DNA from: Allacma fusca
Taxonomy: Eukaryota; Arthropoda; Collembola; Symphypleona; Sminthuridae
Assembly (NCBI GenBank): GCA_947179485.1
Contig: OX359247.1
Span: 38,850,801 to 38,914,800, forward strand
DNA: 64,000 nt
Reading direction: 5' to 3'
Position 1 is the first letter of the stretch. Every line of letters starts with the position of its first letter. A program made the position numbers and the translations under genes. The notes below the pieces were generated by a model. It did not search any database. It was not told where the DNA came from and saw only the letters and a list, made by a program, of their open reading frames with translations. Positions 1 through 64,000 of the stretch are shown in pieces.

Positions 1-453
1 TGTTAACACTATACTCACTCACACGTGTAAAAAAACAACAAAAAATATTCAAATAATTACATTTTCATAGTAATCAGTACACATCATAATAAAAACAGCT
101 CCTAATACCCGTCTATGTGAAAATACTCGAAAAAGTACTCATAAGTTTTTCCATCAAGTCTACGCAACAATAGCTGGCAAAAAAAAAACTACAGGAAATA
201 ACAGTTGAACGATTCTTATCTGTCGTCTTTCATTACAGTACTCTTATTTTGTATGTACTGATAAATGTCGTGTGCCATGATAATTAAACGTATTTATTCC
301 CTCCCAATGTTGTCAATCTTTTTCCTTTAAAATTAAATAATATTGATATAGATAAATGAAATGCTCTGTGGTTTTATAATCACTGCATTCTCACCAGCAG
401 GGATCAGTAGAAAAGATCAGCGACAGCAGCAGTAACATTCTAGGCATTCCAAG

Positions 454-3400
454 ATGCGTCCCACTTCAAGATTCGGATGGCTAATTCACGGGATTAGATC
501 TAACATTCTGGCAATACTCTTCCTTATTCTGTTTCCTGCATTACTTCTGGTTAATTATGTAATATTTGGAATCGTAGTTCGCCCTATAGTTTGGTTCATA
601 TACAAACGTTTTCGTCCAGAACTCAAGGGTTTTGTAAACGGTGTGAACGTAGTGTTTACTCAAGGGAAAGATACCAACTATCCCCTCAATATCGCTGGAA
701 TTGTTGTGGCCAATGGGAAAGTAACAGCAAGTGTCTTCCAGGAGTCCATGCAAGAACGTATTTTATCTTTGAAAAAATCAAATGGGGATATTTTGTACGA
801 AGTACTTCAGATGTACTGGATAAAATTCCTTGGATACCCTTTTTGGAAAAAGGATAAGGATTTTGATCTGAAAAATCATATTAGGGAATACGACTACAAG
901 GGTTACTCTTTACCAAGTGAGCCCTCAGAATTAGACCTACACAATGCTGTAGGTAAATTAATTCAGGCCCCGTGGAAGAAGAACCGGAGCCCATGGGAAA
1001 TGCTTTTCATTCAAAACTATAAAGGACAGGATATATCAGTTCACATCCTTCGAATAAATCACGTTTTGGCTGATGGACTGAGTATTTATGAAATGTACAG
1101 GGTGGTCACACAGAGTGAGTGGCGTGTACCCGGTGTCCAACTTTCAGAGCGGGCTTTGTCAAAGTGGGACCGACTTTATCTACTATTTAAAATGCCTTAC
1201 GATATAATAGTAAAGCCCTCGGGAAGATTAAGTTCCAAAAGACTACCGTTTCAAAAGGATAATACAAATGTGGAAACTATTTTCACAGTGAGTCCAGAAA
1301 TCTCTGTTGATGTAATTAAATCGATAAAAAATTACTTTAAAGTGAGTTATGCAGCAGTCATCTATTCCGCTTCCTCTGGAGCGATTGCAAGAGCCCTAGA
1401 ACGTGCTGGACAAAACGTTCCAAAATACTACATGACTAGTATTATCGTTCCTAAGCCAAATCATCCAGGGGGTCTCTGCATTCATGCGTGAGTCTCGGAT
1501 TACAGATATATATGTGATTTGTCTACATTTCTTAATTTTTTGTATGGATATTACTAATATTTTTAATGTAACTAGTGTCTATATATTCCAAATATTAATG
1601 GGATAATCTTTTAGAAATGATTTAAACCCTTTACCAGAAATTTCACATGTTTGTATATATACAGCAAAGCACGAAACCTTTGGCTTTCATGCCCTTCCCC
1701 TAGCTTATACCTGTACATATAATTAAGGGACAACAATGCAACAGGGTGTTGTTTTTGTTGACCTAGGTCAATATTTCAGGTCACAATTGCCAACAACGTC
1801 AAGCAAATTCGGGATTATTTTAAACTCAACATATGAAAATCTTTTGACACACTATATATATATAACTTACAGGCACATCACCAACTTCTGCTGTCGCCAT
1901 TTGCAATATTGAGCTGCGGTTAATTAAATAAAGTGCAATAATTGCACTGTGCAAGCCAATCGGTATCAAATTGGTTACAATCCGAACATCTGAAAGAATC
2001 TGTCATTACACCATGCTATGATGTCACGGGCTGAGCCCACAGCCCACACTCCCTCAAATATTCCCATGCAGATATTTATTATGACAGAGAATCTATACTT
2101 TTGAATTACTGTAGCAAATGTATGCTGAACCCTTGTGTATTTTTTCCCCTATACTCCTCTCTGTATTTACAATATTAGAGAGTTTTATCGGCCTGGGAGT
2201 TGTTTGAGTGCTGTTTATGTATTTACAAGAGAGTGCATTTACTTCATACAAAATCAATCCACTGGACCATAACTGTCTCCGAATGTGTGTTATTTGGCTA
2301 GGGTGTCAACGGAGTTAGTACATTTGTAAACTCTCATTTGTAAATAGAATGTAGGGAAAGTTTACCTGAAAAATAGCGAAAACAACTGCAGTCAATGGCC
2401 GGCGATTGGTTAGTTCTGCCAGCCGGAAATTGTCTAATCCCTACCTGTCCACACTCTCGAGAAGCTGGAAATAAAAAGGCAATTTCATTTACATTACATT
2501 CATAGTAGAGGTGGGATTCGGGCTTGACTTCAGGCCCGGACCCGGAAGAAACCCGAACAGATACTCTATTAGCCCGACCCGGCCCGTCAACGAGCTAAAT
2601 ATTTGATATTCAACCCGGCCCGTTTTATGCACCTCACATTTTCTGAAGCCCGAAACCATTAAAAACCGGCCTCCAAAATTTTTTGCAACCCGAACCCGCT
2701 ACCCCCCACTACCCGCTAAAAACCCGATCTTTAAATGGTTTTAAAACCCGATGACAACCCGGTTTTTTAGTAACAATTGAATCCGCTGTGAAACCTTTAT
2801 TTACATATTCCATTATATTTACATATACTATCCATCCCATCTCACCACATTCAATAAACGTGCGCTCACGGAGCAAACCTTCTTATTGGCTTTGAACATT
2901 TTTGAATATAAACTACATATCAAGGTTAAGGGATCGTTTCAAAATGTTTAAGCATGTGTACGTATTAAATACAGTGAACGATTATTTACCTTTAGCATGA
3001 ATATACATGAAAGCAATGCTTGAACTCAGTGCAACGTCAAATATGCATGCCACCTATCTGTCCTAAATTTGATTCTAGTAGGATTGTCGGGTCATTTGTA
3101 ATTTCTGGCCCGCCCGAAACCCGAACTGAAAAAAGAATCCAGGCCCAAGCCTGATCTTGACCCGGTTTCATTGTTTTAGTGCAGCCCGAACCCGGTCGGA
3201 ACCCGACATAAGTTCATATTTGCAGCCCAAACCCGACCAAAAGCCCGGCCGGGTCGGGTTCGGGCCATACATGGGCACCCTCACGAGGAATTGAGGGATG
3301 CCTCGCCCTCTCCCTCGTCCTCGCCCTCTGCGAGGGTGATGGCGAGTACACGTTGATTTTAGGCGCCCTCATGAACATGAGAGAGAGGACCTATGAATAG

Positions 3401-5722
3401 GATGTGAACAAATGAGGGGGAGGCAGAGTACACATGTAAGCCCTCATGACCTTCTCTTACCTTAATCGTTATGCGAAAATCATACATATATTGTTCTGTA
3501 GCAAGACCAACTTCATGACGTCTTAGGTACATGGTATATGGCCCTGCGCAAAAATCCCTGTTTTAATTTTTAATAGTAAAAGGTCCTCTTGTTTAGGTTA
3601 AAATTTCTCATATTAAACTCCAGAAAAAAATTTCATTTTAGGATGTCGGAGAGACATGGTCATTTGTAAACAAGGGCACCTGGGCATTATATTTGATTAA
3701 TGTTGTTTTCAGACCCTACTATTGTATATTACTGGTCTGAGGTTATGGAACCTATTTGTGACTAATCTTTATTAACCGGAGACGTAAAAAACAGCTTTGA
3801 TCAATAATAGTCATTTTCTGAGCTACTGAATCGATTATAATGAAGAAATTGTCAAAGACTAACAAAAATGTCTTTTATATCAAAATATTGTAGTTTGACT
3901 ACTGAATGTTTTCCATTTTGCCGACAATTAAAATATAAGGAAGATAGACCCTATTTACTGATGAATTAGAATTTTAAACTGGTTTTTTAGGTTATTTTCA
4001 GGACAAAATTGAAAAAACATAGTAAATTTTTCAAGTTTTTTGTACTTTTTACAATTATGTCAAACACGAAGCCTAATATATTTGCCTGTACCCAAATACC
4101 TGGGTAAAACCTGCACTGATAAAGGGCACTATTTTGAATACAGTAGTTTATTTCAACAACAATTTTTTAAAAATTTGTTTTGAACGCTAGGTTGTAGGAA
4201 ATTTTATAAACTTTTTAAGCTATCCAAAAGTTCCGTACGTTCAGAACTGGGGCGAATGTCGACACATATTGAAGTTGTCATATTTTAACCAAGAGTCCAC
4301 GAAAAAGTTATTTGAAGGCACAGGTATTGCAGGCAATTGTAGGGGGGTTATTTACGTGTAATATAAAATAACGAGGGCCCTCATGAGTGCGAGAGAGAGG
4401 GGTGTATTTTAAAAGTAGCCACTCACGAGGGCGAGGACGAGGACAACCCGTAACTTGTCGCTCGATAGATGACGAGGGAGAGTGCGAGTAGGGTATATCC
4501 CATCCCTCGCACAAAGAGGCAGAGGGGGAGAAAAACGCCCATCTATGGTTCGGGCCGGCCCGAATCAAAAAGCCCGCTTCAGGGCCCCACCTCTAATTCA
4601 TAGCTCCATCCTGTCTCTGAGTCTTTCTCAAGTGAGAATCAATTTCTGAAGATAAATTATGGCACAAATCCTATTGTAAGTAGTAAAGCAAATGCCCAAT
4701 GAATTCTGAGGACGGATTGGGACAGTGCCTGTGAACTATGAATCTATGGATATAGGAATCAATAGGATTTTAAGGAAAATTGTGTGGTAAAATTATTAAT
4801 TTTGACATTCTTACAAAATTCCTAAATTTGGCTCACGGTTTGGAACGGACAATGTTGACCTGATTCAATGAAATAAGTTTCTGAAAATGTGGAATATGTA
4901 CAATTGTTTTTAAAGGAGAGAACTACATACATATTTCCTATCATTGTCCCTTATATGAGCTAGGCAGTTTGAAAATGTTTTGTGGCACCCCTTACTTGAT
5001 TAAACTTCATGTAAAATTTGTTTCAGAGAAATATTGCTGGTGGTATTTCCATTGAGGTCCTCATCACCGGAAAAGCGTCTGAAGAAAGTTCAGAAGTGCT
5101 TAAAGAGTTTGAGTAATTCCACAGTTGGGAGGACGTACAACGCCATAGGCAAGACTTTAACTGTTTTGCCATGCGGAGCCATTTCTTTAGGAGTCAAACT
5201 TTGGGATAGCATGGCTAGCACACTCAACGTGGCTTATGCGAATGTTCCAGTCACCGTTGGCCCCGATTATTACAACGGGATTGAGATCTCCGAACTTACA
5301 ACCGCTAACAGTATCGTCACTAGTTTGGGTAAGAGATTATTATTAGAAAAAGCAACATTAAACTAAATATAATTACTCCAATATTTATGTTAGCTTTTGT
5401 GTTTCGCCTTATGATTTTAAATGATTTGTAATGACTCTTATACATACATGTGCTTTAGCTTCTATTTAATACAATAATAATTTTCCATTACGAAATATAG
5501 TAGTTGGAACAATAGTAGAGTATTAATACACATTTAAAAAGGCTAATATTCAATGGGTGATGTACCTCAACAGGCATGATGATATCCATGGGTGGAATTA
5601 ATAATAAGCAACGAGTGAGCTTCTGCGTAAACAAAAATATGTTCGAATCAGAAGACATTGGACGAAGTATGGGAACGTTTTTTGCAGAAGAGATTCAAGC
5701 GTTAGTGAATGCAACTACATGA
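454..5722 (+). CDS. WS/DGAT-type O-acyltransferase, copy A (3 exons)
   Basis: Predicted membrane acyltransferase of the wax ester synthase/diacylglycerol acyltransferase (WSD) family, which transfers acyl groups from acyl-CoA to an alcohol or diacylglycerol. Exons are 454-1487, 5027-5328 and 5574-5722, with GT/AG borders and matching phases, giving 494 aa. Residues about 15-50 form a hydrophobic N-terminal anchor. The family active-site motif HHxxxDG appears as NHVLADG (N202, H203, D207, G208): the catalytic second His and the DG are kept and the first His is Asn. Exon 2 carries the SSPEKRLKKVQ helix and exon 3 the C-terminal MGTFFAEEI segment, both conserved in copies B and C. The start is the first ATG of the conserved frame (MRPTSRFGW). 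Intron 1 is 3.5 kb and contains nested transposons. The family call is by motif and architecture; the substrate cannot be inferred. Confidence 0.85.
2506..4595. mobile_element. hAT-like non-autonomous element with CGGGTT/AACCCG-rich arms
   Basis: It is flanked by a perfect 8-bp direct repeat, ATTCATAG (2498-2505 and 4596-4603). The ends are inverted repeats starting TAGAGGTGGG. The subterminal DNA is made almost wholly of the degenerate word AACCCG and its complement. There is no transposase ORF. The 8-bp duplication and a TAG-type end fit the hAT superfamily. It lies in intron 1 of acyltransferase copy A and is itself interrupted by a second element at 3267-4546. Confidence 0.8.
3267..4546. 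mobile_element. Nested non-autonomous element, CCCTCG/CGAGGG-rich ends
   Basis: Imperfect inverted ends (ATACATGGGC on the left; ATAGATGGGC when the right end is complemented) bound a segment with runs of CCTCGCCCTCG near the left end and CGAGGGCGAGG near the right. A 10-bp direct repeat GGTTCGGGCC flanks it (3257-3266 and 4547-4556). The host element is itself built from that word, so the duplication length is uncertain. The middle, about 3400-4380, is plain AT-rich DNA without an ORF of note. Confidence 0.6.
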
Positions 5723-6390
5723 AATGTCGGTTAAAGCTTGTGGTGCCATCAATGATTAGAAGAAGAATAGTTTCAGTAAGTCCAGCTTGTATGTTGAGAT
5801 TGGTTCTCATCAGTCGAAACATTAAAGTATAATTTAGATTTATTTGTTTTTAGAAATATCTATAACTCCTCGCTTGTAATTTGAACGAGTGGAACGTCCT
5901 GATGATATATTCAAATTTACTCGCTATGAAGAATTTAAAGTATAGAATTATTTCCTGCCCTCTTCATTAGCACTTCGTTTCCCGAGATCTTTCCAACATT
6001 CGTTTTGTTTGATAATTAAACACTTCAGAGCAAGGCCGATTCGTGGGTAAAATTATAATGGGCAAAGGTCACCAGAAATGGGTGGAATAAAAAAGAGTTA
6101 GCTCCAAAACGTATATTACATATAACAATTATTTTAATTATAATTTCATGTGTATATAATGTTATTGAAACAATTTTGGCATAAAATGAATACGATAGTT
6201 CATTACTTTAATATGTTTTAAATAGACTTAAATTCGGACTTATCTCTCTTGGGAAAAAAATGGACAAATCTAAAGGAAAGGATAAATCTAGATATTTTTT
6301 TACTATTTAGTCTAAAATTACTGGTAGATTGGAATTCTGGACCGCTTAAATTTCAGAAGTTTTTCGTTCCTCTTGTACAATTTTATCTCA
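5723..6390. other. 3' flank of copy A, no gene seen
   Basis: Shared with the 3' flank of copy B (15661-16325). It includes a conserved stretch right after the stop codon that may be 3' UTR. Nothing else is recognised. Confidence 0.5.
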
Positions 6391-6396
6391 ATCAAG

Positions 6397-7052
6397 ATCT
6401 GTTATACAGACGAAGGCGCTGCTTGGCTAACTATGAAAATGCTAATAAGGCTTTCGATAAAGCAAGGACTAAAAATCGGGACGTTTCTTCGGTAAGTCAG
6501 TAAATCTTCAAATATTTGTATTCATCTATTCCGTCCTGTCTAAATGAACTCATAAATGTCACAAATATTATTCCCACATGCTAAAAACAGAATTTGGAGG
6601 TGATTGATGTGAGTTCGCGTGTTTCTAAAATAATATTGGAAACTTTTATCAAATTTTTAGTAAACATTGTACTATTTCCTTTTCGACTCAACACTAACTG
6701 TAGAAGTTCCAACTAGAAGTAGATATCCTTATTACGTTATCACTGTAATTTCGTGCTTTCATTCTAAAGTCTTGTAATTGTAGTAGGTATCTAACAAGAA
6801 ACCAATACAAAAAATCTTGAATGACTTATCTTCAGAATTTCCCTGAAAACAGGCCGAGTCTTTTCAACAATCATCATGTGCCCGGTTCTAGCAACTATCT
6901 GACAAGGCAAAGGAGGAATTGCAACAGTTCAAAGTACGACGTGTCCCGGCTTTCAAAAGAATTTGGTGGAGTTGGCGGAGTTGCAAATCAAGCATGGCCG
7001 TGCTCAGTGTTCCATTATAAGTCAGACCTTGCATAGTCTTGCTGAAGCGTGA
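6397..7052 (+). pseudogene. Sorting nexin (SNX5/6-type) BAR-domain fragment, broken
   Basis: Two exon-like pieces resemble the C-terminal BAR domain of endosomal sorting nexins of the SNX5/SNX6/SNX32 group. Exon a (6397-6491) encodes a helix with CLANYENANKAFDKARTKN and ends at a good donor (GTAAGT). Exon b (6853-7052) follows an AG acceptor in phase and continues with LSDKAKEELQQFKVRRV and then NLVELAELQIKH to a stop at 7050-7052. Two lesions break it: an in-frame TAG at 6889-6891 and a 1-nt frameshift near 6958. The intron is kept, so this is a DNA-level duplicate rather than a retrocopy. The rest of the gene is absent, and the left break coincides with the end of duplication unit A. Confidence 0.7.
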
Positions 7053-7116
7053 TAATAATAATTATTACTGTGCTATTTGCGTGATTGTACTACTACTACT
7101 GCTATATATCATGTTG

Positions 7117-7690
7117 TCAATCTTTGTACTTGCCTTGATAAAAACCGGTAAAAAACCCCGAATCCAGGGGCCGGATTTTTGTAAATCTCCCTGGAAGATT
7201 ATTACCTACCTTTTCAAAATTAATCCTATCTTCTGGAGAATTTGGTTGCACTGAAGAAATCATCACGATCGTAGCGAGTGGAGTCCGTTTTTCAAACACC
7301 TTTTGGTCAGCTGGCTGCAAAAGGTTAACATACCTAGACATGGGTTTAGTTGGCATTGTTTTTATTACACTGCCACGAAGAATAAAATCAATATGAGAGT
7401 AAACATTAATAAAGCAGAAACATAAGTAATACAACATAAATGTGAACTTTCCTCTAATTGGAAGACAAGTGTGATGTGTTTGAATGACAAAGAATGAAAA
7501 AAAAAGTATGCATTTGATTTTTAAATGATGTTATGCATAAATTTTAATTGACAGGCTGTTAAAAATTGAAAGGAGCCAGAAACGAGGATAAATACCAAAT
7601 ATCAAGAAATTCATGGTAAATTAATGCGACGTGATTTTATCCTGAATACCCCACATAACAATTTAATGTTCATACAAATGGTCATCCATA
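7117..7690 (-). repeat. Inverted copy of the segment at 16390-16790
   Basis: Read on the minus strand, about 400 bases (roughly 7365-7690) match 16390-16790 closely on the plus strand. Both contain a short open frame with CFCFIN and RIDFILR-type residues. A 106-codon minus frame (7117-7437) crosses the segment, but it has no family resemblance I can defend. The pair flanks the transposon-rich interval between copies A and C. Confidence 0.65.
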
Positions 7691-7699
7691 GATGTACAA

Positions 7700-8963
7700 C
7701 TATGCAATAACAGTTATTATCTTATTATTATGCAATAATAATAACTGTTATTATTAATTTTTTAACTTATAATTTAAATAATAATAAGTAATAATTTAAC
7801 TTACAGTTACCAATAATTGTTTATGATATCTCACAGGTACATGTCCCATATATAAAGTTTAGTTGAAAGATCAGTAAAAATTGTCTTATTCGGAATGACA
7901 AAGAATAGTTGTCTTTGCAATGTGCAATGGGGAAAGTTGTATTAAGTGTATAGCAGCAGAATTCCGGCACTCAAAGAGAATATTTTGACGGAAATTTTTG
8001 CGTTTGTGTGTTTCAAAAATCTAAGTGATTACATCAAAACCACTGCTGCCTAATTACCACGGCCTTATCTTGGAGTAAAGCATCACCAATCTTTTAGAAG
8101 TTCTGACTGTCTTTCTAGTTTAGTAAGACAAATATTTTCAGATTTTCAAATACTTGCTTCATTAATCGTAATCGTATTTTCAGTCATTGAGGAGCTCATT
8201 CTAAATTTTTAAACTAGAATCAACGAAAGTTTCTACGGCGCTAAAATGACAAGTTTTCTTCTCAATGCATATGCGGTTAAAATCAAAGAAATCCTTAACT
8301 TGTTTTACAAATCATTTGCTAGTTATGTGAAAAAGGTAGGATTTTTCAGGCCCACTTTAGTAAACATATAAAGTTCATATGCTTAGATAGCAGGTTTTCG
8401 TTGTTTCTCGATTTGGAAGCAGGGGTGAAATCCATGAACATGTATTGAACTACTATATACGCATATATGTCGTTTGACGAATATGAAATTCTAACAAAGT
8501 CTGCTAATTTACTAAGTTACGAAAACAGTTCTTAACGGTTATGGTAAAATATATGAAATTTTTTACAACTATTGAGGGTAACTTGTTAAACTGATGTCAT
8601 TTTTATGCAGTATGAAATGTAGCAACGCTCAGACTGACAGAATTGTTTCTATATTGCAGCAAATTTAGACCCCACGAAACAACTTGCTAAACATAAATAG
8701 CGTAAAAACTGAACTGCTGAACATTGTGAACTATCGAAACAAAAGTTGTTCTTGAATGTTTAAAGATTGTATTGCGAACAAACGATTACTGACAGCTGCT
8801 GAGTCATCTAAAAAGTATGACTACAAGAGAAACTGAATTCTTGAGGTAAGTACATACTATGCCCGGGATATATAAGCCAATTATAAATAATGAAATTCCA
8901 ATGAAACCTTATTATACTTGATTTTTGAATTTTATATTTTTTCACTAAGGAGTCCTGACTTGA
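7700..8963. other. AT-rich interval, no gene seen
   Basis: It holds a TTA/AATAAT-rich low-complexity patch at about 7700-7800 and otherwise no ORF, RNA gene or repeat that I can support. Confidence 0.5.
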
Positions 8964-9185
8964 GATTCTAATAATCTGGGCACCCTAACTGTGAGAGGTG
9001 ACCAACCAGTTCATATTCACCTCACTTCTGTTCTTTACACTTTACCCCAGCCTCAGTGGATGGTTTTTGTCGATATAATTCACACTAATCAAATCTATGT
9101 TAAGGATTTGACTGTTGTCAAACCAGAGTGGCTGAAGGAGGCTGCTCCGCATTTCTACACTACTATCACAGAAAAAAATCATTGA
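8964..9185 (+). pseudogene. DEAH-box RNA helicase C-terminal (OB-fold) fragment
   Basis: The open stretch after an in-frame TGA at 8961-8963 ends at 9183-9185. It resembles the end of the OB-fold domain of DHX/PRP-type spliceosomal helicases. The pattern is V-x-IH-x-TSVLY, then a hydrophobic strand, then TVVKPEWLKEAAPHFY, where the family has ...PEWL...APxFY. Only about 73 residues are present, with no upstream helicase motifs in this window. An AATAAA signal at 9310-9315 follows. It could be a 5'-truncated retrocopy or the last exon of a gene displaced by transposons. The call rests on one short motif. Confidence 0.5.
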
Positions 9186-9368
9186 AAACAATTTCGTTAT
9201 AATAATAATAATTATTGTCATAGACTGACTAAATGTTCTATATTGGCCTTTGTATTTTAGTTTTAATTTGTTTAGAAAAGACCTAATGGGTTTGTGTGTT
9301 GTACCTATGAATAAAGTTTTTGTTTTTTACAAATTCCTTGTACAAATATCATATATCCTGACCTTACT

Positions 9369-10240
9369 GGGTCTGCTACTTTGTAAAGTCTTACATACAG
9401 CCATCTAATTATGTATAATATTTACTGCAGACAGTGAAAGAAAAAAACTACTACAACTGTATGGATCACTAAACAAACGTGTCTATGTGTTCTTTCATGA
9501 TCCTACTGTTAGCCAGATGTCTTTTAATACTGTAATGCTGTTAAAACCTATTGGGTCTGCGACTCTGTAAAGTCTTACATACCGCCATCTAATTATAATA
9601 TTTACTGCAGACTAGTGCTCGAACCAATTCAGTTCTGAACTGAATTTTCAGTTCAATTCAGTTCTGAATTTTCAGTTCAATTCAGTTCTGAATTTTCAGT
9701 TCAATTCAGTTCAATTCACTACTTTTTCGATTCAATTCAAGACGAAACTGAACCGATTGATTCAGTTCATAACTTTGAATTGAACTGAATCGTTTTCCTT
9801 GAATTGAAGTTTCAAAACAATTTCAATAAAAAATCCACCGTTTACAAACTCTCCAGATCCTTGAAGTAGCGATTTGTACCCTTAATTTAGCTTTCTTTTG
9901 TTGTGCGCTTGGAAAACACTGCTGCCATTTCTACAGCAGAAAGCGTATTTGTAAGCATATCTGTAGAAACCGCTGGTTTTCGATTCAGTTCAGTTCAACT
10001 GAATTGATTTGGTTTTTACTGAATTGAATTGAAAATCTAATTTCAATTCAGTTCAGCTTGTGAATTGAACTGAATTGGAAAAAACTGAACTGAACTGAAC
10101 CGTTCCAACCACCTCTGCAGACAGTGACAGAAAAAAACTACTTGAACTGTATGGACCACTAATCAATATATGTGTCTGTGTTTTTTCATGATCCTACTGT
10201 TAGTCAGATGTCTTTTAATACTGTAATGCTGTTAAAATAG
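9369..10240. repeat. 184-bp direct duplication; second copy carries a transposon
   Basis: A unit starting GGGTCTGC at 9369 recurs at 9553 and contains TTTACTGCAGACAGTGA. In the second unit the same CTGCAGAC site is split by the element at 9613-10114. The first unit is therefore the exact empty site. Confidence 0.8.
9613..10114. mobile_element. hAT-like MITE built from TTCAGTTCAATTCAG words
   Basis: It is flanked by a perfect 8-bp duplication, CTGCAGAC (9605-9612 and 10115-10122). The arms are iterated GTTCAGTT/AACTGAAC words in inverted orientation, able to fold back. There is no coding capacity. The neighbouring 184-bp repeat shows the unoccupied site. It is related to the element at 11515-13102. 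Confidence 0.85.
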
Positions 10241-10547
10241 GGTTTTTAGTCCGGGTTTTCATCAAATTTCATGAAATTTTAGCCTACTTTAGCATTTTTA
10301 AAGTAAAGATACAAATCTAGGCTCGACAGTAGACTAATTAATTGTTTATCTTTCTTACGTTTAGTTAAGTACAACATACGGTGGATATGGATATGGAGAC
10401 TCTCAATGCATTGGAGAGACGTAGCAATCTATGAAATGCTTAAGTATTGAAGAAATGTACAATGTGTTAAAAATACAGGAAAAGCAACAACAAAGCCCAT
10501 CGCAACATATATTTTCATGAGTACCACTTTCTGCTATCACTGGTAAC

Positions 10548-10738
10548 TAGGGCTTCTGTTCGGGACGGGACGTCCCGAGGTTTTCGGAACGGGACCCGGA
10601 TCGGGACAGTTTCGGGACAAAATGTTTGTCCCCATGTTATTTTGGGACTGAATCGGGACGATTTTTTTTGTCCCGAGGATTTCGGGACGGGACAGAATTG
10701 CCACCGGGACAAAAATATTGTCCCCAGTAGAAGCCCTA
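10548..10738. mobile_element. 191-bp hAT-like MITE with CGGGAC words
   Basis: The ends TAGGGCTTCT and AGAAGCCCTA form a perfect inverted repeat, flanked by an exact 8-bp duplication CTGGTAAC (10540-10547 and 10739-10746). The interior is GTCCCG/CGGGAC iterated in both orientations. Confidence 0.88.
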
Positions 10739-10746
10739 CTGGTAAC

Positions 10747-11094
10747 ATATACATTTATGAAAATATGTTTCAAAAGGTTATTATTATTGTATATTAATTC
10801 ATCTGCCTTACTATTACCATTAAATATGAACTTACTTAATGTATCCTACTTTTATTTCCCAGGGAAGGTATGTTCGCACCATTTCCTCGTCAGTGTTGTA
10901 AGCATTATCCGCATTAATATTAAACCAAGTCTTAAGGAGACACGCACAAAAATGATTGTCATTGTCCTGCCTCTCAACCCCAAATAATGGCCTCGAACCT
11001 CAGGATGATAGACAGTATATAATTCTAATATCTGTAATTAAGCAATTCCTCACCTTTATCTGGCCTTGATCTTACTTGAACAAAAAGTTATTTA
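10747..11094. other. Interval without a recognised gene
   Basis: A short open frame crosses 10718-10987, but its residues are those of random AT-rich DNA and it overlaps the end of the MITE. Nothing is supported here. Confidence 0.4.
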
Positions 11095-11514
11095 ATATTA
11101 ACACTATACTCACATGTATACATACAAAATATGTTCAAATACATTTTGATAGTAATCGGTACCCATCACAGTAAAAACAGCTCCTAATACCCGTCTATGT
11201 GAAAATACTCGAAAAAGTACTCATAACTTTTTCCGTCAAGTCTACGCAACAACAGCTGGCAATAAAAAAACTGCCGGAAATACCAGTCGAACGACCATTT
11301 TACCATTTTTTCGTCTTATTTAAAGTACTCTTATTTTGTATGTACTGATAAATGTCGTGTGCGATGATAATTAAACGTATTTATTCCCTCCCAATGTTGT
11401 CAATCTTTTTGCTTTAAAATTAAATTATATTGATGTAGATAAATGAAATGCTTTCTGGTTTTACAATTTATTGCATTCTCACCAGCAGAGAGCAGTAGAA
11501 AAGATCAGCGACAG

Positions 11515-13102
11515 TAGTAGTCGGAACAGTACAATTCAGTTCAGTTTTTTTCAGTACAGTTCAATTCATTTGCTGAACTGAATTGAAACTAGATTTTCAA
11601 TTCAATTCAGTAAAAACAAATTCAGTTCAGTTCAAAATTTTGAATTGATTTGAACTGAACTTTTTTTTTAGATTTTTTTCGAGATTTTCAGACGGCACTG
11701 TTTTCCAAGCGCACAGCAGAAGGAACCTAAATAAAGGTTCAAATTGCCACTTAAAAGAACTGCAGAGTTTGCAACAGAGCTGCGCTCAAGTCAAGTAAAT
11801 CCCAAACTTGACCCTGAACTTGACTTGACCCTGATATTCAAGTAGGTTTTTCAGTCGGTCTTGAACTTGACGTTTCATGGTCAGACAATTACTTGAAAAT
11901 TCAGGGTCACGTACTCAAGTACTTTTCGCGTAACTTGAACCTGGTCAAGTATACTCAGGACAACTCTTGACTTGACAATGACTTGACCATGACCCGAACT
12001 TGAACTTGACTTGCATTGTCAAGTATTTTTCAAAATAGAAATAGTATTCACACTTACAACATTTATTATGATTTTTATTGATGAAACACTAAGTAATTAA
12101 TCTAATTAAATACTCTTGATAGTTATTACTGCATACCATTAATCGACTAAAACGTAGCAAATAACAATACAATAGTCTCTGCTAATTGTAATATAGAGTC
12201 TTTTAGGTGTAAGTAAATCAATTCCCATTGAATTTTGGTACTAATAATAACTGCTTGCGCTAACATTAAAGTTTGGGTTGCTTCACTGAAAATCGCCACA
12301 GTTCAACGTCCACGAGTACTTTTACTTAAGTAGCTTGACCCGATAACCACGCGTTTATTTTATGCAACAATGCCGTACAACAATTGAACGCTTGCTTTCA
12401 TAAGTGCTACTCGGAAGTTTTTATATTATTATTCTTTCGTTCACTAGTACAGCCGTGTCTTCCCAAGCGGATCTGGACATATTGAATCGTAACTCGAAAA
12501 TATGTTGTTTAGACGAATATGCATGGGTACGGAATCTCGGAGTAACGACAAAGACATTTTGAAAGAAAGCCTATTGAAGTATTTAGCGCCGCAACTTCGA
12601 TATACGTAACGTTTCGTTACTTGAATAAGTACTTGAAATACTCATGGTTCATGGTCAAGGATTTACACATTTTTACTTGACCATGAACATGACTTGACTC
12701 TCAAGTAGAAATTTTTGTCTTGACCATGATAACTACTTGACTTCAAATCTCAGGGTCAAGTAGATAAATAACTTGACCATGCCTTGAATGCTCAAGTATC
12801 TATTATATTTTACTTGACCATGACCCGAACTTGACCATGACTTGAAATACTCATGGTCTACTTGAACTTTAGCGCAGCTCTTTGCAAACGGTGGATTTTG
12901 TATTGAAATGTTTGGGGTAGAATGAATTGTTTGAACTGCAATAGTTCAAGGAAAACAATTCAGTTCAATTCAGGTGTATGAACTGGATCAATCGGTTCAG
13001 ATTTATCTTGAATTGAATCAAAAAAACTGAATTGAACTGAATTGAACTAAATTGAACTGAACTGAAAATTTCAAATTCAGAATTGAATTGATCCGAGTAC
13101 TA
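11515..13102. mobile_element. hAT-like element in the 5' leader of copy B
   Basis: The ends are inverted (TAGTAGTCGGA on the left; TAGTACTCGGA when the right end is complemented), with an exact 8-bp duplication AGCGACAG (11507-11514 and 13103-13110). In copy A the same position reads AGCGACAGCAGCAG without interruption, which is the empty site. Terminal arms are TTCAGTTCAATTCAG words, as in 9613-10114. The centre is replaced by a nested element at 11776-12881. It sits 47 bases upstream of the copy B start codon, so it separates the ancestral promoter from the gene. Confidence 0.88.
11776..12881. mobile_element. Nested element with CTTGACCATGACTTGA words
   Basis: The inverted ends are AGAGCTGCGCT and AGCGCAGCTCT. 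About 250 bases at each end are iterated TTGAACTTGACC-like words in opposite orientation. TTTGCAA lies on both sides, with one mismatch if the duplication is counted as 8 bp. It interrupts a GTTTGCAAAC-like stretch that is continuous in the related element at 9613-10114. The core, 12040-12600, is AT-rich without an ORF. Confidence 0.75.
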
Positions 13103-13148
13103 AGCGACAGCAGCAGTAACACTTTAGGTAACAGTAACACATTCCAAG

Positions 13149-15660
13149 ATGCGTCCCACTCCAAGATTCGTATGGCTATTTCACGGAATTGGATCTAACA
13201 TTCTGACAAAATTCTTTCTTATTCTGTTTCCTGTATTACTTCTGGTTAATTATGTAATATTTGGAATCGTAGTTCGCCCTATAGTTTGGTTCATATACAA
13301 ACTTTTTCGTCCAGAACTCAAGGGTTTTGTAAACGGTGTGAATGTAGTGTTTACTCAAGGGAAAGATATCAACTATCCCCTCAATATCGTTGGAATTGTT
13401 GTGGCCAATGGGAAAATAACAGCAAGTGACTTCCAGGAATCCATGCAAGAACGTATTTTATCTTTGAAAAAATCAAATGGGGATATTTTGTACGAAGGAC
13501 TTCAGATGTACTGGATAAAATTCCTTGGATACCCTTTTTGGAAAAAGGATAAGGATTTTGATCTGAAAAACCATATTAGGGATTACGACTACAAGGGTTA
13601 CTCTTTACCAAGCGAGCCCTCAGAATTAGACCTACACAATGCTGTAGGTAAATTAATTCAGGCCCCTTGGAAGAAGAACCGGAGCCCATGGGAAATACTT
13701 TTCATTCAAAACTATAAAGGACAGGATAGATCAGTTCACATCCTTCGAATGAATCACGTCTTGGCTGATGGACTGAGTATTTATGAAATGTACAGAGTGA
13801 TCACACAGAGTGAGTGGCGTGTACCCGGTGTCCAACTTTCAGAGCGGGCTTTGTCAAGGTGGGACCGACTTTATCTACTATTTAAAATGCCTTACGATGT
13901 AATAGTAAATCCCTCGGGAATATTAAGTTCCAAAAGACTACCGTTTCAAAAGGATAATACAAATGTGGAAACTATTTTCACAGTGAGTCCAGAAATCTCT
14001 GTTGATGTAATTAAATCGATAAAAAATTACTTCAAAGTGAATTATGCAGCAGTCATCTATTCCGCTTGCTCTGGAGCGATTGCAAGAGCTCTAGAACGTG
14101 CTGGACAAAACGTTCCAAAATATTACATGACTAGTGTTATTATTCCCAAGCCAAAGCATCCAGGGGGTCTCTGCATTCATGCGTGAGTCTCGGATTACAA
14201 TTTATTATATTTATAATTATATGTGATTTGTCTACATTTGTTAATAATTATTTGTATGGATATTACTAATATTTTTAATGTAACTAGTGTCTGTATATTC
14301 CAAATATTAATGGGATAATCTTTTAGAAATGATTTAAACCCTTTACCAGAAATTTCATATGTTTGCTTAGAGCAAAGCACAAAACTTTTGGCTTTCATCC
14401 CCTTCCCCTTGTTTATACCTGTACATACATATAAGGGACAACAATCCTACAGGGTGTTGCTTTTGTTGACCTAGGTCAATATTTCCGGTCACAATTGCCA
14501 GCTACGTAAAGTAAATTCGGGATTATTTGAAACTCAAAATATGAAAACATTTTGACACACTATATAACTTACAGTCACATCACAGTCACATCACCAACTC
14601 CTACAGTCGCCATTTGCAATATTGAGCTGGGGTAAATTAAATAAAGTGCAATAATTGCACAGTGCAGCCAATGCTTATCAATTTGGTAAGCGTATACTCG
14701 TCTTTTAAAGAAAATTGTGTGGTTAAAATATTAATTTTGACATTCTTACAAACTTCCCAACTTTGGTTCACGTTTTGGAACTCACAATGCTGACCTGGCT
14801 CAATGAAATGAGTTTTTGAAAATGGGGAATACAATTGTTTTTAAATGAGAGAACTACATATGTATTTCCCATCATTGTCCCTTATATGAGTTTGAAAATG
14901 TTTTGTGGCACCCCTTACTTGATTAAAATTCATGTAAAATTTGTTTCAGAGAAATATTGGTGGTGGTATTTCCATTGAGGTCCTCATCACCGGAAAAGCG
15001 TCTGAAGAAAGTTCAGAAGTGCTTAAAGACTTTGAGTAATTCCACAGCTGGGGGGACGTACAATGCCCTAGCCAAGACTTTAACTGTTTTTCCATGCAAA
15101 TTGATTTCATCAGGAGCCAAACTTTGGGATAGCATGGCTGGCACACTCAACGTAGCGTATGCGAATGTTGCAGTCACCGTTGGCCCCGATTATTACGACG
15201 GGATTGAGATCTCCGAACTTACAACTGCTAACAGTGTCGTCAATAGTTTGGGTAAGAGATTGTTATGACAAAAAGTAACATAAAAATATACATAATTATG
15301 TAAATACTCCAATATTTGTGTTAGCTTTATTGGGAGTCGTCTCGTGATTTGTAATGATTTGTAATGACTCTTATATGTATATAAATACGTGTGCTTTATC
15401 TTCTATTTGACACAATAATTATCCATTACGAAATATAGTAGTTAGAACAATACAATAGTATTAATACACATTTACAAAGGATAATATTCAATGGGTGATG
15501 TACCTCAACAGGCATGATGATATCCATGGGTGGAATTAATAATAAGCAACGAGTGAGCTTCTGCGTAAACAAAAATATGTTCGAATCAGAAGACATTGGA
15601 AGAAGTATGGGAACGTTTTTTGCAGAAGAGATTCAAGCGTTAGTGAATGCAACTACATGA
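13149..15660 (+). CDS. WS/DGAT-type O-acyltransferase, copy B (3 exons)
   Basis: Exons are 13149-14182, 14950-15251 and 15512-15660, giving 494 aa, in phase, with every splice site at the same codon as in copy A. The active-site motif is NHVLADG, as in A. The protein differs from A at scattered positions (for example LFHGIGSNILTKF near the N-terminus) and shows no disabling change. A transposon lies directly upstream and may have altered its expression. The probable function is the same as copy A, membrane acyl-CoA-dependent ester synthesis. Confidence 0.85.
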
Positions 15661-17172
15661 AATGTTGGTTAAAGCTTGTGGTGCCATCAATGATTAGAAG
15701 AAGAATAGTTTCAGTAAGTCCAGCTTGTATGTTGAGATTGGTTCTCATCAGTCGAAACATTAAAGTATAATTTAGATTTATTTGTTTTTAGAAATATCTA
15801 TAACTCCTCGCTTGTAATTTGAACGAGTGGAACGTCCTGATGATATATTCAAATTTACTCGCTATGAAGAATTTAAAGTATAGAATTATTTCCTGCCCTC
15901 TTCATTAACACTTCGTTCCCCGAGATCTTTCCAACATTCGTTTTGTTTGATAATTAAACACTTCAGAGCAAGGCCGATTCGTGGGTAAAATTATAATGGG
16001 CAAAGGTCACCAGAAATGGGTGGAATAAAAAAGAGTTAGTTCCAAAACGTATATTACATATAACAATTATTTTAATTATAATTTGATGTGTATAATGTTA
16101 TTGAAACAATGTTGGCCTAAAATGTATACGATAGTTTATTACTTCAATATGTTTTAAATATACCAAAATTCGGACTTATCTCTTTCGGGACAAAAATGGA
16201 TAAATCTAAAGGAAAGGATAAATCTAGATATTTTCACTATTTAGTTCAAAATTACTAGTAGATTGGAATTCTGGACCGCTTAAATTTCAGAGGTTTGTCG
16301 TTGTACAACCTCCTGTACAATTTTGTAGAATGAATTTAGGTCTTTTTGGTTCTTTTTACTTTTGAATGTGCACGTCTTGAATGTGTTTGCATAGCTGTAA
16401 ACATCTGTGGATGACCATTTAAATGAACATTAAATTGTTATGTGGAGTATTGGGGATAAAATGACGCCGTATTAATTTGCCATGAATTTCTTGATATTTG
16501 GTATTTATCCTCGTTTCTGGTTCCTTTCAATTTTTAACAGCCCTGGTGATTAAAATTTATGCATTACATAATTTAAAAATCAAATGCATATGTTTTTTTA
16601 CATTCTATGTCATTCAAACACATCACACTTATCTTACAATGAGTGGAAAGTGCGCATTTATGTTGTATTACTTTTGTTTCTGCTTTATTAATTTGTGCTC
16701 TCGTATTGATTTTATTCTTCGTAGCATTGTAATAAAAACAATTTCAACTGTGATAAAAATACGATTTAACCCAGGTCTATAGATACTTACATATGTGAAC
16801 CTTGATTATTGCAGATATGGTTGAGGGTAAACATGCACTCCAAATAAATACATGCAAAAATAACGAAGCACACTGACCTTCTCTCCTGAATTATCTGGTT
16901 TAAGCAACCTTAGGAATACTTTGTTATGGGGAAATTGTGGAGAACAAAAAAATTTCACACTTAATTATATAATTGGTGTCTTAATATTGTAGGAGGTAAC
17001 CTTTTTTCTCAAGTTCATGTGAAAATAATTTAAATGTTCTCTCATACGTAATTATCATTATATATAATTACATATATGTAGATATCTAATGATTCTATAA
17101 ACTGTCGCGTCAAATTGTTTTGATTTTATTTAAATGCCGTCTCCAACTGTAAAATGCACACTCACTCAGTAA
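15661..17172. other. Spacer between copies B and C
   Basis: It holds the 3' flank of unit B (to about 16325), the plus-strand partner of the inverted repeat (16390-16790), and about 380 bases of AT-rich DNA upstream of copy C. There is no further gene. Confidence 0.5.
16390..16790 (+). repeat. Plus-strand partner of inverted repeat 7117-7690
   Basis: About 400 bases match the complement of 7365-7690, including the strings GACCATTT and GAATTTCTTGATATTTGG. An open frame of 94 codons (16498-16782) crosses it without recognisable homology. Confidence 0.65.
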
Positions 17173-18392
17173 ATGTCTTTACCTACTCAAGATATTATCT
17201 TCAGTTCTGTGGAGAAAATGTATCTATCACCGAAAGCAGGTCGATTACGTCGAGTTGCTACTTCTGGATTAAATTTTGCTGTAGTATATCCCGTGTTGAT
17301 TGTATTGGGTAGTCTGCTGTCATTGATCTTTGTCCCCGCTGTTCCAATTGTGTGGATACTATCAAAGATTTTCCGTCCAGACCTAATCGGTTTTGTGGAA
17401 TCTGAGAAATCAATATTCATCCAAGGAGAGTCTAATAATTCTCCATCAAATGTCGTTTGTCTTTTCATCATGGCTGGGGCTATCAAAGCGGATTCTTACA
17501 TTCAGCATTTTCAAGAGCGTGTTTTTACACTCAAGCAACCCAATGGAAAGTTACTGTATGAGGGCTTCCAATTTTTCTGGACCCAGTACCTTGGATTTAC
17601 ATTTTGGAAAAAGGATGAGCGTTTTGACCTGAGAAATCACGTGAGGGACTATGATTACCAATCAGTTCCGTTGCCAAGCTCACCTGCGGATGCAGATTTA
17701 GAGAATGTGGTGGGGAGCATAATCAAAGCTCCATGGAAGCCTGAGCAAAGTCCCTGGGAGATTCTGTTCATCCACAACTACCAAGGGACGGGGAATACCG
17801 TCAAAATGCTTAGATTCGACCATGCGCTTGCGGATGGGTACAGCATCATTCAATTTTTTAGGGTTATTACACAAAGTGAGTGGCGTGTTCCGAATGTGCA
17901 CCTCTCACAGAGAAAGTTGTCTCCGTTGCAGAGACTAACTTTAGGATTTAGAATCATTAATGATTTATATTTTTCTGGGAAACAACTTTGGGGCCAAACA
18001 AAACTTCCGTTTCATAGGGAGAGTAGAAAGCAGGAACTAATTTTTTCAATGAGTCCAGCAATTCCTGTTGATATCATTAAGTCCATAAGAAAACATTTTA
18101 ATGTGAGTTACGCTGCTGTATGTTATGCTGCTGCTGCGGGGGCAATCGCACGTGCATTGGAACTCACCGGAGAAAAAGTTCCGAAAGAGTATGTCACAAA
18201 TGTGGTCTTGCCCAGGTCGAACCATCCTGGTGGACTTAGCATTCATTTGTAAGTTAATTGTGAGCTGATATAATAATTATTTAATAACTATAGAACGTAT
18301 ATTTTATAAACAAAAATTTCATGCATGATTCAATTTTTGTTCGATGTTTTAAAACGACAGGATTATTTTTTTCCAGAAATGTGTTACCTGGA

Positions 18393-18702
18393 AGTAGAGT
18401 GTTTGACCATATTACCAATGGTATTCCTTAACAAACCCATCGGGCAGTAATGGTAACCCGTCAGGTTCCCCATGTTAAGTGCATACACATGTACATAGTA
18501 CAGCTTTCACACATACACACACACACACACATATATATATACACACACATATACACACACACACACATATACACACACATATACACACATACACACACAT
18601 ACACATACACACACAAACACACACACACACCAATACTGAGAGGGAAAACAAAGCTTGTGACTGTCTCACAAGCAGTCATGTTAACCCACCGGGTTCCCAT
18701 AT
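18393..18702. repeat. Left terminal inverted repeat of the Polinton
   Basis: It pairs with 36345-36523. In the 77 bases from 18426 to 18502 there are six mismatches to the complement of the right end. Pairing resumes after the microsatellite at CACACCAATACTGAGAGG. A motif of the type TAACCCGNCGGGTTCCC occurs twice, near 18454 and near 18680. The arm is longer than the right one because of an AC-repeat expansion. Confidence 0.85.
18513..18632. repeat. (AC)n/(ACACAT)n microsatellite inside the left terminal repeat
   Basis: About 120 bases of ACACAC and ATACAC units lie where the right arm has only a few bases, so this is a lineage-specific expansion. Several long open frames called here are repeat artefacts. 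Confidence 0.95.
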
Positions 18703-19480
18703 GATTTACAATGGGAGAGGGTCTACAGAGCACTTACTGTGACTCTCCCATGTCCAACAAACAACGTCCAAGGGTAAAGTACACTTAGTATTCCATTACA
18801 ACGTTCCATATATACACGTGAGCGTATATATGCATGTAATTTGGGGATAATGTTTGTGTAAAGGCTCCAACTTTGTCTCAACTGGCACGGAAGCAATAAA
18901 CCAGCAATTATAAAGCATCACAGCTCAAACATCTATAGCTGGACTCAAATCCAGAAATGGGACGTTTCCAAGGGCCATTTCTTGAAAATAAGACAGCACA
19001 GACATTTGATATTTATTTCTTCATTTCTTCAATATTTCTAGAGATAATTGGTGAGAGAGTACTTAAAGATATCAAAAACAGCTTTAAATTTGGGGAAGCT
19101 ATAATAATTCAATTTTATTGAAATATTTGACACTTCTGGAAAGTAAAATCAAGAAATTTGATATTTAAAATACCAACGCAAAGTTTGGAACTAATTTTGT
19201 GCCCAACTCAAATCTCTCACACTTTCCTTGAAAACTGAGAGAGTACTTTATTGTCCACAAGCCCAGCACCCAAATTTCAAGGGTACTTCCCAGTCTCAGT
19301 ACTGAGACCAAGCATTTGAAGTTCCAATTCTCCAGTGATCACTAGTACTTTTTCTCCTGCCCAAACTTTTTGAAGTTTGAATTCTTCACAGTTTATTCCT
19401 ATATTTCTTCCCTAATTTTTATTTTGAACTTGAATTCACCACTGAACACTTATTCCTCTACTAATTATATTTTTGATAAA
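18703..19480. other. Left leader region of the Polinton, no gene
   Basis: About 780 bases between the terminal repeat and the first start codon. It should hold the promoter of the zinc-finger/polymerase transcript. No motif can be assigned with confidence. Confidence 0.5.
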
Positions 19481-22269
19481 ATGGAAGGACAAGACTACGA
19501 CAAACAAAAGTTTGTCCTTATTGTGAGTTGGATATGTCGTTCTTGCAAAACGCACTTCCCAGTGGAACGAATATTGGAGCATTCCAATATTGTGCATAAC
19601 TGTAAGTTCACAGATTCCCACAAGTGTTTACATCAATACATGTACAGTGCAAAGTTTAAGTGCAAGCGTTGCTGCAACTTTTTTGCAAGCACAGCATTAG
19701 CTGTTCATACGGATAATTGTTGGAACGATGACGAGAGAATTTTTCGCGAGGTCAAGATTCCACATGTCTGTCAGTCGTGCAATCAAGTAATTCCAGGTAA
19801 GAGATTTTATGTATAAAAACTACAGTTATAACACTTGAATGTAAAATGATTGGATATAGGTTAAACCACGCATGTATTGGAGTAGGTATTCTTATTGTTT
19901 GTTTGTTTAAAAATTATTAGATGTTGGAGAAGCTGGTACAACTGCTGAGAGTACAAAACCAGAGCCGATAGCACACTTTTCAGGAGCTGCGCCAACTGGG
20001 AGGATTACATCCCCAGTGTCGGAGGAGTTACAACAGCTCTATGATGACGATACTCTGGACCATCCTTCTAAAATAGGTACTATTTTAATGACTTATGTAT
20101 TTGTAGATATTAGCAAACTGACTTTACATTTAGTGACAATTAACAGGAACGCACAACACATGATGATATTTTAAACAATTATGTAATTATTACAGATGTA
20201 GTCGAAATTGAGTCAAGTGATGAGGAGCACCCAGAGACAGTCAACCCCAAGCAGGATCAGCAAACCAACTGGAAGAATTTTATGAAAAGTCGGGCTGCCC
20301 TGCAATCACGTAAGCTGTACAAATATTTCCAAGATTGAACTTGTATTTTTAAACTACAAAACAGGAGCAAGCAAATTCTATTATTAATATTAGTAGTAGT
20401 ATTAAAACAAAATTATTTTAAATACAGACTTAGCCGAAGTATGCAGGACACCTCCCCCTAATAGAAAAGTATGTGAATTTGAATGTTTTTCCCTGTTAAC
20501 TATTTTATAGAGATTACTATTACATACACATAAGATGATAGTTGTAACCAGTGCCACTTTTATTTTTTTGTATTTACTAGGCTCCGAAAACACCTGCAAC
20601 AGAGGTGAAACCCTGCAAAGTGGAATTGAGGCGTCTTCCTCCGAAGAGATTTCTCTTTGTTCGACGGACAGTCACAAAAAAAGCAATGGAAAATGTCATG
20701 GCAGAGGACACAGACAGCGACACGACCGTGGATCCAAAGCAGTCGATTGTCAACAGACACCTGGGAGATTCAGACCACTCCATGCAAGACGATCAAGTCG
20801 AATTCATACCAGCTGTTCAAAAGAAACGTCGACGCATTCTTATCGAAGACGACGAGAGCGAGGAGGAGGAAAAAGTGAGACTTGTTTGTATTCATTGTAT
20901 TAATTAAATGAAATGAAGTATATTAATTAAATGAAATCAAGTATATTAATTAAGTGAAATGAAGTATATTAATTAAATGAAATCAAGTATATTAAGTAAG
21001 TGAAATGAAGTATATTAATTAAATGAAATCAAGTATATTAATTAAATGAAATCAAGTATATTAATTAAATGAAATCAAGTATATTAATTAAATTAAATCA
21101 AGTATATTAATTTAATTCAATCACGTATATATTAATTAAAATAAGTCGAGTATATTAATTAAATTAAAGCAAGTATATTAATTATATTAAATTAAGTACA
21201 TATATATTAAATCAATTAAAACAACTATATTAATTAAACGATATCACAGCTTACGTATTTATTAGGTATATTAATTAAACATTATACTAATAATTCTAGA
21301 CGATAGACAAGAACATGGCAGAGATGTTTTTGGACGACGAAGCAGTAGAGAGCGATCTCGTGACAAGCGAGGACGAACTAGAAGAAGACGATTGTCACAG
21401 CACAACAAGCGAGGAGGAAGTCGACAGCGGGGCAGCCGTAATAGAAAACGTGGGAAAAGGTCCTCCTCCAGCAGCAGCAGTTACACAAGCCGTAGCAGCC
21501 ACAGGAACACCAGCTGCAGACACAGACGATTCACTGAATACAAACGTCGGAACACCGCCAAGTATAATTCCTCCAGCTCTAATTCTGGAGATTGGAGAAA
21601 CGTTTCATCGCAAGCCCACACAAAACGAAAGTCTAAACGACACAGTGCTCTTGTTAGCAAAAAAGATCGCCCACATCCGAGATGTATTAGACAGTGTCAA
21701 ATCAGGAATAACCGAATCCACCAAACAGGGAGAGTTCAATCAAAGGATTGTGACAGGTGTAGAAGAGGTAGAGCACAATCACATAGCTGCGTTTGTGAAA
21801 GAGACCCAGAGCACACCCACCGCGGAAGATGTGGAGGAAACTCTTCACGGTCCGATACCCGAAGACGTTCACAACGATCAACAGGAGATAGAGGAAGAGA
21901 CAGACAGAGTAATAATGATGAAATCCATAATACGCTCAACCGAGATTCAGGACCTAGCAAGCGTCATTACGGTAATCCATGTTCACATTAGTAGCGTATT
22001 CTGCACCAATAATTAAACGAATTGTTTAACAATGAAGTACCTTTGTACATTTATAATAAATACTTATGGGGAAAATACAACTGTTCAAGGATTCAAACGT
22101 TTGAATCTCTGTTTTCAATAATTACAGTTTGCATTGCGTAGCGTGAATATTATAAAGTACTAAGTATACCTCTTCTTATCAATTGTAGAAACTGCACTTG
22201 GAGCTGGAAGGCATCAAGTACAAGTTGGCGGAGCAGTCTCAAGAGAGGCAAGAGATGAACAAAGACTGA
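19481..22269 (+). CDS. Seven-exon Polinton gene: zinc-finger/acidic protein, 557 aa
   Basis: Exons are 19481-19796, 19921-20076, 20196-20309, 20428-20468, 20581-20874, 21300-21971 and 22189-22269. All have GT/AG borders and compatible phases; the total is 1,674 nt. Exon 1 carries Cys/His clusters (CRSCKTHF, CKRCCNFF, CQSCNQV) resembling zinc fingers. Exons 2-6 are acidic and probably disordered, with a basic patch PPKRFLFVRR in exon 5 and a helical part LLLAKKIAHIRDVLDSVK in exon 6. Exon 7 is a short coiled coil ending at TGA 22267-22269, 29 bases before the polymerase ATG. I do not recognise the family. A terminal-protein or replication-accessory role is a guess from position. Exons 5-7 are also open in a second frame that leads into polymerase if exon 4 (41 nt) is skipped; see findings. 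Confidence 0.65.
20897..21240. repeat. About 23-bp tandem repeat in Polinton intron 5
   Basis: Roughly fifteen degrading copies of a unit like ATTAATTAAATGAAATCAAGTAT fill most of the 425-nt intron 20875-21299. They keep that intron long and very AT-rich next to the dual-frame exons. Confidence 0.9.
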
Positions 22270-22298
22270 ATTCGGAAGCAGCTGTCGCAGCAGGTAGC

Positions 22299-25200
22299 AT
22301 GGGAGCGAGTGACAATCAAAGCCATGATCAACTCCTCACAACATCAACTCATGAACAAATGCAAACAACCCCATGCAATAACAATAGTAATTTACATGCA
22401 GAAAATTTAAATTATATTGATGAAGGTGTTGTTGATTCGGACGTAGATGGAAATGTACATAATGTGAATAGAGTGCTCGGTAATGATTATTCTTTTAATC
22501 CAGATAATCCCGATTATATTCAAACATTAAACCTCTTAAAACAAAATAACGAAGGCAATGATAGTTTGCAGCATAGGGAAGGTAGTCGAATTAATGTAAA
22601 TAGTAGTACTTCTGAAAGTGAGAATTTAAGTGGAAACGTTTCCAATAAACACAACAATGAGGGAGATGTAAATATACAGAACAGTGATTTTGTAAATACA
22701 ACCGCCCCACCAAGTCCTACCAACTCACAGGTTTCACACGATTCTATCAACAGTCCATATGATATTGAAATGGCAAGCAATGCTGCCGGGGCTTTTAATA
22801 ATAATGAGTTATTAATTAATATAAACCGGAAAAATTGTAAATTTTGTCCACTCTGTCTCATTACGTTTCCCACGGTCACATCATATGATATTCATGTACA
22901 TACAAACCATCAAGACATGACAAGTGGAAGGGATTCTATAAATGTTATAAACACACCCATGGCACAAGGTTCTGAAGTAAGACTACCAGAGTTAAGCCTT
23001 ACACGTCGTGTCATGGGAGATTTTCATAGGGTGTATGAAGTAAATCTAAGGGAAGCTAATCATACATTTAAAGATATTAAAGGCCTTTTTCAAATGTATA
23101 AAGCCATATTTCGATCTTTATTTGAAGAATTATTTCGACTTCACAATACTTTTAAGATTGAATTTAGTTTAAAAATTCAAATGTCAAAACCTTCAAATGA
23201 AGAAGGCGTGCCCCGAGTTGTTCGATCTTTTTATTTCAACTCTCACCTACGTTCCCTCATGCATATATCAATGCTTGAGTATATTATAGAGGCAGTTGTA
23301 ACTCTTCTGGAGTTACAACTGGAAGAATTTATAAATCTAGGATCGGGATGGGAGTTGGAATTTATCGAGTCCCTTAGATTAGAAATTAATGATGGCGGTA
23401 ATTTAAAAGGAGGCACATACTTACCTAATCCTCCTTTATTAGATGGAAAAAATGCTGTTATCAATTATAGTACTTCTGACAATGAATGTTTTACCTGGGC
23501 AATAGCGGGCGCCCTGTGTAAACGTTATTTAAGAGTAAATTCAAGAAAAAATGTAATTACTGCAGCAGAAATTGCTGAGAAAAAGAAATTGGTATGTTCC
23601 AGTTTGTCATATCCTGTGACAATAGAGCAAATACCAAAATTCTTGGAAGATAATAAGAGCATCAGCCTGAATATCTATGGCTATGAAGAGATTGATAATA
23701 ACGTCACTGTGTCACCTTTATTTGTTACGGCAGAGTGCAGGCCAAGCCACATCGATTTGTTATTAATTATTGCCGAAAATGGAAATTCCCATTACACATT
23801 CTTGCGACAAAGTGTCGATAATCCAACAGCCGGTTTAAGCCGGTTGTTAGGTTTCAAAGGACGTGGCAGCAGGTATTATTGCAAGTTTTGCTTGCAGGGG
23901 TTTTCATCAGAATGTAATCACGACTCACATCAAGAGTTTTGTGCAGCCTTAGGGTTGCAGCGTGTAACATATCCTAATAATGACTACAAAAAATTCAACT
24001 CATGGAACAAAACAATTAAATCCAGTTTTGTTGTTTATGCAGACTTCGAATGCTTGCTCGTTCCAAGCGGTCCACAGGTTAATACTTGTGACTGTGATGT
24101 TTTTATTTGCCAGCAGCATGCTCCTAGCTCCAATACATCAACCCATGTTCCCTGTGCCTACTCTATCGTAATTAAAGATATGGAAGGTAGAGTGTATGGG
24201 CATACTATTTCGAATCATGGCGATAATGTAGCCACGGAATTTATTACGAAGCTAATAGAAGCAACACGCTGGTGTTTCGACGTCATCAAGGAAGAAATTC
24301 CCTGTAGACAGTTAACCAAATGTGAATGGGAATCCAAAGAACGAGTCTCTCACTGTGGTATTTGTTCAGCTCGGTTCGCACCACGTGACATTAGGGTGAA
24401 ACATCATTGTCATGTTACTGGTGAATTTCTTTCTTGGAGTCATCAAAAATGCAATCAACTTGCACAAATACCTAAACATATTCCAGTTGTTCTTCATAAT
24501 TTCAAAAATTATGATTCACACTTTATTTTGCAAGGTGTTAATGACGAACTTGTCTCCAAGATTACAGGCATTCCTCAAACAAGGGAAAAGTTTCTTTCCT
24601 TTTCTTTGTTTACAAAACAAGACAACGAGTTGAGATTTATTGATTCTTGTCAATTTTTGAACGCTCCTTTAGCCACTTTGGTTGAAAATGCTGTCAAAAA
24701 TGGAACTGACATGTTTCGAACCACCAAACAAACATTTTCCAATTCTGGTGACGTTAATCTTTGCTTCCGCAAGGGTGTATTCCCATACTGTTGGCTGACA
24801 GATATAACCAAACTCAATGAAAGATGTTTACCCCCAAAGTCGGAATTCTTTTCGGATTTAACCGGGGAAGGAATTTCTGAGGAAGACTATGTTCATGCAC
24901 AGAATGTTTGGACTTCCTTTGAATGTCAAACGATGGCAGATTATTGCAATCATTACTGTTTGTTAGATACTTGTCTCCTTGCTGACATTTTTGAAGCATT
25001 TCGTGAAAAGTGTATGATTGATTTTTCTTTGGAAGCAGCCAGTTATTTTGGTTTGCCAGGCTTTGCATTTGATGCAGCGCTCCGCACTTCAAAGGTTGAA
25101 TTAGAATATTTAAAGCAAGAGGATATGTATAACTTTGTTGAGCGGGCTATACGTGGAGGAATATGTAATGTAGGTTCCCTGCGCAAAGCTGAGGCAAATA

Positions 25201-26588
25201 ATCCCTATATGGGTGATGAGTACGACCCCAGAAGCCCTACAAAATATATAATAGCATGGGATGCTAACAATTTATATGGTAAGGGGTTATCAGAGTATTT
25301 ACCAACACGTGGTTTTCGTTGGGTCCAACAAGAACCTAAATGGAAGAACCGTACTCTTGAAGAAATTGAACACGACATTAAATCAATGAGCGATAAAGGA
25401 GATTACGGATATTTTTTTGAAGTTGATTTATCATACGACAAATCTCTTCACAAAGAACATTCCGATTATCCTTTGGCTCCTGAAAGAGTGTCAATATCTC
25501 CAGACCAACTGTCTGATTATCAACGAGAACAAGTAGAAAAACTGGGGATTTCTCAAAGTACATTTAACTGTAAAAAATTGATTTCAAACCTACTCCCTAA
25601 ACGCAATTATGTTTTGCATTACAGAGCTTTGAAATTGTACTTGAAGCTCGGCATGAAATTACTTCATGTTCATAGAGTTTTAAGTTTCAAGCAGGAGCCC
25701 TGGTTGAAACCTTTTGTTGATCATTGTACTTCAAGGCGTAGGGATTCAGTAACAGGCTTTGATATTGCGTACTATAAGTCCTTAATAAATATAAATTTCG
25801 GAAAATTAATAGAAAACAAACGTAAGTACATGAACGTTCACTTTGTTTTTACCAGACAGAAAGCACAGCAACTTATTAAGAAACCGACAGTGCAGCATAT
25901 CTCGCACATTGAAGGTTCTAATATTTTGGTGTTCTTCATGAAAAGGTTAAGTGTATGCCTAGACAAGCCTATTTATGGAGGTGCATGTTGTCTGGACGAT
26001 AGCAAGGTTACAATGTACGATTTCCATTATAATTATGTACGTCCGAAATATGGCGATCAGGCCCGTCTGCTTTTTACGGACACTGACTCACTGAATTATG
26101 TAATTGAGACTAACGATATTTATCATGACATGATTAGGGATAAACAATTATTTGATTTGTCTGAGTATTCACTTTTAGATAAATTAAAACCCAAGGAGCT
26201 TCTCGATAATACTAATAAAAAACGACTAGGAAAAATGAAAGACAATTATTCGAATTTTATCATTGTGAAATGCATTGCCCTCAAACCAAAAATGTATGCA
26301 ATGCAATTAATAAATAGTCTGGACCTGAGTCAGTTGGAGATTAAAAAATGTAAGGGGATTAAGAAATGTGTGGTTAAGAATAAATTAAAATTCCAAGATT
26401 ATTCGAATGTTCTGGAAACCAATATTAATTTTTCCTGCAATATGACTATAATAAGTAGTAACTTCCACAATGTGGAAACTTACACAGTTAGGAAATCTGG
26501 TCTTAATGCTTTCGACTCAAAACGGTATTATTCGAGCAAGTATACCTCTCTCCCATTTGGACATTATGAAACATTACGACAAGTGTAA
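22299..26588 (+). CDS. polB: Protein-primed family B DNA polymerase of the Polinton
   Basis: 1,429 codons from the ATG at 22299. The exonuclease has Exo I DFE at residues 582-584, Exo II around HNFKNYD (733-739) and Exo III YCLLD (886-890). The polymerase has motif A DANNLYG (988-994), motif B NINFG (1164-1168) and motif C DTDS (1261-1264). The N-terminal third has a C2H2-type finger near 183-205, a DNECFTW block at 394 and another Cys/His finger near 528. A further Cys/His block ending HHCHVTGEF, characteristic of Polinton polymerases, precedes Exo II. It would replicate the element by protein priming. The frame stays open upstream of the ATG to 22164, through exon 7 of the preceding gene, so the N-terminus may be longer through splicing. 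An AATAAA signal is at 26667-26672. All catalytic residues look intact. Confidence 0.95.
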   Translation: MGASDNQSHDQLLTTSTHEQMQTTPCNNNSNLHAENLNYIDEGVVDSDVDGNVHNVNRVLGNDYSFNPDNPDYIQTLNLLKQNNEGNDSLQHREGSRINVNSSTSESENLSGNVSNKHNNEGDVNIQNSDFVNTTAPPSPTNSQVSHDSINSPYDIEMASNAAGAFNNNELLININRKNCKFCPLCLITFPTVTSYDIHVHTNHQDMTSGRDSINVINTPMAQGSEVRLPELSLTRRVMGDFHRVYEVNLREANHTFKDIKGLFQMYKAIFRSLFEELFRLHNTFKIEFSLKIQMSKPSNEEGVPRVVRSFYFNSHLRSLMHISMLEYIIEAVVTLLELQLEEFINLGSGWELEFIESLRLEINDGGNLKGGTYLPNPPLLDGKNAVINYSTSDNECFTWAIAGALCKRYLRVNSRKNVITAAEIAEKKKLVCSSLSYPVTIEQIPKFLEDNKSISLNIYGYEEIDNNVTVSPLFVTAECRPSHIDLLLIIAENGNSHYTFLRQSVDNPTAGLSRLLGFKGRGSRYYCKFCLQGFSSECNHDSHQEFCAALGLQRVTYPNNDYKKFNSWNKTIKSSFVVYADFECLLVPSGPQVNTCDCDVFICQQHAPSSNTSTHVPCAYSIVIKDMEGRVYGHTISNHGDNVATEFITKLIEATRWCFDVIKEEIPCRQLTKCEWESKERVSHCGICSARFAPRDIRVKHHCHVTGEFLSWSHQKCNQLAQIPKHIPVVLHNFKNYDSHFILQGVNDELVSKITGIPQTREKFLSFSLFTKQDNELRFIDSCQFLNAPLATLVENAVKNGTDMFRTTKQTFSNSGDVNLCFRKGVFPYCWLTDITKLNERCLPPKSEFFSDLTGEGISEEDYVHAQNVWTSFECQTMADYCNHYCLLDTCLLADIFEAFREKCMIDFSLEAASYFGLPGFAFDAALRTSKVELEYLKQEDMYNFVERAIRGGICNVGSLRKAEANNPYMGDEYDPRSPTKYIIAWDANNLYGKGLSEYLPTRGFRWVQQEPKWKNRTLEEIEHDIKSMSDKGDYGYFFEVDLSYDKSLHKEHSDYPLAPERVSISPDQLSDYQREQVEKLGISQSTFNCKKLISNLLPKRNYVLHYRALKLYLKLGMKLLHVHRVLSFKQEPWLKPFVDHCTSRRRDSVTGFDIAYYKSLININFGKLIENKRKYMNVHFVFTRQKAQQLIKKPTVQHISHIEGSNILVFFMKRLSVCLDKPIYGGACCLDDSKVTMYDFHYNYVRPKYGDQARLLFTDTDSLNYVIETNDIYHDMIRDKQLFDLSEYSLLDKLKPKELLDNTNKKRLGKMKDNYSNFIIVKCIALKPKMYAMQLINSLDLSQLEIKKCKGIKKCVVKNKLKFQDYSNVLETNINFSCNMTIISSNFHNVETYTVRKSGLNAFDSKRYYSSKYTSLPFGHYETLRQV

Positions 26589-26792
26589 TACACATGAAAA
26601 CATTGATGTACGATAGTTGTAAATAGTTTGAGTTTGTAACATGATATTTTCTTTGATGTGTTGAATAATAAAAAACCTTGTTAGTTTATATTTGTTGATC
26701 ATTACGATAACATCACCCTTGTGCGTTCTCCTTGGCTTCATACTTGATTTTAATCACTTGGTAATCTGGCAAACCAAAGATTCATTGATAAT

Positions 26793-27476
26793 ATGGCTGA
26801 CACTAATGCTTTTGACTATAATATTTATCACCCAGCAAACATAATTGTTTCCGGCGTATCTCAGGCTGGCAAGTCACAACTTGTCGCACAGCTATTACGA
26901 CGTAGAAATGAAGTAATGTCGCCTGTTCCTAATAACATAATTTATTGTTATGGTGAGAAACAGAGCAAACTATTTGACGATCTAAAAAAGGATTTAGAAC
27001 TTAATGCCAAAGGTCAATTGCAGGATGTGCGTCTTGACTTTGTAAAAGGGCTTGACTTCGATATTCCCGAAGAAAATGACACTCCAACAATTCTAGTGCT
27101 TGACGACTTAATGAACAGTGTGTCAAAAAATAAAACTCTGGTAGACCTGTTTACAAGGGGAAGCCACCACAGATCCATAAGTGTTTTTTTGCTAGTTCAG
27201 AATTTCTTTTTCCCCAACATGCGAACTATTACATTGAACTGCAAGTATTTGATATTAATGAAAAACCCACGTGATAACTCAATAATTAATTTCATTGGAC
27301 GACAAATGAATGCCGGAAAATCTTACAAGTTGCTTGAATATGCGTACAAACATAGTTCTTCCAAACCCTATGGTTACTTATTTTTGGATCTTTCTCAAAC
27401 CCAGAATGAAAAATATCGAATTCGGTCAAGTATATTCCCCGATGAAGACTGTATTGTGTATACAGAGTACAATTAA
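26793..27476 (+). CDS. FtsK/HerA-type genome-packaging ATPase (A32-like)
   Basis: 227 aa, typical length for Polinton packaging ATPases. The Walker A motif is GVSQAGKS (residues 21-28); Walker B is the hydrophobic strand ending in D104-D105 (ILVLDD). A sensor-like region follows with RGSHHRSISVFLLVQN. In virus relatives this enzyme pumps DNA into preformed capsids. It stands 204 bases after the polymerase stop with its own ATG and downstream AT-rich spacer. The gene is intact. Confidence 0.92.
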   Translation: MADTNAFDYNIYHPANIIVSGVSQAGKSQLVAQLLRRRNEVMSPVPNNIIYCYGEKQSKLFDDLKKDLELNAKGQLQDVRLDFVKGLDFDIPEENDTPTILVLDDLMNSVSKNKTLVDLFTRGSHHRSISVFLLVQNFFFPNMRTITLNCKYLILMKNPRDNSIINFIGRQMNAGKSYKLLEYAYKHSSSKPYGYLFLDLSQTQNEKYRIRSSIFPDEDCIVYTEYN

Positions 27477-27639
27477 TTCAAATTAAAAACGTGAACTTGG
27501 CTTAGTCTCCGTACTTGTATGTATTGTAAATATTCCTTTAACAAATGATTAACTCATGTGTTAATGCAAGTAAAGGTATATTGGTATAAATTCCAAAAAG
27601 CTAGTTGCTTTGATTATTTATTCACGAAATCATGTATTG

Positions 27640-28955
27640 CTAGAAATTGATTGCTTTATCTACTTCAACATCATTATCAACACCCCCAATACCAGTTTGA
27701 TCTTTCTGTAAACAAATGTCGGAACACCGATACAAACATTTTAGTAATTCTTCAGCATTTAATTTGTTCTTTATGTAATAGCTAACCAATCTTTCAATTA
27801 GCCAAAGACTACGGCGAATGTCAAAATTAACCGTACGACCCAAACGTTTGACATAAACAAATGTGCGATTTTGCCCCTGAAATGGGACGTCACGATAGAA
27901 ACACTTTAAGAGCCGATATCCCTCTTCTGCATCATTCAGTGTGCGAACAATGCTGTTGCTGTTGTTAATGATTTTTGACACATCTGCACCTTCATCCCCC
28001 GTCGTCGTTCTTCGTGCAGAGTTAGAAGCTGAAAAATTTTCTGTTACATGGTGACCTCGGCTTGATGTTGTAGAAATAGCGTGGTTAATGCCAGGAGCAA
28101 ATATCTTCGGAAGATTTGAATTGTTCTTTGAATATGAAACTAAATATCAATAAATAATCTTACCAAGCATTATTAGAATATTCTAGAAACACAAATGTAA
28201 ATCACAACCTGCATTATCAGCACCCAATCCTTGTTGCTGGTCAAGACAAAATTAAGAACCTCTGTTGAAATATCCTGTAAAGGTACAGAACAAAATTTGT
28301 TGCCATTTTCAAATTAACTTGGACACATTTGGAAATGAAAGTTAAAACTAAGAAAACCGACAAAAATCTTGTTCTATACTCTTACGGAGTTTGGCTGGTA
28401 AATCTTTCCCCAGTTTTGATGCTGAACTAGCTGGACGCAAATTCGCACTAACTAATAATTTCGAATGATGTATAAAAGATTTAGTAACTGCAGATATACC
28501 ACCACCACCAGCAGTAGCACAAGTAGAACTTGGGGATAAGCCATTTATTATATGGTAATGATAGAAAATGCAAGTTTTTACATGTATTCGGAGAGAGCTA
28601 ATAGGAGACCTGGGATATGCTCCTCAGGAATAGCAATTCCATCCCCAATCGCACTTGCGCTTTTATCATTCCAATGTCTCAGATTTAGAAAACCCTTATC
28701 GGATTGGTTGCCGCTCTCCCCGCCCATGTAAATAATCCAACGTTTATCAAGGAATATTCTTGGAGCCACTCTAGTATCGACATCAGCCTCCTTTTTAATT
28801 TCCAAAGCAATAGGTATAGTGCGAAACGTTGTTGGACGTTTTGGTGTCTTGACTTTTCTACTCATTCCAAGTATACTGCTATTGTTAGCAGAACGTTTTC
28901 TATTCTTGACATGTTGATCTTCAAAAATATGTTGATCAACTTCGGCTTGGGCCAT
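27640..28955 (-). CDS. Spliced Polinton gene of unknown function, about 338 aa
   Basis: The minus-strand frames at 28582-28955, 28386-28528 and 27640-28139 join through introns of 53 and 246 nt. All have GT/AG borders and continuous phase, so one 338-aa product is likely. The N-terminal exon has a nuclear-localisation-like KNRKRS. It also has a compact segment around FLNLRHWN and IPEEHIPGLLLAL that loosely recalls PC4-type single-strand DNA-binding folds; that resemblance is weak. The middle is Ser/Ala/Gly-rich. The C-terminal 110 residues are helical and basic (YRLLKCFYRD, SLWLIERLVSYYIKN). The alternative is two separate proteins of 125 and 113 codons. It lies between packaging ATPase and integrase. 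Confidence 0.55.
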
Positions 28956-29143
28956 CGTCAGTAAAATGTCTCTCTGTAGCTCCGTCTAAACACACGACGT
29001 AATCAAGGGTTTGAACTTACACAATTACACAGGCAGTTTCTGGTACTACCCTTTTCCGAAAGTAAGAAGGAGTTTAAACTAAAACGTTTTATACCTTTCC
29101 AAAATTGTGCGAGCAATTTCAACGCTCCTTCCTTGCACATTTC

Positions 29144-30118
29144 TCAATCAGGAATGACAGGTGCTTCAGATTTGCCAATTTTTTGTATATCTTGTTGATA
29201 AGCCCCACCCCAAATTTCCTCTCCTTTCATATCCTTGAGGTAATACATTCTAGGATTAGTCTCACCTATTCTATATATCGTAAAGACTTCTGGATTATAC
29301 GTATACGAATATCCCTTGGCAAACGGGTGCTTTTTTCTATTTAGTAGTACACTATCCCCAATCATAAATTTAGATTTTGGTGGCTTTTTGAGACCTCTCT
29401 CGTCATTTTCGTACAACGAGAAATAAACATCGACTTCATTTTTTTCGTTCACTTGAGATGGCGCCATTTTAATGCTGCGATGATAACTGTTGTTATAATT
29501 ACGAACAATGTCGTCTAAAACTTTTGTATATTTCGTTGAATTATTATGAGTCATCCAACGCGATATTCTAGTCATTAGTGTCCGATGCCATCTTTCAATC
29601 AGAAAAGCTTTCAAATTAGAACCCGTTGTAATTCTTTTTATTTTAAGTTCCTTTAAATGGCCTAAAAAATCCCGATTTATAAATTCCTTCCCCTCGTCGA
29701 ATTGACAATACCTTGGAGGTTTGTTACCAAATTTCTTTAACAACATTTTGAAAGCTTTCAATACAGTCTCTGCCCTCTTGTCTTTAATTTTAACAACGTT
29801 TGCCACTTTTGAGAATCCATCAATTCCTGTTAGTAACCATTTGTAGCCGTTGTTTTGCATTGCGTACTTGCTGAGGTCTAAAAGGTCTATAATATATTGA
29901 TCCCCTATTCCTGGTATCCAAACTCGTCTCCTTTTGAAATTAGATACCACGGGCTTATGCAAGTAATATGCTGGGATCCTCTCAAATGCTTCGTCAATGA
30001 CATTCGACTTGTATTTTTGTTTGGTATTCTTCCGAAAACCGCTTTTCCCAGTATAGCTGGCTTTCAGCCTGGGATTGACATATTGCCTTTTTATGCTTAC
30101 ATGGTCCTTGGTTGACAT
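29144..30118 (-). CDS. int: Retroviral-type (rve) integrase of the Polinton
   Basis: 324 aa. The catalytic triad is readable: D78 in IIDLLD, D141 in QFDEGKEF and E175 in FLIERWHRT, with the last two 34 positions apart as usual in Polinton integrases. Before the core is a conserved block with YYLHKPV and GIGDQY; after it, NYNNSYHRSIKMAPSQVN. The C-terminus (about 250-315) is a small SH3/chromo-like domain with FMIGDSVLLNR and YYLKDMKGEE. It would join the 3' ends of the element to target DNA with a 6-bp stagger, matching the CCTGGA duplication seen here. The frame is intact. Confidence 0.95.
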   Translation of the reverse strand: MSTKDHVSIKRQYVNPRLKASYTGKSGFRKNTKQKYKSNVIDEAFERIPAYYLHKPVVSNFKRRRVWIPGIGDQYIIDLLDLSKYAMQNNGYKWLLTGIDGFSKVANVVKIKDKRAETVLKAFKMLLKKFGNKPPRYCQFDEGKEFINRDFLGHLKELKIKRITTGSNLKAFLIERWHRTLMTRISRWMTHNNSTKYTKVLDDIVRNYNNSYHRSIKMAPSQVNEKNEVDVYFSLYENDERGLKKPPKSKFMIGDSVLLNRKKHPFAKGYSYTYNPEVFTIYRIGETNPRMYYLKDMKGEEIWGGAYQQDIQKIGKSEAPVIPD

Positions 30119-30268
30119 TGCGTTCCAAATTCAGCTTGACTGCGTCAGCATCCACCCCCAAAGAACGCTTAAGTTAAACTAATTCCAAGTTTCTGTGCCA
30201 TACTGTTTCCATCTCTTGTGCTGTCAACATTCTAACATTTTTCTCATACGCCTTGCCAAAATATCAAC

Positions 30269-31355
30269 ATGTCTAAACTTGTTACAAGCGACATTGAGGG
30301 ACTCATCGATATCCTTCAAGCTACATTACCTGCTGGTGCTGCAGCTCCTACCTTGTCTGACATTGATGAAGACTCTGAAAGTGCCATTGAAGAGCTGGGA
30401 CCCATAAATACCACCAACATAATTGTGAAAAAAGGGCAACAAGAAACCGACCAAGGTGTGAGCAAGCTTACTCCAGAAGATGTGGACAAAAAGAAGAAAA
30501 CCGAAGTTGACTCTGGAAAGGGGGAAGACGTGGGCGTAGACAATACAACACCTGTGGGCATTACTGCTGCTTCTGCAGGGGAAGCCGAAACAAGTGGAAG
30601 CGATGACAACTTTGATGATGAAAAGGCTGAACACGACATTATTGAATATCCATGTCGTCGCCCGCAATGTTATCTGTGCGATAAATCTGTTTGTGAATGT
30701 GATTTTGGCTTTAAATGGCGACCGCGTAGCCTGGAAGATTCTGAATCGGCAATTTGTCTACTTGAGGAGCGCATTATCTACTTGGAAAGAATTGCTGAGG
30801 ACCAATGTGCCGGAAGTAAGAGGATTGCTGAGGATGTGGAGGCTCACACCTTTTTGCTGAAGCAAATGCAGCATGTAAGTAGTAGAGTAATAATTGTTTT
30901 GTTTCTAAATAACCCATTATATCTATATTGCAATGGTAGAATACAAACTATTACGAATTAGATATTTGTCATTTGATCGTTTTACGTGGTAGAAAATTGG
31001 ATGGAGGTGTGGTTATGCTGTCAGCGTTCGTGACGAATTGGTTCCTGAAAAACAGCAAGATCGACGTAGTGTGTGGATTGGCAATATGTTGAGACAGATT
31101 GGAATCCTCATTCGCGGTCGCTATTCTGGAGTGGATCTGAGTATATCAAACATTGATATTGGTGGACAGGACATGAAAAAAATATTTGTTATCCGATTTC
31201 CATTTAATTTACCTGTTTGCTACATTCTCCGCGGTTTCGGGAGTATGCGTCCATTTGTCCGAGTGGATGAAATCAATCCCTACCTAGACGATCAGGGGCT
31301 TACAGAGTATTTCTCGATTTACAGCAAAATATGTACGGGTGACACGTGTGAATGA
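30269..31355 (+). CDS. Two-exon Polinton protein, 322 aa, unknown function
   Basis: Exon 1 is 30269-30874 (donor GTAAGT) and exon 2 is 30993-31355, phase 0. The first 130 residues are acidic and low-complexity. A Cys cluster CRRPQCYLCDKSVCECDF follows and may bind zinc. Next comes a coiled coil (LLEERIIYLERIAED). Exon 2 encodes a compact domain with YAVSVRDELVPE and FVIRFPFNLPVCYILRGFG. It is divergently placed from the integrase, whose start is 150 bases away, so the two may share a promoter region. An AATAAA signal is at 31397-31402. No known family is assigned. Confidence 0.7.
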
Positions 31356-31420
31356 TTGCTTATATGATGTGTAACATGTACCCATATTATCATTTTAATA
31401 AATGGTTTTGAGAGGTCACA

Positions 31421-31768
31421 ATGTCCAAGAAAATTTTGAAGCATTCCCAATTTTTACACTATATTAATTCATGTTCACCAAAAGTTAGACAGTTTATTTT
31501 GAAGCATGCGAATGAGCAGGAGTTGGATTCATTATCTGAGTGTGTGTTAAATATTGTGAAGGGGAACGTACCCATAAGGCAGACTACATTTAAACATCTC
31601 AGACCATTTAGAAAGGATTTGTGCAAGCTGGCATGTAAAACTACCTGTAGTCATAAACAAAGGAGACGCATATTAAACCAAAGTGGGGGTGCTATTGTGC
31701 CATTGATCTTATCCACGGTTTTACCTTACCTTGTGTCATATATTACATCTCGCGGAGGAAATGAGTAA
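31421..31768 (+). CDS. Small Polinton structural-type protein with C-terminal hydrophobic helix
   Basis: 115 aa. The pattern is one seen in many Polintons: a helical basic N-terminus with CVLNIVKGNVP, then KQRRRILNQSGG and a hydrophobic tail AIVPLILSTVLPYLVSYI. The QSGG followed by A (residues 87-91) fits the cleavage preference of adenovirus-type proteases (N/Q-x-G-G before the cut). A role as a processed core or membrane-active capsid component is inferred. Its stop overlaps the start of the next gene by 8 bases (ATGAGTAA). Confidence 0.75.
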   Translation: MSKKILKHSQFLHYINSCSPKVRQFILKHANEQELDSLSECVLNIVKGNVPIRQTTFKHLRPFRKDLCKLACKTTCSHKQRRRILNQSGGAIVPLILSTVLPYLVSYITSRGGNE

Positions 31769-32468
31769 ACGTATGAAGTTGGTATCTGAAGCAGACTTTG
31801 AATTATTTAAGAAACTCAAATCTAATAAAATACATAACAGCAATGTTGTTGAGCTGGAGACTCAGAAAAAACATGCTCTTGACTTGGACGATGACGTCAT
31901 ACCTAGAGATGTTAAGGCAATGTGGTACCAGAACGTTTCCCGAGAAATTGAAAATCGCGCCAAGGCTGAAGAGAACAAACCTGTTCTAGTTCGTCCAATC
32001 GGAAGCGAGCCTGGGGTTGCACAACAAAACACAATCCCACAAGCAACAATAACTTCCCCATTATTATCATTGCCCTCAACACCGCAAGCGTCTACTATTG
32101 TGCAACCTCAAAGCGTATCCTCCCCGGGGATTACTATAGACCAGGTGCTAGCAGCTGTTTTCTCAAAACGCGCTAAGCAAATAATTGCATTCTTAAATAT
32201 GCATAGTATTGGATGGAATGGAAGCGGCGAAGTAACAATTCGAATGAGACGAATTCCACAATCAAGTTATGTTAGCGTTTTGCGTGCTCTAACTGACCCC
32301 AGAAAAAACAATTCGGCCATAATTGGTTACAAAGACGTACAAACAGTTTTAAAAGGGTTGGAATTGTCGAATTCTGGATTATCTGATGCCAGCATTGCAA
32401 AAATTAAATCCAAAAATGTATTTCGCATTGTGAGAAAATCGCCCAGAATAAAATGGAAAACATATTGA
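31761..32468 (+). CDS. Conserved Polinton protein with C-terminal helical domain, 235 aa
   Basis: The start is the ATG at 31761, overlapping the previous stop; a longer frame to 31731 lacks ATG. The N-terminal half has KAMWYQNVSREIENR. The middle is Pro/Ser/Thr-rich and likely flexible. The C-terminal domain has AKQIIAFLNMHSIGWNGSGE and then SSYVSVLRALTDPRKNN, a layout shared with a widespread Polinton-linked family whose function is unproven. The overlap with its neighbour suggests coupled expression or differential splicing from a common transcript. Confidence 0.72.
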   Translation: MSKRMKLVSEADFELFKKLKSNKIHNSNVVELETQKKHALDLDDDVIPRDVKAMWYQNVSREIENRAKAEENKPVLVRPIGSEPGVAQQNTIPQATITSPLLSLPSTPQASTIVQPQSVSSPGITIDQVLAAVFSKRAKQIIAFLNMHSIGWNGSGEVTIRMRRIPQSSYVSVLRALTDPRKNNSAIIGYKDVQTVLKGLELSNSGLSDASIAKIKSKNVFRIVRKSPRIKWKTY

Positions 32469-32482
32469 TATATTCATATTAC

Positions 32483-33019
32483 TTATTGTTTTCGTAATTT
32501 ATTACAGCATTGATTTACAGATTGGTTGACAGTACAGTTTGGGGTATTGGAAAACGCGCAGTTTTTATAACTTACAAACCTTTTGACCATTTTATCATTA
32601 TCCCTCAAGTTATTTGAATAATTTCGATAAAAAGAACGAAATGTGCACCCTTTATTCATATGATACAGAAAATATATGGCATGTTGGCCACAAACATTTG
32701 AATCGAAAGCTTGAACTTGTTTTTTTCTTTCCCATACTTTCCCACACAATCGTTTTGCAAAATGTTTAAAGTAAGTATCGTAGTTTTTGATTCCTAATCC
32801 ATATGAGCAGAAAAAATATAAACGAGATGATTTATTTCGCATAAAAAAGCCACACCAATGATTACCGGGTTGGGAAGCAATGGAATCATTCACTATTAGA
32901 CATATAGGATATTTTGTAGCATCTACATCTACAAGTTTATCACATGGTATTACGTCATAATTAACCTTCTGCCGTTTAAACATTTTACTAAGAAAGTTTA
33001 AAATCTGAATTGTGTCCAT
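32483..33019 (-). CDS. Adenain-like (C5) cysteine protease
   Basis: 178 aa. The His is in PGNHWCGFF (H54). The Gln-Cys pair is in KKQVQAFDSNVCGQHA (Q103, C110), with the same 7-residue spacing as the oxyanion Gln and nucleophile Cys of adenovirus protease. The acidic third member normally lies in a DSFG or EPFG-type motif; here the motif reads FFCSYG, so the acid position is Cys (C71). Family role: maturation cleavage of capsid precursors, with candidate QSGG sites in two nearby proteins. It begins 3 bases after the capsid protein ends. The rest of the fold looks complete. Confidence 0.85.
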   Translation of the reverse strand: MDTIQILNFLSKMFKRQKVNYDVIPCDKLVDVDATKYPICLIVNDSIASQPGNHWCGFFMRNKSSRLYFFCSYGLGIKNYDTYFKHFAKRLCGKVWERKKQVQAFDSNVCGQHAIYFLYHMNKGCTFRSFYRNYSNNLRDNDKMVKRFVSYKNCAFSNTPNCTVNQSVNQCCNKLRKQ

Positions 33020-33022
33020 ATT

Positions 33023-34348
33023 TTAATCAGTGGCGCTAAAATCTTTGAATGAAATGTTCTTGTTAGAATCTATTTGCATGACGCTTCCATACTCTGCATA
33101 CACCACCACAGTTACAGCAGCTTTGAGAGACTTTGCAAATTTCATTTCTATTTTTATTGATCCAAAGTTGGGGATCGTAAAGCCCTCACGGATTTGTCCA
33201 ATATTGTAGACATACAACGCACAAAAATCCTTAAACTCCTGTTGCGTTATATCTACTCCCACATCCTGGTTGGCAATGCCCAATCCGTCAAATATATTTT
33301 CGTACGCTTGCACAAACAGATCGTTTGCGTAGTCCAAGTGAAGAGGTAGATGAGAGGTTTGCTCTCCGTTCACAGTCAAGTGCATATATTTTAAGTCGTG
33401 ATTTTCAAACAGAAATGGGTTTTGGAGATAATCCCCCATGAACGTTTTTGAAGAAACCAATCCCACAATCACTCGAATTGGTAATAAACCAACAAGTAAG
33501 TTTTCGTTATGGTTTTGAAGATTTCCTGGTCCGATTGTAAAGGTTTTGAGTTCAACACGTCTCATAGGCATTAGAATTGTGCTCCCATTTTCCCACGTCT
33601 TAAAATGTGTCAGCATAAGTGATGGAAGGACAGTTTTTTTCTTGACAATCAATTTTGCCTCCAAAACTTCAACAGCATATTTCTCGTCCTTGGCAGCCAA
33701 CAGGCAAAACTCATCTGGTGCTCTATCAAACTGGATACGCATGTCTATGCCAGGTATAAGCCATTTATTTTGGAAGAACAAATCCACAAACGGGCGGCCA
33801 ATCATTTCAAAAGGTTTGCTACCTTTACTTAAATCAAACCGTTTATGAAATCCATCTTCATCATTAGTTTTGATAGATTTTCCATCCTTCTCTTTGTAAA
33901 ACATTGTACAAGTCGACTGGCTTTTCTTAAATTCTTTGGAGTATGACAGCAGGGTCTCAAGATATGCCCTGTAGGCATAATTATTGTTGGAAGGAGTGAT
34001 AAGGGTTTCGTTCAAGTGTACCGAGACTTGTTGGAAGCACGAATGTAGAAAATTATTAACCGGAGCAACAACCACATCTGGCTTAAGGTCTTGACCCTTG
34101 GGGTCCACAATTTTACACTTTAAATAAAGTAGAGTTTCATCCAGTTCTACATACTGATTGTCATTAGCTTTAACAAAAAATAGTATGGGAGCTAGCTTAT
34201 CTGAAATAGAACTCGAAGGGTGATATTCACTACAGAATGAACCATTTACAGAAACGTCCACGGGAGCATCGGAAAAGAGATCCGTTTCACTCCTTACAAA
34301 CGTGTATGGTATGTTCTTAGCAACTGGTATTCTCTTGACCTTTGGCAT
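33023..34348 (-). CDS. Major capsid protein (double jelly-roll)
   Basis: 441 aa, the usual size for the Polinton double jelly-roll capsid protein. Recognised by the conserved N-terminal run (LFSDAPVDVSVNGSFCSEY, then APILFFVKANDNQYVELDE) and by NNFLHSCFQQVSVHLNET, features shared by Polinton capsids and the many host-genome proteins derived from them. C-terminal strands include DFCALYVYNIGQIREGF. It would form the hexameric capsomers of an icosahedral shell. The frame is intact from an ATG 6 bases downstream of the preceding gene. Confidence 0.92.
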   Translation of the reverse strand: MPKVKRIPVAKNIPYTFVRSETDLFSDAPVDVSVNGSFCSEYHPSSSISDKLAPILFFVKANDNQYVELDETLLYLKCKIVDPKGQDLKPDVVVAPVNNFLHSCFQQVSVHLNETLITPSNNNYAYRAYLETLLSYSKEFKKSQSTCTMFYKEKDGKSIKTNDEDGFHKRFDLSKGSKPFEMIGRPFVDLFFQNKWLIPGIDMRIQFDRAPDEFCLLAAKDEKYAVEVLEAKLIVKKKTVLPSLMLTHFKTWENGSTILMPMRRVELKTFTIGPGNLQNHNENLLVGLLPIRVIVGLVSSKTFMGDYLQNPFLFENHDLKYMHLTVNGEQTSHLPLHLDYANDLFVQAYENIFDGLGIANQDVGVDITQQEFKDFCALYVYNIGQIREGFTIPNFGSIKIEMKFAKSLKAAVTVVVYAEYGSVMQIDSNKNISFKDFSATD

Positions 34349-34354
34349 GTTGTT

Positions 34355-34876
34355 TCAATCGAAAATACTTTTGGTTGCTAGGTGTCTTATATTTGTGCGT
34401 TTTCCTTTCCTGGAATTTTTTGTTTTGGCTTTCACACTTCGTTTAATCTTTTTCTTCGAATGTTTATTTTTATGTGTCCGTGACCGTTTGCTCTTGCTCT
34501 TGACAGCTTTATGTGAAACCTTTCTACGTCTCTTGCCCCTTCCCTTCTGATTTAAATAGTCACGGCCAATACCTTTTAATGCATCCATAGAATTTGACTT
34601 TAAGGACTCTTTAAAGTTACGTTCACCAGATAATAGATCTGATGCCACATTCGTTAGTGCTTTAGTTGCATTTGGAACAATATATTTTCGTGCAAAGGGC
34701 ATCAGATGTCGTGCAATGGCGCCAAATATTGCACCAAGGCCCGCTCCGCGTTGTCTCCTTGCCCCACGAAAAAAACTGCCGTCATAAACAGGCGGATATG
34801 ACCCGCCACTTTGTAAAGGAAGCTGCTGATAGAAGTCTCTTATACGACTGCTGTATTTATAAGCAGGCATTGACAT
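34355..34876 (-). CDS. Basic capsid-associated protein with protease site, 173 aa
   Basis: The N-terminus reads QSGG then SYPPV (residues 22-30), a fit to the adenain cleavage preference. Next is RGAGLGAIFGAIARHLMPF, the Gly-rich amphipathic segment common to this Polinton family. From residue about 110 the tail is strongly Lys/Arg-rich (KGRGKRRRKVSHKAVKSKSK), suited to DNA binding. By layout it recalls adenovirus minor or core proteins that are clipped at the N-terminus during maturation, but direct homology is not claimed. It sits between the major and minor capsid genes with gaps of 6 and 7 bases. Confidence 0.8.
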   Translation of the reverse strand: MSMPAYKYSSRIRDFYQQLPLQSGGSYPPVYDGSFFRGARRQRGAGLGAIFGAIARHLMPFARKYIVPNATKALTNVASDLLSGERNFKESLKSNSMDALKGIGRDYLNQKGRGKRRRKVSHKAVKSKSKRSRTHKNKHSKKKIKRSVKAKTKNSRKGKRTNIRHLATKSIFD

Positions 34877-34883
34877 TTTGTGC

Positions 34884-35693
34884 TTATCTAAAACGCTTGG
34901 GCCGAAATTTTAGGGTTGCTGAGAAGCACGGAAATTCGAATTCTAAATTATTTCCAGTTTCAGATTTAATACTGATGTGTATGTAATCAATATCTCTAAC
35001 AGACAAGTCGACGTAGTGAGGGTTTTGGAATGAATGAGTGTACTGCTGTCTATACTCTCCTACATATGTTAGTACGCGTAGACACGGAGCCATTACATCA
35101 GCAACATACTGTGGTTTTATAATGTTGCAATAAATAAACAATCTGGTTCTACCAACGTTTGGGAAAACCGGATACTGTCCTTCAATTTTAATTTCATGAT
35201 TATCAGACAGTGGCTGGGAGGCTAATAATTTGTTTGATATTTTGAACATTTTTTCCAAGGAAGTGGAAGCAAACTCAGTTTTTTCGAGACCTAGAATGTC
35301 GCTCAGCTGCTCTGGGAATTTAATCGTTGCCAAAGATTTTGGCTTTATATGACATTTAAACATGTACTTGTTCACACCTATATAATCACAATTTAATGCG
35401 ACGTTCATAAATTTTAGTAATTCATCAATTGTTCGCACATCTTTTTGAAGTTTATGTTCTTTTATCTTGCTTACTTTTAAATCCGTACTGTAAACCGTTT
35501 CCCATGCTATAACGTCATCCTTATGTAAAAAGGCATTTCCAAATGTATACGAGCACTCGGTTAGTGCAACTTCGTATTCGGATTCGCCAAAATTTAGTGG
35601 GGAACTCAATTTATTTCGGAAATCAGATACTGTATTTTGTGGAAACATGTCCATGCAAGCGTTGCTTTGCAAAAAAACAATGTGTTCACCCAT
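34884..35693 (-). CDS. Minor capsid (penton-type) protein
   Basis: 269 aa from the ATG at 35693 (MGEHIVFLQSNACMDMFPQN). This start fits the family opening of a beta strand followed by S-x-x-x-x-D-x-[FY]-P-x-NT. A frame extends to 35789 but its first 32 residues look non-coding. Further family features are YEVALTECSYT and NKYMFKCHI, and a C-terminus with the strand IDYIHISIKSETGN. In relatives this single jelly-roll protein forms the vertices of the capsid. The frame is intact. Confidence 0.85.
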   Translation of the reverse strand: MGEHIVFLQSNACMDMFPQNTVSDFRNKLSSPLNFGESEYEVALTECSYTFGNAFLHKDDVIAWETVYSTDLKVSKIKEHKLQKDVRTIDELLKFMNVALNCDYIGVNKYMFKCHIKPKSLATIKFPEQLSDILGLEKTEFASTSLEKMFKISNKLLASQPLSDNHEIKIEGQYPVFPNVGRTRLFIYCNIIKPQYVADVMAPCLRVLTYVGEYRQQYTHSFQNPHYVDLSVRDIDYIHISIKSETGNNLEFEFPCFSATLKFRPKRFR

Positions 35694-36344
35694 ATTTTTA
35701 AAAACAAAAATGAGTAGCCTCCGTACAAGCCTAGGAACAGGTACCTTGCGTCTTAAAGCTTTAAGCGAAACTAATACATACATACACAATCACAACCATA
35801 TAGCACCCGTTTGAATTTATTTACAACACGTTGGGCCCGCTTGGATTTGAAGCCTGGCGCGGAATATAATACTTTTAGGGATTTCCTAACTGCACCACAA
35901 GGCAACTCCTGAAAGAAGTTCAAAATATTGCCTTATTTCAGTTCAAAATGCTGGTGACGCATTGAACGTATACGGAGCATATTTTCGTATAATTAACGGT
36001 TTAAACGATGAAGTGGAAGTTTCTCCTGATTTTTTGCTGCAGATGAAATGCATATTTTAAAGGATTTTAAGATATTTTTTCTAAATATTGCAGACATATT
36101 ATAGCCTTCCCAGTGTATGTATGTACCTCTGTTCGCAAGATATTTTGTGTTAATGTACGTAAATGCGATGCGCGCTCTTTAGCTACACATTTTTTCTAAA
36201 TTTTACAGTCATATTATAGCCTTCCCAGTGTATGTATGTACCTCTGTTCGCAAGATATTTTGTGTTAATGTACGTACATGCGCGCCCTTTAGCTGTAAAT
36301 TCACTGTGTAGGGTATTTGTGTGGGAATGCATATAACATGGGTA
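35694..36344. other. Right terminal spacer of the Polinton
   Basis: Non-coding. It contains the 115-bp tandem duplication and presumably the promoter for the leftward capsid genes. Confidence 0.5.
36070..36298. repeat. 115-bp tandem duplication near the right end of the Polinton
   Basis: Two near-identical units share ATATTATAGCCTTCCCAGTG, CTCTGTTCGCAAGATATTTT and GTTAATGTACGTA, beginning around 36070 and 36185. The copy is absent from the left end. Confidence 0.9.
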
Positions 36345-36523
36345 CCCCGGCGGGTTAACATTACAAAGAGTCACAAGCTTCGCCTCTCAGTATTGGTGTG
36401 AGCGCTCCAAAGATGTACTATGTACATGGGTATGTACATAACATGGGGAACCCGACGGGTTAGCATTACTGCACGATGGGTTTGTTAAGGGAGTACATTG
36501 TAGGACTGGTACAACACTCTACT
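36345..36523. repeat. Right terminal inverted repeat of the Polinton
   Basis: Complement of the left arm, without the AC expansion. It contains two copies of the subterminal motif (GGTACCCCGGCGGGTTAAC near 36350 and GGGGAACCCGACGGGTTAG near 36445). It ends AACACTCTACT at the CCTGGA target duplication. Confidence 0.88.
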
Positions 36524-37086
36524 CCTGGAAAATGGCCTCTGAGATGTTCATCACCGGAAGATAGACTACGAAAGATTGACAAGAGCTTGAAATCTATAAT
36601 GAATTCAACAATTCTACTATTAAATTATTCTCAGCACCATCGGATTCAATTGTATCCTGGTGCATTTATTACTCCGTTGTATGCGTTTCTGGCCAAGCTC
36701 GTTCCCACGACCGTGGGATTCTCAACTTTGCCTGTAATCACTGGCCCTGATTATTATGATGGAATGAAGTTTTGTGATCTCATATGTACAACTAGACCTC
36801 TTTTAAGGACTGGTAATGAATATCTATAATATGTAGATAAATGAGCTACTGGTGCTCGTTTAATGGTGATGAGATTCAGTGTGGTGAATATTTTCCATTA
36901 AAGTAAAAAATAAAGCAATATTTTTTGTTTCTTTCAGGTGTAGTTGTGACGATTGGGGGAATGGACAATAGACAGCGAGTGACTTTCTGTGTGAATAAGA
37001 GCATGTTTTCTTCAGATGACATAGCTCGAAGCATGGGTACTTTTTTTGCGGAAGAGATTCAGAAGCTCATTGATGCCACAACGTGA

Positions 37087-39433
37087 AAGTTGGTACAATT
37101 GGAAGTAGAGATACAACACTTTGAATCAAATCTTATCGTTTTGTTTCATTCTTTAAAATTACAATTCATCTGTAATAATTAGTTCAAGTCAAAATTATTA
37201 ACTACTCAATTCAAAATATTGGCCTGCTTACAAAATCATAAATAATATGTATTTATATCTCGCACAAACATTAATAAATTCTTCAGGGACTCCATGAATG
37301 CAGTCCTAAATTACCAAAGAATTATTACGTAATCTGTGAATCGTCAAATTTGCGTTGAAAGATAATCTCTTGTGATTCTCAACACCAGCTGCTGTTTCTC
37401 ATTTATTTTGTGGAACTTACTGTAAGGCACATATATGCAAGTACGTATGTACATAAGAAGATTAATGGCATGGTGGCGTAAAGCAGATTATTATTTTTGC
37501 TCGGTGGAACTAATATACATTTCCTGACGGGAAAAATTAATGGGAGAGATATTTTATAATTATGTACATGTAAATATACATTTTGTGCATACACATAAGT
37601 GTACTGTAATGAGAACTGACAATGGTACAAGTACAATGTAAAATTTATGCTAGTCATGGAGAATTCAGTATATTAAGTACGAAGTTTCCAGTATCTATAG
37701 CTAAAATGCTGCATTGCTGTTTCTGAATATGTTAGAGGTAATGCTACAGAAATTGGCTCTCTAGTCAATGAAATCCTATCAGAGAACTTATTTGTATGTA
37801 GATACATACATGAAATCAAGAAACGATTGTGCTCAACGGTTAAAAACACTCAATTCCCCCCCCCATCATTTAGTACATATCCAGTTTTAAAAAATTTCAT
37901 CCCATTAGCTCAAAAACGCTCGATTCAGCTTTCAAGGTAGAGTGGAACAAAGCCAAAAATTTTTTGGAAAGGTTTAAATTTTGAAAATTTTAAATTCCTT
38001 TTCCTTTGGTTTCAAAAATATTTTGAAATCAAAACGCTTTTGTTAAGAAATTTTCCTGGTTTGATCAAAGAAGTCTAAAGGAGAAAATTAAATTTTTCCC
38101 AACTGTGCTTTATGGCTTTAGACATGTCCACAAATCTGGAAGAAAATTTGCTAGAAAATGGGAGGCTCGAAAATGTTTGCCTTTGCTTGGGCTATTGGAA
38201 GAGGAAGGTTTCGCGGCACCGTAAACATAATTATAAATATTGCTTTTATATCAAAAGTGCTATTTGCATGGTATATAATGTTTTCCAATAAATATCTAGT
38301 TTACACAGTAACCCTATGTGATCTATCTGTGAAGCACACAAACGCACTCGTGCATATATGCCTTTAGCAAAGTTTAAACTCTCAAGCCCAGTCTAACATG
38401 GAACAATATATAATATATATAATATGAACAATATATACAATAACGAAACAAAATATTCAGTCCCTTTGAATTGGTCCTTAATTTGTACTAACTGGTACAA
38501 ATTTTGCATTTGAGGAATTTTTTCAGGTGCGTCCAAATAAGTTAAAAAGAATCACACGGACAGCTAAAAGAAGTCGGAATTTCGCTCGCGAGATGTGCAA
38601 TTCGGTAGGCCTTAATACGCAACGATATGTAATTATGTATCTACTTATGCACCATTCCTTACCTCCTATCAGTAACAGTAGATACAGTAAATTTTTAAAT
38701 ATACATACCTTCATATAACATATCGTCGTATTGGACTTAGTAACTTCCGTATTGAAGTTTTCAATTTCCAGTCCAGAAAACCTCACCTGTGCTCTGGAAT
38801 CCAGTCTAGACTTTCCTACACTGCCTGAACACTGGTCATAATTACTGGATCTGATGTGACATGAATGTTTACCTTTTGTGATAAATCTACAGTCTTTGTG
38901 GGAGTAGTTTTCCTTCACGAATCATTGCTGATTGCCGATACAGAAAATCAAATAACTCGATCAAAGTCAACCATTATACACAATCTTGTGATTAGACTTA
39001 TAGACAGTCCTTCTATCTTTTCTTTGTTTGATGTTCCAGTTCCACGTGTGTATTGTTGGATGCAATAAATACATATATACATACATTTATGCGTCACCAG
39101 TAAAACATTTTTTCTGCTATTAAGTTTTGTGTCAGAAAGATTTCTTTGGCTTTCATGGATCACTGATTTACTGTGGAAAAAGTTTCTTGCAAAAAGTTTT
39201 TCAAGGTATAATAATGTTGACTCTGTGTTTCGGTTGCTAACACATTTGTATATGCTCTCCTCGTACAAACAAATATTCAACGGCTATTTCACACGCGTAT
39301 TTTTTATCTATAGAGTTCATAAAAAAATTCAAATCTAAATCCATAAGCTTAGACTAACAACTTGTGTATACAGCATTCAGAAGCCAAACAACTTCAGTGA
39401 TAAAATATGAGAGGAAAAAGGTGCAAAAATATC
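37087..39433. other. Non-coding interval downstream of copy C
   Basis: AT-rich. Open frames at 38523-38918 (minus) and 38158-38367 (plus) show no family features or splice context and are not called. Confidence 0.5.
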
Positions 39434-39506
39434 TGTTTCTGCCAGGGACCGAACCTGGGACCTTCCGCGTGTTAGGCGGATGTGATAACCACTACACCAC
39501 AGAAAC
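39434..39506 (-). tRNA. tRNA-Val (anticodon AAC)
   Basis: The minus strand folds as a complete cloverleaf. The acceptor stem GTTTCTG pairs with CAGAAAC. The anticodon stem TCCGC/GCGGA has loop CTAACAC (anticodon AAC), and the T stem is CCAGG/CCTGG. The discriminator base is A. A run of five T follows at once on the minus strand (a Pol III terminator). The A box reads TGGTGTAGTGG. One oddity: the T loop is TTCGGTC, with G where the nearly invariant A58 is expected. It may be a weakly functional or decaying copy. Confidence 0.88.
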
Positions 39507-42289
39507 CCAGTTGAAAGCTGATGGAAGTTTTGCTGTATTCATATTTACGCATTGGCAGTATCTGCATTGCCAGTTGTATTATTAACCCAATTTAACAGCC
39601 TTGTAAGGAGCTTTAAATTCGAAAGGCAAAATTTGATTAATGATTATTCAGTCAACGGGGAGTGACTACCATGTTTTGTGAGTTTTTACACGTCGCGTAC
39701 ACATTTACATTAAATGGTGAAAGGAAATAGCAAGCTCTTCCATAGCCGGTTCAAATTACATAATAGGACAATGTTAGTGCATGATAATTAATAATTGACA
39801 AATTAAAGGCTAAGCTTTTAGTACTCGTCATTACAACTAATGGTACAATATTTTCCCAAACTATTGGCAGGGTTAACGGCTCCTTTAATTAATTATACTT
39901 AGAAAAAATCCCTTCTTTCTTCATCTGCACAGAGTACAGCTTCCTTTATGGTTCTGATCTGATATATAATCTGTATTTATCTCCTTGACATGTAACCGTA
40001 ACTAATTTGAGGAACTTGTTTATAACTTACCAAACAAACAATCAGAAACGGCACTTCTAACTGGTTTTGTACAAATTTACATTTATTAGATGCTTGGTAT
40101 TATGCATGATCTGTATGAAAATAGTTCATTTGATTAGTACGCATATATTTCAATTTCCCTTGAATCTGTTACCTGTCAGATTATTGCAGCAAGACATTTA
40201 CACATAGAAAGCCCTACATACAGTACATATAAGATTTTATTGCTCAAATCACCTATGTATAGCTCGTCCGATAAGTATCCGCACCTTATACCATTACTCT
40301 TACATTGTAAATATTTATATTTACTAACAGTGAATTGGATTGAAAGGCCATCTTATATGTAGTTAGATAAATAAAAGTACATTGGAATCTTTCAGTATTT
40401 TTGCTTGCATGGGTGCAAGCAGTAAATAGCGGATATGCTAATTAAACTGCAAGGCCCTGGCTTCATTGCCTACAGCTGCTATTGCTGTCAAATTCAGCCA
40501 AAACCTCAAACCTGCATTTCCTCAAATATGGTACAACCAGCGGTTTCATCTAAGACTAATAACACGCCCTTCTGGTAAACCAAGCTCATTGTATAATTCC
40601 CCCCCCCCCAAATGATCGAGTGGCCCAACAGATGAGAGACTAATTATTTTGTTGGATATTTCAAAGCTAGAGCTTACAAAGCAATTCAGAATAGTTTAGC
40701 AGGTGCTCAATTTCTCACTCAAAAGGAATCCACTGACCTAATAAACTACAGTAGATTTGCGGAGAAACGCGAGTTAAAAAGAAGATGTCAAGAGCTTCAC
40801 ATATTCAATATTACTGCCGTCATTCGTTGGTCGTTGAAATTAACAAGCGTTAGTAATTCGTACTCCATCATTTGAACTGTATTGCACATACGTTATACAA
40901 TAAATTATTATAATTAATTACATATACGTTATATATACACATGTCCTTGCAAATATATAGGTGAGCATTTTTGACAAAAAAACGGTAATAAAAATAGGTA
41001 TCTGAATCGGGCCCGTTCGATTTTTGTATTAGGGTACCACAGTAGAGCAACAATAAAAAATTTGGGATATTCCTGTGATCCCTTGAAAGCTTCCATCAGA
41101 CTGACTAAATATCGGGAAATGAGCATATTCTATTCATATAGAAATACCCACCATGAGAGCGTTCTTTCTCTGCAAGTAAACACTTTTTCTGTGGATATAA
41201 TGTGTGGTTATAGTTAGTTATATACACGCACGTCACCCACATTTTATAATAGCATAAAAAATAAAAAGATGCACACATTTATAATTAGGGTGATTAACAC
41301 ACCTATTGAATAAGAGGCTGCTCAAGCAACCAATTACATCTATCGCAGATGAAGTTATATACGTACATACATCCATATATTTGTATTAATTATACTTACC
41401 TATACATAATCGTAAGATTGATTTTGCGTGATCTCACATCGTTGATCGTTCTAATACGATTTAATTTTTTGACCTAGCGTGTGTAGAATACGTTTTTCTC
41501 CACATTCGGAGAACGTACGAGGATGAAATGCAATTAGAATAAAATTTTTTTAACTCTTTCCCTTGTTGACTTTGTTCATCTTTTAAATTACGTGCATATG
41601 GAGGCACTTCATGGAGGTAAACCGTAATTACGTATACAAGCCACATCATAGTTTGTTGTATACATGACTGCAACTTAATTTAAAGCTGTCAAAAGTTCTA
41701 GGAGGAAACCGGTAGTAGTTGATATGGATTTTATTATGCATCTCAACCTAACAAATGTAATTAAAGTTGATCCGACCTAACCAAAAACCCCGTATGGCAG
41801 CTTAAGTTACATCAATGATGACTGACGTTTAATGTAACTGGGGAAGTCTTGCCATAAGACTATTTTGTTCCACAATAATTAAAAACGTATATGCACAAAG
41901 GGACCAGAATCATTTGTGGCCCCCTAACCCATTAAATTTGCTAAAAATTGTAGGAGAAATAAATATTTTATGAGTCATTCTCTATGTGGGTTAGGGAGGG
42001 CAACAAATGATTGTGGTCACCCATGTGTGTATAGTTAAATACATACATATACAACTGTTAACAATGTTTTCAAGGGTCTGCTACAGCAGAATAAAACTGA
42101 AGGCTTTGAATAGGTGATTACTGTATCTGTATACACACATACTACTACTACACACACACACTACTACACACACACTCACACGTAGTCATGGAACTGTTTG
42201 CACAGTGGCTTGTAGATAAACCCAGTATTGTCATATTGCTGACAATTAACATTTCTACGAAGTGACGGTAATCTGGTCAAGAGATGCTT
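39507..42289. other. Non-coding interval
   Basis: No gene supported. It has a poly-C run near 40600 and a short CA-rich patch at about 42130-42180. Confidence 0.5.
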
Positions 42290-42293
42290 TTAA

Positions 42294-43850
42294 CCCTATG
42301 ATTCCTAAGCTTTTTAGGGTGCTACTATTCCTAAGCCGTGGACAGGCTGGCCACATGTTAAATCAAAGGGCCCGTAACAAATTAATTAGCCTATTTAGGG
42401 GGCACAATTTTAACAGCTTTGGGGCTGCAACGGAAGGATAATCGTCATTAAAATTCATTATTTATGTATATAATACATATAAAATAAATATATTTCAATA
42501 TTATTATATTATAAATATATTATATATATTATATGTTTATATTTAGTTTACACATATTTTAATTTTAGCGTTCTCCTTTGGATGCTATAAATATATATAG
42601 ATACATATAATTTTAATTATATATATACTTATATATATATATAACACATACATACTAAATATAAATATATAATATATATAAAATTATATATATTTATATA
42701 GTTTTAATTTTATGTATATATAATACTTACAAACTAAATATAAATATATAATATATATAAAATTATATATATTTATATAGTTTTAATTTTATGTATATAT
42801 AATACTTACAAACTAAATATAAATATATAATATATATAAAATAATATATATTTATATATTTTTAATGTTATGTATATATAATACTTACAAACTAAATATA
42901 AATATATAATATATATAAAATAATATATATTTATATATTTTTAGTTTTATATATATATAATACATACAAAATAAATATATATTATATATATATGTAAACT
43001 AAATATATATAATTATATATATATAAACTAAATATATATTATTTTATATATATATATAAACTAAATATATATTATTTTATATACATATAAACTAAATATA
43101 TATTATTTTATATATATATAAACTAAATATATATTATTTTATATACATATAAACTAAATATATATTATTTTATATATATATAAACTAAATATATATTATT
43201 TTATATATATATATATAAACAAAATATATATTATTTTATATATATATAAACTAAATATATATTATTTTATATATATATATATAAACAAAATATATATTAT
43301 TTTATATATATATATATAAACTAAATATATATTATTTTATATATATATAAACTAAATATATATTATTTTATATATATATATAAACAAAATATATATTATT
43401 TTATATATATATATAAACTAAATATATATTATTTTATATATATATAAACTAAATATATATTATTTTATATATATATAAACTAAATATATATTATTTTATA
43501 TATATATAAACTAAATATATATTATTTTATATATATATAAACTAAATATATATTATTTTATATATATATAAACTAAATATATATTATTTTATATATATAT
43601 ATAAACTAAATATATATTATTTTATATATATATATAAACTAAATCTATATTATTTTATATATATATATAAACTAAATCTATATTATTTTATATATATAAA
43701 CTAAATATATATTATTTTATATATATATATAAACTAAATATATATTATTTTATATGTATATAAACTAAATCTATATTATTTTATATATATATATAAACTA
43801 AATCTATATTATTTTATATATATATATATATATGTAACCTAAATCTATAT

Positions 43851-43889
<39 letters not shown>

Positions 43890-44267
43890 ACCTAAATATA
43901 TATTATTATATATATATATTATTTTTTATATATTATATATTTATATTTATTTTATATCCAAAGGAGAACGATAAAATTAAAATAATATTTCACACATACT
44001 ATGCGTATGGCCCCAATGTATTGGTATAGGCCTATGATTTTGCATTGAAAATGGTGGAGAAAAGGCAAACTTGGTACAGTCAAAATTTTCTGCACTGGTA
44101 GTGGCTTGACCTAGAACCTTGAAATTTGGAACATGTATTGCCAAAATAGTAGGGAACGATTAGCAAAATTATGAAAATTCTACGTTTCATAGTTTCGTTA
44201 AAATAAAAATATTACTGTGAAAACTTTGTGTTTTGGCCACGCTGTCCACACCTTGGGAATTATAGGG
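42294..44267. mobile_element. piggyBac-like non-autonomous element
   Basis: TTAA flanks both sides (42290-42293 and 44268-44271). The ends are inverted: CCCTATGATTCCTAAG on the left, and CCCTATAATTCCCAAGG when the right end is complemented. TTAA targets with CCC-starting ends define piggyBac-type elements. A second inverted pair lies inside: GTGGACAGGCTGGCCAC near the left end and GGCCACGCTGTCCAC near the right, and TTCTCCTTTGGAT at 42571 against ATCCAAAGGAGAA at 43958. There is no transposase. The interior is AT minisatellite. Confidence 0.78.
42480..43945. repeat. AT minisatellite block
   Basis: It has two repeat regimes. From about 42650 to 42960 there is a 79-bp unit (AAACTAAATATAAATAT repeats at 42731, 42810 and 42889). 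From about 43005 to 43870 there are some 25 units of 30-37 bases, of the form AAACTAAATATATATTATTT plus a variable TA run. It fills the centre of the piggyBac-like element. Confidence 0.93.
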
Positions 44268-44271
44268 TTAA

Positions 44272-45102
44272 CACAATTGCTCCATCAGGCCAGGAAGCAC
44301 TTACCTAGAAAACAAGGACACAATAGCTACACATAACACTGTTTGATGTCAGTATCACAGTACGTATGTACATGTCAAACCGATCCTGTCAAACCGCACG
44401 AGTTTCATACAGCTTGTCCGAAAGACATACAGAGATGCAAACCCAATACGGCCAAGAAATTCGGAATTGATTATTGCTGCCTCATCCATTCCTACCACGC
44501 ACAGAATACGAAGTAGTCCAATATATCATAAAATTATGCTCCCGCACAATCAATAATCCAACAGCTAAATTCGCTGACTGTCATAAAACATTTTTCTCTC
44601 CACCTATCGCATATAAGGGACTATTACATGAAATATTTAAGTCCCAAATTTTCTAGTAAATATATTTTTTTTTGACGTAGGCCAACCTAACTAATCCTTT
44701 AAAAAAATTGCGCGGCTATACAAAACTTATAATTTTGAAATCCATATTTCCGATCGTTTGCTTTACATATTTGACCCTCGGGACCCGAAAATGTCTCCCA
44801 TATTAATGCAGCTAATTTTAAGAATCCATGAAATAGCCTTACATGATGTGGGTGGGGGAATAATTGATTGACGCAACTTGTACATATGTATGTAAGTATC
44901 TATAAATACATACATATATCTGAGTCTGAACAACTCATCTGTCACAGATGTTCTGATTGTGAGAACCCTGTGTCATTTATGATTCATGTGTTTACTCCAA
45001 TCAGGATGGATTAACGGAAAGCCCAAGTCATTTACACTAGAATAAATATCATTCTGATATATGTTTTTATTGAAATTAAATTCTGACAAACAATATAACA
45101 GA
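44272..45102. other. Non-coding interval
   Basis: No supported gene. The 3' UTR of the minus-strand GPCR gene probably extends into its right part. Confidence 0.45.
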
Positions 45103-48100
45103 CTATAATTTTGACAGTTCCATGGTGTCCCTATGAGTCTGGGACCGGTTGCAACAATAGTATAAATAGCATAAATAGGACGTCAAAGGGAATGGATTGG
45201 TTTCCTGAATGCATCCGCAAAGGAATTTGCGGAGTCGCTGACTCAGAATAAACAGGACGATAGGAATGGAGAAAATAAAGTAGTGAGTAATGAACTGCAA
45301 GTTTTTACTGGAGACCAAATGCTGGATCTTCCACTGTGTTGATACGATTTCCTCAGGTAAATCATATACTGTGGCATGGAGTCCGATCGGGAGCCAAAAT
45401 ACTATGAAAACCGCTGTAAATATACAAGCATTCCGGACCAACCTCAGTCTCTCGTCTGTCCTGGAAGTGATCTCCGGCTACATAAAATGCCCAAACAATA
45501 TATCCTACACACACTGACCAAGTTCTTATACATATACCGAAGCAAAAAGATGTACAAGGTAAGAATCAGCATCATGGGAACCTTAGGAGAAAGTGTTTAA
45601 AAGTATGTACATTGGGTGTAAGTATGCACTCTGTACATCTATTCAGTGTACTACTCACACTGCTCTATAAAAATACCTCTTTATAAAAGCACTACTGGCT
45701 TTAACGGCTTACGGATTCTCATGCACTCTACCATTTACAAAATCCAATTTGCCTAAGCTTTTGTACGATACAGATGTTCTTGTGGGAGAGAGCCTACTGT
45801 AATCTCATGTGCGTAGTTACATTAGGTAGTATATTAATAATTGCATGTATTAAATATATATCACATTCACTTGGCAACATAGCTATGGTGAGCTATGTAT
45901 CTGTATGTGCAGAATTTGCAGATGTACTTTCCATTGTACGTATTTCAGGGGAGTGTCACATCCTTAGAGTTCCTATGAAAACTTTGTCTTTGTGCTTGCT
46001 CTCCAAAACAAATCCAAAAAAATCCCTTCAAGGCATAAAAAGTTATTTCCGAGAAGTTCCTTCAAGCAACGACTCATAAGAAAGACAAAAAAAAAAGTTG
46101 CTCAAATATCAAAAATTCAAAAAGGAATATGACTCTGACAATACCAGAACCACCGTTTGCCACTAGGAGAACTAGAGAATAATAAAGGGAAAGTTAAAAT
46201 TCACAATATTACCTGTCGGAATATCAGGAACTTGATTTTCGATCTCATTCTGATGAGCTCTGAAAGAAACCACATAAATACGATATATAATTATTAGACA
46301 CATCAAGATATATTTATGTACATAATTGAATTCCCCAACAAATTCCAACTAGGTACTGTGAACAGCTAGATTCCATTCATGGGACATGGAACTTATACTT
46401 TCCAACAGAACTCTAGATTTGCCAAAGTTAATGTACAATTGATTTTTGTTTCTGTCGAGGCTGGGGGACTTGTTTAAAGTTTTGGGCTTAAAAAGACACT
46501 TGTCAAGAAATGTGACATGCTCTCACCGACAACTAGAACCACGGCGGGCACCACGAACACAATAGTTACATGTAGAAAGACGTACAGGAAATGCACTGAC
46601 ATATTCACTAGGAGAACCTGCGAAATATACCAAACTTTTTATGTAATTATTTAAGAGCTGTGCATTTACATTTGCAACATCATTTGCTAGACGTATCAAA
46701 TAAGACGCTAATGTACAAATAATTACTAAATAATAAATATCTACTAATTCGATTACTCATCCCACACGTTTGTGGATGTAGATCCAAAAGTGTAACTCTG
46801 AGAGTGCTGAGAATGTATACCAAACGGCAAGATTCGCGGCATATAAGCATACCTCGATGAGTTATATTCACGCTGTCTCCGCTTTCACACATGTACTTCC
46901 TAAACGCATGATGTAATGTACCGCAACATAACTCCTGAATTCATACCTAGACATGCTTCTAAGATGTACACCGGAGAGCATATTGGACTGTGGTATACGT
47001 AATTATACGTTCCAACGGTATGTATGAATGCACTTTTAGAGGCTCACTGGCAATAATAAGATAGCTTACTAAAACCACGTATTCAATTTGTTCATTACTC
47101 AGAATTTTATTACACAGACAAAAGTAAATTGTATACAATTGTTACTTTACCAAAGTATTATCTACAGAAACCTCAAATGGGGAAGTAATCCGTACTTCGT
47201 TGGAGTCTTAGTCGTTCCTAAATGATTGCAGGATACTGCGGATGACCCGATGGGTTGATTTGAGTCCCTTAAGTTGATCAAGGTATGGATTGTACCCTTC
47301 ATCGACTTTGTCCTCGTATTTTCTACGAAGACTTATTCGTGACTTTTGCTACAACCGCTAGAAAATATATACCTTAAATGAGCTGAGATCAGGAGAGAGA
47401 TTGGTCAGAATGATTTAAACGCGGAAGGCGAAGTAATTTAATTTAATAGTGGATTATCACAATATTTTTACCCAGTGCAATTCCAATCGATTCTGGGGAA
47501 TTGCTTTCCTAGGGTTGATCTCACAACAAACATTGTCGGAACCAGCAGTGTCGATTTCTTTTAACCTGCGTAGGAAAGAATGTTAAATACTGAGCATGCC
47601 TGTTATTATATAGATAATATTAACTGGCTGACCTTTTCATTAATCTCTTTCCACTAAGAGTGAACTCTCTCGATTCCTCAATTCAGTTCAAAGACCCTCC
47701 ATTACAACTATCATTTACAACAACAATTATTATTAACACAACAAAAATAATTTAGGAACAATTATCATTTTAAATGTCAACTTAAAAGAGTAATGTGTAC
47801 ATTATTTTCATACACTGCTCTTGTCAGGTGCCATCTAGTATAATAGGTCGCTCCGCTGGGAGTTGATAAGATGATACTGTATTGATTCGAAATTATTTTA
47901 CATTACCTCCCGGGATTGTTGCTAAACGGTAACAGAATTGGATGGAATGACTGGGGAAGGAGGATCCAGATGGTTATCATTGAGCTGAAATAGAAAATAG
48001 TGTATAGGATAACTTTAACAACCACCCGTGAAGATGGTAATATATGTACATATTATTTCCTAATGCATATTATTTAATGAGAGCAAAATAAAATTGTGAA

Positions 48101-51100
48101 ACCTTATCAGCTAGTAATTTCTCCAACTCCGATGATGAAATTATTGGACCTAAATAATTGGTCCTTTCGTTTTCGTCTGTAAAAGCAATTAGCTTGTTGT
48201 TTTCAGCCATTATACCGTGATGATGGTAAGACAAAAATTATTACTGTACTACACAACCAAAGCGTGCGTTGAATTAAGTGGCCATGTTGAAAAGCATTCG
48301 TGAGGCTGACTGTGAGACCGTTACAATTTTGCATATGCATTGTGTAGCTGATCAATGTATATTCTGCAGAAGCACTATGTGATACATTTGGAAGTATAGA
48401 CCCGCGAGGTATGCTCCGCAGATAGTCACAATGAAGCATGATCAAGTATACTTGCAATTTAGGTATGCTTGCAGAGGGTATGATGATGTACACTTTAATA
48501 TGCATCTAGCATTGTGTGGGGCAACGTTATGCAGATGCTGCATGAATTATATTTTGCCGGCTAAGTTCTACAATCCCGGCCGTTTCCACTTTTCCACCTT
48601 TTTTTCCACTTTTTTCCACCTTTTCCACTTTTCCCACTTTTTCCACTTTTTTCCACTTTTTTCCACTTTGTCCACCTTTTCCCTTTTAAAATTTCTTCAA
48701 CTTAAACTAACGGTCCCAAAATGACCCCAGCTTCATTAAGAGCATCTCCCCGTGGAATATTTTAGGCCGGTGGACCAAGGATGGGATTCGGAATCGGTAT
48801 CGGATTTATATTCGAAAATTTGAGGATTTTATTTCATATTGGAATTCCAAATAATTCCCAGAAAGTATTTTAATTCAAAATCGCATTTAAACAAAATTTT
48901 GGAATCGGAATTGGTATTCAAATATGTTTTACTGAATTCCGATTAAAATAAAGTATTGCTTTCAATGGTATATTTCATCAAGTGTATATACTTACATATA
49001 AATTTAAATTTGTCATTTAACAACTAAACAACTGAACTAGTAAACACTAAACCTCCTAAAACAATGACTAGAACTTACAATATTAATATTATTTCATTTA
49101 TTTATTTATTAAAACTTAAAATATACGGTTTTGGGGGAGGTCAGCACACAGCAGTTCTAGTCATTGTTTTAGGGTGTTTAGTGTTTACTGGTTCAGTTGT
49201 TCAGTGTTTTAGGGAGACCCCCCCCCCAACCCCCGCAGGTCATTAAGTATTAATTTAAAGCTGAAAAAACACGTTCAACTGATATTTGAACTCCAACATT
49301 ACTAATTTTCTTTCGGCCCATTTTTAGTTACCTAAATAGTTTTTGGTATCAACGATTTAAATTACTTGAGTAATTAGCTTGTAGGACAAACAATAGTTTT
49401 GATCACAACCTTTAAAAACTTCCGACTACGTGCTAATAATTCGACTCTATTTTACGTAGAATGCGGAAGCATGTGCATTTCGGATGAAGAAAACGTTCGC
49501 CAATGCTCTTTGATTAATTTTACAGTACGTTGTAAGTAAAAAATTGCGACAAATTTAAATTTATATTTAAGTATATACACTTGATGAAATATACTATTGA
49601 AAGCAATACTTTATTTTAATCGGAATTCAGTAAAACATATTTGAATACCAATTCCGATTCCAAAATTTTGTTTAAATGCGATTTTGAATTAAAATACTTT
49701 TTGGGAATTATTTGGAATTCCAATATGAAATAAAATCCTCAAATTTTCGAATATAAATCTGATACCGATTCCGAATCCCATCCTTGGTCCACCGGCCTAA
49801 AATATTCCACGGGGAGATGCTCTTAATGAAGCTGGGGTCATTTTGGGACAGTTAGTTTAAGTTGAATGTGCGGTAGGAATTTTGAAATTTTAAAGGGAAA
49901 AGGTGGACAAAGTGGAAAAAAGTGGAAAAAGTGGAAAAATTGGAAAAAGTGGAAAAGGTGGAAAAGTGGAAACGGCCGGGATTGTAGAACTTAGCCTATT
50001 TTGCCATTATTAATTTGTTTTAAAACATCGTGAGCATACTAATTGTAAGTATCGTTAGTGAATAAGTAGTGTTCATGGTTTAGTATCTATTGCCTATTTA
50101 AATGTTTAATATTGAAATGGAAATGAGTTACTTTTTTACACTTCCTTGGAGACGTCACCAGGGCTCGTGTTCCGTAGACATTAATGAAAGCTGCTGGAAG
50201 TGTCAGGAGAAGGGATATGACCCAAATAGCTATTATCTTGATTGCCGTCCATGTCTTTGATGGGAGAAGTTGGAAAGGTATCGTCGCGGTTGCAGACTTA
50301 CTCCTCTCTAAGCTGATAGCCATTGTGGTCATGGACATCACAGGAAATGGAAATCCTGTGGTAGGATCGATACGATTTCATTATTCAGTCTTGCAATTAT
50401 ACTTGATTAATTATCTAATTTTCATGTAGATCAAAGGACGATACTGAGGATTAAAATTACTCATGGGACACTGTCATCTACAAGGTTAAGCTTATTATTT
50501 AGAACTTTTGACGGAATCTCAGACAATAAACTTGGAAATAATATTACTTTAGGATCAAAATAATTTTAATTAGTTGTCTGTATAGACACCTACTCACATT
50601 TACTTAAATAATTAATTATAATTATTTCAATGTCAGTAACACATTGTTATCACTCATTGTAGAGGGTTTTCACAAAGTGATTGGAGCACACTTTTTAGAT
50701 TTACAAATTTCACTCAGTCTCAAAAGATAATTTGTTACAAGAATTAACAAAATCTTGGTCAAAATTCACATTTCCTCCATGGCTCGTACGACTCTGGAGG
50801 AAGGAGTATAGTCTCAGTAAGCATATAGGAAATTGCCGAAAATTTAGTAAAAATAAGTTGCTAAAATTCGTTTCTCTATAATTGGAAAAATAAAATTAAA
50901 GGAATTCTTGTGAATATTCATGAAGTAATTTAGTTACTAACAATGAGCAAATACTTTACGATACAATCATCGGAATTAATTGGAATTGGTAAGCAGACAT
51001 CCTGAGGGAGCATATATACATTGGGGTAGAAAAAATAGGCAGGATAACATCTGCAAGGCGTACGCCTCTTCAACATGAAAATGGTGCCTAGTACACGGGG

Positions 51101-53271
51101 ATTATTTTTTGACTTTTCGTGGAAATGTTTTATCCAACTCTCAGTTTAAAGAATTTTTCCCGTCGACACGATTTTTAAATATCCCAGGAATTATTAAAAT
51201 ATTACAAAATGTTTCATGAATAATGCCACAGGGCATATGTAAATCCTTTCAAAGACCATCCTTTTTAGTAAATTACATGCCTTTCCCAACAGAACTAGAA
51301 CTATGGATACATAAATTCTGAGATGTTATCCCTTACTGTGAAAAACTGCAAAAATTCCACATAAGTATCCGTTTTCGTAATCCAGTTCCAAATTAAGCTT
51401 GTACTCCATGTGACGATAAATGAGGATTGCATTGTAAGCCATAGAAGCGAGGCACAGGTTGGCAATTAGATAGTTCGTCCTTCTGGAATAATTATTTTAT
51501 TATTAAATAACTGATTAATTGCAGATATCTTACCATTTAAAACATTTCTTGAGACAACAGGAGTATAAACAGTATCTACATATTGTTAGGTATGAATACA
51601 TAGTCGTTATAATTTTTCCTACGACTATGTAATTATTCATACCTAACAATATTTCAAATTCTAATAAAAATAGTTGACAGAACTTCAGGCAAGAAATTAG
51701 CAATTTTGACTTCAAAAGAGCTTTGTGAATAAAATAATATTTCCTCTCTGTAATGCCTCACGGCATTTTAACTTTCACCATCTTTATCTTGGAAGTCTCA
51801 TCCATTATAGTATTTAAATAAAGAGAGCTGACGCAGTGAGCATTATACAGTACATAGAACATTAACATAGTTACATAAAACAAACATTCTTATTGTGAGA
51901 CACTCTTATTTATTCACTTGGGGCACTGTGATATCAAATCTGTTGGCTTGAAGGGAAAAAATCGGTGGTTGAAAGCACCTGAAGTTTCCGGGTGCTGAGT
52001 CAAATTCCGCCAACCTGAGTATCTATTCGGAGTTTTTAAATTCGAAGATAGGGAAGTTGTAACTGACGATTAGTAAGGAGTCGAGTTATTTAAGTACTAT
52101 TTTGAGTAATATATTACATAATATATAGAAACAAGATATCTAATGCCTTTAGCAGGAATTTCATTTCTACCTGAAAGTTTCCCTTGTTATAAGAGAGAAG
52201 AGGAGCGGTTCCGATTTCACAGACTTTACAATTTAATCAAAAACTTTTCCTAAAACAAAACACCACAGCGGGACAATTTTTCCCTCTGCGACAAAAGAAG
52301 CCGGGTAAAAATTACATTGGAATTGAAAGAATGTTTATTCCAAGAAAGTAAAGTGAAAAGATGTCATGGGGAGTACTCACTCCCAGGGATCACGTTCCAA
52401 TGAGCTAAACACGTCGTTCATTTTCCAATTTCCCCATTTATTTCCCTGCTCCTGTTTTCTTGAAACGTACAAGCTTACTGAGGTGAAATTTTCATGCTTT
52501 ACAGTATTACCACATTACTGACGTGGAAGCTTACAGAACATCAAATGGAAAGTTCCACTTCAAAGTTAGAATATTTCACCAGCACTGTGTGGTTTTTGTA
52601 TCTAAATGTAATTATGTACATACATATGCATGTATAAATATCTACATATGTAATATTCTAGGAAATTATTTTATGATCAGTGCTATGTTCTCGGCTCAGC
52701 TTAGTGCTCTCATTCTCTCATAATATTAGCTTTGCAAATTCCTTTGGTAGATTAATTAGCCGAAGGGCGAGAAATCGGGCCCCTCTACGCAGATTGTGAG
52801 CAAATGACATATTCAATTATCTGCGGATATTTTCCATTAGTATGTGAAGCACATACTAATAATTCCTCAATAATTTTCAGTAATTTCATAGAATTTAGTA
52901 ATTAATAATTATTAGATATTACTGGAACCCAAATTGAGTTTCATAATTTGTAGTCAGAATCTACATTCAACAAATTGTATATAGAATTATAATAATAATT
53001 ATTAATGCAAACATATACAAAAGATAACCACATTTGAAACTTACTTTCGAAACTTGGGATGGAAGGAGATTATGAGGACAATCAAAATGTTTACGAAGGT
53101 ACTGAAAACAGCGAAGGAGATCTCGAAGAAAGATTTACTAGTGAAATCCAATCTGTAGCTTTCCGGGAGGATTCTGACAGATGTGAAGTTCACAGTTTCC
53201 ATAGGGATCGATCCCCAATTTACTTGGGCTTCCCAGCTTGAGTCCGTCATACTGCTTACTTGAAATGGCAT
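45103..53271 (-). CDS. Rhodopsin-type G protein-coupled receptor, six exons seen
   Basis: Minus-strand exons with consistent phases: 53045-53271 (N-terminus and TM1, FFEISFAVFSTFVNILIVL), 51337-51482 (TM2, NYLIANLCLASM, to a Cys before TM3), about 50130-50355 (end of TM3 with TMAISLERSK, and TM4 with IIAIWVISLLLTLPA), 46527-46617 (TM5, VTIVFVVPAVVLVV), 46213-46259 (loop 3), 45103-45477 (loop 3, TM6 FIVFWLPIG, TM7 HYFIFSIPIVLF, tail CGC). The exon for extracellular loop 2 was not resolved. TM2 has Ser where Asp2.50 is expected, and TM7 reads IPIVL rather than NPxxY. The ligand class is unknown; a peptide-type receptor is possible. Introns hold a nested gene and a fold-back transposon. Confidence 0.7.
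47208..48210 (-). CDS. Four-exon gene, 128 aa, nested in a GPCR intron; function unknown
   Basis: Exons are 48103-48210, 47907-47950, 47472-47565 and 47208-47348. All have GT/AG borders, the phases close exactly, and the total is 387 nt. It opens with ATG (MAENNKLIAF) and ends SILQSFRND before TAA. The acceptor of exon 2 has a clear pyrimidine tract. The protein is charged, with no membrane segment or signal peptide and no motif I recognise; the C-terminus has RRKYEDKVDEGYNPYLDQL. It lies on the same strand as the receptor gene, between the TM4 and TM5 exons, so independent transcription or an alternative receptor transcript are both possible. Confidence 0.5.
48559..49996. mobile_element. 1.4-kb fold-back (Mutator-like?) element
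   Basis: Arms of about 450 bases (48559-49018 and 49547-49996) are near-perfect inverted copies starting GGCTAAGTTCTACAATCCCG. A second inverted pair sits inside (49027-49066 and 49150-49207). A 9-bp direct repeat TATTTTGCC flanks it (48550-48558 and 49997-50005). Long terminal repeats with 9-bp duplication fit Mutator-like elements; there is no transposase. The outer arm is iterated TTTTCCAC words. It sits in the GPCR intron between the TM4 and TM5 exons. Confidence 0.82.
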
Positions 53272-56200
53272 TTACTTCAGTCCCACTTTATAAACCACTT
53301 GAGCAAACTTCTGGTATTCAAACTTTTGTAAATTACGCTTTGACTTTAGAGAACAGCAATAAATAAGACGCTCAACGGATCTTGGAATAGATACAGTTTT
53401 GTAATAAGGACGCAGGAGCTTTTACTGACAGTTAAAAAATGTACTTACTGGGTGCTTTGCGGCTGTTTAAATCTAAATGCTACCATGGATTTATATTTAC
53501 GTTTTTTTAGTGAAGTGGTGACAAAGTTCTTGATGGTTAAATATTTCATGGAGCTCAGTATTTATTTAGTTTTTGAAAGAGCACAAAAAACGGGATGCTT
53601 AGTTTGTAAAGAAGTCCTTGAAGAATTCAGAACCTCGAATAAATCTGAAATTTTTCTTACCCTTTTTGTTCAATTGAACCTTCACGAAGACATACATTTA
53701 CATATCAACAAAAATATTCCTTTTGCCACATTTTCAACCGGTAACCTTTTATTATATTTTATCTCTTCAGGATTCTGGAAAAGTTGTCAAGAAAGTTTAT
53801 AAGTGATTAAAATTTCCTTGAAGCACTACATTTATGGGCATAATGTGTACGTAGTTCTAAAAGTATTTCTCTTTCTTATGATAATCCGTAAGAATGAAAA
53901 GTGAAGCCCGAGGTGTATAGACCGAGATTCCTAAAATCAAAACAGGGATTATGCACTTCAAAAATTAATTCTCTGGGGAAGAATCGTCTCTTGCTTTGAA
54001 TAGTAGCAATAATAATTAATTACTCACACACAATTAAAATAATAGTAGCTCACGAAAGGCTTACTGATGAGTATTACCCATGTAGAAATATAATTAAATA
54101 ACTTCCCAAATTATATAGTACTTCCAATTGCATCAAAATTAATTACTTGGCCCTCAGGCCTGGTTTTCAGCGATAACAGTTTGATTGATGCTCCAACCCC
54201 CTACACTTTCTACAACTTTTACGGAGAATGTTAGGATTTCAAAGTTTATGTATCTATCCATGGAACTTTATCTAGCACAACCTGCTGGGACGGAGTTCTG
54301 AAGTGAGACTGTACGTGGGATATTTGGGTTGCTTAGTATCACTTCACTTTCCTCACTTTCTCTGTCATGTTCCGGGAAAACGTTTCCCTCAGTCAGACAT
54401 GCTTAGCCTATAACACTGTGAACAATCATATTGAGAGAGGTTCTGTTTACCTTTTCTTTTTATACTGCTCACCCTTCCGCAACTATATAGTGCCAGAGAG
54501 AATTTCGGGAGTTAATGGAAAAGGTTGCTACAAAAAAAACAAGTCTGCAAACACCAAGTTTGTGTTTACTTGGGTATAGCCCATATATAGAATTTATAGG
54601 ATTATTACCTTCATACATATTTAGATACATGTAATTGTATTATGTGAATAGAAAGCTGTCAAGGGTTTAGCAAAGCATTTTTCTACATCTACCTCAGATG
54701 TTTGTGTAGAAACAATTAGGCCGGAAATTATGCATTGTCTTGTATCTTATATGTAGGGAACTTTCAACTATAGATGCTTCGGAGCCTTTAATTCACTGTT
54801 TGTAAGGATTTGTGTACAGACTTACAAATGATCCATGTGTAAGCCTTATGAGTAAACTGTAGGCGTTTCAATTTGCTCGGTGCTAAATAGAAATGAAAAA
54901 AATATGTTGGACCGCATTGAATTTATGTAACCTTGCCCTTTTTGTTAGTCCTTTTGATAGCTGTTGAGTTTTGGATAGCTCACTAATAATAGTAGGCTTT
55001 CAGAATTTAGTCAATAAAAATAAAGACTCCGCAATAAAATAATGGGCAGGATCTTTACCCCAAGAACAACTAATTTCAATAACTGTTTTGCATCTCAATA
55101 GCCCCTGATTGCTTTCGAAATCAGCTTGTCCTTGACCTACTTAAGTCAAGGCTAGAATTCCAAGTATTTCCCAACTGGATTGTCATAATAAGCGTAGGAA
55201 TAATTTGAAGTTACGACAGACGTTTTGGATGCGAGGGAAGAGGAGAAAGTCGATATCAGTGGATTTGAGAAAGTTGAATTGATTGCACTTATGTAAACTA
55301 GACCTATGGGCATTCTTTCCTTACTCAATAAATACGCCTACAATACTTTCAAATCCTGAAAGAAAGCATCAACAAAATAAAAGTTGATTGGAATAAGAGT
55401 CTCTAGTTTCGGTTGGAAGTTTCCCTCCAGGGTCAAATAAAAAAATAGAATAATAAACTTTTCTCACAAAGCAACAGCCATATAAGGAGGAAATCCAGCT
55501 CATCATTAGCTAACGACTCCTATATTCTTGTTCAAGGGACCTCATAAATTAAAGTTTTTTTTCTCTCGCTAGATTCGTTTTGGAAAAAAATATTTCCCCA
55601 AAAAGTAGATAGAACTAACAAGAAATAATAAATTACTTATTTTACATTAGATTAATTTTGAAGACAATTTGTAATTAATGTAAATAGGCATGTGAATGAA
55701 AGGATGAAAAAAGTTTCAGGGAAAGTTTACTTCCCGGATAGTACCTACATAATTACATATGTATGTGTGTATTCCAAGGAAAGCATATAGATTTGCTGGG
55801 GTTACATCTTCTAATGTTTGTTCCCGATTTGCTTGTAATGAAAATGGTATTTAATTTAATTAAAATGTGAATATGTGCAAATGAACGTTTCTATAGGTAG
55901 ATTTATACAAATATGTACAGATAGTTACTGTGGTATTCATTCCCAGTTGTATATATCCCCAGTACTCTACCACATGTGATACAACAACGGTTGAACAGGA
56001 CTTGAACTATTTGTTACTAACAAAAGGGGAAATCCTTTGACAGCTATACTCTCCAATCTCGTACTGTATACAACTCACCCGCCTTGCTTGGTAACTTAAT
56101 GCCATGGAATATATTCACACAATTACTCACGAGCTGTTTTCATAAGTTCAACCTTGTAATAATAACTATATAGCTCCTCAAATTGAAGCCCTTGTCAATT

Positions 56201-56436
56201 CCTTCAACTCTCAGTACTGTATTACTTAGGGAGATATTCAAACAGAAATAAACCGGGCAGCCAGGTCAATTCAATCGAACAATAGTGGGATTTTGAAAAG
56301 AGGTGAACAAAACCACGTTAGTTTGTAACCCGTCTGACCCTAAATATTGACATAGTTTAATGAATCAAATTTTAGAACCAATATTTTTTGAGTGACTCCC
56401 TTGTATGATCTAGCTATATGCTATGAGTCAACCTAC
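53272..56436. other. Upstream flank of the GPCR gene, no confirmed gene
   Basis: A 116-codon plus-strand frame (53452-53802) has plausible composition but no family signature or splice partner. The rest is AT-rich non-coding DNA. The GPCR promoter and any 5' exon should lie here. Confidence 0.4.
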
Positions 56437-56444
56437 GTACACAT

Positions 56445-57280
56445 TAGGCATGATATTATCGTTCATTTTTAAACTCTCGTTAATATCGTTATCGTTTATA
56501 CAAAAATTTCCGATATGGATTTTGAAGAACGATATAAACGATAAACTTTTATACCGTAAAAGCATGGTGGGTACTATAAAAAACAATGCAAGTGAGGTTC
56601 TTAAAGTGGTTCCAGGTACCTGTTATATGTACAATTGACGTGAAATTCATTTTTTGGTGTATTTTTCAGAAATATTATTCGGAAACCAAAATTTACTGTT
56701 ATGGTAAAAATACCTAAAATCAATTGATATTAACAGTTGTCATTCAAATATACAAAATCCACTTGCGACCCCGTCACTGTCCTCGTTTACAATTTTCTCA
56801 GCAGTCGTCTCACTTTTATCTCCTCATCCTCAATTATTATTTATTATTATTAATAAATTATCTCAATAATTAGTGGACGAATTCGTTTCGGCATTTTATA
56901 AGTTTTTTTAAATGTGTCAGGAGTAATGCAGATATGTCTTGCAAATTTCCAGCTCTGCAAATTTGATAAAATAGTAAATTTGATTCATAAAAAAGATGGG
57001 TTGATGGCGTCTTACGGTTTGCTAATTGTTGTTCCTGTTCTTAAATAAAGTACCGAGCAACGAAACAGTGTAATAGTGAGTTTTTGATGGTTCCAGCGCT
57101 ATGATCCAGGGCATTTTGGCTGTGGACATACAGTTTCTGCGATTATCGCTAGATTGTGCGATACCTGATTGTGACGATATATCGTTTGAAAAACACGAGA
57201 ATTATCGTTCAATATCGTTCGTCAAAAATGTACGATATTAACGAGAATATCGTATCGTTATATCGTTAATATCATGCCTA
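56445..57280. mobile_element. 836-bp hAT-like element with ATATCGTT words
   Basis: The ends TAGGCATGATATTA and TAATATCATGCCTA form an inverted repeat, with a perfect 8-bp duplication GTACACAT (56437-56444 and 57281-57288). Each end is filled with ATATCGTT/AACGATAT words. The interior has no ORF. Confidence 0.9.
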
Positions 57281-57288
57281 GTACACAT

Positions 57289-60200
57289 AGATACACACAT
57301 GCATTATCTCTTATGAAAACGACAAAAAGCACCAAAGGCTCTTAGAAAAGCATGCTCCTCGTGTAAGTGTAAAGAGCGAAAATAATATTTTTGTGGGGGA
57401 ATGTACCCAAATATTTCAGCACTTATATCTGTAGAGAACATGTCCCTTTAAGGGATCCCTTTATACCGATTGTGTACAATACTTGCTGATATTTTATCAT
57501 ATAATGGCAGAATTACATGGGTGCTAAATGACCTTACCTTTTGGAATGGAAAGGAAGCAATCCGTATACCTTTTGTGCTTGTATATTCTTCAATCGTCTT
57601 AACCTGGCCTTCTCTACCAAATTGTACTGACACAGACTTGCACTCCAGTCAGATTGGAAAATCAATAATAGTTATCAGATATCACAGCTTTGACGTCCAC
57701 GGAAAAGGAAGACCCTGTGGATACATTAAAAGCTAAAGTAGCTATATTGCTTTTATAAAATCTTTTAAGCAATCCTTATTCAGATAATTGTCATTGTACT
57801 GGACCTATCCATAGGCAACACAGAAAATTAAAGCCTTACTTAATTTGCTGCAGTAACCTGAAAATTGTTATTTTGTCAGAATTTTGTAATAATGACCTCC
57901 TTTTTCAATTCTTTGAAATAATGTAAATGTTCCCAAATAGTCTTTATGATGCCCCTTCCTTTAATTAATCTTAATAATTAATTAATTAATTTTCCACGTG
58001 AAAATTTCTCAACACCCAATTTCGACCCTACTTTGTAACCTAATTATATTAAACAAGATATTTCCCTTCAAAATTTGGCAAAAAAATCGATGTTGAAATG
58101 CATGAAAAGATACCTAGTCAAATACCTTATTAAATGATCTGTCACAATACAATAGCACTTACATATGTATGTATGTGTGTAGATAGTTGCATAAAATAGA
58201 ATGTGAAATAAAGATGTTGAAAATGTATTATTTTAAGTAATTACACGTTACTTCAACCATACAGGTTACATACAGTTTTTTAACTTACAGGATGTCAATA
58301 GTAACCTATGTACGCACTGTTTTATAAATTAGACAATTTGAATAAGCAATTTTAAACTTTAGAATAATTCCAGTATTCTAAAAATAATCCTGACTTTGCC
58401 TTTTTATCTTGACCCCTGTGTTGAGAGTATTTGGGCTAGTAGGTTGGAGCAAATTTTGAAAACTTTGAAAATACATTCGATAAAATCTGAGGGAATCAAA
58501 TATTTTTCATCATCCCACCTTATGTATACAGGTTAGGGGGGGGGTGGGGTAAATGTTTCTTTTAACATGCTGATCGATTTTTATGAAAATGCGAAAGTGC
58601 ACAAATATATGCAACAACAGGCAAATCGACAGAAATACAAATGAACACAGACTTGTAGAGTCAATACCAGTTGACATAAATCCAAGGAATGTGAAAATGG
58701 CTGTAGCCAGGTATGACGCTTCGAGTGGAACCTCTACAGCTTAAGGATCCTCCAATATACAGGAAATTACCTAAAATCCCATTTCCAGTAAATCCATAGA
58801 ATTGTACGAATTTTATTGTAATTTTCATCCAAGTCTGTCGAAAGTACAATTTTGATTGACCCAAGTGTGTAAATAAACATCCTCAACATTACTATTCGTA
58901 TACAACTTGAGTACATTCATTCTTTATCGTAAACTCGAGTTCTGAAATATATTTATTGTGATAAAAATTGATTCTTTTCCAGATTTGACAAACTTTTAAT
59001 GAATGCATCACTGAAATAGTTTAAATTAATTTATTACAATACTATTAATTTTAATTATACATAATTGTAAATAATTAGAATGTATAATTACCTTTAATTC
59101 CTTCACCCAGGATGTTCACGAATGATCATGAATTTCACATAGGTAATCTAAAGCTACTCATTTAAAGGGTTTTCATGGGGTCTAAATTAAACTTTACTCC
59201 TATACAGGGTGACCATAATCATCATCCCTAGCCCACATTAGGGAGTGACTAATAAAATATTTGACTACCCCAGGCTGTAACAAGTTCTTTGCCAGACTTT
59301 ACAATTATTGTAGATTTTTACATACATACATTTATGTACAATTCTCAATATCAGTCAGTTCCAACGGGCTTGACTTCCTTGTCCCTTGATGGTTTAATTG
59401 CTAACGATAGTACGTATGTACATATGCACCTACATATACCCATATGAAGCATATACGATAATTACACAATTAAGTCACGGAATTATCTGAAAACCACTGG
59501 CCGAAAGAATTATTTCCTTCGAAGAAATAATACATTAGTATTCAAAGTGAGATAGCATATTAAAATAAATAGCATGGACGAATATTTGCAAGTATCCCAA
59601 AATAAAATTGATTAGGTGCTCACTTCCTACACATCATTTGGTTATCATTATTACATTTCCAGTGCAATTAGCAACTACTATATCTATATCTACACCTTTC
59701 GATAGCTTTCATTTGATAAACTACTTGTGATATTTTGCTTCGAAGGATAAGATCACCTGTCAATTAGATATTCAATATACATACCTTTCATAACCTGGGA
59801 GGTATTTAAGGAAGAACAAGAATTGTATTCTTATGCCAGGCGTTATTAATTAAAAGAAAATATGTAGTTATGTTCATCTAAATGGTACATTATGCAAGGT
59901 AAATGTAATTTTTCGAAATCCGAATTAAAAACATGTATGAATTTAACGAGGACTAAGCACATTGTATCCGTTGCCAAATTGATAAATATGGAAATAGTCA
60001 TATAAGCTTACTTTATGACATGATCGGGTTTCAGATTTACGAAAAGGTCATTAATTTTTTGTTCATATAGAATACGTACATATATTCCTGTTCAATATTT
60101 TTCCTTGGATTTTTTGTTTTTATAAACTCACTTTGGAAGCAGGAAATGTCTTCCAATTAAGCACCTTGCGACACACTTTGTGAGCAACCTTATTCTCTAT

Positions 60201-60427
60201 CTCATATCGATATACCTAGAATTATGGCATAATGCTTTCTATTAAAGGAATTGATTGATATTTTATTGCAGTCACTTAACTTTGCTCAAGATTAATTCCT
60301 TCTGCTAATAAATATAGTTTTGTAACTTTTAATAAACACGTGGAGATTAAATACTTTAATTAGATACATACATACATACATACTATATTTAACAATACGA
60401 CCTCTCACAATTACTCCATGGAGGAAA
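57289..60427. other. Non-coding interval
   Basis: Weak frames at 57448-57736 on both strands lack recognisable features. No RNA gene or repeat is supported. Confidence 0.4.
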
Positions 60428-63400
60428 GTGACTCCTGCCTTCACAAATCTCATTGAGTCAGTTAAAGAGTTTATGATGCTAAGTAAACGTCTTCTCCAGG
60501 TTTTTCAAATTAATTTCAAAGTCCCAACAGCCATCGGTGTAGTTCCCTTTGCTTACAGTTGTAAAACAAAACTCTTAATAACCTCCAATTCTCACTTCAA
60601 ACTTGGCATTACAGTTGCAACCTCGCTTTTGTTTTTAATAAAAGGAGCATTTGCGACATTTCGTTTATTTTCATTCACAAGTGACTGGAAAGAAAACATT
60701 GCTAAATTATGTTTCAATGGATTTTATCAGATCATGTTCCTCACAAATTTCCTCTTTCAAATCAACTTCTGGAGGAAACGCACTGAACGGATTTAATCAA
60801 ATTTCCAAATTTTGTGGTGAGTTGGTCCAAATTTTGTAATAGTTATATTTTAAATAAATTCCTACACAAGTATTTAATAAATGTGAGTTTGTTGCTGCAA
60901 ACATGTAGAGACTCATAAAGTCACTTTAATTTTTTCTAGCGGAGACTCATCTGAAGAAAAAATTGCCACTATCTGAATTCTTCATGTTGACTTGGACTCC
61001 TGGTCATTTGGATTTAGCAATGAAAATGCTAACGGACTTTACCAAAGGACCACAAAATAGCCACCATGTATTTTCCGCACTTCCTGTATCCTTTCAAAAT
61101 TCGGCAGGAGTTTACGCAGTCTATTTGATTGTAGAAGCTTTGACAGTTTTTGCTTTCATTTGCAATTGCTTGTTTGAATTTTCAACGCAGACATTTATGC
61201 TCAAAGGATTGATCCAATGGACTAAAGAGTTGTGGTAAGTATAATCGATCACCTAAAATATGAATAGATGATTGATGCTCTTTTTTTTTTGCACCGTTGA
61301 GAGTCAGTATTTTCACTTTTTTATGCTAATTCATAACGTAGCTCGTGCGCCCTATTTATTCAGTAATTAGTTGGTAAATTACAGTACTTCCCTTAAACAT
61401 TCCAAGTTCCAATAGGTAATCACCGAAATAGGGCAATTCTCCAAATATCAAGATGATTACCAAACAGACTTCCCGAACTGACCGACCTATTTTTAATCTA
61501 ATATAAAATGTATAATAAGCAGGAAATTTAAACCCCCATATAGCACATCAATGTCGCCAGAAAACGCCGGATGTGTACGGGTGATGTCCAACCATTTGTG
61601 TCCTGATTTTTCAATAATAATTAATACAGTAAATATTTAAAACTTGAAATTAGTTTTTGACAATTATTGTGTACGTTCAATCATAAACCAAACTTTCTAA
61701 TTACTGGAAGTTGGAATAACTACTGAAAAACTGAAAAAATATTCGTCGAAAATTTCCTAGGGTTCGAATCAGTAAAACATTTGAAAAGGTAGGACGTTAT
61801 CTCAAGGAATCTCTCCTTACTCTATATCAGTTCCACGTCGCGGGTTTTAGAATAAATTATATTCATGTTTATGCATAAGTAAGGCTCATCTACCAGAAAT
61901 ATTCTTTACCGAGAAACAAGAGATGATTTATAGCAAAGTTGTTTTTATTATTTAAAAATTGAATCACAGCGGTTCCGGAAATAAAGTAGCTTACTTTACA
62001 GTGTACTGTGAAGTTTTTTACGACTAGTACGACGACATCGACATTGAATGAAAGTAGGCAGGACAATTGATTGCCACCATGTTTTAAATACCTACATATA
62101 CAGTAAGATAAAAATAGTGGCTGTGGAACAGGCTGACAGGTAGTACTAACACTAACAATAAGTACCACTCTGGAAAATACCAGAGTGGTACAGCCTATGC
62201 TATTTGATTTGATTTATGGGTTAGCCTACGTTATTGTACCAACATCAAATTTCCCGAATTAACGAGTCACAATTTATTGAAGATGCTGAAAGCATATACT
62301 TGGCATTAAAATTATAAAACACTTACAGGTGCGGTTTAAATTTCTACGCAATTAAAAGAGTCACGTGTTGGTTTTAAAATATTTCCTTTAGATTTATAAT
62401 ACTTCTCGAAAACTGTGAAAAAGCGTGTTCTGAAATTGATTTGGAGCCTCCGTGTTTTCCTCGTCAAGCAGTATTCCTAAACCTCCGACATGAAGAATGG
62501 TTAAACAATCTAAACCGTAGAAGATATAACACACTGTCCAAAAATATTTAGAAACACTTTTGCATTACGAGTAATTAATTTCTAACTTGCGAAATTAGAC
62601 GTTTTATAAAATAATCCCGACTTTTCTTCCCTTTCTTGATCGATGTATTCACAGTTTTTGTGTTAACGAGATCCTTATAAAAATAAATCCTTATAAATCT
62701 CGGAAAAGATTTGTTAAATCATGGGCCATTTAGTAAGTATGTATGTTTTAACATCATTTCATATGTAGGTTAAGAGAATCAATTAGTTTCTTAGCAACCT
62801 GTACATACATACATATACAAACATACTGGCAGATACCATGAGTTGAACAATAGTAGAGAGAATTTCTGAAACTTTGTGTTGCCTCACGCACTAATTATTT
62901 ATGAAGCCAATAGTGACACAAATTCAACTAAACCTTTAAATAATTTTGGACGAATTTGTACACGAATTTGGGTATTTACAAACTGTAAAAATGGAATCAA
63001 ACTGGACATTCAAATTTGGCAATTAATTTTTTTATGAAGCCCCCATATTTGTTTCACCCTGAAAACCCTACGTTCCGCAGCCTCTGGATAAAAATCATAA
63101 TATTTTATATGCACACATAGATCTTCAAACTTCTTATTGTTAGAGTATTTTCTTGTATTGTATACGTTACAACAGATCTCTATAATTTCATAAAATACTT
63201 ATTAATTGCTATAATAATTTTCTATAGTAAAACTTTCAAAACGATTTTCTAGTACGGTGAACAGCAACAACAAATACTACGACGAAGAAAAAACAACAAC
63301 GGGACTAAGAAAGTATAATGAAGTAGCAATTCTTCTGAAAACCTTCAATAACGTCTACGGAACGAATGTAGAACTGATTAAAACAGTCATGACGATATTT

Positions 63401-63751
63401 TGTGTAATTTCTAACTTCACCCTGGTCCGATTCTTCTCATCCATGGACAGTAATTTGAAAGGGTTCCTGATCAATTCCGACCTCTTCGCCATGACACTGC
63501 CAGTACTACTCTACAACAGTGCCTATCGAATCCACGACAGATCTGTTGATTTCCGAAAATTGCTATCATTATCTCTTACAACACACAATATGGGGGCAAA
63601 TACCAAATTCTTCCATAAGCAAGTGAAATGCATCCGACCAATTCCAGTTCGGGTGTGTGGAATGTACTCCCTGGATCGAATGACTACACCTATATTTCTG
63701 ACAATAATCCTCATTTATACTTGCAACCTCCTTATAGGAACATCTACATAA
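60428..63751 (+). CDS. Gustatory-receptor-like 7TM chemoreceptor, 3 exons, probable frameshift
   Basis: Exon 1 runs from about 60428 to 60816, exon 2 is 60940-61234, exon 3 is 63253-63751. Exon 2-3 phases agree and the stop is at 63749-63751. Exon 1 has the P-x-A-I-G-V-V-P-F-x-Y opening and hydrophobic segments. Exon 3 has the C-terminal pattern ...PIPVRVCGMYSLDR, then TTPIFLTIILIYTCNLLIG, as in arthropod gustatory receptor-type proteins with a last membrane helix. No convincing start codon was found, so an upstream exon is likely. Within exon 1 the good frame stops at 60796 while the splice-compatible frame (NALNGFNQISKFC) is shifted by one base near 60775. The gene is thus either broken or carries a sequencing error. 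Confidence 0.55.
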
Positions 63752-64000
63752 TTTGTAGCACCCTAGATAATGAGAAAAAAAATACACAAGTATTAGAGGA
63801 CATTGTGTTGTGTATGCAGAAAAGAATGCAATACTACAACTACTATTAAAAATAATTTAAGAAACTTCCCTTCATTTTTGTGCTCACCAAAGCTTATTTA
63901 TGTACATGCGAGCTGTTAAATTATTAATAATAATGTAATGTACTGTAACACCATTCTTACACATGTACATACATATCTGCGTACATGCAGAGCTTCCCAC
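63752..64000. other. 3' flank of the chemoreceptor-like gene
   Basis: AT-rich DNA to the window edge. No further gene is seen. Confidence 0.4.

What the first reader, a model, noticed from the sequence alone, without database searches (positions are those of the whole stretch)
20196..26588. Skipping a 41-nt exon switches a second reading frame into DNA polymerase B
Seen: exons 5 (20581-20874), 6 (21300-21971) and 7 (from 22189) of the left Polinton gene are open in two frames. Frame one gives an acidic protein ending at 22269. Frame two is Arg/Ser-rich in exons 5-6 and leads without a stop, through the same two splice junctions, into the polymerase ORF, which itself is open upstream of its ATG to 22164. 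Exon 3 ends in phase 1, so joining exon 3 straight to exon 5 (skipping 20428-20468) enters frame two, while including exon 4 gives frame one. Predicted products are 557 aa and 1,983 aa sharing the zinc-finger N-terminus. Inference: a cassette exon toggles between an accessory protein and a polymerase fusion. About 1.05 kb would be dual-coding. Adenoviruses also make replication proteins from spliced, overlapping frames. Caution: Glu/Asp codon runs naturally leave open Arg-rich shadow frames, so frame two could be partly a by-product.
Basis: partly seen in the sequence, partly recalled or inferred. Interest (0 to 1): 0.92.

Follow-up and report, generated by a model that had tools for sequence, protein, structure and literature searches.

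The report
Polymerase leader read in two frames
In a virus-like transposon of a springtail, the same stretch of DNA is kept readable in two overlapping ways, one giving an acidic protein and the other feeding into the element's DNA polymerase, most likely depending on whether one tiny exon is kept or skipped.

Summary
Exons 5, 6 and 7 of the left gene are open in frame one (F1, acidic) and in frame two (F2 = F1 minus 1), and F2 runs into the polymerase ORF. F2 is not a by-product of Glu/Asp codons: with the F1 protein fixed, 0 of 20,000 synonymous shuffles leave F2 open, under each of four models. The same seven-exon plan, phases and open F2 recur in a diverged relative (R1, PolB 74% identical). 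Five further Polinton families in the same genome (probably Allacma fusca) have an F1/F2 exon with the same offset; the link from F2 to PolB was followed in three. Both frames are conserved beyond what the other explains, though not in every comparison. In two other families a finger-like leader exon has splice sites that fit joining to PolB with no second frame, so the polymerase form is probably the older product and the acidic protein the overlay. How F2 is entered is unproven. Skipping exon 4 is the only route found that fits both the window and R1. In the sister families an in-frame U UUU UUA suggests ribosomal frameshifting, without a downstream structure, or else second splice acceptors. 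No RNA data were available.

The parts
18393..36523 (.). the Polinton element, with terminal inverted repeats 18393-18507 / 36409-36523 (83%) and a 6-bp target duplication at 18387-18392 and 36524-36529
   Evidence: Homology to the five other copies whose left flank was fetched starts at base 18393; inverted repeat I1; identical 6-bp flanks read
19481..19796 (+). exon 1, zinc-finger-like leader shared by both predicted products (ends phase 1)
   Evidence: ORF and donor CAG|GTAAGA; zf_UBZ 25.0 bits, just under its cut-off 25.6; relatives elsewhere in the genome
19921..20076 (+). exon 2 (156 nt, phase 1-1)
20196..20309 (+). exon 3 (114 nt, ends phase 1); R1 exon 3 is also 114 nt
20428..20468 (+). 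exon 4, 41 nt frame-setting exon: included gives F1, skipped gives F2
   Evidence: homologous exon 68, 71, 68 and 71 nt in R1, R2, R4 and R5 and 71 nt in R3, where the acceptor AG reads CG
20581..20874 (+). exon 5, dual-coding (F1 from 20581, F2 from 20583)
20676..20682 (+). A AAA AAA heptamer in the F1 frame, possible -1 slip site (rival route); absent in R1
   Evidence: one A fewer in the 98% copy
21300..21971 (+). exon 6, dual-coding (F1 acidic; F2 Arg/Ser-rich)
22189..22269 (+). exon 7, end of F1 (coiled-coil-like tail by eye, TGA at 22267-22269); F2 reads on into PolB
   Evidence: R1 equivalent from 2166 of L037
22164..26588 (+). PolB ORF in F2; first ATG at 22299
   Evidence: 53 PolB-like matches scored in the genome; P0001 carries the UniRef name DNA-directed DNA polymerase
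20898..21244 (+). 23-bp minisatellite in intron 5
   Evidence: family D2

Best explanation
The left gene makes two proteins that share a zinc-finger-like N-terminus. When exon 4 is skipped, the phase-1 leader exons join exon 5 in F2, giving a leader / Arg-Ser-rich / PolB protein: the polymerase itself. When exon 4 (41 nt, 2 mod 3) is included, exons 5-7 are read in F1 and end at 22269, giving an acidic accessory protein without polymerase. Shown by computation: both frames are open, both are conserved, and F2 is in frame with PolB. Inferred: that exon 4 is really skipped, and that the polymerase form is the older one.
For: F2 open in exons 5-7 of the window (0 of 20,000 null runs under each of four models) and of R1 (0 of 20,000). 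Same exon number and phases in R1 (by eye). Exon 4 is 2 mod 3 in the window, R1, R2, R4, R5 and R3. F2 identity beyond F1 expectation in exon 6 (z 4.5, 0 of 1,000); F1 identity beyond F2 expectation in exons 5 and 6 (z 4.6 and 5.5, 0 of 1,000 each). F2 lacks an ATG in exons 5-7, and in R1 an F2 stop lies shortly before the exon 5 acceptor, so F2 needs an entry from upstream. In L054 and L056 splice sites and phases fit a finger-like exon joined in phase 1 towards PolB (by eye). In sister family A2 the PolB exon has no ATG before its C2H2 finger (by eye).
Against: No transcript evidence. F2 in exon 5 alone is not conserved beyond expectation (z 1.6, 76 of 1,000). In the first third of exon 5, changes fall mainly at F1 third positions (R1-R2: 4/1/11; R1-R3: 5/2/9), as if only F1 mattered there; exon 6 starts the same way (R1-R3: 2/3/12), so this is not decisive. 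F2 openness in the first 27-29 codons of exon 5 is only weakly unexpected (open in 2,968 of 20,000 permutations for the window, 3,216 for R1). The ATG at 22299 has a good start context (by eye). R1-R5 are partly degenerate.
Confidence: 0.6

Rival explanations
1. F2 is entered by -1 ribosomal frameshifting from the full seven-exon message. In the sister families the site is U UUU UUA; in the window it would be A AAA AAA at 20676-20682.
For: TTTTTTA at the start of F2 in 15 of 17 sister exon copies (13 with more than 40 open codons after it; L059 and L066 also have it, L063 and L065 do not), spanning five families. In A2 (3 of 3), E (3 of 3) and L052 of B an F2 stop directly precedes it. F2 is the -1 frame in every family seen. 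Leader exons of L052, L053 and L055 are all phase 1-1, so skipping cannot switch frames there. The window has an in-frame A AAA AAA.
Against: No stable structure 3' of the site (z -1.43, +1.14, -0.41, +0.56, +1.12; window +0.75). In L064, C and D the F2 stop is 5-7 codons further upstream. R1 has no slippery heptamer in exon 5. F2 is also open upstream of the window site.
Confidence: 0.15
2. F2 is entered by alternative 3' splice sites (tandem acceptors) rather than exon skipping.
For: Phase-1 joining to a second AG gives F2 in L052 (+22 from the TTTTTTA) and L053 (+19), and in L060 (+22) by eye; L055 has AGs 5 and 11 nt after the main acceptor. R1-R4 have an AG 5 nt into exon 5 that would give F2 with exon 4 included (by eye, sequences).
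Against: The window has no such AG near the exon 5 acceptor (by eye), and the positions differ between families.
Confidence: 0.13
3. PolB has its own promoter and starts at the ATG at 22299; F2 upstream is not translated as a fusion.
For: ATG with A at -3 and G at +4 (by eye). The public gene model P0001 also begins at a Met inside the ORF.
Against: F2 is kept stop-free in exons 5-7 and conserved in exon 6. The ATG position is not shared with R1 (by eye). In A2 the PolB exon has no ATG before its C2H2 finger.
Confidence: 0.08
4. F2 is a shadow of the acidic frame and means nothing.
Against: 0 of 20,000 null runs under each of four models; repeated in R1 (0 of 20,000) and in five sister representatives (0, 0, 1, 12 and 20 of 20,000 zero-stop runs).
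Confidence: 0.02

Closest known systems
Polinton/Maverick elements
   Same: Terminal inverted repeats, 6-bp target duplication, rve integrase, adenovirus-type protease; PolB by name and motifs
   Different: A dual-coding leader feeding PolB was not seen in the listings of the Polinton searches I made
Adenovirus E2B (pTP and Pol messages sharing a far leader exon)
   Same: Polymerase gene reached through spliced leader exons (recalled)
   Different: There the shared part is short and pTP and Pol are separate proteins (recalled); here about 1 kb is read in two frames of the same strand
Retroviral gag-pol -1 frameshifting at U UUU UUA
   Same: Sister families have the same heptamer in frame, with a polymerase in the -1 frame (HIV use recalled)
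   Different: No downstream structure found; the window's own family lacks the heptamer; not tested experimentally
Oxyrrhis marina polinton-like virus helicase-PolB fusion (PMC12721341)
   Same: PolB with an N-terminal extension (outline and abstract seen)
   Different: The abstract describes a helicase-PolB fusion and mentions no second frame

Membership tests
Polinton/Maverick | terminal inverted repeats and 6-bp target site duplication | tested here: met
Polinton/Maverick | retroviral-type (rve) integrase | tested here: met
   rve 39.7 bits, cut-off 32.6
Polinton/Maverick | protein-primed family B DNA polymerase | tested here: inconclusive
   No polymerase family in Pfam, nothing near cut-off in NCBIfam and nothing in the PDB; UniRef name of P0001 and invariant DFE, DxxNLYG and DTD motifs in four families (meaning of the motifs recalled)
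Polinton/Maverick | adenovirus-type cysteine protease | tested here: met
   Peptidase_C5 24.0 bits, cut-off 21.3
Polinton/Maverick | A32-type packaging ATPase | tested here: inconclusive
   Pox_A32 21.1 bits, cut-off 22.8
Polinton/Maverick | major and minor capsid proteins | tested here: inconclusive
   No Pfam family above cut-off for 33026-34351 and 34887-35789
Dual-coding gene | two frames both open beyond chance | tested here: met
   F2 given F1. F1 given F2 is often expected by chance, so this test rests on F2
Dual-coding gene | both frames conserved beyond what the other explains | tested here: met
   exceptions: F2 in exon 5 (76 of 1,000), F1 in L053-L060 (97 of 1,000)
Dual-coding gene | both proteins are made | not testable with these tools
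   no RNA or protein data
Cassette-exon frame switch | transcripts with and without exon 4 | not testable with these tools
   no RNA data
-1 programmed frameshifting | in-frame X XXY YYZ heptamer | tested here: met
   sister families, 13 of 17 copies with open frames after it, 2 more with the heptamer; the window only as A AAA AAA; none in R1 exon 5
-1 programmed frameshifting | stimulatory RNA structure downstream | tested here: not met
   five sister stretches and the window; simple folds only, pseudoknots not tested

The most novel reading that the evidence does not exclude
A group of animal Polintons has carried, over deep divergence, a dual-coding exon at the N-terminus of its DNA polymerase. 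The same minus-one frame pair is switched by different means in different families: a frame-setting cassette exon in the window's family, and an HIV-type U UUU UUA ribosomal frameshift (or tandem splice acceptors) in its sisters. The ratio of acidic finger protein to polymerase would thus be set after transcription.
Probability: 0.4. Interest if true: 0.86.

Novelty: new variant of a known kind. Interest (0 to 1): 0.74.

Why it matters
Long dual-coding stretches are rare and hard to prove; here several families within one genome act as replicates. If right, it shows how a Polinton could set the amount of its polymerase, suggests that the public polymerase model of this element lacks its N-terminus (it starts at a Met about 340 residues into the ORF), and offers a natural case of one overlapping frame pair controlled by different switches.

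Tried and rejected
Shadow frame from acidic codons: rejected. Acceptor TTTTTTAG as the F2 entry in sister families: from phase-1 leaders it gives F1. All four leader exons of L052, L053 and L055 are phase 1-1, and the only phase-2 donor scoring 6 or more of 9 is one in exon 1 of L053, at 1833 (one search had left out some exons of L053 and L055 and misplaced exon 1 borders). A strong 3' structure at the TTTTTTA: not found. Position-specific divergence along exon 5 to locate the F2 entry: inconclusive; in exon 6 most segments of the pairs with R2 and R4 dropped out because of indels. The first PolB control compared wrong strands and is discarded; one search replaces it. The 98% copy was compared without gaps, so its exon 5 line there is an artefact; the gapped comparison is. 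The wider codon set held two mis-framed pieces; one search left them out. The identity test covers 7 of 10 possible pairs of the five sister representatives; L052-L055, which aligns poorly (F1 25%, F2 13%), L052-L067 and L060-L067 were not tested. Homologues outside this genome: one protein, from Allacma fusca (990 candidates scored); none for residues 1-330 of L026:1-4110; none in viral contigs. Metagenome and prokaryote-genome collections were not scanned. My notes hold two slips: the heptamer count is 13 of 17, not 14, and the exon list is as.
Full report
SETTING. The window is C10:38850801-38914800 of a 392,743,791-base genome in 91 contigs. The size fits the springtail Allacma fusca (392.8 Mb, most of it in 6 chromosomes; start of the abstract of PMC10427803 in the search listing). 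The only protein found for residues 1-560 of the PolB ORF is an Allacma fusca protein, 97% identical over the 39% covered. The element spans 18393-36523: homology to the five other copies whose left flank was fetched begins at 18393 each time, there is an inverted repeat of 115 nt at 83%, and 6 identical bases flank it on both sides. It has an rve integrase and an adenovirus-type protease. Exon 6 was found six times in the genome, five at 100% and one at 98% (counts are lower bounds), so the element probably moved recently.

THE OBSERVATION. Seven exons with GT-AG borders were read directly. Lengths are 316, 156, 114, 41, 294 and 672 nt and then exon 7; F1 phases after each exon are 1, 1, 1, 0, 0, 0. 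Because exons 1, 2 and 3 all end in phase 1, any of them joined to exon 5 enters F2. F2 has no stop in exons 5, 6 and 7 and runs into the PolB ORF. The arithmetic of 557 and 1,983 aa is right.

IS IT CHANCE? An F2 stop needs an F1 codon ending in T before a codon starting AA, AG or GA. None of 127 such places has T; 55 of 218 other places do (Fisher 7e-13); in the PolB core the counts are 88 of 256 and 252 of 605 (printed before that script stopped with an error). Third-position T is 16% in exons 5-7 and 39% in the PolB core. Keeping the F1 protein, 20,000 synonymous resamplings under each of three codon usages, and 20,000 permutations of its own codons, never gave an open F2. So Glu/Asp runs do not explain it. 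The reverse is not so: keeping F2, F1 is open in 7,782 of 20,000 permutations; taken piece by piece, F1 openness is reached in 340 to 1,000 of 1,000 permutations in window, R1 and sister exons. Openness is therefore strong evidence for F2 and weak evidence for F1; F1 rests on conservation.

A DIVERGED RELATIVE. R1 (C1:48903118 on; PolB 74% identical with 12 stops, zinc-finger-like exon 46%, exon 6 32%) has the same seven exons: 313, 171, 114, 68, 258 and 552 nt and exon 7, with the same phases (read by eye; lengths repeated). F2 is open in exons 5-7 (0 stops against a mean of 17; 0 of 20,000) and enters PolB. An F2 stop lies shortly before its exon 5 acceptor. Exon 4 has 68, 71, 68 and 71 nt in R1, R2, R4 and R5 and 71 nt in R3, whose acceptor AG reads CG; all are 2 mod 3 like the 41 nt of the window. 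By eye, R2 exons 5 and 7 are open in F2 and exon 6 is stop-free piecewise around indels; R3 has one F2 stop in exon 5, and R4 and R5 are broken. Between window and R1, F2 identity exceeds expectation in exon 6 (0.291 vs 0.178, z 4.5, 0 of 1,000) but not in exon 5 (0.234 vs 0.171, z 1.6, 76 of 1,000). F1 identity exceeds expectation in both (z 4.6 and 5.5, 0 of 1,000 each).

SISTER FAMILIES. Upstream regions of five other PolB groups were fetched. Three (L052 = B, L053 = A2, L055 = C) have a finger-like leader exon (by eye), an acidic F1 exon and an overlapping F2 in the same -1 relation. In B, F2 is one ORF with PolB (1,506 aa); in A2 and C, donor, acceptor and frame fit a phase-1 join to the PolB exon. 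A search with the A2 F2 protein gave 59 matches, several of them pieces of one place or identical copies, 47 without a stop inside the match. Fourteen further short stretches added groups D and E; for these only the exon was seen, not the PolB link. In B, A2 and C the F2 motif reads D/N-EQPGCSFW; after the first residue every difference is silent in F2, while F1 reads MNNPDAASG, MNNQDVAFG and MNSQDVVSG. Given F1, F2 of the five representatives has 0 stops against means of 4.6-8.1 (zero reached in 12, 20, 0, 0 and 1 of 20,000 for L053, L052, L055, L067 and L060). Of 11 copies measured, two (L058, L070) have one F2 stop. In seven of ten possible pairs of representatives that I tested, F2 identity is 0.24-0.55 against 0.16-0.25 expected (z 3.0-9.6; at most 3 of 1,000). 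Against this, the third frame also exceeds expectation there (z 2.2-7.8), which general nucleotide conservation would give, and four single-frame PolB controls reach z 0.7-3.0 (the highest 2 of 1,000). F1 given F2: z 1.5-8.3, at most 13 of 1,000 except L053-L060 (97 of 1,000). Codon-position differences between families B and A2 are 59/55/80 of 149 codons in the dual exon but 180/115/444 of 870 in the PolB core.

FAMILIES WITHOUT THE SECOND FRAME. In L054 and L056 a finger-like exon ends in phase 1 with a donor, and an acceptor in the PolB ORF (in L056 after one acidic exon) keeps the frame (by eye). So leader-to-PolB joining in phase 1 fits these too, and in the window the same phase-1 join to exon 5 gives PolB. 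This is why I take the polymerase form as the older product and F1 as the overlay; it is an inference from architecture, not from a tree.

HOW IS F2 ENTERED? In the window and R1 the only route found in both is omission of exon 4. In L052, L053 and L055 all four leader exons are phase 1-1, so skipping cannot switch frames. There F2 begins at a TTTTTTA: 13 of 17 sister copies have it in frame with more than 40 open codons after it, L059 and L066 have it but are broken soon after, L063 and L065 lack it. In A2 (3 of 3 printed), E (3 of 3) and L052 an F2 stop directly precedes it; in L064, C and D the stop is 5-7 codons away. This is the X XXY YYZ pattern of -1 frameshifting (PMC3498833, start of abstract in the listing; its use by HIV is recalled). 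Against it, no stable fold follows it. Second acceptors that would give F2 exist in several families. The window has A AAA AAA in exon 5; R1 has nothing comparable there. Divergence along exon 5 is too sparse to place the entry.

LITERATURE. Searches for Polinton with splicing, with Maverick and ribosomal frameshift, with frameshift and with springtail (no paper) listed no title or abstract start describing this; I saw listings only (the best 12-15 of 31, 141 and 20 papers), and the outline and abstract of PMC12721341.

VERDICT. Dual coding at this locus is very likely (about 0.95). Exon-4 skipping as the switch is the best but unproven reading (about 0.6).

Noticed in passing
C5, C10, C12 and C1 copies (loci L001-L006): Five copies have 100% identical exon 6 on three chromosomes and one older copy is 98% identical there, with three stops in PolB: recent activity of the element.
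   Followed up: partly
window 20898-21244: Much of intron 5 is a 23-bp minisatellite.
   Followed up: no
P0001: The public Allacma fusca polymerase model starts at an internal Met about 340 residues into the PolB ORF, so the annotation probably misses the N-terminus.
   Followed up: partly
window 436-1491, 13128-14186, 17173-18252: Three ORFs matching the wax ester synthase/diacylglycerol acyltransferase domain lie left of the element, perhaps a host gene cluster.
   Followed up: no
window 42593-43952: Nested minisatellites with 79-bp and 31-bp periods.
   Followed up: no
whole genome: At least 53 PolB-like matches scored out of 855 first-look candidates, 5 of the 53 with stops inside: Polintons are abundant and many look intact in this stretch.
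   Followed up: partly
L054, L056: Polinton families in which a finger-like exon appears to be spliced towards PolB with no second frame.
   Followed up: partly
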